A DNA stretch of 64,000 bases, taken from Streptomyces niphimycinicus. Its GTDB lineage: Bacteria; Actinomycetota; Actinomycetes; Streptomycetales; Streptomycetaceae. Shown here piece after piece: positions 1 to 64,000 of the stretch; within the stretch, counting starts at the first letter, position 1; each line of letters opens with the position of its first letter. The notes beneath the pieces were generated by a model, which worked only from the letters and a program-made list of their open reading frames with translations, was not told where the DNA came from and made no database searches. The stretch covers positions 1-64,000 of the forward strand of contig NZ_JAHLEM010000032.1 in NCBI RefSeq assembly GCF_018883605.1, in the 5' to 3' direction. A program made the position numbers and the translations under genes.

Positions 1-1041
1 GCCGCGGCGAAGCCCGGCGCGCCGGACGACGCGCCCGCGCCCGGCGGGACACCGGAGCGGCACAGGGGTTCGTCGGCCGGGGGCAGCCCGTCCATGGCGC
101 CTGGCGGCGTGGACGGTGTCGCCACGCCGGAGGCGGCAGAGGGCGCTGGGGGAGTGGGGTCCGCCCACGATCAGGCCGGGCCCGCCGACTTCGGCGGGGT
201 GTCCGACGGTGCGGGGCCGGAGGCCGTTGTGCCGTCGGCGGAGGTGTCGATACGGGCTTCGCGGCGGGCCGAGCGGCCCGGGGTGCGGGATCTGTTGCGG
301 GTAGCCGCCGAGGATGTGAGTCCGCTCAGCGGTACGGGGGCCGGGGAGCACGATCCCGGGTTGTTGCTCGCGCTCGCCCGGGTCGGCGGGACGCCCTGCG
401 TCGTCCTCGGCCACAACCGGCGCAGCGCCCGCGAAGGCGATACGGCCGAGGGGCCGGGGGAGGGGCAGGCGCTGGGCCCGGCGGGGTTGCGGACCGCGCG
501 GCGCGGGATGCACATCGCCGCCGAGCTCGGGCTGCCGCTGCTCACCGTCATCGACACCGCGGGCGCCGCGCTCAGCCGTGAGGCCGAGGAGGGCGGGCTC
601 GCGGCGGAGATAGCGCGGTGCCTCGCCGACATGGTGACCCTGCCCGCGCCCACCCTCTGTCTGCTGCTCGGCCAGGGCGCCGGCGGCGCGGCGCTCGCGC
701 TGCTGCCCGCCGACCGGGTCGTGGCCGCGCGCCACGCCTGGCTGTCGCCGCTGGCGCCGGAGGGTGCGTCCGCGATCCTCCACCGCACGACGGAGCGGGC
801 GTACGAGGTCGCCGCCCGCCAGGGCGTACGCTCCGCAGACCTGCTCGCCCAGGGCATCGTCGACCGCATCGTGGAGGAGGACTCCTCCGGCTTCGGGGAC
901 GGCTCCCGGGCTCCTGACGCCTTTCTCGGCCGTCTCGGCCATCTCCTCGGCGCCGAACTCGCCGCCCTCCGCGCCCAGGACCCGGGCGAGCGGCTCGCGG
1001 CGCGTCGCGTTCGTCATCGCCGGATCGGGCTGGGTCGTTGA
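1..1041 (+). CDS. Acetyl-CoA carboxylase carboxyltransferase-like protein (5'-truncated)
   Basis: The reading frame is open from base 1, so the start lies upstream of the window. The visible part opens with an Ala/Gly/Pro-rich linker. From about base 340 it becomes a crotonase-fold carboxyltransferase half, with a VVLGHNRRS strand, a GMHIAAELGLPLLTVIDTAG segment like the AccA carboxybiotin/acyl-CoA site, and a LLLGQGAGGAALALLPADRV segment. This fold transfers CO2 from carboxybiotin to acyl-CoA. The protein ends at TGA 1039-1041. It lies 109 bp before the siderophore operon, beyond the iron box, so it is probably an unrelated neighbour. Whether it is a full AccDA fusion cannot be judged without the missing 5' part. 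Confidence 0.75.
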   Translation, partial: AAAKPGAPDDAPAPGGTPERHRGSSAGGSPSMAPGGVDGVATPEAAEGAGGVGSAHDQAGPADFGGVSDGAGPEAVVPSAEVSIRASRRAERPGVRDLLRVAAEDVSPLSGTGAGEHDPGLLLALARVGGTPCVVLGHNRRSAREGDTAEGPGEGQALGPAGLRTARRGMHIAAELGLPLLTVIDTAGAALSREAEEGGLAAEIARCLADMVTLPAPTLCLLLGQGAGGAALALLPADRVVAARHAWLSPLAPEGASAILHRTTERAYEVAARQGVRSADLLAQGIVDRIVEEDSSGFGDGSRAPDAFLGRLGHLLGAELAALRAQDPGERLAARRVRHRRIGLGR

Positions 1042-1122
1042 CGCCGACCGTTGTGGATCGTTGACCGTTGTTGACGGCTAATCAGGGCCAAACGGGCGGA
1101 CCGACACGTTGAATTAGCGGTC

Positions 1123-1141
1123 TTAGGCATGCCTAACCTAA
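1123..1141 (+). promoter_or_regulatory. Iron box (DtxR/IdeR/DmdR-type operator)
   Basis: The 19 bases TTAGGCATGCCTAACCTAA match the DtxR/IdeR consensus TTAGGTTAGGCTAACCTAA at 15 of 19 positions and contain the perfect 14-bp palindrome TTAGGCATGCCTAA. The box ends 9 bases before the GTG start of the siderophore operon. Iron-loaded DmdR/IdeR would block transcription here. This is a direct sequence match; the identity of the regulator is inferred. Confidence 0.9.
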
Positions 1142-1151
1142 TCTCGGGCCG
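1139..1151 (+). promoter_or_regulatory. Likely -10 element of a leaderless siderophore promoter
   Basis: TAATCT at 1139-1144 is a good -10 hexamer lying partly inside the iron box. A start site about 7 bases downstream falls on the GTG at 1151, and no Shine-Dalgarno sequence precedes that GTG. The -35 is weak (TTAGCG at 1114-1119, 19-base spacing). A leaderless mRNA is inferred. Confidence 0.55.
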
Positions 1152-2566
1152 TGAACGAGAATGATCTCGACGCGGCGTCACGGCCGTCCTCTTCCCCTGC
1201 CCTCGGGGGCTCCCCGGCCGCGCCGGTCCCGGCCCCTTCGGCCGCCCAGGCGGCCTCCCCGCCGCCGCGTCGGCTCCACCTCCTGGCCCTCAACCCCACC
1301 GACTCCGTCACCGAGGGCTTCCTCCCCGCGGCGGCCCGGCTCGGCCTGGCGGTCACCCTGCTCACCGACCAGCCCGAGGCCCATGAACGCGCCTACGGCT
1401 ACGGACGACGGGACCACGCGTTCCCCGCGCTCGACATCGTCCCCTGCGACGTACGGGACTTCGCCGAGGTCATCAGCCGTATCGCCGCCGACGGCCGCCC
1501 CGACGCCGTCTTCACCAACAGCGACCACCTCCAGACCCAGGCCGCCCTCGCCGCCGAGTACTTCGGCCTCCCCGGCAAGGACTGGCGCGCCGCACTGCGC
1601 ACCAAGAACAAGGCCGAGCTGCGCCGCGCCCTCGCCGCCGCGAGCCCGGACGCCGCGAGCCCGGACGCCGCGCGCGCAGACGCCACGCGCCCGGGCGCCA
1701 CCGCCCCCGCCACCCCCGCCTGGTCGGCCGACCCCGTCTGGTCCGCCGAACTCGCCACCGGACAGGAACCCGCCACCCTCGCCGGACTCGACGCGCCCTA
1801 CCCCTGCGTGGTCAAACCGCGCGAGGGCGTGGCCAGCGAGGACGTCGTCCTCGTCGCCGACGCCGACGAACTCGTCCGGCGCTGCGTCGAGATACGGGCC
1901 CGGCGACCCGGAGCGGCCCTGGTGGTCGAGGAGTTCCTGGACGGCGAGCTGCGCACCCTCGAAACCCTCGGCGACGGCCGCACCCTCCACGTCCTCGGCG
2001 GCTTCCGCACCGAGCTCTCGCCGCCCCCGCACTTCATCGAGGAACGGCTGCACCTGCTGCCTGCCCCGCCCCCGCAGCCGCACACCGATCAGGTGCTGGC
2101 GCAACTGCGCGCGCTGGGCGTGGGCTTCGGTGTGTGCCACACCGAGTACGTCGTCCAGGGTGACCGGGCCCGCCTCATCGAGGTCAACTACCGTGCCATA
2201 GGCGACCAGTGCGACCTCGTCCTCGCAGAACTCCTCGGCATCCCCCTTTTCGAGTACATCCTCCGTACGCACCTGGGCGAGCCGCTGCCGGACGACCTCG
2301 GCGCGCGCACCGACGGCAGGGTTCGCATGGAGTACGTCCTGGCCGACCGCGCCGGACGGCTCGCCTCCGCTCCTCCGGCGAGCGCGACCGAACGCGACGG
2401 CGTACGACTGGACTACCGGCCGCTGCGCGGGGTCGGCGAGGAACACCCGCTCCACCACACCAATCGAGACTTCCTCGGCGTACTCCGGGCCACCGGCACC
2501 GACCAGGGGCGGATCGACGCGGCGGTGGCGCAGTTCCTCGCGGCCCACCGATGGGAGATCGTGTGA
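1151..2566 (+). CDS. ATP-grasp ligase of NIS siderophore operon (PvsA-like)
   Basis: This 471-residue ATP-grasp enzyme is the first gene of the siderophore operon. After about 35 low-complexity residues comes the pre-ATP-grasp fold (LHLLALNPTDSVTEGFLPAA). ATP-grasp motifs follow, including YPCVVKPREGVASEDVVLV, ALVVEEFLDGEL and LIEVNYRAIGDQCD with the metal-binding Glu/Asn. ATP-grasp enzymes join a carboxylate to an amine through an acyl-phosphate; in vibrioferrin-type pathways PvsA is such a ligase. A 15-bp direct repeat encodes ASPDA twice near residues 164-175, in a loop. The GTG start sits 9 bases past the iron box with no SD, which suits a leaderless start. The stop overlaps the next start by 4 bases. 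The substrate is inferred only. Confidence 0.8.
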   Translation: MNENDLDAASRPSSSPALGGSPAAPVPAPSAAQAASPPPRRLHLLALNPTDSVTEGFLPAAARLGLAVTLLTDQPEAHERAYGYGRRDHAFPALDIVPCDVRDFAEVISRIAADGRPDAVFTNSDHLQTQAALAAEYFGLPGKDWRAALRTKNKAELRRALAAASPDAASPDAARADATRPGATAPATPAWSADPVWSAELATGQEPATLAGLDAPYPCVVKPREGVASEDVVLVADADELVRRCVEIRARRPGAALVVEEFLDGELRTLETLGDGRTLHVLGGFRTELSPPPHFIEERLHLLPAPPPQPHTDQVLAQLRALGVGFGVCHTEYVVQGDRARLIEVNYRAIGDQCDLVLAELLGIPLFEYILRTHLGEPLPDDLGARTDGRVRMEYVLADRAGRLASAPPASATERDGVRLDYRPLRGVGEEHPLHHTNRDFLGVLRATGTDQGRIDAAVAQFLAAHRWEIV

Positions 2567-5118
2567 CAGAGGAAGAGGAGCTTCTCGGACGGGTGCTCGA
2601 CACGCTCCTCCGGGAGGACGCCTACAAGCTGCGCAGCCGCGCCACCCCGGAACGGCGCACCGACGGCGACTGGCTGCGCATCGCGCTCGAGGGGGGCGAA
2701 AGCGTGCTGCTGCCGGTGGAACCCGAGGGCTTCCAGTGCGACATCCGCGCCCGCCGCCAGTCCCTGCGGCTATGCGCGCCCGCGACTGCCGGATGGGCCC
2801 CCACCGAGTGGGCCGACGCCGAACCGGGCGGTGCCGCACGGACCCCCGCCGAACCGGCTCCGGCCGAACCGGTCTCCGCCGAACCGGCTCCGGCCGAACG
2901 GACCTCCGCCGAACCGGGCGGTGCCGGACGAACCCCCGCTGAACCGGCCTCCGCCGAACCGGTCTCCGCCGAACCAGCTCCGGCCGAACGGACCTCCGCC
3001 GGACCGGTCGACGCCGATCGCGCCGATCCCGACCCGGGCGGTGCTGATCAGGCGGACGCCGAACCGGGCGGTGCCGGACGGACCCTCGCTGAACCGGCCC
3101 CGGCCGAATGGGCCTCCGCCGGACCGGCCGATGCCGATGGCGCCGATCCCGAACCGGGCGGTGCTGATCGGGTGGATGCCGAACCGGGCGGTGCCGGACG
3201 GACCCTCGCTGAACCGGCCCCGGCCGAATGGGCCTCCGCCGGACCGGCCGATGCCGATGGCGCCGATCCCGAACCGGGCGGTGCTGATCGGGTGGATGCC
3301 GAACCGGGCGGTGCCGGACGGACCCTCGCTGAACCGGCCCCGGCCGAATGGGCCTCCGCCGGACCGGTCGACGCCGATGGCGCCGATCCCGACCCGGGCG
3401 GTGCCGGACGAACCCCCGCTGAACCAGCCCCGGCCGAACCGGCCTCCGCTGAACCGGCCCCGGCCGAACCGGCCTCCGCCGAACCGGCCCCGGCCGAATC
3501 GGCCCCGGCCGAGTCGCCGTCCGTGTCCGGCTCGGTCAGCGAGTCCACGGACCGTGCCCCGGCCGAACGGCCGCTCACCGGCCTCGGCCCCGTCCTCAGG
3601 TGCCTGCGGGCCGCCGTGCCGGATGAGGACCGGCCGCTGTACGACGTCTTCGTGACCGAGTGCCGACAGGCTCTCGACGCCATGCGGCTGCACACCCGCA
3701 TCCGGCCCGGCGTCGTCGCCGAGTTGGCCGCGCGCCACGGCGACGAGGGGCCGTGGGCGGGGATGCCCGGGGCGGTCGCGTACGACACGCTCGCCGCCTT
3801 CCGGGATCACCCGGTCTACCCCACCAGCCGGGGCCGGGCCGTCTTCACCGAGGACCAATTACGCGCCCACGCACCCGAGTTCCACCCCACCTTCCCGCTG
3901 CGCTGGCTCGTCCTGCCCCGCGAAGCGGTCGGCGGCGCCCCGGCGCGGCTGCCCGACTGGTGGCCGACGCCCGCACAGCTCGGCCTCGACAGCGGGCGGC
4001 GGCCCTCCGGCGAACGGGCGCGACTGGCCTTCCCCGTGCATCCGCTCACCGTCGGCCGCCCGCTGGAGGCGGCGCTCCGCGCGGCGGGGCTGGACGGCGA
4101 GGCCCGGCTCGCCGACCGCCCCCTGCTGGACGTACGGCCCACCCTCTCCATGCGGACCGTGGCCGTCGCCGACGCCCCCCTCGTCCACCTCAAACTGCCG
4201 CTCACCACCTCCACGCTGGGGATGCGCAACCGCCGCTCGGTCAAACCGGGCACGCTGATCGACGGCGAGGTGGCGCAGCGCCTGCTGGAGGCGGTGATCG
4301 CGCGCGAGCCGCGATTCGGCGCGACCGTGCTGCTCGCCGACGAGACCACCCACCTCCACGCCGGACACGAGCTGCTGGCCACGCTCGTACGCCGCTACCC
4401 GCCCGGTCTGGAGAACGCCACGATCGTGCCGCTGGCCGGGCTGCTCGCCGCCGCCCCGGACGGCACGCTCGTCATCGACGGGCTCGCCGAGCGCCACTAC
4501 GGCGGGGACGTCCTCGCCCTGCTGGACGACTACCTCACCCTGCTCTTCGACTTCCACACCACCCTCTTCGCGTACGGCATCGCGCTGGAGTCCCATCAGC
4601 AGAACATCTCGCTGGTCTTCGAGGGCGGGGGTGACAACGGTGGTGCCGTGCCCCGGCTGCGGCTGCTCATCAAGGACCACGACGGCCCCCGCGTCCACGC
4701 GATACGGCTCGCCGCCATGGTCGGCGGAGGACCGGCCGCCGACCTGTGCGGATTCGACGACCGCAGAATCCTGACGTCCGGCGACGGGCCGGTGGCCGAT
4801 GTGTTCACCACCATCACCGTCCATCTCTGCGCCGCCGCCCCCGTCTTCGAACTCGCCCGCCTCGGCCGGGCCCCGCTCGACACCCTGCTGCGGCGGCTGC
4901 GCGACCGGCTCATCGACGCCGTCGACCGGCTCGCCGTCACCCGGCCCGGTGCCGCCGCCGCGCTGCTGCGGCGGCGGGTGCTGGACGCGGATCGGCTGCC
5001 GGTCAAGGCGATGGTCACCGCCGGCACCTTGTTCACCAAGGAGCGTTCGGGCGCCGCCGACATCAACAAGCACTACGTCACCGGGCCCAACTATCTGCTG
5101 CGGGGAAGCGGCAGATGA
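2563..5118 (+). CDS. IucA/IucC-family NIS synthetase with a large repeat insert
   Basis: This 851-residue NRPS-independent siderophore synthetase condenses a carboxylate (usually citrate-derived) with an amine or alcohol using ATP. It starts at GTG 2563, overlapping the previous stop (GTGA). The family core is visible as HLKLPLTTSTLGMRNRRSVK, LFAYGIALESHQQNISLVFE and LRLLIKDHDGPR, followed by a FhuF-like tail. An Ala/Pro/Glu/Asp-rich repeat of about 240 residues (roughly residues 85-335, PAEPAPAEPASAEP-like) separates a short N-terminal part from the core. Members are usually about 550-620 residues, so the insert explains the excess length. It is probably disordered, since the conserved blocks flank it intact. 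The position matches PvsB of vibrioferrin operons. Confidence 0.85.
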   Translation: MTEEEELLGRVLDTLLREDAYKLRSRATPERRTDGDWLRIALEGGESVLLPVEPEGFQCDIRARRQSLRLCAPATAGWAPTEWADAEPGGAARTPAEPAPAEPVSAEPAPAERTSAEPGGAGRTPAEPASAEPVSAEPAPAERTSAGPVDADRADPDPGGADQADAEPGGAGRTLAEPAPAEWASAGPADADGADPEPGGADRVDAEPGGAGRTLAEPAPAEWASAGPADADGADPEPGGADRVDAEPGGAGRTLAEPAPAEWASAGPVDADGADPDPGGAGRTPAEPAPAEPASAEPAPAEPASAEPAPAESAPAESPSVSGSVSESTDRAPAERPLTGLGPVLRCLRAAVPDEDRPLYDVFVTECRQALDAMRLHTRIRPGVVAELAARHGDEGPWAGMPGAVAYDTLAAFRDHPVYPTSRGRAVFTEDQLRAHAPEFHPTFPLRWLVLPREAVGGAPARLPDWWPTPAQLGLDSGRRPSGERARLAFPVHPLTVGRPLEAALRAAGLDGEARLADRPLLDVRPTLSMRTVAVADAPLVHLKLPLTTSTLGMRNRRSVKPGTLIDGEVAQRLLEAVIAREPRFGATVLLADETTHLHAGHELLATLVRRYPPGLENATIVPLAGLLAAAPDGTLVIDGLAERHYGGDVLALLDDYLTLLFDFHTTLFAYGIALESHQQNISLVFEGGGDNGGAVPRLRLLIKDHDGPRVHAIRLAAMVGGGPAADLCGFDDRRILTSGDGPVADVFTTITVHLCAAAPVFELARLGRAPLDTLLRRLRDRLIDAVDRLAVTRPGAAAALLRRRVLDADRLPVKAMVTAGTLFTKERSGAADINKHYVTGPNYLLRGSGR
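3061..3360 (+). repeat. 120-bp tandem repeat, 2.5 copies, inside the NIS synthetase gene
   Basis: Bases 3061-3180 and 3181-3300 are identical, and 3301-3360 repeats the first half again. The wider region 2815-3520 is built from shorter degenerate units coding PAEPA/SAEPA and PGGAG runs. Every unit is a multiple of three, so the frame is kept. Exact identity over 120 bp implies recent duplication by slippage or unequal exchange. Confidence 0.97.
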
Positions 5119-5225
5119 CCGCCGCGCCCCCCTGCCGTTACCGCCAAGCCCCTCCTGCCCCGCCTGCCCCTCTTGCCCTCTTGCCCTCCTGCCCCTCTCT
5201 CCTCCGCAGCCGCTGGAGCCGCCCC

Positions 5226-7100
5226 ATGCCCATGACCTCCTCGCCCGCCACGACCGTGGCCTCCGCCGACCACGCCACCGCCCACACTCTGCTCAACTGT
5301 CTGCTCCGCGAGGTGTCCGGGCCGGAGCATCAGACCGTCGTGGCCGATGGGTGGCTGCGGCTGAGGCTGCCGCGCTGCGGGGTGCTGTTGCGCGTCGGGC
5401 TGCGGCGCACCTCCCTCATCGGGGCGCACCGCTTCACCGGGCCGGTCAGCGAACAGCGCGAGGGCGGCTGGACGGAGGTGTCCTGGCGGGAACTTGCCGA
5501 GCGCATCCGCCGGGAGCTGCAACTGCGCACGGGGGTGCACAACGATGAGTTCCTGGACCAGGTCGCCTCCAGCCACGCGGGCATGACGGCGGCCTTGGGG
5601 GCCCTGGAGGACCGGGACGGTGTCGTCGCGGACCCCTACCTCGCCTCCGAGCAGTCCCTCCTCTTCGGCCACCGCTTCCACCCCACCCCCAAGGCCCGCA
5701 CCGGCAGCGCCGACTCCTGGGCGCGGTTCGCCCCCGAGGCCGGGGCGCGCTTCCCGCTGCACCACCTCGCCGTACGCCACGAGTACGTACGCCAGGAGTA
5801 CGTACGCCAGGAGTACGTACGCGAGGAGCGGGTCGGCCAAGAGCCCGGCGCCCTCGCCGCGCTCGACCGGCAGCGCGCCGTCCCCGACGGCTACCGACTG
5901 TTGCCCGCCCACCCCTGGCAGTACGCGATGCTGCGCGAGCACCGTCTGCTGCGGGCGGCCATCGCCCGGGGCGACGTGCTGGACATCGGGCCCGGCGGCG
6001 CGGAGTTCGCGCCGACCGCGTCGGTCCGTACGCTCTACGACGGCCGGGACTTCCTCAAGTTCAGCCTCAATGTGCGGATCACCAACTGTCTGCGCAAGAA
6101 CGCCGACTACGAGCTGTCCGGCGCCGTCGCCCTCACCCGCCTCCTGGAGCCGGTCGCCGCCGATCTCGCCGCCCGCTTCCCCGGCTGTGAGCTGCTGCGC
6201 GAACCCGCCTACCGGACGCTGGACCTCGGCGGCGACCAGCAGCTCATCGAGGGCTTCGGGGTGATCGTGCGCGAGGGGCTGGCCGCCCGGCTGCGGCCGG
6301 GGCTGACCGCGCTGCTCGCGGCGGCCGTCGCCGATGAGTATCCGACCAGCGGCGCCCAGATCTCCCGGCTCCTCCCCGATGTCGGCCCCGAGCGGCTCTC
6401 CGCGTGGTGGCAGGCGTATCTCAACCTTCTCGTACCGCCCGTGCTGGCCGCCTACTTCGACCACGGGGTGGTCCTGGAACCCCACCTCCAGAACGTCGTC
6501 ATCGGCGTCGACCCCGCCGACGGCACCCCCCGCCAGGTGCTCTTCCGCGATCTGGAGGGCACCAAGCTGGTGCCCGAGCGGCACGCCGCCGCGCTCGCCG
6601 CGCTGCCCGAGGCGGTGGCCCGCCCGCTGACGTACGAGCGCGAGCGCGGCTGGGACCGGGTGGTGTACTGCCTGCTGGTCAACCACATCGCCGAGATGGT
6701 GGCCGCCCTCGCCGACCGCTGTCCGCGTCTGGAGCCCGCGCTGTGGTCGGCGGTCCGCCGGGTGCTGTGCGAGCGCTCGGCGGCCCATGACCATCCGCCC
6801 GCGCTGCGCGCCCTCGTGGCGGGCGTGCCGCTGCCCGCCAAGGCCAACCTCCTGACCCGCTGGGCTCGTCGGGCCGACCGCCACGCGGGCTATGTGCGCA
6901 TCGCCAGCCCGCTCGCCTCCGCCCTGCTGTCCGAGGCGGCGCATGTGTCGGAGGCGGCGCACGTGTCCGAGGCGGCCTACGTGTCGGAGGCGGTGCACGT
7001 GTCCGAGGCGGCGCATGTCTCCGAGACTGCGCATGTGTCGGAAGTGGCCCATGTGTCCGAAGAAGCCCACGTCATCCACCACCCCGGGAGCAGCCGTTGA
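5226..7100 (+). CDS. IucA/IucC-family NIS synthetase (PvsD-like)
   Basis: This is the second NIS synthetase of the operon, 624 residues from ATG 5226. Family motifs are clear: LPAHPWQYAMLREH, PTASVRTLYDGRDFLKFSLN, VRITNCLRKNADYELSGAV and VVLEPHLQNVVIGVD. It would form the second amide or ester bond of the siderophore. Two repeat expansions are seen: YVRQE three times (5781-5825) and a C-terminal SEAAHV-type hexapeptide eight times (6930-7073). An alternative start at ATG 5115 overlaps the previous stop (ATGA) and has GGGGAAG six bases upstream. I prefer 5226 because bases 5119-5225 code a Pro/Leu-rich stretch with poor codon bias, and a GGAG lies 8 bases before 5226. Confidence 0.85.
   Translation: MPMTSSPATTVASADHATAHTLLNCLLREVSGPEHQTVVADGWLRLRLPRCGVLLRVGLRRTSLIGAHRFTGPVSEQREGGWTEVSWRELAERIRRELQLRTGVHNDEFLDQVASSHAGMTAALGALEDRDGVVADPYLASEQSLLFGHRFHPTPKARTGSADSWARFAPEAGARFPLHHLAVRHEYVRQEYVRQEYVREERVGQEPGALAALDRQRAVPDGYRLLPAHPWQYAMLREHRLLRAAIARGDVLDIGPGGAEFAPTASVRTLYDGRDFLKFSLNVRITNCLRKNADYELSGAVALTRLLEPVAADLAARFPGCELLREPAYRTLDLGGDQQLIEGFGVIVREGLAARLRPGLTALLAAAVADEYPTSGAQISRLLPDVGPERLSAWWQAYLNLLVPPVLAAYFDHGVVLEPHLQNVVIGVDPADGTPRQVLFRDLEGTKLVPERHAAALAALPEAVARPLTYERERGWDRVVYCLLVNHIAEMVAALADRCPRLEPALWSAVRRVLCERSAAHDHPPALRALVAGVPLPAKANLLTRWARRADRHAGYVRIASPLASALLSEAAHVSEAAHVSEAAYVSEAVHVSEAAHVSETAHVSEVAHVSEEAHVIHHPGSSR
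5781..5825 (+). repeat. 15-bp tandem repeat, 3 copies, in the second NIS synthetase
   Basis: The unit GAGTACGTACGCCAG starts at 5781, 5796 and 5811; the third copy has one change. It codes EYVRQ repeats in a surface loop just before the ATP-binding region. In-frame expansion seen directly in the sequence. Confidence 0.95.
6930..7073 (+). repeat. 18-bp tandem repeat, 8 copies, C-terminus of the second NIS synthetase
   Basis: Eight consecutive 18-bp units encode S-E-x-x-(H/Y)-V: SEAAHV, SEAAHV, SEAAYV, SEAVHV, SEAAHV, SETAHV, SEVAHV, SEEAHV. Seven of the eight carry His. The array lies after the folded NIS domain, just before the stop. The regular Glu/His spacing could bind metal or may simply be a tolerated tail. 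Confidence 0.95.
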
Positions 7101-8308
7101 TCACCTCTGCCGTCCGTACCCTCGCCACGGAGCTGACCGGCGACGACCTGCCCGCCTACGTCTACGACCTGACCGCGCTCCGCGCCCACGCGCGGGCCGT
7201 ACGGGACGCGCTGCCGCCGGGCCTCGAGCTGTACTACGCCGCGAAGGCCAACCCTGCGCCGCGCATCCTCCAGGCGCTCGCGCCCCATGTCACCGGCTAC
7301 GAGGTGGCCTCCGGCGGCGAGGTGGAGCATGTCCGGGCGGCCGTGCCGGGGGCGCCGCTGGCCTTCGGCGGGCCGGGCAAGACCGAGGGGGAGCTGCGGC
7401 GGGCGCTGACGCTGGGCGTGGAGCGGTTCCATGTGGAGAGCGAGCAGGAGCTGCGGCTGCTGGCCGGGGCGGCACAGGACGCGGGAATCCCGGACGTGGA
7501 CGTCCTCCTGCGCGTCAATCTCCCGGTGGCCGGTGCCGAGCTGGGCGGCGCGGCGCTGGCCATGGGGGGCCGCCCGAGCCCCTTCGGCCTCGACCCCGAG
7601 GCCGTGGAACGCTGCCTTCCGCTGTTCTCGGCGGACTCCGGCAGTCCCCTGCGCCTGCGCCTGTGCGGCATCCATGCCCATCTCGCCAGCGGCCTGGACG
7701 CCCCCGCCCAGGTCGCCGTCGCCGCCGCGATCGCCGACTGGGCGGCGAAGCTGTCCGAACGCCACGGGCTGGGCCTCACCGAGGTGAACGTCGGCGGCGG
7801 GATGGGCGTGGACTACGCCCACCCCGACCGCCGCTTCGACTGGGCCGTCTACGGCCAGGGCATGGCGGACCTCGCCCTCCGCCACCCTGACCTGACCCTG
7901 CGGATCGAGCCCGGCCGGGCGCTGACCGTCTACTGCGGCTGGTACGTCACCGAGGTGCTGGACATCAAGCACAGCGGGGGCGAGGCGTTCGCGGTGGTGC
8001 GCGGTGGCACCCACCACCTCCGTACCCCCGCCACCAAACAGCACGACCAGCCCTTCCAGGTGCTCCCCATGGACACCGGGAACACCTGGACCCGGCCCTG
8101 GCCCCGCCCGGCCGTACGGGCGGAGCCGGTCACGCTGGTCGGCCAGCTCTGCACCCCCAAGGACGTGCTGGCCGGCCGGATCCCGGTCGAGGAGCTACGG
8201 GTCGGGGACCGCGTCGCCTTCGCGCTGGCGGGTGCGTACGCGTGGAACATCTCGCACCACGACTTCCTGATGCACCCCCGGCCGGGCTTCCACTACCTGG
8301 AGGAATGA
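7097..8308 (+). CDS. PLP-dependent decarboxylase, type III fold (PvsE-like)
   Basis: This 403-residue member of the ornithine/diaminopimelate decarboxylase family closes the siderophore operon. It starts at TTG 7097, overlapping the previous stop (TTGA), with GGGAG six bases upstream. The PLP lysine is Lys50 in ELYYAAKANPAP. The phosphate-binding glycine loop is EVNVGGGMGVDYAHPDRRF, and the inter-subunit catalytic cysteine lies in QLCTPKDVLAG. In vibrioferrin and staphyloferrin B pathways a related decarboxylase removes a carboxylate to give the amine building block or a citryl-amino-acid intermediate. Role and substrate are inferred from operon position. No exporter or receptor gene follows. 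Confidence 0.82.
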   Translation: MITSAVRTLATELTGDDLPAYVYDLTALRAHARAVRDALPPGLELYYAAKANPAPRILQALAPHVTGYEVASGGEVEHVRAAVPGAPLAFGGPGKTEGELRRALTLGVERFHVESEQELRLLAGAAQDAGIPDVDVLLRVNLPVAGAELGGAALAMGGRPSPFGLDPEAVERCLPLFSADSGSPLRLRLCGIHAHLASGLDAPAQVAVAAAIADWAAKLSERHGLGLTEVNVGGGMGVDYAHPDRRFDWAVYGQGMADLALRHPDLTLRIEPGRALTVYCGWYVTEVLDIKHSGGEAFAVVRGGTHHLRTPATKQHDQPFQVLPMDTGNTWTRPWPRPAVRAEPVTLVGQLCTPKDVLAGRIPVEELRVGDRVAFALAGAYAWNISHHDFLMHPRPGFHYLEE

Positions 8309-8321
8309 GGGTGGAAAACGA

Positions 8322-8762
8322 TCACTCGGCGGGCCGGGGCTCGCCTCGGTAGGTGCCGAAGGACCACTTGTTGCCCTCCGGGTCGGCGATGGCGAACTCA
8401 CGGCTGCCGTACGGCTGGTCCTCGATCGGCCGGAGCACCCGCACTCCGGCCGCCGTGAGCCGTTCGTACAGCGCGTCGACGTGATCGGTGACGACGTACG
8501 CCCCGAACGTGCCCGGCTCCAGGCACCAGCTCTTGGTGGCCGGGTCGTACGAGCCGAGCATGATGCCGCCGCCCTCGGGCCAGTCGAGCTGGGCATGGGC
8601 GACGCGGTCCTCGTCCTGGTAGACGGCCGTGCGCAGGAAGCCGACCGTGTCGACCAGGAAGTCGATCAGGGCGATGGCGTCATGGGCCTGGAGCGTGGGC
8701 CAGACGGCGGGTTCACGGGATTGCGTCTGCTGCTGGTTCTGCTGGTTCGGTGCGGTGTTCAT
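8322..8762 (-). CDS. VOC/glyoxalase-fold protein
   Basis: This 146-residue protein starts at ATG 8762, five bases after the AraC-family stop codon at 8768, so the two are probably co-transcribed. It has paired beta-alpha-beta-beta-beta modules typical of vicinal-oxygen-chelate proteins (HDAIALIDFLVDTVGF, GGIMLGSYDP, DHVDALYERLTAAGV, REFAIADPEGNKWSFGTY). The C-terminal EFAIADPEGN strand is the usual end motif of PhnB/glyoxalase-like members. The Gln-rich N-terminus (QQNQQQTQ) looks disordered. Substrate unknown; some relatives bind antibiotics, but nothing here proves resistance. Convergent with the siderophore operon, 13 bp apart. Confidence 0.8.
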   Translation of the reverse strand: MNTAPNQQNQQQTQSREPAVWPTLQAHDAIALIDFLVDTVGFLRTAVYQDEDRVAHAQLDWPEGGGIMLGSYDPATKSWCLEPGTFGAYVVTDHVDALYERLTAAGVRVLRPIEDQPYGSREFAIADPEGNKWSFGTYRGEPRPAE

Positions 8763-8767
8763 GGCAC

Positions 8768-9646
8768 CTACTCTTCGCCGTATAGATGCCCCCCGGCTTG
8801 GATATTCCGGCACTCTTCGGCCAACCAGGCCGTCGGGCTCACCCCGGTGTACTGCCGGAAGTCGCGCACCAGGTGGGAGTGGTCGAAATAGCCGCACTCG
8901 GCGGCGACCCGGGCCAGATCCGGCGCCCGGCCCACCGCCACGGACCGCACCACCGTGTTCCTGGCGTACTGGAAGCGCATCAGCCGCGCCGCCTGCTTGG
9001 GGCTCAGCCCCGTCTCGGCGCGGAACACGCTGGTCAGGCGGCGTGGGCTGAGCGCCACATGCTCGGCAAGACCCGTCAGCGTCCCGGCCCCGCGATGCCG
9101 GGCCAGCCAAGCCCACGCCTCGGCGACCTCGCTCCGTACCGGAGCCCCGGCCTCGCCCGCCGCCGCGCGCTCCCGCAGATACGCGCCCAGCACGGCGAAC
9201 CGGTCCGCCCACGACCGCTGCTCGCACAGCCGCTCCCGCACCTCGGCGGCCCGCTTGCCCAGCACCTCCGCCCCGGAGGTGACCAGCTCGTCGTCGGAGG
9301 TGAGCGCCCCGGCCGGAAGCCCCAGCAGTGCGCGCGCCGCGAGCGGATGCACCGCGAGCTGCACTCCGGCCTCGCTCCCACTCTGGGCGATATACGCGGG
9401 CTGCTGATGCAGACCACCCACGACGATCTCGGTCCGCGAGGCGCCGGGCCCCCGCGCCTGCTCGGGCGTGACCCCGCCGACGACGGGGCCCTCCAGCGAG
9501 AAGATCAGCGTCAGGTAGGGAGAGGGCAGCCCTCGATGCAGCGTCGGCGGTATCCCCTCGGACCGATAGCCGACGGCGGTCACCACCATCCCCCCGAGCC
9601 CATGCCCGAGCCCGGCCCCGGCCCGCACGAACTCGTGGCTGCTCAT
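8768..9646 (-). CDS. AraC-family transcriptional regulator
   Basis: This 292-residue protein has a cupin-like N-terminal ligand domain (roughly residues 20-150) and a C-terminal AraC double helix-turn-helix (about residues 185-280). The latter is visible in LAEHVALSPRRLTSVFRAET, GLSPKQAARLMRFQYAR and FDHSHLVRDFRQYTGVSPTA. It is transcribed ahead of the VOC protein and is its likely regulator or co-regulated partner. ATG 9646 is used; about 300 bp of repeat-rich spacer lies upstream. Confidence 0.85.
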   Translation of the reverse strand: MSSHEFVRAGAGLGHGLGGMVVTAVGYRSEGIPPTLHRGLPSPYLTLIFSLEGPVVGGVTPEQARGPGASRTEIVVGGLHQQPAYIAQSGSEAGVQLAVHPLAARALLGLPAGALTSDDELVTSGAEVLGKRAAEVRERLCEQRSWADRFAVLGAYLRERAAAGEAGAPVRSEVAEAWAWLARHRGAGTLTGLAEHVALSPRRLTSVFRAETGLSPKQAARLMRFQYARNTVVRSVAVGRAPDLARVAAECGYFDHSHLVRDFRQYTGVSPTAWLAEECRNIQAGGHLYGEE

Positions 9647-9719
9647 GCGGCCAGTATCACCCGCCCATCGGACAGCGGGCCCGGCCCGCAGACGCCGGTC
9701 ATGCTCCGCGTCGCCTGCG

Positions 9720-9920
9720 GCGGGCTGTTCCCCTCCCCGCCCCTTCCCTCAACTGGGGCTCCGCCCCAGGCCCCGCTCCTCAATCGCCGGAGCGGCTGGA
9801 AGGATCGCCGGCGGGGCTGGAAGGCGGGGCTTCGCCCCAGATCTCGGGATCCAGGGGCGGAGCCCCTGGTACGGGGAAAGAGCTGGGTGCGCTGAGGTCC
9901 CTGCCTCCGGCAGGCGCGCG
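9720..9920. repeat. Dispersed Streptomyces-type intergenic repeat, copy 1
   Basis: The 297-bp gap 9647-9943 holds nested GC-rich inverted repeats: GGGGCTCCGCCCC-like, GGGGCTTCGCCCC-like and AGGGGCGGAGCCCCT-like hairpins, plus the string GCTCCTCAATCGCCGGAG. The same string and the leading CCCCTCCCCGCCCCTTCCC recur at 57.6 kb. No reading frame in it looks coding. Confidence 0.7.
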
Positions 9921-9943
9921 GTGGCCTGGAATCATCCGGTGGC

Positions 9944-10711
9944 ATGTACACCGTTACCCTCTGGGAGTTCGCCGCGCTCGCGGCGGCATCCATACTCGTC
10001 GGCTTCTCGAAGACCGCCGTCAGCGGCGCCAATACCGTCAGCCTCGCGATCTTCGCGGCCGTACTTCCGGCCCGGGAGTCGACCGGTGTGCTGCTGCCCC
10101 TGCTGATCGTCGGCGATCTGCTCGCCGTCCGGACCTATCGGCGGCACGCCCACTGGGGGACCCTGGTGCGGCTGTTCCCGGCGGTCACGGCCGGGGTCGT
10201 GGTGGGCACGGTGTTCCTGCTCTGGGCCGGGGACGCGGAGGTGCGCACATCCATCGGGGCGATCCTGCTGCTGATGGCCGGGGTCACGGTCTGGCGGCGG
10301 CGTACGGCGGCCCGGGCCGAGGCCCCCGCGACGACGCCCGACGCGGACGGGGCGGGCGCCCGGCTCAAGGCCGGTTCGTACGGAGTGCTCGGCGGCTTCA
10401 CCACGATGGTGGCCAATGCGGGCGGCCCCGTGATGTCGCTCTATCTGCTCTCCGCCGGCTTCCGGAAGCTGGGTTTCCTGGGCACCTCGGCCTGGTTCTT
10501 CCTCATCGTGAACGTCGCCAAGGTGCCCTTCAGCGTCGGCCTCGGCCTGATCGACGCCCGCTCCCTGCTCCTGGACGCGCTGCTCGCGCTTTTCGTCCTG
10601 CCGGGTGCGTACATCGGTAAGGCGTGCGTGGACCGGATCAATCAGCGGCTCTTCGAGCGCCTGGTCATCGGGGCTACGGTGCTGGGTGGACTTCAGTTGC
10701 TGCTGCGCTGA
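9944..10711 (+). CDS. TauE/SafE-family membrane exporter
   Basis: This 255-residue integral membrane protein has about eight hydrophobic segments. The family pattern is present: an N-terminal WEFAALAAASILVGFSKTAV and a second half beginning KAGSYGVLGGFTTMVANAGG with the typical NAGGP motif. TauE/SafE proteins move small sulfonates, sulfite or related anions across the cytoplasmic membrane. No linked sulfur gene narrows the substrate. The gene ends convergently with the DUF397 gene, overlapping it by 19 bp. Confidence 0.85.
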   Translation: MYTVTLWEFAALAAASILVGFSKTAVSGANTVSLAIFAAVLPARESTGVLLPLLIVGDLLAVRTYRRHAHWGTLVRLFPAVTAGVVVGTVFLLWAGDAEVRTSIGAILLLMAGVTVWRRRTAARAEAPATTPDADGAGARLKAGSYGVLGGFTTMVANAGGPVMSLYLLSAGFRKLGFLGTSAWFFLIVNVAKVPFSVGLGLIDARSLLLDALLALFVLPGAYIGKACVDRINQRLFERLVIGATVLGGLQLLLR

Positions 10712-10905
10712 TCCTTCAGGCTCGATATGAAGGCGCTCCACGAGCCGTTGGGGAATATGAGGACGGGCCCGTCGGGGTCCTTGGAGTCGCGGACGGGGAC
10801 GATGCCGGGGAGGTTGTCGGCGACCTCGACGCATATTCCGCCGTCGTTGTTGCTGTAGCTGCTCTTACGCCAGGCGGCGGTGGTCAGGCCCGGTGTCGTC
10901 GTCAT
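10693..10905 (-). CDS. DUF397 small protein
   Basis: This 70-residue DUF397 protein has WRKSSYSNNDGGICVEVA and VPVRDSKDPDGPVLIF, the hallmark of the family. DUF397 proteins are almost always encoded directly downstream of a DUF5753 helix-turn-helix regulator, as here, and several pairs affect development or antibiotic production in Streptomyces. Its start overlaps the end of the regulator gene by 41 bp, which suggests translational coupling. The 3' end overlaps the TauE gene convergently. Confidence 0.9.
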   Translation of the reverse strand: MTTTPGLTTAAWRKSSYSNNDGGICVEVADNLPGIVPVRDSKDPDGPVLIFPNGSWSAFISSLKDQRSSN

Positions 10906-11731
10906 GAGTCCAGTCCTTCATCGCAGCTCGGATCATCGCCTCGGAGTCCCGGGGTGAGAGGGCCATGGCCCGGAGCAGATCGTAGTTCTTCCGGAGCTTT
11001 GCGACTACGTCCTTATCTTCGATGATCGTCCCGAAGCGACTGCCTTCCTTGTAGGCCAGCATCGGCGCGTCCGGCACCGTGTAGAGCACGAGGGAGTTGC
11101 CCGCTTCCACATGGTGGCCCGCGCTGAACGGCAGCACCTGAAGGGTCACGTATGGATGTGTCCCGTGCTCAAGCAGGGACTCCATCTGGCGCTGCATCAC
11201 CTCCGGCCCTCCCGCCGGGCGGCGCAACGCTGCTTCATCCACGATGAACCAGCACTCCGGCGGATGAGGCTGGTCCAGCCGTGCCTGTCGGTCGAGCCGA
11301 GCCTTGAGCAGTGCCTCGATTTCCGCGTCCGGAGCGTGGCGGTGTCCGATCCGCAGTGACTCCCTCGCGAGTTCGGCGGTCTGGAGCAGCCCGGGGATGG
11401 TGGCGCACGAGTACTCCTCGATCACCATCGCCCGGCTCTCGACCTCAGTGACCCGCCGGTACTTCCCCGGAAACGGCTCGTTCTTCGCCAGCGCATAGAT
11501 GCGCGCGAACATCCCGTCCGTCCCGAAGCACGCGTCCAACTTCGCCGGAAGGTCGTCGTACGGCAGGGACTCCGCCGCCTCGATCCGGGCCAGATGCGAT
11601 TTGCTGTAGTTCAGCACCTCGGACAGCCGCCGTAACGACATGTCCGCCTTCTCGCGGTGGCGGCGGATCTCCGCGCCGAAGAGGTCGCGTGCGGAGCGGT
11701 CGGGAAAGAGTTCGCGTGGCTGGAACGGCAT
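10865..11731 (-). CDS. XRE-family regulator with DUF5753 domain
   Basis: This 288-residue regulator has an N-terminal helix-turn-helix (LFGAEIRRHREKADMSLRRL, then SEVLNYSKSHLARIEAAESL) and a DUF5753 domain from about residue 95 (IPGLLQTAELARESLR, CWFIVDEAALRRPAGG, VTLQVLPFSAGHH). The start at ATG 11731 follows GAGGGG eight bases upstream. It is the regulator partner of the adjacent DUF397 protein. It may also control the divergent small gene at 11886. Ligand and target unknown. Confidence 0.9.
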   Translation of the reverse strand: MPFQPRELFPDRSARDLFGAEIRRHREKADMSLRRLSEVLNYSKSHLARIEAAESLPYDDLPAKLDACFGTDGMFARIYALAKNEPFPGKYRRVTEVESRAMVIEEYSCATIPGLLQTAELARESLRIGHRHAPDAEIEALLKARLDRQARLDQPHPPECWFIVDEAALRRPAGGPEVMQRQMESLLEHGTHPYVTLQVLPFSAGHHVEAGNSLVLYTVPDAPMLAYKEGSRFGTIIEDKDVVAKLRKNYDLLRAMALSPRDSEAMIRAAMKDWTHDDDTGPDHRRLA

Positions 11732-11885
11732 GGTGCATCCCCTCTTGTCCCGCGATCTTGGCTGGGACTTGTCGCCTCTTTCCAGCCTACGCGCCAGAAC
11801 GCAACGGTGTGTGCACACAACGTAATTGGCCGAACCGGAAAGACAGGTCAACGTGTTCTCACACCCCGAATCCAACGCTCCACGG

Positions 11886-12044
11886 ATGACGATGCGCGTC
11901 TACCGCGTCTCGCCGGACGGCGCGGTCGTGACGCAGGAGCTGGGCAGGGTCGTCGTGGTGGTCAAGGACAAGCTCGAACCCTTGCGGTCCAGCCAGTTCC
12001 CGCCCTGCCGCTGCCCGCGCCACCGCGACCGTGCGGACCTGTGA
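11886..12044 (+). CDS. Small hypothetical protein beside HTH/DUF397 locus
   Basis: This short frame (52 residues from ATG 11886, or 50 from ATG 11892) reads MTMRVYRVSPDGAVVTQELG and ends with a Cys/Arg-rich tail (PPCRCPRHRDRADL). Third-position G+C is high and the frame keeps a plausible beta-strand pattern (RVVVVV). It is divergent from the XRE regulator with about 150 bp between starts. No assigned function. The paired Cys in the tail could bind metal, but one pair is not enough for a defined motif. Confidence 0.5.
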   Translation: MTMRVYRVSPDGAVVTQELGRVVVVVKDKLEPLRSSQFPPCRCPRHRDRADL

Positions 12045-12047
12045 TGA

Positions 12048-12084
12048 AGCTGCATTATGCATGCGATGCTGCTAAAATGCAGCT
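12048..12084 (+). promoter_or_regulatory. Inverted-repeat operator and promoter of the FitA/VapC-like pair
   Basis: The arms AGCTGCATT (12048-12056) and AATGCAGCT (12076-12084) form a perfect 9-bp inverted repeat around an AT-richer spacer. TAAAAT at 12073-12078 is a good -10; a start 7-8 bases later falls on ATG 12086, implying leaderless antitoxin mRNA. Toxin-antitoxin complexes usually autorepress at such sites. Confidence 0.7.
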
Positions 12085-12085
12085 C

Positions 12086-12316
12086 ATGACTGCTCTGACC
12101 ATTCGCGACGTACCGGATGACGCCCTCGCCACGCTGAAGGCCCGCGCCGCGCGGGCCGGCAAGTCGCTTCAGGCGTATGCGCTGGACGTACTCGTCGGTG
12201 AGGCGTCCAGGCCCACGCTTGCCGAGGTCGCAGCCCGTGCGGAAGCCGAGGCCAGCGCGAGCCTGAGTACATCGGACGTGCTGGCCGCGATCCACGACGC
12301 AAGGGCGGGCCGTTGA
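12086..12316 (+). CDS. FitA-like ribbon-helix-helix antitoxin
   Basis: This 76-residue protein has an N-terminal ribbon-helix-helix domain (TALTIRDVPDDALATLKARA, GKSLQAYALDVLVGEA) typical of FitA-type antitoxins. The C-terminal tail from about residue 50 would wrap the toxin. ATG 12086 is preferred over ATG 12077 because the -10 at 12073-12078 predicts a transcript beginning at about 12086. The stop overlaps the toxin start by 4 bases (TTGA), as in many vapBC/fitAB operons. It probably also binds the palindrome just upstream. Confidence 0.85.
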   Translation: MTALTIRDVPDDALATLKARAARAGKSLQAYALDVLVGEASRPTLAEVAARAEAEASASLSTSDVLAAIHDARAGR

Positions 12317-12732
12317 TCGTCATTGATTGCTCCGCGCTCGTCTTCTTCTTGACGGACGAGGGCCCCACAGGGCATGGGGTACGTCAACGTGTCGCGAAGG
12401 AGGATCGGCTCGCCGCACCTCATCTGCTCGATTACGAGATCATGTCGGCATTGCTCGGCCTGGCGCGTGGGCGACGTGGTGGCGATCCCAAGTTGAGCGA
12501 TAAGCAGCTACGAAAGGCCGTGGCGAGGTATCGCGACCTGGCGATCGACCGGCATGAAACGCTGATCCTGTGGGAGCGGGTCAAGGGCCTGTCGAGCAAC
12601 CTGTCCGCCTATGACGCCCAGTACGTCGCGCTTGCTGAAAGCCTGGGCATGCCGTTGATCACCAGCGATGCCAAGATCGGCAAGGCCGGGGCGGCGCGCT
12701 GTGAGATCGAGACGTTCGACGCGTGTTCCTGA
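12313..12732 (+). CDS. PIN-domain ribonuclease toxin (VapC-like)
   Basis: This 139-residue PIN-domain protein starts with MIVIDCSALVFFLTDEG, where the first Asp is the N-terminal metal ligand. LLDYEIMSALLGLARG supplies the central Glu, and LSAYDAQYVALAESLGMPLI followed by TSDAKIGKA supplies the C-terminal acidic residues. VapC-type toxins cut tRNA or rRNA when released from antitoxin. It starts at TTG, coupled to the antitoxin, and ends 8 bp before the convergent LacI-type gene. All acidic positions seem intact, so it should be active. Confidence 0.88.
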   Translation: MIVIDCSALVFFLTDEGPTGHGVRQRVAKEDRLAAPHLLDYEIMSALLGLARGRRGGDPKLSDKQLRKAVARYRDLAIDRHETLILWERVKGLSSNLSAYDAQYVALAESLGMPLITSDAKIGKAGAARCEIETFDACS

Positions 12733-12740
12733 CCACGGGG

Positions 12741-13811
12741 TCATCGAAACCCTGGGGCGGGGCCACAGCTCGCGCGGACGACCAGCTCCGTGGGGATGAT
12801 CACTCGCACCCCCGGCTCGGGGGTGCGTTCCAACTGGTCCAGCATCAGGCTCAGGCAACGGCGGCCGATCTCCGTGAAGTCCGTACGGACCGTGGTGAGC
12901 GGCGGGAGCAGATGGGCCGCCTCCGGGATGTCGTCGTAGCCGATCACGCTGACGTCCTCGGGGACCCGGCGGCCCGCCTCGTGCAGGGCGCGGAGGACGC
13001 CCACCGCCATCTGGTCGTTGGAGACGAACACCGCCGTGACATCGGGGTCGTCGGCGATTCCGCGGCCCAGTTCATGGCCCGAGTCCGCGCTCCAGTCGCC
13101 GTACAGCGGCTCGTGCGCCTGCGCCCCCGCGTCCTCCAGAGCGGCCCGCCAGCCGTCCAGCCGCGCCTCGGCGGCAATCCAGCCCACCGGGCCCGCGATA
13201 TGGCGGACGGTGCGGTGGCCGAGGCGCAGCAGGTGTTCCGTGGCCTGGCGGGCGCCGGACGCGGAGTCGCCCGCGACCACCGGGAAGCGGGCGCCGAAGC
13301 TCTTGTCCAGCGTAACCATGGGCATGCCGTGGTCCGCCTCGACCAGGGCCTCGCCCACCGAGCGCTGCGGGGCGATGGCGATGATGCCGTCCGCGCCCTG
13401 GCCGAGCAGCCGGTCGACGGCGCCCCGTACCGCCTTCTGGTCGGTGGCGGTGAGCGCGATCGTGCTGACGAGGTAACCCGCCTCCTGCGCGGCCTCGTTG
13501 ATGCCTGCCAGTGTGGCGGCCGGGCCGAAGCGGGCCGCGTCGAAGGAGATCACGCCGAGCGTCCGGCTGCGGCCGCTGGCCAGGGTGCGGGCGCTGGCGG
13601 TCGGGCGGTAGCCCAGCTCCCGCATGGCCTCCCGGACCCGCTCCCGGGTCTCGGGCCGTACCCGGGGGTGGTCGTTGAGGACGCGGGAGACCGTCTGCCC
13701 GGAGACCCCGGCGCGCCGGGCGACGTCGGCCATCACCGGTCCGCCACCCGCCGTGGCCCGGCGCCGCCGGACCCGCTGGGGCCCGCCCGTATCATCCTCC
13801 GGTTCGCCCAT
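12741..13811 (-). CDS. LacI-family transcriptional regulator
   Basis: This 356-residue repressor starts at ATG 13811, with GGAGGAAG about nine bases upstream. An Arg-rich N-terminal extension precedes the helix-turn-helix and hinge (MADVARRAGVSGQTVSRVLN, RPETRERVREAMRELGYRPT). The C-terminal periplasmic-binding-protein-like sugar-sensing domain follows (LGVISFDAARFGP, GIIAIAPQRS, AVFVSNDQMAVGVL, SVIGYDDIPEA). It is divergent from the methoxymalonyl genes across 265 bp, so it could regulate them. LacI proteins more often control sugar genes, none of which is adjacent. Confidence 0.9.
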   Translation of the reverse strand: MGEPEDDTGGPQRVRRRRATAGGGPVMADVARRAGVSGQTVSRVLNDHPRVRPETRERVREAMRELGYRPTASARTLASGRSRTLGVISFDAARFGPAATLAGINEAAQEAGYLVSTIALTATDQKAVRGAVDRLLGQGADGIIAIAPQRSVGEALVEADHGMPMVTLDKSFGARFPVVAGDSASGARQATEHLLRLGHRTVRHIAGPVGWIAAEARLDGWRAALEDAGAQAHEPLYGDWSADSGHELGRGIADDPDVTAVFVSNDQMAVGVLRALHEAGRRVPEDVSVIGYDDIPEAAHLLPPLTTVRTDFTEIGRRCLSLMLDQLERTPEPGVRVIIPTELVVRASCGPAPGFR

Positions 13812-14076
13812 GCGGATGCGCTTCCTCCTCTTACCCTTATGTCCTGGTGCTCCCACGTCTTGTACGTCTCGCCGCATCCCGGCACAACTCATCATCGATT
13901 AATGGACAGACGCCGAGGTGGCGGCGGTGGTTGCGCCCCATCGACACCGGCCGCGTTCTCCTAGTATTTTTACCTGAAAGTGCCATAGAGACAGGGGCCT
14001 GCCGTTCCTGTTGGCATTCACTTGTTGTGTGCCCTACCGGGGGTGCGCTCATCTGAGTGACGATTGGAGGCAGGGG
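13812..14076. promoter_or_regulatory. Divergent intergenic region, LacI regulator / methoxymalonyl operon
   Basis: A 265-bp spacer with lower G+C than its surroundings, including AT-rich CTAGTATTTTTACCTG (about 13961-13976) and ATCATCGATTAATGG (about 13890-13905), a plausible operator. A purine-rich GGAGGCAGGGG directly precedes ATG 14077. No coding frame is evident. Exact promoter positions are not clear by eye. Confidence 0.45.
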
Positions 14077-14940
14077 ATGGCGGGTTCCGCATCGGACACG
14101 ATCGCTGTCGTCGGCGCCGGGGTAATGGGACGCAACATCACCGCACTCGCGCTGGGCCGTGGGGCCGATGTCGTGCTGGTCGATGTCTCGGATGAGGTGC
14201 TGGAGAGCGCCCGGGCGGAAATCGCCCAACTGCTGCGGCACGGGCAGTTCATGGGCGCCTTCCCCGACTCCCAGGCCACCGGGACCCTCACCACCACGCT
14301 CTCCAGCGGCGATGTCGCGGGCGCGGATGTGGTGATCGAGGCGATCACCGAGGACGCCGCGCTCAAGGCGCGGGTCATGGCGGAGCTCTCCGGCACGGTC
14401 CCCGCCGGGGTCCCGCTGATCACCAACACCTCGGGAATTCCCATCGCCGAACTGGCGAAGTCGGTGCGGCGGCCCGCCGAACTGGCCGGGGTGCACTTCA
14501 TGAATCCGTCCTATCTCATCGAGATGGTGGAAGTGGTGCGCGGCCCGCAGACCGGCGAGGACGCCATGGCCGCGATCCTGGCCCTGCTGGGCAAGCTGGG
14601 GCGGAAGACCGTCGTCGTGCGGGACGCGCCGGGGTTCGTCACCAGCAGGCTGCTGCACCCCATGATCAATGAGGCGGCGCGCATCGTGGCCGAGGGCACC
14701 GCGAGCGTCGAGGCCGTGGACCAGCTCATGCACGGCTGCCTCGGCCATCCGACCGGCCCGCTGCGCACCGCCGATCTGATCGGACTCGACAATCTCGCGG
14801 ACGCTCTTCGGCTACTCGCCGAGCGGACCGGAAATTCCGCCTTCGAGCCCTGTGAACTTCTGCTGGAGAAGGTGCGCGCCGGTGATCTGGGGCGTAAGAC
14901 AGGGCGCGGGTTCTACAACTATGGAGAGGTGCTTTCGTGA
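14077..14940 (+). CDS. fkbK: 3-Hydroxyacyl-CoA dehydrogenase-like, methoxymalonyl-ACP pathway (FkbK type)
   Basis: This 287-residue NAD-dependent dehydrogenase has the Rossmann motif IAVVGAGVMGRNIT near its N-terminus, NTSGIPIAEL and HFMNPSYLIEMVEVV in the catalytic domain, and FVTSRLLHPMINEA at the C-terminal domain start. In FK520 and ansamitocin clusters the FkbK/Asm13 homologue oxidises the C2 hydroxyl of glyceryl-ACP on the route to methoxymalonyl-ACP. It is the first gene of an unbroken K-J-I-H-G set in the same order as asm13-17. ATG 14077 follows GGAGGCAGGGG. Its stop overlaps the ACP start by 4 bases. Confidence 0.88.
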   Translation: MAGSASDTIAVVGAGVMGRNITALALGRGADVVLVDVSDEVLESARAEIAQLLRHGQFMGAFPDSQATGTLTTTLSSGDVAGADVVIEAITEDAALKARVMAELSGTVPAGVPLITNTSGIPIAELAKSVRRPAELAGVHFMNPSYLIEMVEVVRGPQTGEDAMAAILALLGKLGRKTVVVRDAPGFVTSRLLHPMINEAARIVAEGTASVEAVDQLMHGCLGHPTGPLRTADLIGLDNLADALRLLAERTGNSAFEPCELLLEKVRAGDLGRKTGRGFYNYGEVLS

Positions 14941-15215
14941 GTATGGACCAGGCAGTCACCGCCGAGGCGACCGAGCAGGCGATCACGGCGTTCGTCTCGG
15001 AGCGGGTGAAGGCGGAGGTCCCCGCCGACCAGGACCTCTTCGGGTCCGGGCTGGTGTCGTCGATGTTCGCGATGGAGCTCGTCGTCCATCTGGAACAGGC
15101 ATTCTCCGTGCAGATCCTGGGGGACGACCTCAAGCGGGACAACTTCCGCACCATCGCGGCCATGACCGCTCTGGTGGTGCGGTTGCGCGGCGGCGAGAAG
15201 CCCGCCGATGTCTGA
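14937..15215 (+). CDS. fkbJ: Discrete acyl carrier protein for methoxymalonyl-ACP (FkbJ type)
   Basis: This 92-residue carrier protein starts at a coupled GTG. The phosphopantetheine site is DLFGSGLVSSMFAMEL with Ser42 as attachment site; the usual Asp before it is Ser41. Helix II (FAMELVVHLEQAFSVQI) follows. It would carry the glyceryl unit while FkbK, FkbI and FkbG convert it to methoxymalonyl. It overlaps the next gene by 8 bp. The Asp-to-Ser change in the DSL motif is unusual for PKS ACPs but occurs in FkbJ-type carriers as far as I recall. Confidence 0.88.
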   Translation: MSMDQAVTAEATEQAITAFVSERVKAEVPADQDLFGSGLVSSMFAMELVVHLEQAFSVQILGDDLKRDNFRTIAAMTALVVRLRGGEKPADV

Positions 15216-16317
15216 GCCGCTCGCCGGCGCCCGTGAGATCGTCGACGACCTCGTCGGCGACCGGGCCGCGGAGTGGGACCGCACCGGGCTGATCCCCGAC
15301 GACGTACTGCGCACGCTGTCCGCGCGCGGTCTGCTGTGCGCCGGGGTGCCGGAGGCGTCCGGCGGACTCGGCGCGAGCAGCGCGGCGAACGGCGAGTTCA
15401 CCGCGTTCGTGGGCAGCCGGTGCAGCTCCCTGCGGAGCGTGATGACCTCGCAGGGCATGGCCGCGTGGACCATCCAGCGCCTGGGCAGCGCACAGCAGCA
15501 CGCCGAGTACCTGCCGAAACTGGCCGGGGGTCAGCTCGCCGCCGTCGCGTTCAGCGAGCCGGAGGCGGGCAGCGATCTGTCGGCGATGACCACGACCATC
15601 GAGCAGGACGACGACACCGTCGTCGTCCGCGGCCAGAAGGTCTGGACGACCGCGGCCCACTACGCCGACATGATCGTGGTCGTCGGCCGCTATGGCTCCG
15701 GGGCGGCCGCCGTCGTGGTGCCCGCCTCGGCTCCGGGCGTCACCGTGACCAGGGTGGCGCAGCCGTCCGGCTGCCGGGCCGCGGGTCATGCGAACGTGAC
15801 GCTGGACGAGGTGCGGCTGCCCGCCACCGCCGTGCTCGGCGGTGGACAGCCGCTGATGCTCCTGGTGACCACCGCGCTGGCGTACGGGCGGATCTCGGTC
15901 GCCTGGGGCTGCGTCGGCATCCTCCGGGCCTGCCTCGACGCCGCCCGCGGCCATGCCCGCACCCGGACCCAGTTCGGAAAGCGGCTCGCGGACCACCAGC
16001 TCGTCGCCCGCCATCTGGCGAATCTGCTGACCTCCGAGCAGATCGCCACCCGGGTGTGCGAACACGCCAGCCGGTGCTGGGACCAGGGCTCTCCCGAGAT
16101 GGTCGTGGCCACCGTGCTCGCCAAGCAGGTGGGCGCGGTCCAGGCCGCGCAGGGCGCCGCCACGGCGGTGCAGGTGCTGGGCTCGGCGGCGGCCCACGAG
16201 GGCCATGTGGTCGAGCGCGCGTACCGCGACGCGAAACTCATGGAACTCATCGAGGGCAGTACGGAGATCTGTGAGCTGATCCTCGCCGACCACGCCGTAT
16301 CGATGCCCGCGACATGA
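15208..16317 (+). CDS. fkbI: Acyl-CoA dehydrogenase-like, methoxymalonyl-ACP pathway (FkbI type)
   Basis: This 369-residue flavin acyl dehydrogenase contains LAAVAFSEPEAGSDLSAMTT, which contacts substrate and FAD, and TRTQFGKRLADHQLVARHLA. The C-terminal MELIEGSTEICELILADH has the family EGSTEI segment. FkbI homologues oxidise the ACP-bound hydroxymalonate intermediate. The start overlaps the ACP gene by 8 bp. Size and motifs are intact; the assignment rests on the conserved gene order as well. Confidence 0.88.
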   Translation: MSEPLAGAREIVDDLVGDRAAEWDRTGLIPDDVLRTLSARGLLCAGVPEASGGLGASSAANGEFTAFVGSRCSSLRSVMTSQGMAAWTIQRLGSAQQHAEYLPKLAGGQLAAVAFSEPEAGSDLSAMTTTIEQDDDTVVVRGQKVWTTAAHYADMIVVVGRYGSGAAAVVVPASAPGVTVTRVAQPSGCRAAGHANVTLDEVRLPATAVLGGGQPLMLLVTTALAYGRISVAWGCVGILRACLDAARGHARTRTQFGKRLADHQLVARHLANLLTSEQIATRVCEHASRCWDQGSPEMVVATVLAKQVGAVQAAQGAATAVQVLGSAAAHEGHVVERAYRDAKLMELIEGSTEICELILADHAVSMPAT

Positions 16318-16344
16318 GTCGGCGAACCGAGACAAGGAAGAGCC

Positions 16345-17421
<1,077 letters not shown>

Positions 17422-17492
17422 GCCCGCACCGGCCGGGAGGCCCGCCTCCCGGCCGGTTCCGATGTGAGAAGACCAGAGAAGATGGATGACGC

Positions 17493-18170
17493 ATGGCGAA
17501 CCAGGTAGGTCTCCCGGCCGCGCTCTCGGAGTACATCCGGGAGGTCTCCCTGCGGGAGGACGCGGTCCTGCGGGAGCTGCGCGAGACGACGGCGCAGCTT
17601 CCCGCGGGCACCGCGATGCAGGTCATGGCCGAGGAGGGCCAGCTTCTGACACTGCTGGCCGGACTCACCCCGGCGAACAGGATCCTGGAGATCGGCACGT
17701 TCACCGGGTACAGCACCCTGTGCCTGGCCCGTGCCCTCGCGCCCGGCGGACGGCTCATCACCTGTGACATCACCGACCGCTGGGCGAGCATCGGCGCCGA
17801 CTACTGGGCCAGGGCGGGCGTCGAGGGGCGGATCGACCTGCGGGTCGGTGACGCGACCGACACCCTCGAGGCCATCCTCGCGGAGGAGGGCCCCGGCACC
17901 TTCGACTTCGTGTTCATCGACGCCGACAAGCAGGGCTATCCGCACTACTACGAGATGGCGCTGACGCTCCTCGGCGACCGCGGCCTGATCGTGGTCGACA
18001 ACACCCTGTTCTTCGGCAAGGTGGTGGATCCCGAGGCACAGGACGTCGACACCGCCGGGATCCGGGCGTTCAACAAGCTGGTCCATGACGATCCGCGGGT
18101 GGAGATGTCGCTGGTCCCGATGGCGGACGGCATCACGCTGATCCGCAAGAAATCGCCCGCGGGTGCGTGA
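17493..18170 (+). CDS. fkbG: O-methyltransferase, methoxymalonyl-ACP pathway (FkbG type)
   Basis: This 225-residue class I SAM methyltransferase is of the catechol-O-methyltransferase type. SAM motif I is ILEIGTFTGYSTLCLARALA, the metal-binding acidic segment is FDFVFIDADKQGYPHYYE, and LIVVDNTLFFGKVVDP follows. FkbG methylates the C2 hydroxyl of the ACP-bound hydroxymalonyl intermediate to give methoxymalonyl-ACP. It closes the five-gene set and is followed by a strong hairpin at 18177-18226. A 71-bp gap separates it from fkbH, with GAGAAG upstream of the start. Confidence 0.9.
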   Translation: MANQVGLPAALSEYIREVSLREDAVLRELRETTAQLPAGTAMQVMAEEGQLLTLLAGLTPANRILEIGTFTGYSTLCLARALAPGGRLITCDITDRWASIGADYWARAGVEGRIDLRVGDATDTLEAILAEEGPGTFDFVFIDADKQGYPHYYEMALTLLGDRGLIVVDNTLFFGKVVDPEAQDVDTAGIRAFNKLVHDDPRVEMSLVPMADGITLIRKKSPAGA

Positions 18171-18176
18171 GCGGAG

Positions 18177-18226
18177 CGACGGCTGAGGCGGGCCGGGGCA
18201 TCGGCTCCGGTCCGCCTCAGCCGTCG
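18177..18226. terminator. Bidirectional hairpin terminator between fkbG and the CMD-fusion gene
   Basis: A perfect 15-bp stem, CGACGGCTGAGGCGG (18177-18191) pairing with CCGCCTCAGCCGTCG (18212-18226) around a 20-base loop, lies between two convergent stop codons. No T-run follows, as is usual in Streptomyces. Confidence 0.85.
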
Positions 18227-18252
18227 GCGGCGGCTTTCCCGCTCAGGCCCGC

Positions 18253-19545
18253 TCAGGTGACCACCCTCGGTATGTACGCCGCGTGGGCCCCGTCGGAGAA
18301 GCGGCGCAGTTCGACGCCGTACACCTCGGCGGGGCGGAGCTGCTGGCCGAGAAACGAGATGACCCGGTTGAATTCGGGCGGGAATTGACTGGCCACAATG
18401 ACCATACGGAGCCTGCCCAGGGCCAGATTCCCCTCGATCGTACGCAGGAACGAGCCCTGGTCGATCGGATAGCCCATCTCCGCCAGCAAACCATCCGCGT
18501 CGGTGTCCTGCAATTGCGCGGTGTAGTCGAGCGAGCGCTGGAGTATGTGGAGCGGCCAGTGCCGGGCCCCGCTGCCCGCGTAGTCGAGAATTTTCGACAG
18601 GGCGCTGTGCGCGTTCCAGGTGTCGTGCGGTTCCACCACTTCGGCGAGAATCGGCACACCCGTGGAATCGGCGAACAGATGGGTGGCGCTGAAGGAGTAG
18701 CCGTCCGTGTCCGGCATGATGTCCGAGGAGTTCCGGCGGATCAGCAGGAGCGGCGAGCCGGACTCGCGGGCCTGCGCGGCCGTGGACATCAGGTCCGGAT
18801 AGCGGACGAGGATCTCATGAAGTGGCGGCTCCGGGTGGGCCGCCGAGGGCGTGAGCTGCGAGAGCCCGCTGTCGTTCTGGAGCACGATGCGCCGGTTCCA
18901 GGTCTCGGCGCCCGATCCCGGAAGCGACTCGCGCGGGCGGGCGTGCCTGCCGGAGGACAGTTGCCCCGGGTCCACCGGCAGCAGCGCCGGACGCTCCATC
19001 CAGTTGTCGACCGGGACCAGGCAGGAATTGAGGATGAAGGCCAGGGTTTTGTAGGTTCCGGCCAGCGCCAGCAGTTCGAGGATCTGCTCCTCGCTGTACT
19101 GCTCGGCGAGCTGCTTCCAAGTGCTGTCCGAGATCGCCGACTTGGTGTGCAGCTCGTCGACCGCCGCGAGGAGGGCGGCCTCGAAGGGCGTCCAGCCGGT
19201 GGCGTCCTCCGAGGCGGCGCGGGCGATCTCCGTCTCGGTCAGCCCGACGAAGAGCCCCGCGGCATGGTGATGCGCCCAGACGTACGTGGCCTGTGAACGC
19301 CAGGCCGTCCGCAGGATGACCAGCTCGCGCTCGCGCGGCGGGAGGATGTCGCCCGCCACATGAGACATCAGCGGCTGCATCGCGGGCAGCAGCGTCGGGT
19401 GGTTGGCGATGGTCCGGTGGACGTTCGGCGGCGGCCGGTCCGCGAGGATCCCGTTCAATGACCGGCTGACCTCCTGGAGGTAGACCTGGCCGGCCGGTGT
19501 GACGGCGAAGTCGTCCGCGTCCTGCGGATCGATCCTGGGCCGCAT
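18253..19545 (-). CDS. Carboxymuconolactone-decarboxylase-like domain fused to a degenerate nuclease-like domain
   Basis: This 430-residue two-domain protein lies inside the polyketide cluster. Residues about 15-185 are AhpD/carboxymuconolactone-decarboxylase-like (LPPRERELVILRTAWRSQAT, YVWAHHHAAGLFVGLTETEI), with Trp/His in place of the redox Cys pair. Residues about 245-430 resemble the PD-(D/E)XK NucS-like family of actinomycete proteins (HLFADSTGVPILAEVVEPHD, LDYAGSGARHWP, LGRLRMVIVASQFPPEFNRV, ISFLGQQLRPAEVYGVELRR). In that family I expect LVEVK at the active site; here it is LAEVV, so the catalytic Lys is lost. It starts at ATG 19545 after GAGGG and is divergent from the PKS. Function unknown; it may bind rather than cut. 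Confidence 0.75.
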   Translation of the reverse strand: MRPRIDPQDADDFAVTPAGQVYLQEVSRSLNGILADRPPPNVHRTIANHPTLLPAMQPLMSHVAGDILPPRERELVILRTAWRSQATYVWAHHHAAGLFVGLTETEIARAASEDATGWTPFEAALLAAVDELHTKSAISDSTWKQLAEQYSEEQILELLALAGTYKTLAFILNSCLVPVDNWMERPALLPVDPGQLSSGRHARPRESLPGSGAETWNRRIVLQNDSGLSQLTPSAAHPEPPLHEILVRYPDLMSTAAQARESGSPLLLIRRNSSDIMPDTDGYSFSATHLFADSTGVPILAEVVEPHDTWNAHSALSKILDYAGSGARHWPLHILQRSLDYTAQLQDTDADGLLAEMGYPIDQGSFLRTIEGNLALGRLRMVIVASQFPPEFNRVISFLGQQLRPAEVYGVELRRFSDGAHAAYIPRVVT

Positions 19546-19956
19546 TTCCTCACCCTCGCGCTTGTGTTGTCACGTCGGCGTCTCGACGGACGCGCTGTCG
19601 GCTGTCGGGCAGCGGGCAGCTTGACGTTCGGCAGCTCTTTTCGGCCGACCCCGCCCAACGATAGGCGATCGTACGGACTTTCAAACACCGGAGCTCTAGG
19701 TGAATTTCCAGCAACCTTCGCATGCCTAAGGTGGTGGCAATGACACGGAATGCATCCATGGCAGGGAAAAAGTGCGACGAATAGCCCAAAGAGAGTGACA
19801 CCGTGCGCCGGAGCCGCAGGGATTTCTGCCGACCATACATGTACTATTTCGCACATTGTTGATCACGACTTGAACGGCAGTCCGGTGCCGCCGGATTCGC
19901 GGAGACCCGGCGTGTGCCAGCACTTGCCTCTCCTGCCGAGCCCGTGAGGACGACGA
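19546..19956. promoter_or_regulatory. 411-bp divergent control region, CMD-fusion gene / PKS
   Basis: A long spacer with clear AT-rich patches (for example near 19675-19700 and 19835-19875), no convincing coding frame, and divergent genes on both sides. Both cluster promoters probably lie here. A half-match to an iron box (CATGCCTAAGG near 19721) is not convincing. Just before the PKS starts, GAGGA precedes GTG 19957 by 6 bases and GGGGGAG precedes GTG 19972 by 6 bases. Confidence 0.5.
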
Positions 19957-22900
19957 GTGGGGGAGCGCACAGTGAGCCGACCTGAGTCCATATCCGCCGG
20001 CCGAATCCAGCCGCGGGACGCGGCCATCGCGGTAGTGGGGGTGTCCTGCCGACTGCCGTCCGCGCAGGATCCCGCGCGCTTCTGGCAGTTGCTGACCGGC
20101 GGGCAGAGCGCGGTGTCACAGGTGCCGCCGGGCCGCTGGAGCGACGACGGGGCGGCGGACTCCGGCGAGACCGGGTGGGGCGCCTTCCTGGACGAAGTCG
20201 ACCGTTTCGACCCCGAGTTCTTCGGGATCTCGCCGCGTGAGGCGCGGGCGATGGACCCACAGCAGCGGCTCGCGCTGGAGCTGGGCTGGGAGGTCCTGGA
20301 GGACGCGGGCGTCCTGCCGGCCGAGGTACGTGGCCAGGACACCGGCGTGTTCATCGGTGTGACCGCGGACGACTACGGCGTACTGGACCGGCGCAGGGGA
20401 CCCGCGGCCATCGCGCATCACACCCTGACCGGACTGAACCGCAGTGTGATCGCGAACCGGGTGTCCTACTTCCTGGGCCTGCGCGGGCCGAGCCTGGTGG
20501 TGGACACCGGACAGTCGTCGTCGCTGGTCGCGGTGCATCTGGCCTGCGAGAGCCTGCGGCGCGGGGAGTCGGCCACGGCACTGGCCGGCGGTGTCCAGCT
20601 CAACCTGGTGCGCGACAGCGCGCTGGCGGCGGCCCGGCTCGGCGCACTGTCCCCGGACGGCCGCTGCTTCACCTTCGACGAGCGCGCCAACGGATACGTC
20701 CGTGGCGAGGGCGCGGGGATGGTGCTGCTCAAGCCACTGGCGAGCGCGCTGGCCGACGGGGACGAGATCATTTGCGTCATCGAGGGCAGTGCGGTGGGCA
20801 ACGACGGCCCGGGCGCGGCCCTGACCACCCCCGATCCCGAGGGGCAGGGCGCGGTGCTGGCGGCGGCGTGCCGACGTGCGGGCGTCGACCCGGCGGCGGT
20901 CCAGTATGTGGAGCTGCACGGGACCGGCACCCGGGTGGGCGATCCGGTGGAGGCGGCGGCGCTCGGCGCGGTGTACGGAGCCGACCGTGCCGCGGACAGC
21001 CCCCTGCTGGTCGGCTCGGCGAAGACCAACGTGGGCCATCTGGAGGGCGCCGCGGGCATCGTGGGCCTCCTGAAGGTCGTGCTGTCGCTGCGGAACGGCG
21101 AGCTTCCGGCCAGCCTGAACTTCGAACACCCCAATCCGCGGATCCGCTTCGACGAGTGGCATCTGGACGTGGTCTCGGCGACCCGCCCATGGCCCTACCG
21201 CGACGGCCGCGCCCTGGCCGGAGTGTCGTCGTTCGGCATGGGCGGCACCAACTGCCATCTGGTGGTGTCCGCCACCGAGCCGGCCGACATGGGTTCGGAA
21301 GCGGCGGACGGCTCTCCGGTGGCGGGTGGCGCCGTGCCGTGGCCGCTGTCGGGCCGGACCCGGGACGCGCTGCGCGCGCAGGCCGCCCGCCTCGCCGCCC
21401 ATCTGACGGAGCACGAGCGGCTCGATCCGGTGGGCGTGGGCTTCTCCCTGGCCACCACCCGAACCGCGTTCGACCACCGTGCCGTCGTCCTCGCACCGGA
21501 CCGGCCTAAGGCCCTGGGCGCGCTGGCGGCACTGGCCGACGGCGAGTCCGCACCGGGCGTGGTGCGGGGAGTGGCCGACGTCGAGGGCCGGACGGTGTTC
21601 GTCTTCCCCGGCCAGGGTTCCCAATGGGCGGGCATGGGCGTCCGGTTGATGGCCGAGTCCCCGGTCTTCGCCGAGCGGTTGGCCGAATGCGCCGCCGCGC
21701 TCGCGCCCCATGTGGACTGGTCGCTGGCCGACGTGCTGCGACAGGCCGAGGGCGCCCCGTCGCTGGAACGGGTCGATGTGGTCCAGCCCGCCTCCTGGGC
21801 GGTGATGGTCTCTCTCGCGGCGGTGTGGCGGGCGCACGGGGTGGTCCCGGACGCGGTGCTGGGCCATTCGCAGGGCGAGATCGCGGCGGCGTGCGTGGCC
21901 GGTGCGCTGTCGCTCGAGGACGCGGCCCGCGTGGTGGCGCTGCGCAGCCAGGCCATCGCGCGCCGCCTCTCGGGGGCGGGCGGCATGCTGTCGGTGGCGC
22001 TGCCGCGCGCCGAGGCCGAGGCACGGCTGGGCCGCTGGGACGGCCGGGTGTCGATCGCGGCGGTGAACGGGCCCGGCTCGGTGGTGGTCTCCGGCGAACT
22101 GGCGGCGCTGGACGAGCTGCTGAAGGAACTCGCGGGCGCGGATGTGCGGGTGCGGCGGATCGCGGTGGACTACGCGTCGCACTCGGCGCAGGTGGAGCGG
22201 GTGCGTGAGGAGCTGTCGGCCGCGTTGGAGGGCATCGCCCCGCGCCGGGCCGACGTGCCGTTCTTCTCCACGGTGACCGGCGAGTGGCTGGACACCACCG
22301 GCATGGACGCCGGGTACTGGTACCGCAATCTGCGGCAGACCGTCGCCTTCGAACCGGCCGTCCGGGCGCTGCTCGGCCAGGGTCACCGGGCGTTCGTCGA
22401 GGTCAGCTCCCACCCGGTGCTGACCTCCGCGGTGCAGGAGGCCATCGACGCGGCCGACGTCCGGGCGCTCGCCGTCGGCACACTGCGGCGCGAACTGGGC
22501 GGGATGGACCGGTTCCTGAGCTGTCTGGCCGAGGCGTACGTGCGCGGGGTGCCGGTCGACTGGGCGCGGTCGTTCGCCGGGGCCGACGCCCGTCGGGTGG
22601 CCCTGCCGACGTATGGATTCCAGCGGGAGCGGTACTGGCTGCCGGAGCCCGCCGGGGGCGGCGCGGTGCCGGATGCCGTTCCGGCGGCCGTAGCGGAACA
22701 CGTCACCGACCCGGAACCGGAGTCGGAACCCGAGCCGGAGCGTGCGGAATCCGGCGCCTCGTGGACCCGCCCCGACCTGGGACGCCTGGTGCGCACGGAG
22801 ACCGCGGTCGTGCTGGGATTCGCCTCCGCGGAGCGGGTGAACCCGGCCCGGTCGTTCAAGGAGCTGGGCTTCGACTCGGCGATGACGGTGGAACTGGCGA

Positions 22901-25900
22901 CCCGGCTGAAGGCCGCGACCGGGCTGCGGGTGCCCAACACCGTGCTGTTCGACCATCCCACGCCCGACGCCTGCGCCGACCATCTGGCCACGGAACTCAC
23001 CACCCCGCCGACCGGCGACGCGTCCCCGGCGCCCCACGCCGTCCCGGCGGACGACCCGGTGGTCATCGTGGGCATGGCCTGCCGCTACCCGGGCGGCGTG
23101 AACTCGCCCGAGGGACTGTGGGACCTGGTGTCGGGCGAAGTCGACGCCGTCTCCGACCTGCCCGCCGACCGGGGATGGGCGCCCGAGCCGGCGGCCACCG
23201 GCAGGGCGGGCGGATTCCTCTACGACGCGGACCGTTTCGACGCGACGCTGTTCGGGATCTCGCCGCGTGAGGCGGCAGCCATGGACCCCCAGCAGCGGCT
23301 GGCGCTGGAGATGAGCTGGGAGGCGGTCGAACGGGCCGAGATCGCCCCGTCGTCCCTGCACGGCAGCCGCACCGGCGTGTTCATGGGCGCGATGGCCCAG
23401 GACTACGGTCCGCGGCTCAAGGACGGCTCCGGCGCCGCGGAGGGATATCTGCTCACCGGCACCTCGCCGAGCGTGCTGTCCGGCCGGATCGCCTACGCCC
23501 TGGGGCTGCGCGGACCCGCGCTGACCGTCGACACGGCGTGCTCGTCGTCGCTGGTGGCGATGCACCTGGCGGCGCAGGCGCTGCGCAATGGCGAGTGCGC
23601 TCTGGCGCTCGCCGGTGGTGTCACCGTCATGTCGGAGCCCGGCATCTTCGTGGAGTTCGCCCGGCAGGGCGGCCTGTCGCCCGACGGCCGCTGCAAGGCG
23701 TACGCGGAGGCGGCGGACGGCACCGGCTGGTCCGAGGGCGTGGGCGTCCTGGTGCTGGAACGGCTCTCGGACGCGACCCGGGCCGGTCACCGGGTGCTGG
23801 CCGTCCTGCGCGGCTCCGCGGTCAACTCCGACGGCGCGTCGAACGGTCTGACCGCGCCCAGCGGAATCGCGCAGCGGCAGGTGATCGGCCAGGCCCTGGC
23901 CGGCGCCGGACTGACCCCGTCGGACGTGGACGCGGTGGAGGGGCACGGCACCGGCACCCGGCTGGGCGACCCGATCGAGGCCCAGGCGCTGCTCGCCGCC
24001 TACGGACAGGACCGGGACCCGGACCGCCCGCTGCTGCTGGGGTCGCTCAAGTCCAACATCGGGCATACGCAGGCCGCCGCCGGTGTCGCGGGCGTCATCA
24101 AGATGATCCTGGCGATACGGCACGGTGTACTGCCGCGCACCTTGCATGTCGACGCGCCGTCGTCGCAGGTGGACTGGTCGGCCGGGGCGGTGGAGCTGCT
24201 CACCGGGCCCACCCTGTGGCCACCGGCCGAGCGGCCCCGCCGCGCGGGCGTGTCATCGTTCGGGATCAGCGGCACCAACGCGCATGTGATCATCGAGCAG
24301 CCACCGCGGGACCGTACCGAGGAGACCGCCGAGCGGCCCTCGGGCGCGCCGCCGTCGCAGGCCGGGCCGCGGTCGCAGACCGGGCCGGACGTGGTGCCGG
24401 AGGTGGTGCCATGGCCGGTGTCGGCTCGTGGCGAGGCGGCGCTTGAGGCGCAACTGGAGCGGCTGGCCGCGTTCGTGGCCGACACCGGCGCGGCGGCGGC
24501 CGACATCGGCTACTCGCTGGCGACGACCCGCTCCGAGCTGGAGCATCGAGCGGTCCTCCTGGCCGCCACGGACCGTACATCAGACGGCGACGCGCGGCCC
24601 GACGCGCGGCCCGTGAAGGTGGCCGAGGGCATGGCGGGCGACCCCGGCCCGCTGGCGCTGCTCTTCGCCGGTCAGGGCGCCCAGCGGCTGGGCATGGGAC
24701 GCGAACTGCACGGCCGGTTCCCGGTGTTCGCGGCGGCGTGGGACGAGATCTGCGCGCTGCTGGACGGCGAGCTGGAACGGCCGCTGCGCGAGGCGGTGTT
24801 CGGCGACGACGCGGAGCTGCTGAACCGCACCGAGTACGCCCAGCCCGCGCTGTTCGCCCTGGAAGTGGCCCTCTACCGGCTGGTGGAGTCATGGGGGACG
24901 GCACCGGATCTGCTGCTCGGGCATTCGGTCGGCGAGATCGCGGCGGCCCATGTGGCCGGAGTGCTGTCCCTGCCCGACGCGTGCACCCTCGTCGCCGCCC
25001 GCGGCCGGCTGATGCAGGCGCTGCCCGAGGGCGGCGCCATGGTCGCGCTGCGGGCCACCGAGGACGAGGTGGCGGCGCTGCTCACCGGCGCCGAGGACCG
25101 CGTGGGCCTCGCCGCGGTCAACGGCCCCGAGGCGGTGGTGGTGTCCGGGGCGGCCGACGCGGTCGAGGCCATCGCGGACCGGTTCGCGGCCGACGGCCGC
25201 AAGGCCACCCGGCTGCGGGTCAGCCACGCCTTCCACTCCCCGCTGATGGCACCGATGCTGGACGGCTTCCGCGCGGTCGTGGAGGGCTTGGCCTTCGGCG
25301 AGCCGCGCATCCCGATCGTCTCGACCGTCACCGGCGAGCGGATCGCCGCGGAGCGGATCCGTACCCCCGACTACTGGGTGCGGCACGTCAGGATGACGGT
25401 GCGGTTCGCCGACGCGGTCGGCGCCGCGGCGCGGGCCGGTGCGCACACCTTCCTCGAACTGGGCCCGGACGCCACCCTGTCGGTGCTGGCGCAGGACGCC
25501 CTGCCCGATGCGGTAGGTGTGGAGGCCGTGCCGCTGCTGGGCAAGGACCGCGGCGAGGAATCCACCGCGCTTGCGGCGGCGGCCCGGCTGTATGTGCGGG
25601 GCGTACCGGTCCGGTGGGCCGAACTGTTCACCGGGACCGGCGCGCGCCGGGTCGCGCTGCCCACCTACGCGTTCCAGCGGGAGCGGTACTGGACCGCGCC
25701 CATCGGCAACACCTCGGCGGGCGCGGTCCCGGCCGGGCTCGGCGGCGTGGACCATCCGCTGCTCGGCGCGGTCGTGGAGCTGCCCGAGACCGGTGGTCTG
25801 CTGTGCACCGGTCTGCTGTCGGTGGCGGCGCAGCCGTGGCTGGCCGACCATGTGGTGGCCGGGCGCGTGACCTTCCCCGGCGCCGGATTCATCGAGCTGG

Positions 25901-28900
25901 CGGTGCGCGCGGGCGACGAGGTCGGCTGTGGTCTCATCGAGGAACTCACCCTGGACGCGCCGCTGGTGCTGCCCGGGCAGGACGACGACGGCGTACGGAT
26001 CCAGGTCGCGCTCGGCGGCCCCGGCGACGGCGGCCGGCGCACCCTGGCCATCTACGCGCGGCCCGCCGACACGCCGGACGCGCCCTGGACGCGGCACGCC
26101 ACCGGCACACTCGCGCCGGGCACGCCCGGTACCGGTGCCGATGTCGGTGCCGCGTCGGCGTGGCCGCCCGCCGACGCCGTACCCGTCGACCTCGATGACT
26201 TCCACGAGCGGCGGCGCGAGGCCGGGCTCGCCCACGGGCCGTCGTTCCGGGCCGTCCGGGCGGTCTGGCGGGCCGGGGACGAGGTGCTGGCCGAGGTCGT
26301 CCTCCCCGAGCACCTCGCCGACGAGGCCGATGCCTTCCGCCTCCATCCCGCGCTGCTGGACGCCGCGCTGCACATCGCGTCGTCGGCAGGGCCGGACGAC
26401 GGGCGGTCGGCGCCCGCTCGCTCGGAGGTGTCGACCTGGTCCGGGGTGTCCCTGCACGCCGTGGGCGCGTCGGTGCTGCGGGTGCGGCTGCGCGCCACGG
26501 GCGAGGACACGGTCACACTCGGCGCGGTGGACACCGAGGGCCATCCGGTGGTGTCGGCGCGCACGCTGACGCTGCGTACGCCGGACGTCCACACCTCGGA
26601 GGCCATGGCGTCGCGGCCACTGCTGCGCCTGGACTGGCTGCCCGCCCCGGTGCCGGACACCAGTGGGCACGGCGACCCCGTGAGCGCCGGGGAGGCGCTG
26701 CTGGTCGCGGTCGCCGCGCCGGACGGTGTGCCGGTGCCGGAGGCGGTCCGTATCGTCACCGCGTCCGTGCTCGACACGCTGCGGCACCACCTGAACGACG
26801 ACGACACGGATGGGACCGGCGGGAGTCGGCCCGCCCGGGTGGTGTTCGTGACCCGTGGCGCGGTGGCCACGACCCCCGACACGGCCCCTGACGCGGTGGC
26901 GGCCGCGGTGTGGGGGCTGGTGCGGTCGGCCCGGCAGGAGAGCCCCGACCGGTTCGTCCTGCTCGATCTGGACCCCGCGGAGACCGGGGATCCGGTGTCG
27001 GCCGCCGCCGGGACCCTCCGCGCGGCGCTGGACTGCGACGAGCCCGAACTGGCCGTGCGCGCCGGGGAGTTGCTGATCCCTCGGCTGGCTTCCGTCGGCG
27101 CCCCGGACCCGTCCGCGCCGGGCACCGTATGGGGCGGTGACGGCACCGTGCTGATCACCGGCGGTCTGGGCGGTCTCGGCGCGCTGATGGCCCGGCACCT
27201 GGTCGCCGCGCACGGGGTGCGCCATCTGGTGCTGGCCGGTCGTCGCGGCGCCGACACCGAGGGCGCGGACGCGCTGGTGGCCGAGCTGACCGGGCAGGGC
27301 GCGCGGGTGACCGCCGCCGCCTGCGATGTCTCCGACCGCGCGGCCGTGGCCGCCCTGCTGGCGGCGATCCCGGCCGAACACCCGCTGACCGGTGTGGTGC
27401 ACGCCGCCGGTGTGCTGGACGACGGGTTGATCGGGGCGCTGACCCCGGACCGGCTGGACACGGTGTTCCGCCCGAAACTGGACGGCGCCTGGCATCTGCA
27501 TGAGCTGACGCGTGACCACGGCCTGACCGCCTTCGTGGTGTTCTCCTCGGTGTTCGGCGTCCTCGGCAACGCGGGCCAGGCCGCCTACACCGCCGCCAAC
27601 GCGTTCCTGGACGCGCTGGCGCGGCGGCGGACCGCGGAGGGGCTCGCGGGTCTGTCCATCGGCTGGGGGCTCTGGCCGCGGAGCGGCGGTATGTCCGCCG
27701 GGCTGAGCGCCGCGCAGCTTCGCAGGATCGCCGCGGCCGGGCTGCCGACGCTCACCGTCGAGGAGGGGCTGGCCTGCTTCGATGCCGCGGCTGCGGTGGG
27801 CGAGGCGTCCCTCGTCGCCACCCGCGTCGACCGGGCCGCCCTGCGGGCGCGTGACACCGTGCCCGCCGTCCTGCGCGGCCTGGTCCCGGTCGGCGCCGTC
27901 CGCCGGGCCGCCGCCACCGGTGGCGGCTCCGGTCCGACGGCCGGTCCGCTGACCGGGCTGACGGCCGACCGGGCCCGGGACACCCTGCTCCAGCTCGTCC
28001 GTGAGCAGGTGGGTGCGGTGCTCGGGCTCGCGGGTCCGGCGGCGGCCGGGGGCGGGCGGACGTTCAAGGACATGGGCTTCGATTCCCTGACCGCCGGTCA
28101 GTTGCGCAACAGCCTGCGCAAGCGGACCGGCCTGAGCCTGCCCTCGACCCTGATCTACGACCATCCGACACCGGAGGCCCTCGCCGGTCATCTGTGGGCC
28201 GAGCTGGGCGGCGAGGCCGACGAGCGGCGGGGGAGCGCCGCACCGGCCGCGATCACGGCGGGCGGTCCGGCAGCCGGGATGGGCGATCCGGAGCCGATCG
28301 CGATCATCGGAATGAGCTGCCGTTTTCCCGGCGGGGTGCGTTCGCCCGAGCAACTGTGGGAGTTGCTGACCGAGGGCACGGACGCCATCTCCCCGCTGCC
28401 CGCCGACCGTGGCTGGGACGCGGGCGCGTACCACCCCGACCCGGAGCGGACGGGCACGACGTACTCGGCGGCGGGTGGCTTTGTCGACGGCGTGGGCGAG
28501 TTCGACGCGGCGTTCTTCGGCATCTCCCCGCGTGAGGCGGTCTCGATGGACCCGCAGCAGCGGATGCTGCTGGAGCTGACCTGGGAGGCGTTCGAACGCG
28601 CCGGGATCGACCCCGCGTCCCTGCGGTCCAGCATGACCGGCACGTTCGTCTCGGCGACCGCCCAGAGTTACGGCACGGGGGTGTCGGCGGACTCCGACGG
28701 CTACCAGCTCACCGGCACGCTCCCCAGCGTGCTCTCGGGCCGTCTGGCCTATCTGTTCGACCTCCACGGGCCGACCGTGACGGTGGACACCGCCTGTTCG
28801 GCGTCCCTGGTCGCGCTGCATATGGCGTGCCAGTCGCTGCGCTCGGGGGAGAGCACCCTGGCCCTGGCGGGTGGTGCCACCGTGCTGACCGGCCCGGACC

Positions 28901-31900
28901 TGCTGGTCTCGCTGAGCAGGCACCGGGTGATGGCGCCCGATGGGCGGAGCAAGGCGTTCGCCGAGTCGGCGGACGGCATGGGCATCGCGGAGGGCGCCGG
29001 TCTCCTCGTGCTGGAGCGGCTCTCGGACGCGGTCCGCAACGGCCACCAGGTGCTGGCGGTCGTCCGCGGGTCGGCGGTGAACTCCGACGGCGCCTCCAAC
29101 GGGCTCACCGCGCCGAGCGGGCCCGCGCAGCAGCGGGTCATCCGGCAGGCCCTGGCCAACAGCGGTCTCGCGGCGTCCGACGTCGACGTGGTCGAGGCAC
29201 ACGGCACCGGCACCGCACTGGGCGATCCGATCGAAGCACACGCGCTGCTGGCCACCTACGGCCAGGACCGGGGCGACAGCCCGCCGCTGCTGGTCGGCTC
29301 GGTCAAGTCCAACATCGGGCACACACAGGTGGCCGCCGGTGTCGCGGGCGTCATCAAGATGGTGATGGCGCTGCGCCACGGCCAACTGCCGAAGACCCTG
29401 CACGCCGCCGAGCCGTCCTCCCGTATCGCCTGGGACTCGGGCGCGGTCGAGCTGCTGACCGAGGCGGCACCGTGGCCCGAGCTCGGCCGTCCGCGGCGGG
29501 CCGCGGTCTCCGCGTTCGGCATGAGCGGGACCAACGCCCACGCCGTACTGGAGCAGGCCCCGGCGCCCACCGGTCCGGTCCCGGATCCGGTGACCTCCCC
29601 GGTCCCGGACCCGGTGACCTCCCCGGTCCCGGACCCGGTGACCTCCCCGGTCCCGGATCCGGAGTGGGACGGGCCGGTGGCCTGGCCGCTGGCGGGCAAG
29701 TCGGCCGCGGCGCTGCGCGCCCAGGCCGCGAAACTGCTCGCACATCTGGACGCCCACCCGGGGGCGCGCCCGGTGGACATCGGGCATTCCCTGGCCACGA
29801 CCCGTGCCGCCTTCGAGCATCGGGCGGTGCTGGTCGGCCAGGACCCCGTGGCACTGCGCGGCGGCCTGGCGGCCCTGGCCGAGGGCAGCTCGGATCCCGC
29901 GGCGGTGCGCGGCACGGCGCCCGAGCGCGGCCCGGTGGTCTTCGTCTTTCCCGGACAGGACGCGGCATGGGCCCGGATGGCGGCCGAACTGCTCGATGTC
30001 TCGCCCGTCTTCGCCGCGCGCGTCGCCGACTGCGAGGCGGCCCTGGCCCCGTATCTCGACTGGTCGCCCACCGATGTGCTCCGCGGTGAGCCCGGCGCGC
30101 CGCCGATCGAGCGGCGCCCCGATGTGCTCCAGCCCGTGCTGTGGACGGTCATGGTCTCGCTCGCCGCGCTGTGGCGCTCGTTCGGCGTCGAACCCGCCGC
30201 CGTCGTCGGCCACTCCCAGGGCGAGGTGGCCGCCGCCTGCGTCAGCGGCGGCCTGTCGCTGGACGACGGCGCCCGCGTGGTGGCGCTGCGCAGCCGGCTC
30301 ATCCATGAGCGGCTGTCCGGACGCGGCGCGATGATGTCGGCGATGGCATCGCCGGAACGGATCCGGGAGTTGCTGGACGAGGTGTCCGGCGCGGTGTCCA
30401 TCGCGGCGGTCAACGGACCGAAGACGGTGACGCTCTCCGGCGATCCGGCCGCCCTCGACCAGGTCGAGCGCGGTCTGTCCGCCGCCAGGATCATGCGCTG
30501 GCGGCTGGCCGGGGTGGACTTCGCCGCCCACTCGGCGCATATCGACGAGATCGAGGCCGAGTTGCTGGAGCTGCTGGCTCCGGTGCGGCCCCGGCCGTCG
30601 GAGGTGCCGTTCTACTCCACGGTGACCGGGGGCCGCCTCGACACCGAGAAGCTGGACGCCGAGTACTGGTGCCGGAACCTGCGGCAGACCGTGTCCTACG
30701 CCGAGACGATGACCGGTCTCCTGCGCGAGGGCTACGGCGTCATGATCGAGGTCGGCCCCCATCCGGTGCTCGCCGTCGGCACCAGCGAACTCATCGAGAC
30801 CGCGGGCAGCCCGGCGGTCACCCTGGGCACCCTGCGCCGGGACGACGGCGGCTGGGACCGGGTCCTGCGCTCGCTCGGGGAGGCGCACGCCCACGGCGTG
30901 CCCGTCGACTGGACCAGGGCGCTGCCCGGCGGCCGTACGGTGGACCTGCCCACCTACGCCTTCCAGCACGAGTCGTACTGGATCGCCCCGCCCGCCCCCG
31001 CCACCTCGCCGACCGGCACCGCCGCAGCGGCCGACGAGCCGCTGTGGACCGCCGTGGACCAGGGGGACAGCGCCGCCGTCGCCACGCTGATCGGCCTCGA
31101 ACCCGAGAGCAAGGGCGCGCTCGACTCGGTGCTCCCCGCGCTGTCGGCGTGGCGCAGGCGGCAGGACGAGCACACGCTGGCCGGCCGGCGGCGCTACCGG
31201 ACGGTCTGGACACCCCTGCGCGTTCCCACCGGCCCCGCACTGACCGGAACCTGGCTGGTCCTCACCACCGGCTCCATCGACGACACGGATGTGGTGGCCG
31301 CGCTGACCGCACACGGCGCCCAGGCGCGCCGTGTGGTCCTCGACGGGACCCTTACCGGCCCGGAGGCGATGGCCGCACAGCTCGCCGACGTCGGCCTCGA
31401 CCGGGTGGCCGCAGTGGTGTCGCTGCTCGCGGCGGCCGAGGACACGGAGTGCGGCGAACCCGCGCTGCCCGCCGGTCTGGCCCTCAGCGTGTCGCTGGTC
31501 CAGGCGCTGATGGCGGCCGGGGCCGAGGTGCCGCTGTGGACGGTGACCCGCGGCGCGGTCTCCACCGGCCCGGCCGACCCGGTCCGTAATCCGCGGCAGG
31601 CGATGGTCCTCGGACTCGCCACGACCGCGGCCCTGGAGGCACCGTCGCTGCGCGGCGGCCTGGCCGACCTCCCGGAGCGCCTCGACCCCGAGACGGCAGG
31701 GCGGTTCGCCGCGCTGCTTGCGGCGGAACCGGGGGAGGACCAGGCGGCGGTGCGCCCCTCGGGCGTTCTCGTCCGGCGACTGGTGCGGGCACCGGCCCGA
31801 GCCGACTCGCCCGGCACCTGGGCGCCCCGCGGCACGACCCTGATCACCGGCGGCACCGGCGCGCTGGGCAGCCGGGTCGCCCGATGGCTGGCCCGCCAGG

Positions 31901-33753
31901 GCGCCGAGCACCTGGTGCTGATGAACCGGCGTGGCCTCGAGGCACCGGGCGCGGCCGAACTGGTGGCGGAGCTGACCGCCCGGGGGACGACCGTCGAGGT
32001 GGTGGGGTGCGAGCTGACCGACAGGGCGGCCGTGGCCGACGTACTCGACCGGCTCTCGGCGGACGGCCATCCGGTGCGCGCGGTGGTGCACACGGCCGGG
32101 ACGAGCCCGCTGGGCCCGCTCGACACGGCGAGCCCCGACCACTTCGCCGAGGCGCTGCGTACGAAGGTGGTGGGTGCCGCACACCTCGACCAACTGCTCG
32201 ACGACACCGGCCTGGACGCCTTTGTGCTGTTCTCCTCGATCTCCGGCGTCTGGGGCATCGGCCGGCACGCGGCACAGGCGGCGGCCAACGCGTATCCGGA
32301 AGCGCTGGCATCCCAGCGCCGCGCCCGGGGCGCCCACGCGACCGCGATCGCCTTCAGCCCCTGGGAGGAGGCGCGCGGGCCGATGAGCGAGCACGACCGC
32401 GAGCAACTCCTGCGCAGCGGAATGTCCTTCCTCGACGGCGACCTGGCCCTGGCCGGGCTCGCCCAGGCGCTGCATGAACAGGAGACCGCGCTGACGGTCG
32501 CCGACATCGACTGGGACCGCTATCTCCCCGTCATCACCGAGGCCGCCCCCCGCCCGTTCTTCAGCGAGCTGCCGGAGGCGGCGGGGCTCACCGAGCCCGA
32601 ACCCACCGGCGGACCCGGCGACTTCACCGCACGGCTGCGGAGCCTGCCGCCCGCGGAAGCGCGGCGGCTCCTCCTCGACCTGGTGCGCGGCGAGGCCGCG
32701 GTGGCCCTCGGCCACTCATCCGGCGAGGCCATCGAGGAACACTCCGCCTTCCGCGACCACGGCATGGACTCGCTCGCCGCCATCGACCTGCGCAACCGGC
32801 TCGCCGCCGCGCTGGGCACGACACTGCCCAGCACCGTCGTCCTCACCCATCCCACCCCCGCCGACCTGGCCGGTCATCTCCTCGACCACCTCGCCGCGGC
32901 GCCGACGCGGGACCATGACACCGGCGCGGCCCCGACGACCGACCTGGTCACCCGCCTCCACCGCGACGCCGTGCGGACGGGCCGTAGGAACGAGGCCGAA
33001 ACCCTGCTCCTCGACCTCGCCGCCCTCCGGCCCAAGAGCACCGGGCCCATGCCGTCCACCCTGGACCGGCTCACCACCGGCACCTCGGGCACGCGTCTGG
33101 TGTGCGTGGCCCCCATCGTGCCCCTGACCGGGCCCGACACCTACTTCGCCCTGGCCGGGGCGCTCCCCGACACCTGGGACGTCTCCTGCCTGACGCCACC
33201 CGGCTTCGGCACCGACGAGCCACTGCCCGCCACCCGCGATGCCCTCGTCGAAGGGCTGGCCCAAGCGGTGACCGCGAGCACCACCGACCCCCTGATTCTC
33301 CTGGGCACCTCATCCGGCGGCATCCTCGCTCATGAGACCGCCCGCCGTCTCGCGGACCAGGGGGTGCCCGTACGGGCCGTCATCCTCCTGGACACCTACA
33401 TCCTGGAATCCCCCGCCGCCCTCGCCCTCCAACCCCACCTGTGGCACGGCCTGTACGAGCGCGAGCAGCACACCGACGGCTTCACCGCCACCGACCTGTC
33501 CGCCTACGCCTGGACGGAACGGCTCATCCACACCTGGACCCCCGCGCCCACGCCCTTCCCGACCCTGCTGCTGCGCGCCTCGGACCCGCTCACCGCGGCG
33601 CCCGGGGCGGACCCGGTGCCGCCCGACTGGCAGACGGACCTTCCCCACATCACCACCACCCGCACCACTGAGGGCAATCACTTCACCCTCGTCAACCAGC
33701 ACGCACCCACAGCCGCGGGCCACATCACCGACTGGCTCACCGAACTGGGGTGA
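19957..33753 (+). CDS. Three-module type I polyketide synthase with KSQ loading module and thioesterase
   Basis: This 4598-residue modular PKS has the domain order KSQ-AT-ACP / KS-AT-DH-KR-ACP / KS-AT-KR-ACP-TE. Loading KS (about 22-440) has Gln186 (VDTGQSSS) for Cys; AT1 has YASH at 739-742 (methylmalonyl), giving a propionyl starter. ACP1 Ser974. Module 1: KS Cys1195; AT2 HAFH 1757-1760 (malonyl); DH with His1965 in [10 protein letters not shown] and DAALH 2135-2139; KR with LDD 2487-2489 (B-type), Tyr2544, Asn2548; ACP Ser2710. Module 2: KS Cys2947; AT3 Ser3420 with unusual FAAH 3522-3525; KR keeps Ser4094 and Asn4111 but has Gln4107 for Tyr; ACP Ser4272. TE: Ser4452, Asp4479, His4575. Predicted product: 2-methoxy-3-oxohept-4-enoate if AT3 uses methoxymalonyl-ACP. 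GTG 19972 is an alternative start. Confidence 0.93.
29575..29664 (+). repeat. 24-bp tandem repeat, 3.75 copies, in the PKS KS-AT linker
   Basis: The unit begins CCGGTCCCGGAYCCGGTGAC and repeats from 29575, 29599, 29623 and 29647. It codes PVPDPVTS three times then PVPDPE, lengthening the linker between KS and AT of module 2. In-frame, seen directly. Confidence 0.95.
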
Positions 33754-33766
33754 ACGGCCTCTCCGG

Positions 33767-33796
33767 GCGGGGACGGGGGCCGGCCCCCGTCCCCGC
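33767..33796. terminator. 30-bp perfect palindrome after the PKS
   Basis: GCGGGGACGGGGGCC followed directly by its complement GGCCCCCGTCCCCGC, 13 bp after the PKS stop. A 15-bp, all but loopless G+C stem, most likely terminating the PKS transcript before the next promoter block at 33798. Confidence 0.8.
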
Positions 33797-33797
33797 C

Positions 33798-33947
33798 TGT
33801 GGTGCGTACGCACCAGGACAGGCGCGTGGCTGGTCCGGGTGCACCAGGCGAAGACGGCGGCGGGAGACGATGCCCGGCGGGGCGCCGGAAGGGAGGGTTG
33901 GAATGCGCGCGAATCCCGCGCATTCCCCTTGCCTGACGGTGTCTGGA
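33798..33947 (+). promoter_or_regulatory. Shared 150-bp control block, copy 1 (upstream of MMPL exporter)
   Basis: This block matches the reverse complement of about 40944-41095 with roughly a dozen differences over 150 bp. It contains the perfect 16-bp palindrome TGGTGCGTACGCACCA (33800-33815) and the inverted repeat GGAATGCGCG / CGCGCATTCC (33900-33909 / 33917-33926). The second repeat ends 32 bases before the exporter's GTG. Similarity stops just past GGTGTCTGGA, before both coding regions. A common regulator binding both exporter promoters is the simplest reading. Confidence 0.75.
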
Positions 33948-34016
33948 GTGATCTACAGGTGGCGACATTTCTTTACCGGATCGGACGGTGGGCCTTCCGG
34001 CGGCGCCGGCTCGTAG
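33903..34016 (+). CDS. Possible leader peptide overlapping the MMPL start
   Basis: A strong SD (GGGAGGG, 33891-33897) stands five bases before ATG 33903, opening a 37-codon frame that begins MRANPAHSPCLTVSG and overruns the GTG start of the MMPL gene in another frame. The second block has the same SD and ATG with MRVNLAHPPCPTVSG, there in frame with the MFS gene. Four of the 15 residues differ, so selection on the peptide sequence is doubtful, but translation from this SD is likely and could set translation of the exporter. Confidence 0.4.
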   Translation: MRANPAHSPCLTVSGVIYRWRHFFTGSDGGPSGGAGS

Positions 34017-36217
34017 GCGGTCTGTGGCTGGGCGCCCTGGTGCTGGCCCTGGCCGCCGCCGCGATGGCACCGGAAGGGGAGGAAGAGGACCTCTCCATGC
34101 CCGGCACCGAATCACAGAAGGCGTTCGACCTGCTGGACGAGCGCTTCCCGGAGAGCAACTCCCAGGGCGCCGAGGCCCGTTTGGTCTTCCGGGCCCCGGA
34201 CGGGCAGCGGGTGACGGCCAGGGAGAACAAGGCGGCCGTCCAGGACACGCTCGGCTCGCTGGACGGGGGCGACCAGGTCGCCTCGGCCACCGACCCCTTT
34301 GAGAGCGGCGAGGTCAGCGAGGACGGCACCATCGCCTTCTCCACGATCACCTACACCGAGGGCGCAGTCGACCTGACCGAGTCGACCAAGAGCGCCCTCG
34401 AGGACGCCGCGGACAAGGCCCGGGACGCCGGGCTGACCGTCGAGGTCGGCGGCTCGGCCCTGGACTCGGAAGAGGAACCGGGCGGTACGACGGAACTCAT
34501 CGGCGTGGCGGTGGCGGCCGTGGTGCTGGTCCTCGCCCTCGGGTCGCTGGTCGCGGCCGGACTCTCGCTGCTGACCGCCCTCTTGGGCGTGGCCATCGCC
34601 TTCGGACTGGTCTCCGCGCTGGCCGCGCCGCTGGGCCTGACGTCCACCGTCGCCATCCTGGCGCTGATGCTGGGCCTGGCGGTCGGCATCGACTACGCAC
34701 TCTTCATCACCTCCCGCTTCCGCGACGAATGCGCCCAGGGCAGCGAGCCGGAGGAGGCCGCCGGCCGGGCGGTGGGCACGGCCGGATCCGCCGTCGTCTT
34801 CGCCGGGGCGACCGTCTTCATCGCCCTGGTCGGGCTGGGGGTCGTCGGAATCCCCGAACTCACCAAGATGGGCATGGGCGGCGCGGGCGCCGTGGCCCTG
34901 GCCGTACTCGTCGCACTGACCCTGGTCCCCGCGCTGTTCGGCCTCTTCGGCCGCCGGATCCTGCCCCGCGCCCTGCGCAAGGCCACCTCGGATCGCTGGT
35001 CGGGAAGCGAGCGCCAGCACGCGGCGCCCACCGCGGCCGGCCGGGCCGGGCTCAGCACCCGCTGGGCGCGGTTCGTACTGCGCCGGCCGGTGGCCGTGCT
35101 GATGGTCGCCGGACTCGGGCTCGGCGCCGTCGCCCTGCCGGCCCTGAGCCTCGAACTCGGGCTGCCCGGAGACGAGTCCAAGTCGGTGGAGACCACCCAG
35201 CGCCGCGCCTACGACCTGCTGTCGGAAGGCTTCGGCCCCGGCTTCAACGGCCCGTTGACCGTGGTCGTGGACACCTCGAAGTCCGCGGACACCCGGGCCG
35301 TCACCAACCAGGTCGTCAAGACCGTACGGGGACTGGACGGGGTCGCCTCGGTCGGTGATCCGGTGCTCAGCCGGACCAAGGACACCGCCGTCCTCACCGC
35401 CGTCCCCAAGACCGCGCCGAACAGCGGCGAGACCAAGGATCTGGTGAACGCGATCCGGGGCGCGGTCTCCGGCGTCGAGGCGGACACGGGCGCCACCATC
35501 CTGGTGACCGGCAACACCGCGATGAACATCGACATCTCCGAAGCCATGTCCGACGCCCTCATCCCCTATCTGACCGTGGTCATCGGCCTGGCGGTGCTTC
35601 TGCTGCTGGTGGTCTTCCGCTCGGTCCTGGTCCCGGTCAAGGCCGCGCTCGGCTTCCTGCTGTCGGTGGGTGCCGCCTTCGGTGTCCTCGTCGCCGTCTT
35701 CCAGTGGGGCTGGGCGGCGGACCTGCTCGGCATCGAGCAGACCGGACCGGTCATGTCGCTGATGCCGATCCTCATCATCGGCATCGTGTTCGGCCTCGCC
35801 ATGGACTACGAGGTCTTCCTCCTCACCCGGATGCGGGAGGCGCATGTCCATGGCGCGTCCCCCGGCGAGGCGATCGTGGGCGGTTTCCGGCACAGCGGAC
35901 GGGTGGTGGCCGCGGCGGCGATCATCATGATCAGCGTGTTCGCCGGATTCGTCGGGATGAGCAGCCCGACCATCCAGACGATGGGCGTCGGCCTGGCCGC
36001 CGCCGTCCTCTTCGACGCCTTCGTGGTCCGGATGGCGATCGTGCCCGCGGTTCTGGCACTGCTCGGCCACCGGGCCTGGTGGCTGCCCCGTATCCTCGAC
36101 CGTGTGCTGCCGAATGTGGATATCGAGGGTGAGGCCCTGACCAAGCATGTCCCGGCCTCCGCGACCGTGCCGGACACAGCGGTTCCGCCGCTCCCCGCCG
36201 GCCGGTACCAGGGCTGA
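33959..36217 (+). CDS. MMPL-family RND exporter
   Basis: This 752-residue membrane transporter of the MMPL type has an N-terminal segment (WAFRRRRLVGGLWLGALVLA), a large extracytoplasmic loop, five to six helices including VGIDYALFITSRFRDE, then the same plan repeated with GLAMDYEVFLLTRMREAH. The GxDY-type motifs in both halves are the proton-relay signature. MMPL proteins export lipids, polyketides and toxic compounds. It sits 205 bp after the PKS and starts the transporter/two-component operon, so export of or protection from the PKS product is plausible. GTG 33959 is the only sensible start in frame; its SD (GGAG, 11 bases) is weak. Confidence 0.9.
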   Translation: MATFLYRIGRWAFRRRRLVGGLWLGALVLALAAAAMAPEGEEEDLSMPGTESQKAFDLLDERFPESNSQGAEARLVFRAPDGQRVTARENKAAVQDTLGSLDGGDQVASATDPFESGEVSEDGTIAFSTITYTEGAVDLTESTKSALEDAADKARDAGLTVEVGGSALDSEEEPGGTTELIGVAVAAVVLVLALGSLVAAGLSLLTALLGVAIAFGLVSALAAPLGLTSTVAILALMLGLAVGIDYALFITSRFRDECAQGSEPEEAAGRAVGTAGSAVVFAGATVFIALVGLGVVGIPELTKMGMGGAGAVALAVLVALTLVPALFGLFGRRILPRALRKATSDRWSGSERQHAAPTAAGRAGLSTRWARFVLRRPVAVLMVAGLGLGAVALPALSLELGLPGDESKSVETTQRRAYDLLSEGFGPGFNGPLTVVVDTSKSADTRAVTNQVVKTVRGLDGVASVGDPVLSRTKDTAVLTAVPKTAPNSGETKDLVNAIRGAVSGVEADTGATILVTGNTAMNIDISEAMSDALIPYLTVVIGLAVLLLLVVFRSVLVPVKAALGFLLSVGAAFGVLVAVFQWGWAADLLGIEQTGPVMSLMPILIIGIVFGLAMDYEVFLLTRMREAHVHGASPGEAIVGGFRHSGRVVAAAAIIMISVFAGFVGMSSPTIQTMGVGLAAAVLFDAFVVRMAIVPAVLALLGHRAWWLPRILDRVLPNVDIEGEALTKHVPASATVPDTAVPPLPAGRYQG

Positions 36218-36224
36218 GCCGGCC

Positions 36225-37580
36225 ATGACGAACACAGGTGGCGGTGGCCCGCGATCACGCGGCATGTGGTGGCGGGAGGGAGCGATCACCGCGGCGGCGT
36301 TCGCGCTCTGTCTGCTCGGCGGCGCGCTGAAGGAAGACGGCAGCACGCTGTCACTGCCGCCCGCCGCCGCCTATCTCATCGCCGTGGTGTCCTGTGCCGT
36401 GCTGCCGGTGCGGCACCGGGCGCCCCTGGCCGCCATGGCGGTCACCACCGCGAGCGGTGTGCTGGTGCCGTTCTCGGGCCTGCTGCTGAGCCCGCTCATC
36501 GTGGCCCCCGCCGTGATCACCGCCTACTCGCTCACCGCGCGCACCGAACGGCACGCGACGAGCGCGGTGTCGCTCACCTCCCTGGCGCTGCTGGTCGCCT
36601 CCGTCCCTCTGTTCGGGGCCCTCTCGTGGAAGGACGCGAGCAGGGTGGCGGCGGTGGCGGCGTTCCCGCTGGTGGCCGCCGTACTCGGGCACGCGGTGTA
36701 CAGCCGGCGGGCCTATCTGGCGGCCATGGAGGAGCGGGCCCAGCGGGCCGAGAAGAGCCGGGAGAGCGAGGCGCGCCGGAGAGTGGCCGACGAGCGGGTG
36801 CGCATCGCCCGGGAACTGCACGACCTGGTGGCCCATCAGATCACCCTGGCCAACGCGCAGGCATCGGTCGCCGCCCACCTCTTCGACGCCCGCCCGGAGC
36901 AGACCCGTAAGAGCCTGACGGAGCTCGTCGAGACCACCGGCCACGCACTGGACGAACTGCGGGCCACGGTCGGCCTGTTGCGCCAGTCCGGGGACGCGCC
37001 CACGCCCGGCGACCCGGCGCCCGGGCTGTCCCGGCTTCCCACCCTCCTCGAGTCCTTCCGCCGCGCGGGTCTGGAGGTGTCGGTGCACCAGGAGGGCACG
37101 GCCAGGCCGCTGTCGCCGGGAGTGGACCTCACCGCCTACCGCATCGTCCAGGAGGCGTTGACCAACGTGACCAAGCACGCCGGTAGCGGCAGCGCCCGGG
37201 TGGGCCTGGCCTGGAACCGCGATCGCGTGACCATCACCGTCGCCGATGACGGAAGGGACGCCCGTACGGGACCGAACGCGGTCACGGGACGAGGTGTGCC
37301 CGCGATGCCGGAGCGTCCGCCCGGTTACGGTCTGATCGGGATGCGGGAGCGCGCCACCGCGGTCGGGGGACACCTCTTCGCGGGCAAGCGCCCGGAGGGC
37401 GGGTTCCTCGTCTCCACCGAGCTGCCCCTCCCGCCCGCCAAGGACCCGACGCGGACGACGGACGGAGCGACCACCATCGAGGGACGGATGGCCGACGCGG
37501 CGACAGACGACGGACGCACCGGCGACGTGCGGACAGACGACGTACGGACCGGCTACGGAGAGGCGGGGAATGCGCCGTGA
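36225..37580 (+). CDS. Sensor histidine kinase (NarL-partner type)
   Basis: This 451-residue HisKA_3-type kinase has about five to six transmembrane segments in the first 160 residues, a coiled linker (EERAQRAEKSRESEARRRVA), then RIARELHDLVAHQITLANAQ with phospho-acceptor His199. The ATPase domain shows YRIVQEALTNVTKHAG, TITVADDGR and GYGLIGMRERATAVGG. The signal is probably sensed in the membrane. It begins 7 bases after the MMPL gene and overlaps the response regulator by 4 bases, so the three form one operon. The C-terminal tail carries short degenerate repeats (DDGRTGDVRTDDVRTG). Confidence 0.93.
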   Translation: MTNTGGGGPRSRGMWWREGAITAAAFALCLLGGALKEDGSTLSLPPAAAYLIAVVSCAVLPVRHRAPLAAMAVTTASGVLVPFSGLLLSPLIVAPAVITAYSLTARTERHATSAVSLTSLALLVASVPLFGALSWKDASRVAAVAAFPLVAAVLGHAVYSRRAYLAAMEERAQRAEKSRESEARRRVADERVRIARELHDLVAHQITLANAQASVAAHLFDARPEQTRKSLTELVETTGHALDELRATVGLLRQSGDAPTPGDPAPGLSRLPTLLESFRRAGLEVSVHQEGTARPLSPGVDLTAYRIVQEALTNVTKHAGSGSARVGLAWNRDRVTITVADDGRDARTGPNAVTGRGVPAMPERPPGYGLIGMRERATAVGGHLFAGKRPEGGFLVSTELPLPPAKDPTRTTDGATTIEGRMADAATDDGRTGDVRTDDVRTGYGEAGNAP

Positions 37581-38272
37581 CGCTCCGAGTGCTGCTCGCC
37601 GACGATCAGGCCCTGCTGCGCGGGGCCTTCCGGCTGCTTCTCGACTCCGCCGACGACATCACCGTGATCGGCGAGGCCGCCGACGGCAGGGAGGCGGTCA
37701 GACTCACCCGGCAACTGCGCCCGGACGTGGTGCTCATGGACATCCGCATGCCCGAGGTGGACGGTCTCGCCGCCACCACGGAGATCTGCGCGGACCCGGA
37801 ACTGCGCGCCAGCCGCATCCTCATCCTCACCACCTACGAGACCGACGAGTACGTGGCGCAGGCGCTGCGCGCGGGGGCCGGCGGCTTCATCGGCAAGGGC
37901 ATCGGGGCCGAGGATCTGCTGGCCGCCGTGCGGACGATCGCCGACGGCGACACGCTGCTGTCCCCCGCCGCGACCCGCTCCCTGGTCGCCCGTTTCCTGG
38001 CCACACCGGCCGACGCCCCGCCGCGCCACGCCGAACGGCTCGCCGTGCTCACCCCGCGCGAACGCGAGATGGTGGCGCTGGTGGCCACCGGCCTGTCCAA
38101 CCAGGAGATCGCCGAGCAGATGTTCCTCAGCCCCTTCACCGTCCGCGCCCATGTGCAGCGCGCCATGACGAAGCTGGAGGCCCGCGACCGGGCCCAACTC
38201 GTCGTCATCGCCTACCGGACGGGCCTGGCCCACGCCGCCCCCGACGGCGACGGGGCCGACCCCCTGTCGTAG
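37577..38272 (+). CDS. LuxR/NarL-family response regulator
   Basis: This 231-residue response regulator has the receiver pattern LLADDQALLRG, phospho-acceptor Asp55 in VVLMDIRMPEVDG, and Thr/Lys positions in ILILTTYETDEYV and GFIGKGI. A C-terminal LuxR-type helix-turn-helix follows (LTPREREMVALVATGLSNQE, IAEQMFLSPFTVRAHVQRAM). It is the partner of the kinase just upstream (GTGA overlap). Candidate targets are the MMPL promoter block at 33.8 kb and its twin at 41 kb. It ends 7 bp before the convergent FAD monooxygenase gene. Confidence 0.93.
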   Translation: MTLRVLLADDQALLRGAFRLLLDSADDITVIGEAADGREAVRLTRQLRPDVVLMDIRMPEVDGLAATTEICADPELRASRILILTTYETDEYVAQALRAGAGGFIGKGIGAEDLLAAVRTIADGDTLLSPAATRSLVARFLATPADAPPRHAERLAVLTPREREMVALVATGLSNQEIAEQMFLSPFTVRAHVQRAMTKLEARDRAQLVVIAYRTGLAHAAPDGDGADPLS

Positions 38273-38279
38273 TCCGAGG

Positions 38280-39503
38280 TCACGGCATCGTGGCGAACGC
38301 GGGCAGCGTAAGGGCCGAATGGGCCGGACGCGGCGGCGCGGAGGGCAGGGTGGCGAGGCCACGCAGCCTGGTGTTGCGCTGCTCCAGCGCCTGCGCGGTG
38401 GTGGGGAAGAGCGTGGCCCCACCGGTGTCGACCAGTGCCTGATTCATGGCGACGAAGTCGTGAACGTCGCGTTCGTAGGCGGCGAACGCCGCGGTGTGAT
38501 CCCGGTGCGTGGCCAGGGTGCCCGCGAGCATATAGGCACCGACCAGCGCGAGGCTCGACCCTTGTCCGGTGAGGAACGAGGGTGCGTACGCGGCGTCGCC
38601 GACGAGCGCGACCCGGCCGCGGGACCAGTGGGGCATGCGGATCTGACCGACCGTGTCGAAGAACAGGTCATCCGCGTCGCGCAGGGCCTCGACCATACGA
38701 GGGACCTCCCAGCCCGCGCCCGCGAAGACCGTGGCCACCAGGTCCCGCTGGGCGTCGGGGCTCCGGAGGGCGTCCAGCGGCGGTTCCGGCTGGTGAAAGT
38801 TGAGGAAGGCGTGCACCTCGTCGTCGTCCCCGACGGCGTAGAGGGCCGCGGCCTTCCCCGGGGTGTTCCACATCATGACCTCGCGGGAGAGCCCGAAGGT
38901 GTTCGGCATGGTGAAGATGGCGAAGCAGTAGCCGAGGTAGCGGTGGAACTGTTCCTCGGGGCCGAACAGGGCCTCCCGGGTGGCCGAGTGCATCCCGTCG
39001 GCGCCGACCACCAGGTCGAACGTGCGCCGTTGCCCACTGCGGAACGTGACGTCGACCCCTTGTCCGGACTCGTCGAGGGTGTCGATGGAGTCGCCGAACA
39101 GGAATTCCACATCGTCGCGGACGAGCGCGTACAGGCTCGCCGCCAGATCCCCACGACGCACTTCCAGGTCCTGCCCCTCGACACCGCCGGCAACGGCGCT
39201 CGGGTTGAGCGAGGCCACTTCGCCGCCATCGGCGTCGAGGAAGGTGCAGCGGCGCGAGTCGATATGCGCGTCCCGCAGCCGCGGCAGTATCCCCATCCGC
39301 CGGACCACCTCGATCGCGGTACCGCGGATGTCGATCGGGTAGCCACCGGCGCGCAGTGCGCCTGCCTTCTCCACGACGGTGACCGCGCATCCGGACCGGT
39401 GCAGCCAGTACGCCAGCGCGGGCCCGGCGATACTGGCCCCGGAGATCAGAACGGTGCGCTTCGCGGTGGTACGTACGTCCATCGACGGACCGGTGGATGT
39501 CAT
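38280..39503 (-). CDS. FAD-dependent (group A) monooxygenase
   Basis: This 407-residue flavoprotein hydroxylase has an N-terminal FAD dinucleotide fold (TVLISGASIAGPALAYWLHR, VTVVEKAG), the second motif DLVVGADGMHSATREAL, and the C-terminal FAD motif RVALVGDAAYAPSFLTGQGS. Similar enzymes hydroxylate aromatics or polyketides, and some inactivate tetracyclines or rifamycins. It is translationally coupled to the MFS exporter upstream (ATGA at 39500-39503), so the pair may work as modify-and-export resistance or as tailoring. Linked to the PKS through the shared promoter block only; substrate unknown. Confidence 0.88.
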   Translation of the reverse strand: MTSTGPSMDVRTTAKRTVLISGASIAGPALAYWLHRSGCAVTVVEKAGALRAGGYPIDIRGTAIEVVRRMGILPRLRDAHIDSRRCTFLDADGGEVASLNPSAVAGGVEGQDLEVRRGDLAASLYALVRDDVEFLFGDSIDTLDESGQGVDVTFRSGQRRTFDLVVGADGMHSATREALFGPEEQFHRYLGYCFAIFTMPNTFGLSREVMMWNTPGKAAALYAVGDDDEVHAFLNFHQPEPPLDALRSPDAQRDLVATVFAGAGWEVPRMVEALRDADDLFFDTVGQIRMPHWSRGRVALVGDAAYAPSFLTGQGSSLALVGAYMLAGTLATHRDHTAAFAAYERDVHDFVAMNQALVDTGGATLFPTTAQALEQRNTRLRGLATLPSAPPRPAHSALTLPAFATMP

Positions 39504-40936
39504 GCCTGGACTCCATTCTGCGTGTTACGGATCTGCGTGTTACGGATCTGCGTGCTGCGGATCTTCGTGATGGGGACAATGAGCAGTGCCAACGCGGCGA
39601 CGAGACCGGCGGTGACGAAACCTGTGACGAAGGCCGATTCGGTCGGCAGGCCCGTCCTCGAGTCGGCCCCGGAGTCGAGGATCGCGCCGCCGACCTGAGA
39701 GCCCAGGGCGACGCCGATCACGCGTGTCACCACGAGCAGGCTGGTGGCGATGCCGGTGTCCCCGGTGTCGACGGCGGCGGCTGCGCGGGTGAGCAACGCC
39801 GTACTGGCGACGCCCGCGGCGATCGCGGCCAGCGCCTTCGCGACGACGAGCTGCCATTCCGCGGTGTGCAGCGACGCCAGGGCGATCGCCGTGGCCGTCG
39901 TGACGACGGCACCCCCGACGAGCACGGCACGCAGACCGAAACGCCGCGCCACGACCCCGCCCACCGAGTCGCTCACCGCCCCGGCGATGGCGCCGGGCAG
40001 CAGGAGCAGTCCGATGTCGGTGGTGCTGAGCCCGAAGCCGTATCCGTCGGCCGGTATCGCGAACATCTGCGGCAGCAGAAAGGCCACCATCCCGAAGCTG
40101 GTGGTGACGATCAAGGTGAGCACGGACGAATGCCACATCGCGGGCTTGGCCAGCATGCGCAGATCGACCATCGGCGAGGCCGCCCGGCGCTCGACGGTGA
40201 CCCACGCGGTCGCGAGGGCGGCCACGAGAAGGATGAGGGCAACGACCGCGAGGGGCGGCAGACCATCGCCCATCACCCTGACGAGCCCGATCATGAACAC
40301 GAGCAACGTGCCGCTCAGCAGCGCCACGCCCGGCCAGTCGATCCTGTCCGACGCGATCGGCGGATCATGCGGCATCAGCCGCATCAGGACCAACGTCGTG
40401 GCGATGATCGCGATCGTCGGCAGCGCGAACATCCAATGCCAGGACAGCTTTTCCGAGAGCGGCCCGGCGATCAGCGTTCCCACCATGCCGCCGCCCGTGA
40501 ACAGCGCCATGACCACCCCGATCGCCACCTGTGACTCGCGCGCGGGGAGGTTTTTGCGCACCAGGATGAAGGAGAGGGGCAGCGCGCCCACCATGACGCC
40601 CTGCAAAATCTGACCGAGCAACAACACCGGTAGATCCGGGGCCAGGCTCGCCAGCAGACCACCGGCCGAGACCACGGCCATCAGCCAGACCAGCACCCGC
40701 TTGCCGCCGAAGCGGTCGCCGAGTTTGCCCGCGACGGGTGTGATGACCGCGCCGGTGATGAGCAGGGTGTTGCCGATCAACGCCCCTTCGGATGGGCTGA
40801 CCCCCAGCTCACGTTGCAACTGCGGGAGCGCGGGCTCCACCACTGACTGGAGAGTGCCGAGGGCGAGCGCCAAGACGCCGAGGGCGCCGATCGACAGCTT
40901 CCCGATGCGAACCGGGGAAGCTACAGCTAGGGACAT
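39500..40936 (-). CDS. MFS multidrug exporter (DHA2, 14-helix type)
   Basis: This 478-residue major facilitator has about 14 predicted helices. The motif A region reads ITPVAGKLGDRFGGKRVLVW, and the pattern ILQGVMVGALPLSFILVRKN with GGGMVGTLIAGPLSEKLSWH is typical of EmrB/QacA exporters. Start ATG 40936 has AAGGA five bases upstream. An in-frame ATG at 40990 with a strong SD (GGGAGGG) would add 18 residues and is either a second start or a leader. The C-terminus ends in a 15-bp repeat (IRSTQIRNTQIRNTQ). It leads the FAD monooxygenase gene in one operon and is preceded by the block shared with the MMPL gene. Confidence 0.9.
   Translation of the reverse strand: MSLAVASPVRIGKLSIGALGVLALALGTLQSVVEPALPQLQRELGVSPSEGALIGNTLLITGAVITPVAGKLGDRFGGKRVLVWLMAVVSAGGLLASLAPDLPVLLLGQILQGVMVGALPLSFILVRKNLPARESQVAIGVVMALFTGGGMVGTLIAGPLSEKLSWHWMFALPTIAIIATTLVLMRLMPHDPPIASDRIDWPGVALLSGTLLVFMIGLVRVMGDGLPPLAVVALILLVAALATAWVTVERRAASPMVDLRMLAKPAMWHSSVLTLIVTTSFGMVAFLLPQMFAIPADGYGFGLSTTDIGLLLLPGAIAGAVSDSVGGVVARRFGLRAVLVGGAVVTTATAIALASLHTAEWQLVVAKALAAIAAGVASTALLTRAAAAVDTGDTGIATSLLVVTRVIGVALGSQVGGAILDSGADSRTGLPTESAFVTGFVTAGLVAALALLIVPITKIRSTQIRNTQIRNTQNGVQA
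39518..39562 (-). repeat. 15-bp tandem repeat, 3 copies, at the MFS C-terminus
   Basis: On the + strand CTGCGTGTTACGGAT is repeated at 39518 and 39533, with a diverged third copy at 39548. On the coding strand it gives IRNTQ/IRSTQ units in the cytoplasmic tail, just before the stop. Confidence 0.95.
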
Positions 40937-40943
40937 GGACGTC

Positions 40944-41095
40944 CTTCCAGACACCGTCGGACAGGGGGGATGCGCGAGATTCACGCGCATTCCAACCCTC
41001 CCTTCCGGCGCCCCGCAGGGCATCGTCTCCCGCCGCCGTCTTCCCCTGGTGCACCCGGACCAGCCACTCACCCGTCCTGGTGCCTACGCACCACA
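40944..41095 (-). promoter_or_regulatory. Shared 150-bp control block, copy 2 (upstream of DHA2 MFS exporter)
   Basis: This is the inverted twin of 33798-33947. It carries TGGTGCCTACGCACCA (41078-41093, one change from the palindrome of copy 1) and GGGATGCGCG / CGCGCATTCC (40967-40976 / 40984-40993), the latter 30 bases before ATG 40936. The SD-plus-ATG of the leader (ATG at 40990) is conserved. Beyond the block the flanks are unrelated. Confidence 0.75.
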
Positions 41096-41154
41096 GACCG
41101 ACGCGGGTTGTCGCGCTCGGCCGCGGCCCCAAGGGTCCTTCTGGCGGAGATCCG

Positions 41155-42432
41155 TCAGAAGGGCCCTAAGGGGCGGGTCGCGCGGATCAACCACCCGGTG
41201 GTGAGCAGGCACACCGTGGAGATGGCACAGAGGATCAGCGGTACGGCGCGGACGCCCGCGAGTTCGAGCGCCATGCCGAGCGCGGGCGGTGCGGCGACCC
41301 CGCCGACCATCGAGGCCGCCATGACCAGTGCTCCGGCCCGGTGGGCGCGCGGCGCCGTCCGGAGCAGCCAGGGCAGTCCGGTGGGGAAGATCGGCGCGAT
41401 GAACAGCCCGGCACCCGCGTACGCGTACGGGGCCGCGGCCGGGATCCCGGCCAGCAGCAGACACCCGGTCATCCCCGCGCAGCTCACCAGGATGATCGCC
41501 GGAGCGGACCAGCGCAGGGCGAGCGGGGCGACCAGGAAGCGGCCGACCGTCATCATCAGCCAGAAGGCGGAGGTCGCGGAGGCGGCGGCGGTCGCCCCGT
41601 AACCGATGGTCTCCAGATGGGTCGGCTCCCAGCCGCCGACGCCGGACTCGATGGCGACGTGGAGGACGTACAGGACGACGAAAGCGCCCAGCACGGTGGC
41701 CAGGCCGCGGGCGCGGACCCGCCCGCGCGCGCCCGTGTCGTCGCAGGCGTCCTCTCCCGCCCCCGCGCCCCCTTCCGCCCCGGCGTCGCCGCCGCGCGCC
41801 GGGGCCTCGTCGCGCACCCCGGCCAGACACAGCACCAGCGGGAGCGTGAGCGCGGCGAAGCCGAGGAAGACGGCGGGGTAGTGCGCGGCCCCGACCAGGC
41901 CGATGAGGGCCGGGCCGAGGACGGCGCCGATGCCGAAGTGGGCGTTGAGGATGTTGAGCATGGCGGCGCCGCTGCGTCCGAAGCCGACGGCGAACAACTG
42001 GTTCAGCCCGTAGTCGATCCCGCCGAAGCCCAGCCCCGCCAGGAGCGCCATGACCAGGGCGAGCGGCCAGGCGGGCGCGAGCGCGAACCCGGCCGCGCCA
42101 CCCGCCATCAGCAGGTAGGACCAGCCCAGCAGCCGTCGGTTGCCGATCCGGCCGAAGAGCCGGTCGAAGACGAGCACCCCCGCGACGCCGCCGATGAAAT
42201 GCGCGCTCAGGCCGAGCCCGGCGGCCGAGGGCGAAAGCCCGTAGGTGTCGCGCAGGGCGGGGATCGACGGCCCGTAGAGCGCCTGCAACGCGCCGATGAG
42301 AACGAAGCCGACACAGGAGGCGGCCACGGCGGCGCGGCTGAACAGGGGTGCGGGGGAGGGGAGTTGAGGAGGGCGGTGCGGAGGAGGAGGGGTGCTCGAC
42401 GAGGTGCTCGATGGCTTTTCCACGGCGTCCAC
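41155..42432 (-). CDS. MFS transporter (12-helix)
   Basis: This 425-residue major facilitator starts at GTG 42432. The first helices read AAVAASCVGFVLIGALQALY and LGLSAHFIGGVAGVLVFDRL, then FGRIGNRRLLGWSYLLMAGG as motif A. A charged, Ala/Gly-rich central loop (EAPARGGDAGAEGGAGAGED) separates the halves. GLGFGGIDYGLNQLFAVGFG resembles sugar/fucose-permease-like MFS members. The start is chosen because TTGACG (42463-42468) and TAACAC (42441-42446) form a promoter 16 bases apart whose transcript would begin at about this GTG (leaderless). No link with the shared block. Substrate unknown. Confidence 0.82.
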   Translation of the reverse strand: MDAVEKPSSTSSSTPPPPHRPPQLPSPAPLFSRAAVAASCVGFVLIGALQALYGPSIPALRDTYGLSPSAAGLGLSAHFIGGVAGVLVFDRLFGRIGNRRLLGWSYLLMAGGAAGFALAPAWPLALVMALLAGLGFGGIDYGLNQLFAVGFGRSGAAMLNILNAHFGIGAVLGPALIGLVGAAHYPAVFLGFAALTLPLVLCLAGVRDEAPARGGDAGAEGGAGAGEDACDDTGARGRVRARGLATVLGAFVVLYVLHVAIESGVGGWEPTHLETIGYGATAAASATSAFWLMMTVGRFLVAPLALRWSAPAIILVSCAGMTGCLLLAGIPAAAPYAYAGAGLFIAPIFPTGLPWLLRTAPRAHRAGALVMAASMVGGVAAPPALGMALELAGVRAVPLILCAISTVCLLTTGWLIRATRPLGPF

Positions 42433-42440
42433 GAAGAGGA

Positions 42441-42468
42441 GTGTTACCGCTAACATCGGGACCGTCAA
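42441..42468 (-). promoter_or_regulatory. Promoter of the 12-helix MFS gene (leaderless)
   Basis: On the minus strand, TTGACG (42463-42468) and TAACAC (42441-42446) are separated by 16 bases, close to the vegetative sigma consensus. The predicted start lies 7-9 bases downstream, at GTG 42432. No SD precedes this GTG. Confidence 0.6.
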
Positions 42469-42581
42469 GGGAGTTTGGCCACCGTCGACCACTGTGCTCG
42501 GCGCCTCGGTGCCTCGGCGGCGCATCGCACTTCGAACAAAATCCCGTGCGCTTCGGGCCGGACCTTGCCAGGCTGTGCCGG

Positions 42582-43328
42582 ATGGACCGTCAACGCAGAT
42601 CCCACCTCGCGCACGCCGACCACCCGATCGCCGCCCCGCTCGCCGACGAGTCGGTGGCCCGACTGCTCGACCGGGCGGTGTCGGACGAGGCCGACCGCGC
42701 CCTCGACCTCGGCTGTGGAGGCGGCGCCTGGCTGCGGCGGCTCCTGGTCCGCTATCCGTGGATGCGGGCCGAGGGGGTGGACATCCACACCGCGGCCCTG
42801 GAGCAGGCACGCGAGGGCGCGGAGGAAGCCGGCGTCGCGGACCGGCTGGTCCTCCATGACATGGACGCCTCGGTCTTCGCCTCGGCGCACCGCTTCGACC
42901 TGGTGCTGAGTGTCGGCGCCGCGCACGCCTTCGGCGGGCTGCTGCCCACCCTCGCGGCGGCGCGTGAACTCCTCACCCCGGACGGCCACGTCCTGGTGGG
43001 CGACGGCTTCTGGGAGCGCGAACCCGACGCCGCCGCCCTCTCCGCCCTGGGCGCCACCTGGGACGACTACGCCGACCTCGCCACCACCGTGGACCGCGTC
43101 ACCGCCGACGGCTGGACACCCGTCTACGGCCACGTCAGCACGGCGGGGGAGTGGGACGACTACGAGTGGTCCTGGACCGGCTCACTGTCCCGCTGGGCCC
43201 TGGACCACCCCGACGAACCCGACGCCCTGGACACCCACAAGGTCGCCGCCGAACACCGCTCCCAGTGGCTGAACGGCTACCGCGGCACCCTCGGCTTCGT
43301 CACCCTCGTCCTGCGGCAGAGCCCCTGA
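42582..43328 (+). CDS. SAM-dependent class I methyltransferase
   Basis: This 248-residue Rossmann methyltransferase has motif I ALDLGCGGGAWLRRLL, acidic motif II AEGVDIHTAALEQA, LVLHDMDASV, and FDLVLSVGAAHAFGG with LLTPDGHVLVGDGFWE. The C-terminal half is a small-molecule lid domain. It starts at ATG 42582 and is divergent from the MFS gene across 149 bp. Similar stand-alone enzymes are often annotated only as methyltransferase; nothing ties it to the PKS. Substrate not assigned. Confidence 0.85.
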   Translation: MDRQRRSHLAHADHPIAAPLADESVARLLDRAVSDEADRALDLGCGGGAWLRRLLVRYPWMRAEGVDIHTAALEQAREGAEEAGVADRLVLHDMDASVFASAHRFDLVLSVGAAHAFGGLLPTLAAARELLTPDGHVLVGDGFWEREPDAAALSALGATWDDYADLATTVDRVTADGWTPVYGHVSTAGEWDDYEWSWTGSLSRWALDHPDEPDALDTHKVAAEHRSQWLNGYRGTLGFVTLVLRQSP

Positions 43329-43347
43329 GCCCCACGGTGACGCCGGC

Positions 43348-43686
43348 CTAGGCGGCTTCGTGGGCGGTGAGTGTCACATGTGCGTCGGCCTCGTCGATGG
43401 CGATGTTCAGCGACGCGTTCAGCCCCTTGGCCAGCTTCGCGAGGAGAGGCAGCGTGGGCACGGAGTCGGAACCCTCGATCCGGGAGATCTTGGCCTGGGT
43501 CAGCCCGGACCGGGCGGCCAGTTCGGTCTGGGACAGGCCCAGCTCCGTGCGGCGGTCGTAGACGACCTTGGCCAGCGCCATGGACAGACGGTGCTCCTGG
43601 CGCTCCTGCTCGATCTCGGCGGACTCCTGGTACCCCTCCGCGAGCTTACGTTCGCCCGCCCGCTTCCAGCGGCTGTGCTCCATCAC
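43348..43686 (-). CDS. XRE-family antitoxin (HigA-like)
   Basis: This 112-residue protein has a single XRE helix-turn-helix at about residues 35-95 (LAKVVYDRRTELGLSQTELA, RSGLTQAKISRIEGSDSVPT, LPLLAKLAKGLNASLNI). The charged N-terminus (RWKRAGERKLAEGYQESAEI) is typical of antitoxins encoded after a RelE-fold toxin. Its start overlaps the toxin stop by 4 bases (ATGA), giving toxin-then-antitoxin order as in higBA. It probably represses at the palindromes near 44059-44086. Confidence 0.88.
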   Translation of the reverse strand: MMEHSRWKRAGERKLAEGYQESAEIEQERQEHRLSMALAKVVYDRRTELGLSQTELAARSGLTQAKISRIEGSDSVPTLPLLAKLAKGLNASLNIAIDEADAHVTLTAHEAA

Positions 43687-44057
43687 TGCTCCCCTTTTCC
43701 GCGAGTGAAATCAGTATGCGCCGGGCCGTGTTCGGCCTCGCACTCCTTCTTCGCCAATACAGCCCTGTTGATCTGGGCTTCCTCATGCGCCCTGGTCTTG
43801 TGGAACACGGTCAGCAGTACGACACGGCGGTCATTCGTGATCCAGTAGGTCACTCGCGTCTGGATGCCGTCGAGGCTGGGGCGCAATTCCGCCACCCCCT
43901 CGCGCAGTCGGCGGGCATATGGCATCGGGGTCTGCGGTCCCAGCTCGGCCAGCAATTCGGCGTAGGCCTCGACCTTGCGGTAGAGCCTGCCAGGTAAGAG
44001 CTCAAGCCAGGCCCTGACCTCGGGCTCGACCTCGATGACGTACAACGCGTCGTTCAT
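43683..44057 (-). CDS. RelE/HigB-fold toxin
   Basis: This 124-residue protein has RelE/HigB features: LYVIEVEPEVRAWLELLPGR, LYRKVEAYAELLAELGPQTP, ARRLREGVAELRPSLDGIQT, RVTYWITNDRRVVLLTVFHK and TRAHEEAQINRAVLAKKE. Basic and aromatic residues of the mRNA-cleaving site are present. HigB-type toxins cut mRNA on the ribosome. ATG 44057 is chosen because the operator palindromes fill the bases just upstream; a longer form would translate through them. The downstream antitoxin is coupled. Confidence 0.85.
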   Translation of the reverse strand: MNDALYVIEVEPEVRAWLELLPGRLYRKVEAYAELLAELGPQTPMPYARRLREGVAELRPSLDGIQTRVTYWITNDRRVVLLTVFHKTRAHEEAQINRAVLAKKECEAEHGPAHTDFTRGKGEQ

Positions 44058-44058
44058 G

Positions 44059-44086
44059 TCGTGCACGATATATGTCGTACACGACA
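44059..44086 (-). promoter_or_regulatory. Double-palindrome operator of the HigBA-like pair
   Basis: TCGTGCACGA (44059-44068) is a perfect palindrome. TGTCGTACACGACA (44073-44086) has perfect 6-bp arms (TGTCGT / ACGACA). They share a TCGT/ACGA core and lie 14-18 bases apart centre to centre. TATATC on the minus strand (44067-44072) may be the -10. Cooperative autorepression by the XRE antitoxin is inferred. Confidence 0.7.
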
Positions 44087-44131
44087 TGAGCAACGCGGGG
44101 CGTTGTCAGTGGGGGGTGCGACCATCGCGGC

Positions 44132-45235
44132 ATGTGCGCCGACAGCTCGACCACCGCTTACTGGGACGCCGCCGCAGCGGACTTCGACGACGAGCCGGAT
44201 CATGGGCTGCGGGATCCGGCCGTGCGGGAGGCGTGGGCCGCGCGGTTGTCGGGGTGGCTGCCCGGGCGGGCCGGGGATGTGCTCGATCTCGGATGTGGCA
44301 CGGGGAGCCTCGCGCTGCTCGCGGCCGAGCGGGGGCACCGGGTGACGGGGATCGATCGCTCGCCGCGGATGGTCGAGCTGGCGCGGGCGAAGCTGGCCGG
44401 GACGGGGGCCACCGTGCTGGTCGGGGACGCGGCGGAGCCGCCCGTGGGAGAGGGGAGCTTCGATGTCGTCCTGGTCCGGCATCTGCTGTGGATGCTGCCG
44501 GACCGGGAGGCGGTGCTGCGCCGCCTGGTCCGGCTGCTGCGGCCGGGTGGGCGGCTGGTGCTGATCGAGGGGCGGTGGGGCGAGTCCGATCCCGTCGGGC
44601 TGCCCGCCGCCGAGCTGTCCGCGCTGGTCGGGCCGCTGACGGAGCGGCTGTCGGTCGAGCAGCTCGCGCCGGATGCGGCGCTGTGGGGGCGGGCCGTGCA
44701 CGACGAGCGGTATGCCCTGGTGGCCGACCTGGCACCGGCCCGGCGCCATACCGAGATCGTGGACGTCCATCTGATCCTGCGTCGCGGGGATGAGGTCCTG
44801 CTCGCCCGCCGTGCCAACACCGGCTATGCGGATGGGCTGCTGCACGCCCCGTCCGGGCATGTCGAGGACGGCGAGGACGTCCGCACCGCGATGCTCCGCG
44901 AGACGGCCGAGGAGATCGGCCTCACCCTGGGCCCGGACGCGGTGCGGGCGGTCCTCGTGCTCCAGCACAAGGCGCCCACGGGGGCGGCCCGTACGGGGTG
45001 GTTCTTCGAGGCGGAGCTGGGGGAGGGCGGGCAGGAGCCCGTCAATCGGGAGCCGGAGAAGTGCTCCGAGCTCGGCTGGTTCCCGCTGGACGCGCTGCCG
45101 GACGACATGGTGGCGTACTGCCGCGCGGGCCTCGAGGCGTATCGCGCGGGCCACCGCTTCGCCGTCCACTGGCATGAGCCGGACGACCCGATCGCGTATG
45201 CCCCGCAGGGTCCCGGCCGGCTGACCCCGCTCTGA
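44132..45235 (+). CDS. Methyltransferase-NUDIX hydrolase fusion
   Basis: This 367-residue protein combines two enzymes. Residues 1 to about 195 form a class I SAM methyltransferase (DVLDLGCGTGSLALLAAERG, VTGIDRSPRMVELARAKL, LLRPGGRLVLIEGRWG). Residues about 205-367 form a NUDIX hydrolase with an intact box, GHVEDGEDVRTAMLRETAEE followed by IGL (G-x5-E-x7-REUxEExGU). NUDIX enzymes hydrolyse nucleoside-diphosphate-linked compounds. The two halves are joined without a long linker. The partners may act on the same nucleotide-type metabolite, but no substrate can be named. Divergent from the HigBA-like pair. Confidence 0.88.
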   Translation: MCADSSTTAYWDAAAADFDDEPDHGLRDPAVREAWAARLSGWLPGRAGDVLDLGCGTGSLALLAAERGHRVTGIDRSPRMVELARAKLAGTGATVLVGDAAEPPVGEGSFDVVLVRHLLWMLPDREAVLRRLVRLLRPGGRLVLIEGRWGESDPVGLPAAELSALVGPLTERLSVEQLAPDAALWGRAVHDERYALVADLAPARRHTEIVDVHLILRRGDEVLLARRANTGYADGLLHAPSGHVEDGEDVRTAMLRETAEEIGLTLGPDAVRAVLVLQHKAPTGAARTGWFFEAELGEGGQEPVNREPEKCSELGWFPLDALPDDMVAYCRAGLEAYRAGHRFAVHWHEPDDPIAYAPQGPGRLTPL

Positions 45236-45247
45236 CGATCAGAGGTT

Positions 45248-45264
45248 ACGGGACGCTGTCCCGT
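45248..45264 (+). promoter_or_regulatory. TetR-type operator palindrome
   Basis: ACGGGAC (45248-45254) and GTCCCGT (45258-45264) form a perfect 7-bp inverted repeat around GCT, 33 bases before the GTG of the TetR gene. The sequence is of the kind many TetR proteins use for autoregulation. Confidence 0.7.
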
Positions 45265-45297
45265 TTAGTTAGACTCGGCGGCGAAGGGAAGGGTGCG

Positions 45298-45888
45298 GTG
45301 AACGACAACGATCGAGACGCGGGGCGCGCGGCCCGGCCCAAGCGGGCGGACGCGCGGCGCAATGAGCAGGCCCTGCTCGAAGCGGCCGCGGCGGTCTTCG
45401 TCGCCTCGGGCGTGGAAGCGCCGATACGCGATATCGCGGCCAAGGCCGGGGTCGGCACGGCCACGATCTACCGTCACTTCCCGACGCGGGCGGATCTGAT
45501 CGTCGCCGTCTACCGGCACCAGGTCGAGGCCCTCGCCGAGGCCGGTCCGGCCCTGCGCGCGACCAGCGAGACTCCGCACGCCGCCCTGGGGCGCTGGATC
45601 GATCTCTTTGTCGACTTCCTGGTCACCAAGCACGGGCTCGCGGCCGTGCTCCAGTCCGACGACCCCTGCTTCGACCCCCTGCACTCCTACTTCCTCGACC
45701 GGCTCCTGCCCGTATGCACCCAGCTCCTGGACGCCGCGGTCGCCGCGGGCGAGATCCGCACCGGCCAGGACGCCTACGAGCTGATGCGCGGCGTCGGCAG
45801 CCTCTGCGCCGGGGCCGGCGCCGACCCCCGCTACAACACACGCCATCTGGTCGAGCTGCTCATCGCGGGACTGCGCCGACCGCACTGA
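45298..45888 (+). CDS. TetR-family transcriptional regulator
   Basis: This 196-residue regulator has its helix-turn-helix at about residues 20-65 (NEQALLEAAAAVFVASGVEA, IRDIAAKAGVGTATIYRHFP, TRADLIVAVYRHQVEALAEA) followed by an all-helical SbtR-like ligand domain. It starts at GTG 45298, preceded by GAAGGGAAGGG. The palindrome at 45248-45264 is its likely autoregulatory site. No obvious partner gene is adjacent; the 15-bp repeats at 45904 separate it from the GntR gene. Confidence 0.9.
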   Translation: MNDNDRDAGRAARPKRADARRNEQALLEAAAAVFVASGVEAPIRDIAAKAGVGTATIYRHFPTRADLIVAVYRHQVEALAEAGPALRATSETPHAALGRWIDLFVDFLVTKHGLAAVLQSDDPCFDPLHSYFLDRLLPVCTQLLDAAVAAGEIRTGQDAYELMRGVGSLCAGAGADPRYNTRHLVELLIAGLRRPH

Positions 45889-45903
45889 CCATCGGCGATC
45901 AGC

Positions 45904-45933
45904 CATAAGGTCATCGGCCATAAGGTCATCGGC
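45904..45933. repeat. 15-bp tandem repeat in the TetR-GntR spacer
   Basis: CATAAGGTCATCGGC occurs twice in tandem (45904-45918, 45919-45933), with further CATCGGC copies around it between 45889 and 45950. No coding frame; the 128-bp spacer also holds the SD of the GntR gene (GGAG, about 7 bases before GTG 46017). Confidence 0.9.
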
Positions 45934-46016
45934 GATCGGCCATCGGCCGGGCAGTGCCCGCCCTGGCACACAATGGGGGCCACAAACCACCCCGCCCACG
46001 CCCCAGGAGCCCCAAC

Positions 46017-46421
46017 GTGGCCTTGCAGATCACCGTCGACCAGGACGCGGCGACCGCCCCCTTCGAGCAGATCCGTGCGCAGATCGCCGAGCTGGCCCGC
46101 TCCGGCGCGCTTCCCGTGGGCTACAAACTGCCGACCGTACGCGGCTTCGCCGAGGAGCTGGGGCTGGCGGCGAACACCGTCGCCAAGGCGTACCGGGCGC
46201 TGGAGGCGGACGGTGTGATCGAGACCCGTGGCCGCCACGGCACCTTCATCGCGGCGGCGGGCGACGCGGCCCGGCGCCAGGCCGCCGAGGCCGCCCAGAC
46301 CTATGTCCAGCGGGCACGCCGCCTGGGTCTGGACCGCGCCGCCGCCCTCGCCGCCGTCGAGGACGCCCTGCGCGCCGCCTACGGAGACCCCACTGCGAGT
46401 TCCGCCGCCGGCTCCGCCTGA
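46017..46421 (+). CDS. GntR-family regulator, short YtrA-like type
   Basis: This 134-residue protein has a winged helix-turn-helix (AQIAELARSGALPVGYKLPT, VRGFAEELGLAANTVAKAYR, ALEADGVIETRGRHGTFIAA) and only a short helical tail (AAQTYVQRARRLGLDRAAAL). This matches YtrA-type GntR proteins, which usually control small transport operons. GTG 46017 with CAGGAGCCCC upstream is used. The dimethylargininase gene follows after 13 bp, so the two may be co-transcribed. Confidence 0.88.
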   Translation: MALQITVDQDAATAPFEQIRAQIAELARSGALPVGYKLPTVRGFAEELGLAANTVAKAYRALEADGVIETRGRHGTFIAAAGDAARRQAAEAAQTYVQRARRLGLDRAAALAAVEDALRAAYGDPTASSAAGSA

Positions 46422-46434
46422 CATGCTGTCCCCC

Positions 46435-47211
46435 ATGACCAGCCGCAAAGCCCTCGTCCGACGCCCCAGCCCCCGCCTCGCCGAGGGGCTTGTCACCCAT
46501 ATCGACCGCACGCCGGTCGACGCCGCGCTGGCGCTGCGGCAGTGGGAGGTCTATGTCGTGGCGCTGCGTGCGCACGGCTGGGAGACGGTGGAGCTGCCGC
46601 CGCTGGACGACTGCCCGGACGGGGTGTTCGTGGAGGACACCATGGTCGTCCACCGGAACGTCGCGGTGATCGCCCGCCCCGGAGCCGAGTCCCGCAGGCC
46701 CGAGACGGCGACGACCGAGGAGGCCGTGACCGGGCTCGGCTGCTCGCTGAACCGGATCCGCGAGCCGGGCACGCTGGAGGGCGGCGACGTCCTGAAGATC
46801 GGCGACACCGTCTACGTGGGACGCGGCGGACGCACCAACGGCGAGGGTATCCGCCAGTTGCGCGCCGCGCTGGAGCCGCTGGGCACACGGGTGGTGGCCG
46901 TACCGGTCAGCAAGGTGCTCCACCTCAAGTCGGCGGTCACCGCGCTGCCGGACGGCACCGTCATCGGCTATCCGCCGCTGGTCGACGACCCCGACGCGTT
47001 CGACCGCTTCCTCCCCGTCCCCGAGGAGTCCGGCGCCCATGTGGTGCTGCTCGGCGGCGGCAAGCTGCTGATGGCTCGGAGCGCGCCGCGCAGTGCCGAG
47101 CTGTTCGCCGACCTCGGCTATGAACCGGTGCCGGTGGACATCAGCGAGTTCGAGAAGCTGGAGGGCTGTGTGACCTGCCTGTCGGTGCGGCTGCGGGAGC
47201 TTTACGCCTGA
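46435..47211 (+). CDS. Dimethylarginine dimethylaminohydrolase
   Basis: This 258-residue DDAH hydrolyses N-methylated arginines to citrulline and methylamines. Family features are MTSRKALVRRPSPRLAEGL, the substrate-binding VFVEDTMVVHRNVAVIARPG, LEGGDVLKIGDTVYVGRGGR, the catalytic His in SKVLHLKSAVTALPDG and the catalytic Cys in EGCVTCLSVRLREL. ATG 46435 is used; ATG 46423 in the same frame is possible. It lies 13 bp behind the GntR gene and ends at a convergent hairpin (47217-47241). Confidence 0.9.
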   Translation: MTSRKALVRRPSPRLAEGLVTHIDRTPVDAALALRQWEVYVVALRAHGWETVELPPLDDCPDGVFVEDTMVVHRNVAVIARPGAESRRPETATTEEAVTGLGCSLNRIREPGTLEGGDVLKIGDTVYVGRGGRTNGEGIRQLRAALEPLGTRVVAVPVSKVLHLKSAVTALPDGTVIGYPPLVDDPDAFDRFLPVPEESGAHVVLLGGGKLLMARSAPRSAELFADLGYEPVPVDISEFEKLEGCVTCLSVRLRELYA

Positions 47212-47216
47212 CCTGG

Positions 47217-47241
47217 GAGCCGGGACCCGGGGGCCCGGCTC
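47217..47241. terminator. Hairpin between convergent DDAH and AAA ATPase genes
   Basis: GAGCCGGG (47217-47224) pairs with CCCGGCTC (47234-47241) around a 9-base loop. It stands just after the DDAH stop and shortly after the ATPase stop on the other strand. Confidence 0.65.
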
Positions 47242-47253
47242 TCAGGCCCCGGT

Positions 47254-48366
<1,113 letters not shown>

Positions 48367-48566
48367 GGTCTGCCTCCTGAGAACGGGGGGGCCGGTGCGT
48401 CGGTCAGCGCACCCGGCCCCATGATCCAGGACCGGGGGCGAGGGCGCACCAAGGTTTGTGGCCGTTTACCGAGCTGTTCCACGGAACCCCACTGGAATGG
48501 GGGCGTTCATGGATACTCTTACCCGTTGCGGGGCGTCAGGGAAGAGAACGGGGCGGGTTGCCCAGG

Positions 48567-49008
48567 TTATGGCAAATGAGGCGCCGGCGGACCGGCGCTC
48601 TGCTCGGCGTCGGCATGGTCACGCCGGCGCTGCCGGCGGCCACCTGTTCCGGCGGGCCCGGCGCGGGCGAGGGGCGGAACGGATCGGAGCCGGCGCGCGG
48701 GAAGACCGGCGCCGCGCGGGACCGGCACCGCGCCCGTGCTCACCCTGTGCTGTGCGCCCGACTGGATGAAGGGCGGCGGCCGTGAGCTGCCCATGATGAC
48801 GCTGCTCGGCCGGTTCGCCCGGGAGTTCCCGCCCGGCACCGCCTTCCGTTCTGTGGACATCGCCGCCGACGGCCGGCCCAACGTCCAGGTGCTCGCCGAC
48901 GATGACGCGGTGCTGGTCGTCAACTCCCTCGACCGGCCGATCGAGGCGAAGGTCGACGGCCGGTCGTTCGGGATGGGCGGATACGAGGTGCGCTGGCTCA
49001 AGCGGTGA
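48567..49008 (+). pseudogene. Remnant of a secreted glycosyl hydrolase (GH39-like)
   Basis: Three pieces of one ancestral gene seem to survive. A signal/lipobox-like start lies at 48576 (MRRRRTGALLGVGMVTPALP). After a frame change near 48700-48730 comes the internal motif PVLTLCCAPDWMKGGG. This runs straight into a C-terminal end (LLGRFAREFPPGTAFRSVDI, VVNSLDRPIEAKVDGRSFGM, GYEVRWLKR). In intact Streptomyces relatives I recall, about 250 residues with the catalytic region separate the last two pieces. So it is a deletion plus frameshift relic. The 90-residue open part from GTG 48736 could still be translated, but would not be an enzyme. Confidence 0.6.
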
Positions 49009-49018
49009 GCCGGTGCCG

Positions 49019-49063
49019 GACGAGGGCGTGGCCACCGTGCGCCTCGGTGGCCACGCCCTCGTC
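49019..49063. terminator. 19-bp-stem terminator
   Basis: GACGAGGGCGTGGCCACCG (49019-49037) pairs perfectly with CGGTGGCCACGCCCTCGTC (49045-49063) around a 7-base loop, between the hydrolase remnant and the convergent membrane-protein gene. The intact stem suggests the convergent gene still uses it. Confidence 0.9.
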
Positions 49064-49078
49064 ACGCCATGGTGCTCG

Positions 49079-49411
49079 CTACGCCATCGTCACAAAGCGC
49101 TGCGCCAGCGCCGCCACCACCACGACCAGCAGCCGCAGCGCGAGCATCGCCTGCGCCACCAGCAGATCCAGCGCGAGCGCGCCCGCCACCGCCGGCACCG
49201 GGCGGAGCAGCGCGTCCAGTCCGCGCAGTGCGCTGCCGATGGCCAGCGCGGGCGCGGCGAGCAGGAAGAACAGCGTGAACGGTGCCCGCAGCGGTGAGTG
49301 GATGTCGGTCAGCGCGAGTGCCGCCCCGATGCCCGCGATGCCGACCGCGGCCCCCGCGATCACCGGCAGCCAGTCCCCACCCGCCGGTCTCTTGTCAGTG
49401 ATGGTATGCAT
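49079..49411 (-). CDS. Small membrane protein of unknown function
   Basis: This 110-residue protein starts at ATG 49411 (MHTITDKRPAGGDWLPVIAG) and has three hydrophobic segments: WLPVIAGAAVGIAGIGAALA, APFTLFFLLAAPALAIGSAL and LDLLVAQAMLALRLLVVVVA. It has no Cys or charged motif suggesting an enzyme. It resembles small actinomycete membrane proteins found near polysaccharide genes, but I do not recognise it with confidence. About 420 bp without a gene lie upstream. Confidence 0.6.
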   Translation of the reverse strand: MHTITDKRPAGGDWLPVIAGAAVGIAGIGAALALTDIHSPLRAPFTLFFLLAAPALAIGSALRGLDALLRPVPAVAGALALDLLVAQAMLALRLLVVVVAALAQRFVTMA

Positions 49412-49837
49412 TGGCGTTCTTTGCCCCCCAAAGCGCCGGATGCCGGGCCTCGATGTCGCGCAGTCGCCAGATGCCGTCAAGGCGGAGAAAGCGTGCGAAC
49501 GGTCCACCCGCGGGCGCCGGGTTGAGTGCCCATCAGTGCTGGTCGCGCCCTATGCGCCGGTCGTGCGCCGGAGGAGTTGGGGTGGGGCGTGGTGACTCAT
49601 CCGCATTCCATCCGGCCTATGGACGTCATTCCGTCCGGCCTGGGGACGTATCGGCCCGGTACCGAAAGATTTTTGCCAACTACCCGCATAGATCGGCCGT
49701 TTGCGCGGGATGACATAGCCATGTCACACCGCTGAAACGATCCCTGGCGGCGTGGCTGACGGTTTCGAACGCGATTGCCCTTTACCGGGTCATCGCGCCT
49801 CATATCGGCACAGCAGTGATCCTGCTAGGGAGATCGA
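49412..49837. promoter_or_regulatory. 426-bp divergent spacer with a palindrome upstream of the SGNH hydrolase
   Basis: No convincing reading frame. It is AT-richer around 49660-49740. TGACAT (49711-49716) and ATGTCA (49721-49726) form an inverted repeat about 110 bases before the hydrolase start. GGGAGATCG (49824-49832) is the SD region of that gene. The promoter is probably near 49740-49800 but is not sharply defined. Confidence 0.5.
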
Positions 49838-50644
49838 ATGAAACTGTCCAGACTCACGGCGACGATGGGTGCGTTCGTCGTCGGTGCCGTCCTCGCCCTC
49901 ACCGGGGCCGGCGCAGCCCATGCCACCGAGAACAGTGCGGGCCCCGCCTATGTGGCGCTGGGCGACTCCTACTCATCCGGCCTCGGCTCGGGCAGCTACG
50001 ACAGCGCCAGCGGTAGCTGTAAGCGCAGCAGCAAGGCGTACCCCGCGCTCTGGGCCGCCGCGCACGCCCCCTCGAGCTTCAACTTCACCGCCTGCTCCGG
50101 CGCCAAGACCGGCGATGTGCTGAACAATCAGCTCGGCCCGCTGGGCTCCGGCACCGGTCTCGTCTCCATCTCCATCGGCGGCAATGACGCCGGCTTCGCC
50201 GACATCATGACCACCTGTGTGCTCCAGTCCGAGTCCACCTGCGTCAACGCGGTCAACAGCGCCAAGACGTTCGTCCAGAACACCCTGCCCGGCAAGCTGG
50301 ACCAGGTCTACAACGCCATCAGCGCCAAGGCCCCCTCGGCGCATGTCGTCGTCCTCGGCTACCCGCGGTTCTACAAGCTGGGCGGCTCCTGCATCGTGGG
50401 CCTCACCGAGACCGAGCGCGCCGCGATCAACAGCGGTGCCGATCTGCTCAACTCCGTCACCGCCAAGCGCGCCGCCGACCACGGCTTCAGCTTCGGCGAC
50501 GTCACCACGACCTTCGCCGGACATGAGATCTGCTCCGGCAACGCCTGGCTGAACAGCGTCACCTTCCCCATCGACGAGTCCTACCACCCCACCCCCGCCG
50601 GCCAGTCCGGTGGCTACCTCCCGGTCTTCAGCTCGGCCGCCTGA
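49838..50644 (+). CDS. Secreted SGNH/GDSL lipase-esterase
   Basis: This 268-residue secreted hydrolase has a Sec signal peptide (MKLSRLTATMGAFVVGAVLA, cleavage near ALTGAGAAHA). The mature part has block I YVALGDSYSSGLGSG with the catalytic Ser, the oxyanion Gly in SGAKTGDVL, Asn in ISIGGNDAGFADI, and His in DESYHPTPAGQSGG. Six Cys residues would form three disulfides, as in Streptomyces SGNH lipases. It probably acts on extracellular lipid or phospholipid esters. A hairpin terminator follows at 50670. Confidence 0.92.
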   Translation: MKLSRLTATMGAFVVGAVLALTGAGAAHATENSAGPAYVALGDSYSSGLGSGSYDSASGSCKRSSKAYPALWAAAHAPSSFNFTACSGAKTGDVLNNQLGPLGSGTGLVSISIGGNDAGFADIMTTCVLQSESTCVNAVNSAKTFVQNTLPGKLDQVYNAISAKAPSAHVVVLGYPRFYKLGGSCIVGLTETERAAINSGADLLNSVTAKRAADHGFSFGDVTTTFAGHEICSGNAWLNSVTFPIDESYHPTPAGQSGGYLPVFSSAA

Positions 50645-50669
50645 CCGTCGCCCGCCACCACACGCACAG

Positions 50670-50698
50670 GAGGAGGCCCCGGCCGTCGGGGCCTCCTC
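50670..50698. terminator. Hairpin terminator after the SGNH hydrolase
   Basis: GAGGAGGCCCC (50670-50680) pairs with GGGGCCTCCTC (50688-50698) around a 7-base loop, between convergent genes. Serves both strands. Confidence 0.85.
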
Positions 50699-50737
50699 GC
50701 GGGCCGTGGTCACCGGGCGACCCGGGCCGGATCCACC

Positions 50738-52381
50738 TCAGCCGAGCGTGGTCGCCGCCCCCCTCAGCACCAGTCCACACCCGAGCGCGAGTACGACGGC
50801 GGCAGTTCCGACGGGCGAGGCCCGGCGCACCGCCCCCAGCAGCCGGTCGATCCGGCCCCCCGACGCCTTACGGGCCGCCAGCCGCTCCGTGGCCCGCACG
50901 CCCAGCCGCACCGCGGCGAACCCGGCCAGCGTGAGCGTCAGCGCCAGCCCGAGCCCGTACGCCACCACCAGGACGAAGCCGAACCACGCCTGGCCCAGCG
51001 CGGCCGCGCCGACGAGCACGATGACGGCGGAGGGACTGGGCACCATGCCCCCGGCGAAGCCGAGCAGCAGCGTGCCGCGCAGAGTGGGCCGCACCTCATG
51101 GGTGTGGGTGTGACCGTCGCCGTGGTCGTGCGAATGCGTGTGACCGTGTGCATGGTCGTGTGCGTGGTCGTGGTCGTGGTCGTGCGTGTGGTCATGACCG
51201 TGCTCGTGGCCGTGGTGATGGGCGCGCGCCTGCCGGTGGCGGCGCAGTGCCTTGCGGAGCAGCCCCGCCCCGGCCACCGCCACCAGCACACCGCTCGCGA
51301 TGCCCAGCCATGAGATCACCGATGGGGCCGCCGCCGACCCCGCCGTGACCAGCAGCCCCAGCGCGAACACCCCCAAGGTGTGCGTAACCGTCACCGACGC
51401 GCCCAGCGCCAGCACATCGCGCAGCGCGCCGCGCCCGCCCGCCGCGGCCGCCGCCGCCATCATCGTCTTGCCGTGGCCGGGGGCCAGGGCGTGCATCGCC
51501 CCCAGCAGTACGGCGGTGGCGAAGGCCGTAAGGGCGAAGCCGAGGGTGATGTCATGGCGCGCCACCATGGAGGTGAGCGCCTGCGTCCAGCGGTCCACAC
51601 CGCGCGGCAGCACCGACGAGCCGATCGCGTCGTCCCGGACGGACTCCGCCGTGGCGGCGAGCGCGGGCCCGCCCGCTGTGACGCGCAGCGCGGCCGACCG
51701 CTGATCGGGCGGCGAGGAGAGCTGCCCCGCCGGATAGCGGGTCAGCCGGTGGGAGGCGGAGGTCTTGGGGACGTCGGCGTCGGTGAGTGTCATACGGTCG
51801 CCCTGCGCGGTCACCTCCCGCCAGCCGGGGCCCGTACCGATGTCCTGTGGGCGGTACGCGACGGCCGTCCGTTCGCCGTGCCCCAGCGCGGACGTCAGCC
51901 CGCACTCCACCCGCAGGGTCGGCAGCCCGGCCTGGCCGGGGCGCCGGCGGGCCCGGGCGTGCCCGTCGCGTACGGGCACCCGGCGCCCGTCCACGGTCAG
52001 CCGCGCCCCCTCCGCCGCCCTCGCGCACCGCCGGGCCGCCCATGCGTCCAACTCCCGCCCGGACAGGGCGTCGTCGCCGTCACGGTCGATCTCCGGCTTC
52101 GCCTGCGCGGAGGGGATCTCGGCGAGGTCCTCGACATGGTCGACCCGCAGCGTCCCGGGGGTGACCACCAGCCCGTCGTAACGGTTGACGGTGAAGTTGC
52201 CGAGCGGATGCGCCTCCGCGCTCCCGGTGGGCAGCACCACCAGCGCGACGGCCGCCATCAGCACACCGGCGGCCGTCAGCCGCCAACGGGTGCGCCGCCT
52301 CGGGGGCGTGCCCCGGGTTTCCCCCGCGAAGGTTCGGGGGCGGGCGGCGGCTCGGGACGGGGCGGGGTGCGCAAGGGTCAT
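50738..52381 (-). CDS. Nickel/cobalt exporter-like membrane protein with EF-hand and His-rich loop
   Basis: This 547-residue protein has a signal-anchor start and the processed-like end AEAHPLGNFTVNRYDGL. An extracytoplasmic domain of about 250 residues contains an EF-hand-type loop (DRDGDDALSGRE). A RcnA/NicO-like membrane domain of six or so helices begins at ITLGFALTAFATAVLLGAMH, with the metal motif HALAPGHGKTMMAA. A cytoplasmic loop (about residues 395-440) has some 20 His residues. Such proteins move Ni2+/Co2+ out or store them. ATG 52381 overlaps the stop of the TPR gene upstream; it ends the DUF4331-TPR-exporter operon. Confidence 0.85.
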   Translation of the reverse strand: MTLAHPAPSRAAARPRTFAGETRGTPPRRRTRWRLTAAGVLMAAVALVVLPTGSAEAHPLGNFTVNRYDGLVVTPGTLRVDHVEDLAEIPSAQAKPEIDRDGDDALSGRELDAWAARRCARAAEGARLTVDGRRVPVRDGHARARRRPGQAGLPTLRVECGLTSALGHGERTAVAYRPQDIGTGPGWREVTAQGDRMTLTDADVPKTSASHRLTRYPAGQLSSPPDQRSAALRVTAGGPALAATAESVRDDAIGSSVLPRGVDRWTQALTSMVARHDITLGFALTAFATAVLLGAMHALAPGHGKTMMAAAAAAGGRGALRDVLALGASVTVTHTLGVFALGLLVTAGSAAAPSVISWLGIASGVLVAVAGAGLLRKALRRHRQARAHHHGHEHGHDHTHDHDHDHAHDHAHGHTHSHDHGDGHTHTHEVRPTLRGTLLLGFAGGMVPSPSAVIVLVGAAALGQAWFGFVLVVAYGLGLALTLTLAGFAAVRLGVRATERLAARKASGGRIDRLLGAVRRASPVGTAAVVLALGCGLVLRGAATTLG

Positions 52382-53739
52382 CGGGCACCCCCCAGCGCCT
52401 TCAGCGCGGCCTTCGCCGCCCGCGCGCCGGTCGGGGAGAAGCCCGGGTTGAGGTCGAGCGCGGCCTTCAGGTGGCGGCGCGCCGACGTGTCGTCGCCGAG
52501 GGACTTCTCGATGACGCCCCGGTGGTAGAGGAACGCCGCGTTGCGATAGCCGGGCCCGGCGGCGCGCTCGGCGTACTCCAGGGCCCTCTCGTCCTCGCCG
52601 TCGCGGTGCAGGGCCCAGGCCAGCGCGTCCGCCGTATGCACGGTCCGCCGCCGGGCCCATTCGGCGCGGGCCGCCTTCAGCGCCTCCTTCACCTCGCCGT
52701 GGTCGGCCGCCACCAGCGCGCTGTCCAGGTCGGTCGCCACACCGTTGGCCCGCGCGAGCGTGATCCAGGTGCCGACCACCGAGTACTGCCGCCGCGCCAG
52801 GGAGCGGTCGCCCCGCGCCTCGTACGCCTCGCCCAGCGCCGCCAGCTCCGCGGGCAGCGGATAACGCCGTACGACCGCCGCCAGATCGCGGATCCCCGCC
52901 TTCTGGCGGCCGTCCGCGACCGAGGTGCGGCCGCGGCCCTCCAGCGCCGGGAGATAGCCGGGCACGGCGCGCAGCGCGGTGGCGTACGCGCGCCGCGCGG
53001 TGTCGTACTCGCCCTGGTTCCAGGCGAGTTGGCCGAGCGCCGTCGAGACGTAGGCGATATCGCTGGGCGAGGTCGCGCAGTCCTGTGCGCGCAGCAGCAC
53101 CCGGCGCGCCCCGGCCGGGTCGCCGCGCAGTTCGAGGACGTAGCCGAGGCGGGTGAAGACGGGGATGCCGGGGCGCAGCGAGTCGGCCTTCCTGGCGGCC
53201 TGGTACGCGTCCTGGTAGCGGCCCAGCTCGACGAGGGCGTCCACCCGGACGGCCAGCGCCCCCTGGCTGTAGGAGTTCACCTTCAGGGCCTGGTCGGCGT
53301 CGCGCAGCGCGCCCCGGAAGTCATGGCGGGCGGCGGCGAGCGAGGCGCGCCCGGCGAGCGCCACGTCGTTGTCGCGCGGCTGGAGGGACAGGGACCGGGC
53401 GAACGCCCTCTCGGCCTGCGGATAGCGGGTGGGGTCGCCGCTGGTCCTGGCCTGCTCGACATAGGCCGCGCCGAGACCGGCCCAGCTTTCCGCGTCCTTC
53501 GGCTCGCCGCGCAGATGGGTCTGCATGGCGCCGATCTGCCGGGCCAGGCCGTCGCCGCTGAGCTGCTCGTACCGCGCGGCGGCCGGGCGCACCCCGCGGG
53601 CGGCGTCCTGGCCGCCGCCGGACCCGCCCGGCCCGGCCGAGGCGCCGATCACGACCGAGGTGGCGGTCAGCCCGGCCGCGAGCGCGAACACCACGGCCGC
53701 GGTCCTGGCCGTATGGGGAAGGAATGGCCGAAGAGCCAT
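52378..53739 (-). CDS. TPR-repeat protein with N-terminal membrane segment
   Basis: This 453-residue protein begins with a signal or membrane anchor (ARTAAVVFALAAGLTATSVV) and then carries about eight tetratricopeptide repeats (for example AESWAGLGAAYVEQARTSGD, AALGQLAWNQGEYDTARRAY-like units, ALHRDGEDERALEYAERAAG). TPR arrays mediate protein-protein contacts, here probably outside the membrane for the flanking exporter and DUF4331 protein. Start choice is uncertain: ATG 53739 is used; ATG 53760 and TTG 53769 are in frame. Coupled to the exporter gene by ATGA overlap. Confidence 0.8.
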   Translation of the reverse strand: MALRPFLPHTARTAAVVFALAAGLTATSVVIGASAGPGGSGGGQDAARGVRPAAARYEQLSGDGLARQIGAMQTHLRGEPKDAESWAGLGAAYVEQARTSGDPTRYPQAERAFARSLSLQPRDNDVALAGRASLAAARHDFRGALRDADQALKVNSYSQGALAVRVDALVELGRYQDAYQAARKADSLRPGIPVFTRLGYVLELRGDPAGARRVLLRAQDCATSPSDIAYVSTALGQLAWNQGEYDTARRAYATALRAVPGYLPALEGRGRTSVADGRQKAGIRDLAAVVRRYPLPAELAALGEAYEARGDRSLARRQYSVVGTWITLARANGVATDLDSALVAADHGEVKEALKAARAEWARRRTVHTADALAWALHRDGEDERALEYAERAAGPGYRNAAFLYHRGVIEKSLGDDTSARRHLKAALDLNPGFSPTGARAAKAALKALGGAR

Positions 53740-55382
53740 GGTGAAAGCTGCCTTTCGCATGAGCGCCAACGCGCGATGGGACGGAAGGGGTGGTGGGCGT
53801 GGGCGCGGCCGCCGCGCGGGTGTCGGCGGGGCGGCGCCCGGTGATACGGGCCCGAGGGCGCCCGTGGTTCAGTGCCGGCGCATGCGGGAGCCCGCCGGCG
53901 CGACCGCATCCAGAGGAATCCGAGGCCCAGCAGCAGCACGGCCCCGCCACCGGCCGCCGCGGACCCGGCCAGCACCATGTTGTCGTCGGAGGAGGAGCCG
54001 ATGCCCGAACCGCCGTTCAGCAGCGACTGCCCGGCGCTCTTCTGGACCGCCTTGGCGTCCGAGCCGGAGCTGGGCAGTGCCAGATACGGGAAGGAGCCGC
54101 CGAACTTCTGGTCGTTCGCGTCCACCGCGTCGCCCAGGTCGTTCTTCTTGCCGAGCAGCTCGCCCTCCATGGCCTGGAGCGCGATGTCCAGGACGTCGTC
54201 GGAGAGCCTGCGGCCGTTGGGGAAGCCCGCGTTGTCACCGTCCAGGACGCCCAGCCGCTTGGGGCTGCCCGTGGGCGGGATGGAGGTGTTGAGCCGTAGC
54301 TCCTCGGCGGGGCGGACGTTCGGCGGCTGGTTGAGCCCCGGCACCCCGGTGAGGAACGCCTGCACCAGGTCGTCGCGCGGGGTGTCCGGGGCCTTGATCT
54401 TGTAGATCTGCTCCACCAGCTTGGGGAGTTCGGGTTCCTGGACGAACTTCAGGAACTGCCCGTCGTCCCACGGCGCGGAGGCGTTGAACTTGTCCTTGTC
54501 CTTGCGCGGGATGACCACCTCGTTGACCAGCGGGCTGCCGAGCCGGGAGACCTGCGTCCAGTCGCCGTCGGCGGTCTGGCGGTGGGTGGTGGCCCATACG
54601 CCGATCACGGGCTGGTCCTTGGACTCGGTCAGCGCCGACGTCGGGACCTGGAGGGACATCGACTGGACGTTGTAGCCCTTGAGGGTGTCATTGCCGACCT
54701 CGGACATGTCGCCGCCGTACAGCAGGTCGAAGACGCGCAGATCGAGGAAGAACGGGTCGTCGGCCTGGCCCGCGAAGGCGGTCGAGCCCCCGCTGTAGCC
54801 GATCTTCCGCACCGCCTGATCGCGGAGCTTCTGGTAGTCGGGCATGGACGCCTTGCCGACGTTCGAGGGGGCGACCGGCAGATCGCTGCCGAGCCTGGCA
54901 CGGGCGACGGCCTTCTGATGCTTGAGCTTGATGACTTCGAGGTCGTATGTCTGGGTGAAGTTGAGGGTCGCGTCCTCGAGCGAGTTGACCGGGCCGGTGT
55001 TGTAGAGGAACGTGTCGCCGTTCTTGAGGTGGTCCTTGAAGGTCCACCGGAACAGCAGATCGCCCTGGCCGTCGCCGTTGTTGTCGACATGCAGGTCGTA
55101 GCGGGCGTCATGGGCGAACTTGTAGAAGTTGGGGCCGCCCGCCGGGTCCTGGAACGGCAGCACATTGACGACCATGGTGGTCGTGTCCGGCTTGTCCGGG
55201 CTGACGAACGCGTAGACGTCCGTGGCGTCGTACTGCGGCTGACCGGAGATCAGCGGCGCCTCGCGGTGGCTCGAAGCCTGCGCCGTCCCGGGCCGAAGTA
55301 CGGCCACACCGGCGGCCGTGAGCCCGCCGGCGGCCAGTGCGGCGCTCACCAGCACGGCCATGCTCTTGGTGGTTGCGGTCAT
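53667..55382 (-). CDS. DUF4331 surface protein, apparently read through at its 3' end
   Basis: This 571-residue protein has a signal peptide (MAVLVSAALAAGGLTAAGVA) and a DUF4331 body with the usual ASSHREAPLISGQPQYDATD start, DVYAFVSPDKPDTTTMVVNV, FRWTFKDHLKNGDTFLYN and DTPRDDLVQAFLTGVPGLNQ. A C-terminal anchor (GGGAVLLLGLGFLWMRSRRR) should end it. Instead about 70 Arg/Pro/His-rich residues follow and run 73 bp into the TPR gene. A stop in another frame (CGGCACTGA, near 53870 on the minus strand) suggests a small frameshift lost the original stop. ATG 55382 follows AAGGA by 8 bases. Function of DUF4331 is unknown. Confidence 0.8.
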   Translation of the reverse strand: MTATTKSMAVLVSAALAAGGLTAAGVAVLRPGTAQASSHREAPLISGQPQYDATDVYAFVSPDKPDTTTMVVNVLPFQDPAGGPNFYKFAHDARYDLHVDNNGDGQGDLLFRWTFKDHLKNGDTFLYNTGPVNSLEDATLNFTQTYDLEVIKLKHQKAVARARLGSDLPVAPSNVGKASMPDYQKLRDQAVRKIGYSGGSTAFAGQADDPFFLDLRVFDLLYGGDMSEVGNDTLKGYNVQSMSLQVPTSALTESKDQPVIGVWATTHRQTADGDWTQVSRLGSPLVNEVVIPRKDKDKFNASAPWDDGQFLKFVQEPELPKLVEQIYKIKAPDTPRDDLVQAFLTGVPGLNQPPNVRPAEELRLNTSIPPTGSPKRLGVLDGDNAGFPNGRRLSDDVLDIALQAMEGELLGKKNDLGDAVDANDQKFGGSFPYLALPSSGSDAKAVQKSAGQSLLNGGSGIGSSSDDNMVLAGSAAAGGGAVLLLGLGFLWMRSRRRAPACAGTEPRAPSGPYHRAPPRRHPRGGRAHAHHPFRPIARWRSCERQLSPWLFGHSFPIRPGPRPWCSRSRPG

Positions 55383-55604
55383 CCTGTAGGTCCTTCGCAC
55401 GCTTGTCGGAGCAGTCCTTCAAGCGGCTGTTCGGGCCCGGCGAACGGATGGATTGGTCGGCCCGGGAATTTGTTTGCGGGTGATAGGTATCGTCAACACC
55501 CTTGACTCGGTGGTGAATCCGGAACATGGGATGCGTGGGTGACGGCTCGGGGAGGTAGGGTTACTCTGCCCGGGGCGGGTGCCCTCGTACGGGTGGGGAG
55601 TGTC

Positions 55605-55868
55605 ATGGAGCAGATAACGGTACGAAGCAGGCCACGAGTGCCTGCGATCAACTGCGGAAGCGGTGCGTCCAGCGCGCGGCTCGAGCGCCACCTCGCGGTG
55701 ATGGGCGGCCCTGCCGTCCCCCAGCGGGAGGCGGAGGGCGCGACGGTGCTGATGCAGGAGCTGACCGCGCGCGATCACACGCGTGCGAGGAACAACCGGG
55801 GTGCGCGGGTGTCGCTGTTCGCGCCGCTGCGCCGGTTGCGCCGCACGTTGTTCGGCAACCACGGCTGA
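55605..55868 (+). CDS. Small conserved-looking basic protein
   Basis: This 87-residue frame begins MEQITVRSRPRVPAINCGSG and ends VSLFAPLRRLRRTLFGNHG, net basic, with a GGGGAG four bases before ATG 55605. Codon bias fits a real gene and the C-terminus could form an amphipathic helix (LFAPLRRLRRTLFG) able to touch membrane. I believe similar proteins occur in other streptomycetes but cannot name a family. Divergent from DUF4331, with a 222-bp spacer (55383-55604) in which I see no clear site. Confidence 0.55.
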   Translation: MEQITVRSRPRVPAINCGSGASSARLERHLAVMGGPAVPQREAEGATVLMQELTARDHTRARNNRGARVSLFAPLRRLRRTLFGNHG

Positions 55869-56114
55869 CCCGGCCGGCCCGTAGGCGTCTTCGTTCGTCA
55901 TCCCGGGCAGGCACGGGGGCAACCGGTTCGCTCCAGCCGGTGAGTCCGTGCTGTGATCCACCCCACGCCGATGTTGCCGTGGGATGCCGACGAGAGGCCA
56001 GGCCGGCCGTACGGCCATGGACAGTGGGAGGCGCGTCCGGAGACGGGCGCGCCTTTCGTATGTGCGGGCTCAGCGGACTCAGTGGGCTCGGCGGACTCAG
56101 TGGGCTCAGTGGGC
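55869..56114. repeat. Spacer with short tandem repeats
   Basis: This 246-bp gap holds degenerate GGACTCAGTGGGCTC-type units in tandem between about 56067 and 56118, immediately downstream of the ISP-like gene on the minus strand. No gene is seen. Part of the repeat reaches the stop codon of that gene. Confidence 0.7.
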
Positions 56115-57323
56115 TCAGAGGAGGGCGAACTGGCCCTCCGGGCCCTCCTCTTGGTGGTCCAGTACGGACGCCGGGCGCCGGGCCGCTCCGGGCACCGGCA
56201 GCACCCCCGCCGCCCGCAGCTCCGCCGCGTCGATCAGCGCGCCGTCCGCCAGCCGGTCGGTGAGGGCCCGTAGCTCCGGGCGCAGCTCGGCGAGCAGCGC
56301 CAGCACGGTGATCAGCTCCAGCAGCTCCGAGGTCCACGCGGGCGGCCAGCCCGCCGGGCCGATCGCCTCCAGCGTGCCCGGCTCCCGCGCGGCGGTGCGC
56401 TGCTCGAACCACGTCTCCAGCACCCGCACCCCGCCCGCCTGGAACTCCCATGCCGCCCGTGGCACCGGCGAGATACGGCCCGCGCCCAGCAGCAGGGCCG
56501 CCTCGTCCGGGTCGTAGTCCAGGGAGTCCGGCAGCCCGCTCGACGCAAGCGCGGCACGAACGTAGGGGCGCTGGCCACCTGGCATACGCGGGCGTTCACC
56601 ACTGTGCGCCCCGCGCGTATGGAGCCACAGCGCACGGCGGCCCAGCTCCACGCCCGACTCCCACGCCTCGGGGTCGGCGGTCAGAGGTACGGCGCATGGG
56701 GCTCCGCGCGCCGTGGCCGCCGTCCACGCCAGGAAGTCCTCGGCGGTCACCGGGCGGCCGAGCCGCGTGGTGAGGTGGTCCAGCAGCCCCGGAGCGAGAT
56801 TGGGCTCCTGGCCGCCGGGGCGGCGGTAGAGCGGACGGATACGGCCGGGGCGGCCCGCGGGGGAGTGGCCGTCCGGCAGCAGCGCGGAGAAGCCGAGCAC
56901 CGGGTCCGGGTCCGGTCCGGCGGCCTCGATGACATGGATCTGGCGGTCGTCCGCCACTCGCCACAGCTCGGGGCGGGCGGCGTCGAGCAGGCGGTGATCC
57001 GGTATCAGCCAGAGCTGGTCGAAGGGGCCGTGTGCGATCCGCACCGGTTCGGGGCACGGGCCGTCCTCGCGGGCCAGGCGGGCGGTGGAGGTGGGCTGGC
57101 CGGGCAACTGGGGTACGGAGCTGTGCAGCGTGCGGGCGCGGGTCGGCCGGAACAGGGCGGCCCGCGCGGGCTCGTCCTCGGCCCCCGTCAGCCGTTCCCA
57201 TCGGGCTTGGAGCGAGGTGGCGTCCGGTGCCATGACCCATGCCCGCCCGAGCCGTAGCGGTCCTACGGCCCAGGGCATCAGATCCCGTAGCGGCGGTGCC
57301 TCACGTTCTCCCACGGTCGGCAT
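56115..57323 (-). CDS. Type ISP restriction-modification specificity-domain-like protein
   Basis: This 402-residue protein resembles the C-terminal target-recognition part of type ISP (LlaBIII-like) restriction-modification enzymes, as often found alone in streptomycetes. Segments are MPWAVGPLRLGRAWVMAPDA, RTLHSSVPQLPGQPT, EPVRIAHGPFDQLWLIPDHR, ARPELWRVADDRQIHVIEAA and AWEFQAGGVRVLETWFEQRT. No methyltransferase (NPPY) or nuclease motif is present, so it cannot act as a full system by itself. Start ATG 57323. The family name is from memory of similar annotated proteins. Confidence 0.65.
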   Translation of the reverse strand: MPTVGEREAPPLRDLMPWAVGPLRLGRAWVMAPDATSLQARWERLTGAEDEPARAALFRPTRARTLHSSVPQLPGQPTSTARLAREDGPCPEPVRIAHGPFDQLWLIPDHRLLDAARPELWRVADDRQIHVIEAAGPDPDPVLGFSALLPDGHSPAGRPGRIRPLYRRPGGQEPNLAPGLLDHLTTRLGRPVTAEDFLAWTAATARGAPCAVPLTADPEAWESGVELGRRALWLHTRGAHSGERPRMPGGQRPYVRAALASSGLPDSLDYDPDEAALLLGAGRISPVPRAAWEFQAGGVRVLETWFEQRTAAREPGTLEAIGPAGWPPAWTSELLELITVLALLAELRPELRALTDRLADGALIDAAELRAAGVLPVPGAARRPASVLDHQEEGPEGQFALL

Positions 57324-57392
57324 GCTATCGATCCCGGCCCGGTGCTTCAGGGGTCCGCCTGCCGGGACGGCGCATCCGGGGGCGGGCGGGGT

Positions 57393-57638
57393 GGGCGCGG
57401 GCACGGGCGGTCACGGCACCTGGGGCGGTGCGGGCCGGTACCGGGTGTCCGGCGGATTTTTCCCCTCCCCGCCCCTTCCCACACCCGGGGCCCGGCCCCG
57501 GACCCCGGGGGGGGGGGGGGGGGGGGCGCGGGCACGGGCGGTCACGGCACCTGGGGCGGTGCGGGCCGGTACCGGGTGTCCGGCGGATTTTTCCCCTCCC
57601 CGCCCCTTCCCACAACCGGGGCCCGGCCCCGGACCCCG
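57393..57638. repeat. 114-bp direct repeat separated by a run of 20 Gs
   Basis: Bases 57393-57507 and 57524-57638 are nearly identical (offset 131; one difference, CACACC versus CACAAC). Between them lies an unbroken run of 20 G (57507-57526). The unit contains GGATTTTTCCCCTCCCCGCC. No coding frame is credible. The spacer 57324-57766 contains nothing else but the dispersed repeat that follows. Confidence 0.95.
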
Positions 57639-57639
57639 C

Positions 57640-57700
57640 CGGGGCTCTGCCCCTGGACCCCGCTCCTCAATCGCCGGAGGGGCTGGTTTCGGCTCCGCCG
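57640..57700. repeat. Dispersed Streptomyces-type intergenic repeat, copy 2
   Basis: GGGGCTCTGCCCC-type hairpin followed by GCTCCTCAATCGCCGGAG and GGGCTGG, matching the element at 9.72-9.92 kb. Such elements may serve as terminators between genes here on both strands. Confidence 0.7.
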
Positions 57701-57766
57701 CGTGGGACCAGCCACGGCGGTGCCGCAGTCGGCCGACGACGCATCGCGACACTCCCAGCGGAGCGC

Positions 57767-58516
57767 TTAGTCGGCCTCGACCGTGACCGAGAAGGAGAAG
57801 CGGTCGCCCCGGTAGTGGATGCGGGCCACGTCGACCACGCGGCCGCTTTCGTCATAGGTCACGCCCGTGTAGTGCAGGATCGGGCTGAGCAGTGGGACAT
57901 GCAGCAGGCGGGAGGTTTCGGGGTCGGCCAGGCGGGCCTCCACCGTGTCCGTGATGCGGCTGATCCGTACCCCCACCGCGTCCCGCAGCACCTTCGTCAT
58001 CGGCCACCGGGCGAGGTCCGCGAGGTCGATGCGGTCGGCCAGTTCGGGGTGGACCAGGTTCTCCGCCCAGTTGGTGGGCTCGCCGCTGTGGCCGTCGCGG
58101 CGCAGCCGCCGGTAGGCGGTGGTCTCGTCCAGGCCGGGGAAGTACTCCGCCAGCTCCGCCGGCACCGGCGCCGGGCCATGTTCCAGCACCGTGGTCCGCT
58201 CACCCGACTGCTGGGCCACGATCGCGTCCACCGACCCCAGCAGCCGCACCGGCGCGGCGCGCCGCGCGCTCGGCTCGATGAAGGTGCCGCGGCGGCGGTG
58301 GCGGCTGATGAGCCCCTCGGTCTCCAGCTCCTTGAGCGCCTGCCGCATGGTGAGCACGCTGACCCCGTAGTGCTCGGCGAGCCGGTCCTCGGTCGGCAGC
58401 CGGAGCGGATCGTGCGGGGCCCGCCCGAGTATCGAGGCCCGCAGCGACTGCGAGACCTGGTACCAGAGCGGCAGCTTGCGGTTGAGGGCGAGGGAGTCGG
58501 GGGCGAAGGTGGTCAC
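57767..58516 (-). CDS. GntR-family regulator (HutC subfamily, UTRA domain)
   Basis: This 249-residue regulator has an N-terminal winged helix (LWYQVSQSLRASILGRAPHD, LPTEDRLAEHYGVSVLTMRQ, ALKELETEGLISRHRRRGTF) and a UTRA ligand domain (EYFPGLDETTAYRRLRRDGH, ISRITDTVEARLADPETSRL, PILHYTGVTYDESGRVVDVA). GTG 58516 with GGAG five bases upstream is used; TTG 58531 is an alternative. It lies next to homogentisate dioxygenase, same strand, downstream by 86 bp, so it may respond to an aromatic catabolite. Confidence 0.9.
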   Translation of the reverse strand: MTTFAPDSLALNRKLPLWYQVSQSLRASILGRAPHDPLRLPTEDRLAEHYGVSVLTMRQALKELETEGLISRHRRRGTFIEPSARRAAPVRLLGSVDAIVAQQSGERTTVLEHGPAPVPAELAEYFPGLDETTAYRRLRRDGHSGEPTNWAENLVHPELADRIDLADLARWPMTKVLRDAVGVRISRITDTVEARLADPETSRLLHVPLLSPILHYTGVTYDESGRVVDVARIHYRGDRFSFSVTVEAD

Positions 58517-58601
58517 GCGGTCTCCGGTCAAGAGTCACGGCAGCGGCCGCACGGGCACCGTCCAACGGCGTCATAGGCGTCAACGGCGTCAACGGCGGCG
58601 G

Positions 58602-59996
58602 TCAGGGGCGGAAATGGCGTTCCAGACCCTGCCATACGTCGTCATAGCGCCCCTGGAGATGGTCCGCCTCCAGCGCCTGCCGGGTGGCCGTGACCGGCCA
58701 GCGGGTCTCGAACATGAAGGCCAGCCCGTCGTCCAGCCGGTGCGGCGCCAGCTCGGCCGCGCTCGCCCGTTCGAAGGTCTCATGGTCCGGGCCGTGCGCG
58801 GACATCATGTTGTGCAGCGAGCCACCGCCCGGTACGAAGCCCCCCGTGCCGCCGGTCTTCGCGTCGTACGCGCCCTCGATCAGCCCCATGTACTCGCTCA
58901 TCACATTGCGGTGGAAGTACGGCGGCCGGAAGGTGTCCTCCCCGACCAGCCAGCGCGGGGCGAAGACCACGAAGTCCACGCCCGCGAGCCCGGGGGTGTC
59001 GGAGGGCGAGGTGAGCACCGTGAAGATGGACGGGTCCGGGTGGTCGTAGCTGATGGTGCCGAGCACATTGAACCGGCGCAGGTCGTACACGTACGGCACA
59101 TGGTTGCCGTGCCAGGCGACCACATCCAGCGGCGAGTGGTCGTAACGGGCGGCCCACAGATTGCCGCAGAACTTGTTGACCACCTCCACCGGGCGCTCCA
59201 CGTCCTCGTACGCGGCGACCGGGGCGAGGAAGTCGCGGGGGTTCGCCAGCCCGTTGGCGCCGATCGGGCCGAGCTCGGGCAGGGTGAAGGGGCGGCCGTA
59301 GTTCTCGCACACATAGCCGCGCACGGACGGCTCCAGCGGCTCCACCCGGAACCGCACCCCGCGCGGGATCAGCGCCACATGCCCCGGCTCGGCACGCAGC
59401 AGGCCGAACTCGGTGCGCAGCAGCAGCCCGCCCCGCTCGGGGACGATCAGCAGCTCGCCGTCAGCGTCGCTGAACACCCGGTCGGTCATGGGCGCGTTGG
59501 CGGCGTAGAGGTGGATGGCCATTCCCGCGCGCTGGGTGGCGTCGCCGTTGCCGCCCAGCGTCCACAGCCCGCTGAGGAAGTCGGTGCCCTCCGGCGGCTC
59601 CGGCAGCGGATCCCAGCGCAGCCGGTTCGGGTCGGGCACGGCCTCGGTGAACGGCGCGCCGCGCAGCGCGCCGCCCGCGATCCGGGTGAACGGCGGATGC
59701 GCGGCGGACGGCCGGATGCGGTACAGCCAGGAGCGCCGGTTGGTGGCGCGCGGCTCGGTGAAGGCGGTGCCGCTGAGCTGCTCCGCGTAGAGCCCGAGTG
59801 GTGCGCGCTGGGGGGAGTTGTGGCCGATGGGCAGTGCGCCGGGCACGGCCTCGCTGCTGTGTTCGTTGCCGAAACCGGAGGCGTACTCCAGCCCTTCGGC
59901 CGTTTTCCGCGCCTGCTCGATCCCCTGCTCGATGCCCGTGCCATCGCCCATCGCGCGCTCCCACCGCTCCGCCGCACCGCTGGATTCCTCTGTCAT
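58602..59996 (-). CDS. hmgA: Homogentisate 1,2-dioxygenase
   Basis: This 464-residue enzyme opens the ring of homogentisate to maleylacetoacetate in tyrosine and phenylalanine breakdown. Motifs are [56 protein letters not shown], and the iron ligands in [20 protein letters not shown] (His, Glu) and [14 protein letters not shown] (His). Length fits the family (about 440-470). ATG 59996 is used, though a likely -10 (TATCGT) directly abuts it, so the true start may be the downstream ATG at MGDGTGIEQ. The divergent TetR gene shares its 50-bp promoter region. Confidence 0.95.
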
Positions 59997-60046
59997 ACGA
60001 TAGGAATCGAAACCCGGGTGAGTCAATGATCGGGCAGGATGGGGGC
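59997..60046. promoter_or_regulatory. Divergent hmgA / TetR promoter region
   Basis: Only 50 bp separate the two starts. On the minus strand TTGACT (about 60019-60024) and TATCGT next to ATG 59996 form a promoter for hmgA with an 18-base spacing. Because the starts are so close, TetR binding here would affect both genes. Confidence 0.5.
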
Positions 60047-60730
60047 GTGCCCATACCGCCCCTCCGCCGTCAGCCGGTCCAGCGCCGCAGCACCGAGCGC
60101 CTCGGCCGGATCCTCGACGCCTGTGCCGAGCTGCTCGACGAGATCAGCTACGAAGAGCTGAGCACCCGGGCCGTCGCCGAGCGCGCCAATGTCCCCATCG
60201 GCTCGGTCTACCGCTTCTTCTCCAACAAGCGGGCGATGGCCGAGGCGCTGGCCCACCGCAATCTGGACGAGTACGCGGCGCGGATCACCCGGCGGCTGGC
60301 CGCCTCGGATTCCGGGCCGGACAGCGGGCCGGGGTCCGGGCCGGACGGGGGCGGCGGCTGGCGGGAGGCGATGGACGTCGTCGTCGACGAGTATCTGGCG
60401 ATGAAGCGCGGGGCGCCCGGGTTCGCGCTCATCGAGTTCGGGAATCCGGTCCCGGCCACCGCGCGGCCGCAGCGGCCCAACCATCTGGTCGCCGACCGGC
60501 TGCGGATGCTGCTCACCGACCGGCTCGCGAGCGGCGGCCCCGGCGGGACCGGTGACAACGGCGGGGACGAGGCGGCCGACGAGCGGCTGCGGGTGGCCTT
60601 CCTGGTCGCGGTCGAGACGGCGGACGCGCTGCTGCGGCTGGCGTTCCGGGTGGACCCGGAGGGCGATCCGGCGATCGTGGCGGAGACGAAGGAGCTGCTG
60701 CGCGCCTATCTGGCCCGGGTCCTGGACTGA
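60047..60730 (+). CDS. TetR-family regulator beside hmgA
   Basis: This 227-residue TetR protein has its helix-turn-helix at about residues 15-60 ([58 protein letters not shown]). The ligand domain holds a Gly/Asp/Ser-rich loop ([16 protein letters not shown]) and a second Gly-rich loop near residue 165. It starts at GTG 60047, preceded by AGGATGGGGG; ATG 60026 is in frame. Divergent from hmgA, it is the best candidate regulator of homogentisate breakdown. Confidence 0.88.
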
Positions 60731-60837
60731 CCCGGGGCTTCATAGGGGCTTCCCGCCCATCGGTACTTCCCGCCCATCGGCACTTCCCGTCCACAGGGAC
60801 CCGCTCCTCGGAGCACTTCCCGTCGACACCTCCCCGA

Positions 60838-60862
60838 CATGCCTACCAGTCGGTATGGTGAC
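60838..60862 (+). promoter_or_regulatory. Palindromic operator upstream of the molybdopterin oxidoreductase
   Basis: ATGCCTACCAGTCGGTATGG contains TACC-AGTC-GGTA, an inverted repeat of the kind bound by TetR-type repressors, about 60 bases before ATG 60912. The neighbouring TetR protein is one candidate binder. Confidence 0.5.
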
Positions 60863-60911
60863 CGGGTCCGGCGCGTCATCGCGGCCTCGCCGCCGTCCCT
60901 GGGAGAGACCG

Positions 60912-63140
60912 ATGAGCACTGCCCTGCGTATCTGCCCGCTCTGCGAGGCCACCTGCGGGCTGACCCTCACCATCGACGAGGGGAGGGTGACCGGGGCGCG
61001 CGGCGATCGCGAGGACGTCTTCAGCCGCGGCTTCATCTGCCCCAAGGGCGCCGCGATCGGCGAGCTCGACGCCGACCCCGACCGGTTGCGGCGCCCCCTC
61101 GTACGCCGCGCCGGGCGTCTTGAGGAGGCCAGTTGGGACGAGGCGTTCGCCGCCGTACGGGAGGGGCTGGCCCCGCTGCTGGGCGAGCACGGACCGCAGT
61201 CCGTGGGGGTGGTGCTCGGCAATCCCAATGTGCACACCGTGGCCGGAGGGCTCTATCCGCAACTGCTGCTCGGCGCGCTGCGCACCCGTAACGTCTTCAG
61301 CGCCAGCACCCTGGACCAGATGCCCAAGCATGTCTCCAGCGGGCTGCTGTACGGCGACGCCAACGCCATTCCGGTGCCCGATCTGGACCGTACGGACCAT
61401 CTGCTGATGCTCGGCGCCAACCCGCTGGACTCGAACGGCAGTCTGTGCACCGCCCCCGACTTCCCCGGGCGGCTGCGGGCGCTGCGGCTGCGCGGCGGGC
61501 GGCTGGTGGTGGTCGACCCCCGGCGCACCCGGACCGCCAAGCTGGCCGACCGCCATGTGGCGATCCGGCCCGGCACCGACGCCCTGCTGCTCTTCGCCAT
61601 GGTGCAGGTGCTGTTCGCCGAGGACCTGGTGGCCCCGGGCCCGCTCGCCGAGCATCTCAGCGGGCTGGCGGAGGTGCGGCGGCTGGCCCAGGACTTCCCG
61701 CCGGAGGCGGTGGCCGAGGCGTGCGAGGTGCCCGCCGAGGAGATCCGCACCCTCGCCCGTGAACTGGCCGCCGCGCCCAAGGGCGTGGTGTACGGGCGGA
61801 TCGGCTCCACCACCGTCGAGTTCGGCACCCTCACGAGCTGGCTGGTCGATGTGGTCAACGCGCTCATCGGACAGCTCGACCGGCCCGGCGGCATGATGTT
61901 CCCGCTCGCCGCCACGGGCCGGCGGGAGCGCCCGGCGCGGCCCGGGAAGGGTTTCGCGCTCGGCCGCTGGCACAGTCGGGTCAGCGGATATCCCGAGGCC
62001 AAGGGTGAACTGCCGGCCGTCGCGCTCGCCGAGGAGATCGAGACTCCGGGCGAGGGGCGGATACGGGCGGTGCTGGCGCTCGCGGCCAACCCCGTGCTCT
62101 CCGCACCGGACGGCGACCGCCTCGACCGGGCGCTGGCCGGGCTCGACTTCATGGTCAGCGTCGATCCGTATCTCAACGAGACCTCGCGCCACGCCCATGT
62201 GGTGCTGCCCCCGCCGCCGCCCAGCCGCAGCCCCCACTTCGACTACGCCTTCAACAGCCTGGCCGTGCGGAACCAGGTCCGCTACACCCGCCCGGTGATC
62301 CCGCTGGAGGCGGACCGGCTGAGCGAGAGCGCCATCCTGGCGCGGCTGGTGCTGTGCGCGAGCGGGCACGGTGGCGACGATCCGGCGGTGGTGGACGCGA
62401 TGGCGATCGAGGGCACCCTCGGCAAGGAGGTCGCCGACCCGGCGTCCCCGGTGTACGGACGCGAGCCCGCCGACCTGGCCGCGCGGCTGACCGGTGTGGA
62501 CGGCCCCGAGCGCCGGCTGGACATGATGCTGCGGCTGGGCCCGTACGGCGACGGGTTCGGCGCCGACCCCGACGGGCTGAGCCTGGAGAAGCTGCTCGCC
62601 CATCCGCACGGCATCGACCTCGGCCCGCTGCGCCCGCGCGTCCCCGGGCTGCTGAAGACCCGTAGCGGCACGGTCGAGCTGTGCCCGGAGCCGCTGGCCG
62701 CCGATGTGGAGCGGCTGCGCCGGTCGTCGGCCGACCGGCCCTCGGGGCTGCTGCTGGTCGGCCGCCGCCATCTGCGTTCCAACAACAGTTGGATGCACAA
62801 CGTCCCGGCCCTGATGGGCGGCACCAACCGCTGCACGCTCCAGATGCACCCCGAGGACGCCGTCCGGCTCGGTCTGGCCGACGGCGGCCTGGCCCGGGTC
62901 AAGGGCGACGGCGGGGAGCTGGAGGTGCCGGTCGAGGTGACGGACACGGTACGGGCCGGAGTGGTGAGCCTGCCGCACGGCTGGGGCCACGCCCGTACCG
63001 GCGTCCGGCTGTCCGTGGCCGGGGCCGGCCCGGGGGTCAATGTCAACCAGCTCTTCGACGGCTCACGGCTGGATCCGCTCTCGGGTACGGCGGTGCTCAA
63101 TGGCCACCCGGTGCACGTTTCGCCCTCGCTACAGCACTGA
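60912..63140 (+). CDS. Molybdopterin (bis-MGD) oxidoreductase
   Basis: This 742-residue member of the DMSO-reductase superfamily has an N-terminal [4Fe-4S] site Cys8-x2-Cys11-x3-Cys15-x27-Cys43 (ICPLCEATC, GFICPKG). Molybdopterin-binding segments follow (HLLMLGANPLDSNGSLCTAP, GGRLVVVDPRRTRTAKLADR, YGRIGSTTVEFGTLTSWLVD). The C-terminal molydopterin-dinucleotide domain begins at LLLVGRRHLRSNNSWMHNVP with VNQLFDGSRLDPLSGTAVLN. It resembles single-subunit formate-dehydrogenase/assimilatory-type proteins without a Tat signal, so it is cytoplasmic. Substrate unknown. ATG 60912 follows GGGAGAGACCG. Confidence 0.9.
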   Translation: MSTALRICPLCEATCGLTLTIDEGRVTGARGDREDVFSRGFICPKGAAIGELDADPDRLRRPLVRRAGRLEEASWDEAFAAVREGLAPLLGEHGPQSVGVVLGNPNVHTVAGGLYPQLLLGALRTRNVFSASTLDQMPKHVSSGLLYGDANAIPVPDLDRTDHLLMLGANPLDSNGSLCTAPDFPGRLRALRLRGGRLVVVDPRRTRTAKLADRHVAIRPGTDALLLFAMVQVLFAEDLVAPGPLAEHLSGLAEVRRLAQDFPPEAVAEACEVPAEEIRTLARELAAAPKGVVYGRIGSTTVEFGTLTSWLVDVVNALIGQLDRPGGMMFPLAATGRRERPARPGKGFALGRWHSRVSGYPEAKGELPAVALAEEIETPGEGRIRAVLALAANPVLSAPDGDRLDRALAGLDFMVSVDPYLNETSRHAHVVLPPPPPSRSPHFDYAFNSLAVRNQVRYTRPVIPLEADRLSESAILARLVLCASGHGGDDPAVVDAMAIEGTLGKEVADPASPVYGREPADLAARLTGVDGPERRLDMMLRLGPYGDGFGADPDGLSLEKLLAHPHGIDLGPLRPRVPGLLKTRSGTVELCPEPLAADVERLRRSSADRPSGLLLVGRRHLRSNNSWMHNVPALMGGTNRCTLQMHPEDAVRLGLADGGLARVKGDGGELEVPVEVTDTVRAGVVSLPHGWGHARTGVRLSVAGAGPGVNVNQLFDGSRLDPLSGTAVLNGHPVHVSPSLQH

Positions 63141-63177
63141 CCTGGGGTTTTGCGCTTATTGCTCGCGCGTCAAGACC

Positions 63178-63207
63178 TTGTTAACGGAAAGTTGCCGCAC
63201 CTAACGT
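63178..63207 (+). promoter_or_regulatory. Putative promoter of the CitMHS gene
   Basis: TTGTTA (63178-63183) and TAACGT (63202-63207) are 18 bases apart, within an AT-richer stretch. A start near 63214 would leave an mRNA leader of about 50 bases with GTGAGG before ATG 63263. Confidence 0.5.
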
Positions 63208-63262
63208 CGCCTCGACCGCCAATTCTGGGGGAGTTCAAAGGCGAACGTGAGGTAGCCAAACC

Positions 63263-64000
63263 ATGCTGACCATTCTCGGCTTCGTCATGATCGCGACATT
63301 CCTTGTCCTGATCATGATGAAGAAGATGTCCCCGATGGGCGCCCTGGTGCTCATCCCCGCGCTGTTCTGTGTGCTTGTCGGGAAGGGGGCGCACCTCGGG
63401 GACTATGTCCTCAAGGGCGTCGGCGATCTGGCACCCACGGCCGCCATGCTGATGTTCGCCATCATCTACTTCGGGGTGATGATCGACGTCGGCCTCTTCG
63501 ATCCGATAGTCCGGATCATCCTGCGGTTCTGCAAGGCCGACCCGATGCGGGTGGTGGTCGGCACCGCGATCCTCGCGGCGATCGTCTCGCTCGACGGCGA
63601 CGGCTCCACCACCTTCATGATCACCGTGTCGGCGATGGTGCCGCTCTACCGGCGGCTGAAGATGAGCCTGGTGGTGATGACCGGTGTCGCGGCCATGGCC
63701 AACGGCGTGATGAACACGCTGCCCTGGGGCGGCCCCACCGCCCGCGCCGCCGCCGCGCTCAAGGTCGACGCCAGCGACATCTTCGTGCCGATGATCCCGG
63801 CCCTCGCGGCCGGTCTGCTCTTCGTGATCGCCCTCTCCTACGGCCTCGGTCTGCGGGAGCGCAAGCGCCTGGGCGTGCTGACGCTGGACGAGGTCACCGC
63901 GGGCGATCCCGAGCAGGTGCTGGTCGGCGCGGGCTCCGGCGGCAAGGGGGCCAAGGGCGGCAAGGGCGGCAGGGCCGCGCTGACCGGCGGCGGCGCGGGC
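63263..64000 (+). CDS. CitMHS-family metal-citrate transporter (3'-truncated)
   Basis: The frame runs off the window after 246 codons. It has the CitMHS start (MLTILGFVMIATFLVLIMMK, KMSPMGALVLIPALFCVLVG), then TAAMLMFAIIYFGVMIDVGL, ILAAIVSLDGDGSTTFMITV and NGVMNTLPWGGPTARAAAAL, characteristic of Mg2+/Ca2+-citrate symporters. The visible part predicts about five helices, then a Gly/Lys-rich cytoplasmic loop (GGKGAKGGKGGR) that is longer and more repetitive than usual as far as I recall. The protein takes up citrate complexed with divalent metal; the upstream promoter and the molybdo-enzyme gene give no further link. Confidence 0.9.
   Translation, partial: MLTILGFVMIATFLVLIMMKKMSPMGALVLIPALFCVLVGKGAHLGDYVLKGVGDLAPTAAMLMFAIIYFGVMIDVGLFDPIVRIILRFCKADPMRVVVGTAILAAIVSLDGDGSTTFMITVSAMVPLYRRLKMSLVVMTGVAAMANGVMNTLPWGGPTARAAAALKVDASDIFVPMIPALAAGLLFVIALSYGLGLRERKRLGVLTLDEVTAGDPEQVLVGAGSGGKGAKGGKGGRAALTGGGAG

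Follow-up and report, generated by a model that had tools for sequence, protein, structure and literature searches.

Gene organisation of the locus

The window, the whole stretch of DNA analysed here, comprises 64,000 nucleotides of the genome of Streptomyces niphimycinicus. An open reading frame with an ATG start on its minus strand (18253..19545) encodes a CMD-pseudonuclease fusion protein of 430 aa. The protein was recognised by the ORF call, a PF02627 match and a profile match of its C-terminal half, and 12 distinct full-length fusions are available, including that of the window. On one side of this gene, the plus strand carries genes for an fkbK-like 3-hydroxyacyl-CoA dehydrogenase (14011..14940, PF02737/PF00725), an fkbJ-like acyl carrier protein (14937..15215), an fkbI-like acyl-CoA/ACP dehydrogenase (15208..16317, PF00441), an FkbH domain protein (16345..17421, TIGR01686, 375.9 bits against a cutoff of 146.65) and an fkbG-like O-methyltransferase (17493..18170, PF01596). 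FkbH, the acyl-ACP dehydrogenase, the 3-hydroxyacyl dehydrogenase and the O-methyltransferase of a methoxymalonyl-ACP gene set are all present as judged by Pfam and TIGR01686. The fkbJ-like gene was assigned by its size and position, with an ORF at this place in 12/12 loci. It encodes 92 aa, lies where a free acyl carrier protein is expected and has no Pfam match at 1e-6, so that its name is putative. On the other side, the plus strand carries a gene for a three-module polyketide synthase (PKS; 19957..33753). The position of the fusion gene between the methoxymalonyl genes and the PKS, as described in an earlier note on this DNA, is confirmed, with fkbG on one side and the PKS on the other. 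It converges with fkbG and diverges from the PKS gene, from which a gap of 411 bp separates it. Between fkbG and the fusion gene, a hairpin with 23-nt arms of 91% complementarity and a 4-nt loop (18177..18226, not assigned to a strand) is perhaps a terminator; it was absent from the output of a terminator scan, which requires a T run.

The PKS has 4598 aa with three KS, three AT, three ACP, one DH and two KR domains and a TE, arranged as KSQ-AT-ACP / KS-AT-DH-KR-ACP / KS-AT-KR(dead)-ACP-TE. The first KS carries Gln instead of Cys (DTGQSSS), which is the mark of a decarboxylating loading domain. The second ketoreductase (KR2; 31822..32391, plus strand) has Gln at the position of the catalytic Tyr (Q4107), a site placed by an ungapped alignment with the first KR, where the Tyr is present. 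KR2 of the window keeps the GGTGALG motif, and it may be of the epimerase-only type. The catalytic Tyr is missing from KR2 in 8/8 clusters read (the window, L067-L071, L100 and L101; the L102 sequence did not cover the site), being replaced by Gln in seven and by Leu in one. Due to the missing Tyr, a beta-keto product is predicted. From the AT motifs and the fkb genes, with the use of methoxymalonate by AT3 read from the fkb genes, we infer that the product would be 2-methoxy-3-oxo-heptenoic acid, or a cyclised or decarboxylated form of it.

The two domains of the fusion protein

The N-terminal domain (residues 39-186; 18988..19431, minus strand), which is decarboxylase-like (CMD), matches PF02627 over residues 60-128 with an E value of 9.2e-8 and 32.4 bits against a gathering cutoff of 23. 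A full-length model built from 7 close homologs, poor at a pLDDT of 47, still found the AhpD fold by Foldseek (2gmy, E 9.8e-4). Both results bear out the earlier assignment of this half as CMD-like. Alignment in AhpD register places the active-site segment at residues 74-94 (19264..19326, minus strand), in which the Glu/His relay is retained as E74 and H93 and the Cys positions are occupied by A86 and V89. AhpD alkylhydroperoxidases are recognised by a CxxC pair together with the Glu and His relay, and this Cys pair is missing here. The absence of redox cysteines had been pointed out before and is true, but it is ordinary for this CMD subfamily, since 17/17 standalone CMD relatives also lack the CxxC pair in the alignment. 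The telling change is at position 89, which is Val or Ile in 12/12 fusions and Glu in 16/17 standalone CMD rows; Glu89 is a feature of the subfamily and lies outside the Pfam model PF02627. E74, Y88, W90 and H93 are retained in 12/12 fusions.

In a tree of 46 CMD rows (42 different), midpoint-rooted for drawing and with long branches elsewhere, all 15 fusion rows fall into a single clade (95/99), which groups with eight other CMD rows at 84/94. Within this neighbouring clade, examined apart from L096 and L097, five rows are fused to a metallo-beta-lactamase-fold hydrolase and one (L031) lies directly behind such a gene; the hydrolase was tested by Pfam for L032/L061 and recognised by motif and visible likeness in the other four fused rows. 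These hydrolase-CMD fusions of about 500 aa (L061:9396-10907; also L094, L095, L098 and L099) were observed in several genomes of the same family. The neighbouring clade (L031, L032, L094, L095, L098, L099) has E74, Y88, W90 and H93 in common with the fusion, to which two measured members (L060, L061) are 48-50% identical. The partner is a hydrolase in the former and a pseudonuclease in the latter, which also differs by Val or Ile at position 89. PcaL-type hydrolase-CMD fusions of the beta-ketoadipate pathway also join a CMD domain to a second domain, but there the partner is an active alpha/beta hydrolase.

A variable linker (residues 187-216; 18898..18987, minus strand), in which 12/30 positions are invariant, leads to the C-terminal domain (residues 217-430; 18256..18897, minus strand). 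The latter is a degenerate NucS-like PD-(D/E)XK domain by homology in both search directions and by model and fold match. A profile of 7 fusions found a standalone nuclease-like protein encoded by a different genome of the genus (E 6.5e-29), and the reciprocal search with that protein found the window (E 6.0e-26, 28% identity). Intact relatives occur in actinobacterial genomes and on three viral contigs (L013, L014, L057). The C-terminal half of the fusion has no match in Pfam or NCBIfam. In Pfam, the best score of the domain was to a glycosyltransferase model in 2/7 members (best E 0.03), which we take for chance, as we do the weak matches of the domain and of the intact relative P0002 among sequences of solved structures. 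P0002 likewise has no Pfam match, and NCBIfam contains no match for P0002 or for the proteins of L013 and L014. These three do match the PADLOC candidate defence family PDC-S11 (E 1.1e-9, 1.1e-12 and 3.4e-17, respectively), and the fusion (P0001) does not.

A model of the C-terminal domain, built from ten sequences of which three are viral intact relatives, reached a pLDDT of 79.3 and a pTM of 0.78. The best VIA match was NucS (2vld, Z 8.1), followed at Z 7.9 by the Hachiman protein HamA (8vxy) and EndoMS (5gke), although by the tool's own note a best Z of 7-8 can occur by chance. Nucleases or nuclease-like proteins fill the first 13 rows (Z 8.1 to 5.2), two of which are XisH rows that we take to be nuclease-like, and the first unrelated row is a dehydrogenase at rank 14 (Z 5.2). 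Foldseek gave weak matches, with 5gke as the best (E 0.061). Since the VIA and Foldseek scores are weak, the fold assignment also draws on the D...EVK pattern that the homologous family shows. On this basis, we consider the model-based assignment of a NucS-like PD-(D/E)XK fold to be sound. A fold unrelated to nucleases, which the earlier note had named as the result that would speak against it, was not found among the folds listed by VIA for this model. The fold is shared with the mismatch endonuclease NucS/EndoMS at 3.1 A over 105 residues (2vld) and 3.5 A over 110 residues (5gke). On the other hand, neither the fusion nor the intact relative P0002 matches a NucS/EndoMS family model, and the fusion has lost the Asp and the Lys. 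In NucS, the nuclease half presumably follows a NucS N-terminal domain, a place that the AhpD-fold domain takes in the fusion. A plain NucS annotation was rejected because of the missing family match (Pfam, NCBIfam) and the lost active site. Homology over the whole domain, at 22-28% identity, is found to an unnamed NucS-like PD-(D/E)XK family (L012-L017, L034-L038, L040, L057), which is weakly like PADLOC PDC-S11 and, in the members tested, without a Pfam or NCBIfam match.

The alignment to these relatives shows how the active site was changed. The standalone rows carry Glu at position 302, Lys at 304, Arg at 305 and Gln at 318 (14/14 rows, representing 12 places as L012=L046 and L016=L025), and Asp at 288 in 12/14, the remaining two rows being one frameshifted locus (L016/L025). 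The fusions carry T288, E302, V304, E305 and K318 (12/12), so that only the Glu of the catalytic D/E/K is left. The motifs D...EVKR and QMLDYA of the relatives thus stand against T...EVVE and KILDYA in the fusion. The cleft of the fusion lacks Lys304, Arg305 and the RIRR run of the relatives and has gained K318. The motif reads LAEVV in the window, (L/V/I)VEVV in six homologs and EVK in 14/14 standalone rows. The earlier observation of LAEVV in place of an expected LVEVK is therefore real and extends to 12 distinct fusions. Its reading of this half as a dead, NucS-like PD-(D/E)XK domain holds as well, with NucS/EndoMS among the best solved matches and Asp and Lys lost in 12/12. An intact site elsewhere in the domain, which that note had named as a second counter-argument, stands differently: no intact D...EXK set is seen, but possible substitutes are a Lys at a shifted position (K318) and newly acquired acidic residues.

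The replaced active-site strand EVVEPHDTWN (residues 302-311; 18613..18642, minus strand) is invariant in 12/12 fusions, and its EVVEPHD part occurs in three further fusion rows. Among the invariant runs of the protein, only GTYKTLAFILNS in the CMD half is longer. MPDTDGY (277-283) is likewise invariant in 12/12 fusions, as are D279, D281, E302, E305, H307 and D308. The 12 distinct fusions are 73-99% identical, so this invariance is in part due to shared descent. Median pairwise dN/dS is 0.23 for the CMD domain (66 pairs), 0.37 for the linker (65 pairs) and 0.28 for the C-terminal domain (66 pairs). The C-terminal domain is not decaying, and both domains are under purifying selection. As the change from EVK to EVV is common to 12 distinct fusions and the C-terminal domain has this low dN/dS, it is not a sequencing error.

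Distribution and conserved gene neighbourhood

Full-length fusions were found at 6 loci of the genome collection, and a profile of the C-terminal domain found a full-length fusion in 2/150 relatives. Genome searches, each of which included the own genome and which used overlapping sets, detected the fusion in 6/392 genomes of the genus, in 4/200 of the family (the own genome and three of one other genus) and in 1/394 of the class (the own genome). In the genus, 45 genomes had any match at 1e-20, the other 39 of which matched with one half only. For each genome, these searches scored only the top candidates of an initial pass (4 for genus and class, 8 for the family), and absence is hence not absolute. 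The named hosts, which are soil bacteria, belong to Streptomyces (sp. S465, violaceusniger, samsunensis, sp. RPT161) and Streptantibioticus (ferralitis, rubrisoli).

The earlier note had asked whether such fusions track the fkb and PKS genes, and they do: all 12 distinct fusions adjoin fkbK, J, I and H and the same three-module PKS. Two loci that closely resemble each other, L004 and L059, gave no fkbG match beside the fusion; here the gene is missing between the fusion gene and fkbH (L004 11287-11419, L059 16413-16476). In these loci hydroxymalonyl may replace methoxymalonyl, or the methyltransferase may be encoded elsewhere. The PKS thioesterase was found at an identity of at least 78% in the same 6/392 genus genomes as the fusion; the other matches listed have 38-42%.

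The surroundings of these genes are not shared. Window genes outside the fkbK-PKS stretch occur only in the nearest relatives G628, G055 and G409, and a few upstream ones only in G628. Neither G604 and G342 nor the flanks read at other loci contain them, except for a 26-27% MFS match (L101). Comparing all flanks with each other gave matches only between near relatives, plus two weak ones (31% between L062 and L082, 45% between L076 and L078). The ORF filter used for the flanks missed some genes, including the MMPL gene of the window, and the upstream stretches of L007, L064 and L065 extend about 2 kb or less. Lineages have only weak single flank matches in common, so that conservation of a further tailoring gene, transporter or regulator is not seen. 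Thus, the conserved unit in the loci read consists of seven genes (fkbK, J, I, H, G, the fusion gene and the PKS gene), and as the flanks differ between lineages, the fusion gene alone among the conserved genes has no role assigned to it. Beside the PKS, the window carries an MMPL transporter, a histidine kinase with a response regulator, an FAD monooxygenase and an MFS transporter (33754-41071); the MMPL, two-component, FAD monooxygenase and MFS genes were dropped as cluster members because they were seen only in the flanks of G628, G055 and G409. Further away, genes for an ATP-grasp protein, two IucA/IucC-type synthetases and a PLP decarboxylase (1151-8308) form a siderophore-type cluster, and one ORF (44132-45235) joins a methyltransferase domain to a NUDIX domain.

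Methoxymalonyl-ACP gene sets of the fkbG-K type are known from FK506, geldanamycin and galbonolide. The cassette resembles them in its gene set and in the FkbH subfamily match, and we know of no CMD-pseudonuclease gene in these three sets. For galbonolide, galGHIJK and gbnH-K gene sets are described, and its cluster is reported from two strains of similar kind (PMC11074319, PMC11463028). The galbonolide cluster was considered for its use of galGHIJK and set aside by its description, as its core is reported to be galABCDE (PMC11074319, PMC11463028), compared with a single PKS of 4598 aa here. A CMD-family gene is listed in an uncharacterised Streptomyces cluster (PMC11195616). In the open-licence literature searched (CMD with methoxymalonyl PKS, CMD in Streptomyces clusters, violaceusniger/triketide, pseudo-nucleases), we did not find a CMD-pseudonuclease fusion described. 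New here are the co-occurrence with the cassette in 12/12 loci, the coincidence with the thioesterase in 6/392 genomes, KR2 without Tyr, the hydrolase-linked kin of the CMD domain and the invariant replaced strand.

Possible roles of the fusion protein

Our preferred reading, which we hold tentatively, is that the fusion is an accessory protein of the PKS, in which the CMD pocket would handle the released beta-keto product and the dead nuclease domain would be a rebuilt binding module. The protein would then be a dedicated core part of the seven-gene cassette. The PKS is predicted to join a propionate starter with malonate and methoxymalonate (hydroxymalonate where fkbG is missing). The resulting chain would be 2-methoxy-3-oxo-hept-4-enoyl, from which the thioesterase would free a labile beta-keto acid. 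The CMD domain, with the pair E74/H93 in a changed pocket (V/I89, W82, H92, H94), might decarboxylate, cyclise, tautomerise or hold this product. The nuclease domain would have lost DNA cutting, and its old cleft, apparently rebuilt (T288, E302, V304, E305, H307, D308, W310, N311, K318), is a putative binding site for substrate, a carrier protein or a partner. The mode of working may resemble that of other hydrolase-CMD partner fusions, with the pseudo-nuclease as the partner. This reading draws on the co-occurrence of the genes, the unshared flanks, KR2 without Tyr, the retained E74/Y88/W90/H93, the hydrolase-CMD kin, purifying selection and the invariant run at the dead site. A role in processing of the product, proposed by the earlier note, thereby gains circumstantial support from KR2, the CMD relatives and the co-occurrence. 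On the other hand, the loss of Glu89 means that the CMD domain may be dead too, the beta-keto acid may be able to decarboxylate unaided, and the gene is transcribed away from the PKS, as a regulator gene would be.

The main rival, although unlikely, is a cassette-specific regulator, in which the dead nuclease domain would still bind the DNA that separates the fusion gene from the PKS gene, and product sensing by the CMD domain would make the protein a ligand-gated switch built from two dead enzymes. The divergent orientation to the PKS across the 411-bp gap would suit it, as would a nuclease fold that is kept without its catalytic residues and the fact that no other regulator is seen conserved in the cassette. 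The gap of the window contains one imperfect palindrome (19704-19741, 73% complementary), but it sits in a poorly conserved stretch, and no palindrome or motif is common to the gaps. Of the 12 gaps, 10 lack palindromes with exact 7-base arms; L063 and L064 have one each, and these two differ. No 14-mer of the window's gap occurs before fkbK in more than 3/11 loci with up to 2 mismatches, and a crude scan near the fusion gene showed no sigma-70-like promoter pattern. The loss of Lys304, Arg305 and the RIRR run from the cleft also argues against DNA binding, though K318 was gained. Overall charge was uninformative: apart from the frameshifted L016/L025, the intact relatives are acidic, and so are the fusions. 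Regulation, also suggested by the earlier note, is thus consistent with the divergent arrangement and lacks a shared operator among the gaps. Rather improbable as well is a double pseudoenzyme, which would be a functional unit of a new type: a polyketide-binding CMD pocket coupled to a dead, rebuilt nuclease domain of a defence-like family. It would either switch the PKS in response to the product or catalyse a reaction from a wholly new active site in the former nuclease cleft.

AhpD-fold proteins are oligomers, and it seems rather improbable, though conceivable, that the fusion is a scaffold or chaperone without chemistry, with an oligomerising CMD domain and a dead nuclease domain that docks the PKS or the extender-loaded ACP. 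Both domains have lost polar residues typical of their families, and the invariant segments could be interfaces. However, E74 and H93 are kept in 12/12 fusions and would be needless for a pure scaffold; moreover, we know of no need for such a scaffold in other fkb-type PKS clusters, which also counts against it. We strongly doubt that the C-terminal domain is an enzyme, perhaps a hydrolase or nuclease, with a new or shifted active site (K318 or D279, D281, E305, H307): K318 is invariant where the relatives have Gln (14/14), and D279, D281, E302, E305, D308 and H307 are invariant in the 12 fusions, but Asp288 is replaced by Thr and Lys304 by Val in 12/12. Most improbable is self-protection, likewise suggested by the earlier note, by binding or sequestering the product or by mimicking its target, for which it can be said that no transporter or resistance gene is seen conserved in the cassette.

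Seven genes that stay together in differing genomic surroundings should yield a small polyketide, and one of them, encoding a chimera, is without an assigned role. If it is true that the dead nuclease serves biosynthesis or its control, this would be a clear case of recruitment of a nuclease fold into natural-product chemistry. Intact nuclease relatives are at hand for comparison with the dead domain, and the small size of the cassette would allow its transfer as a whole into a laboratory Streptomyces.
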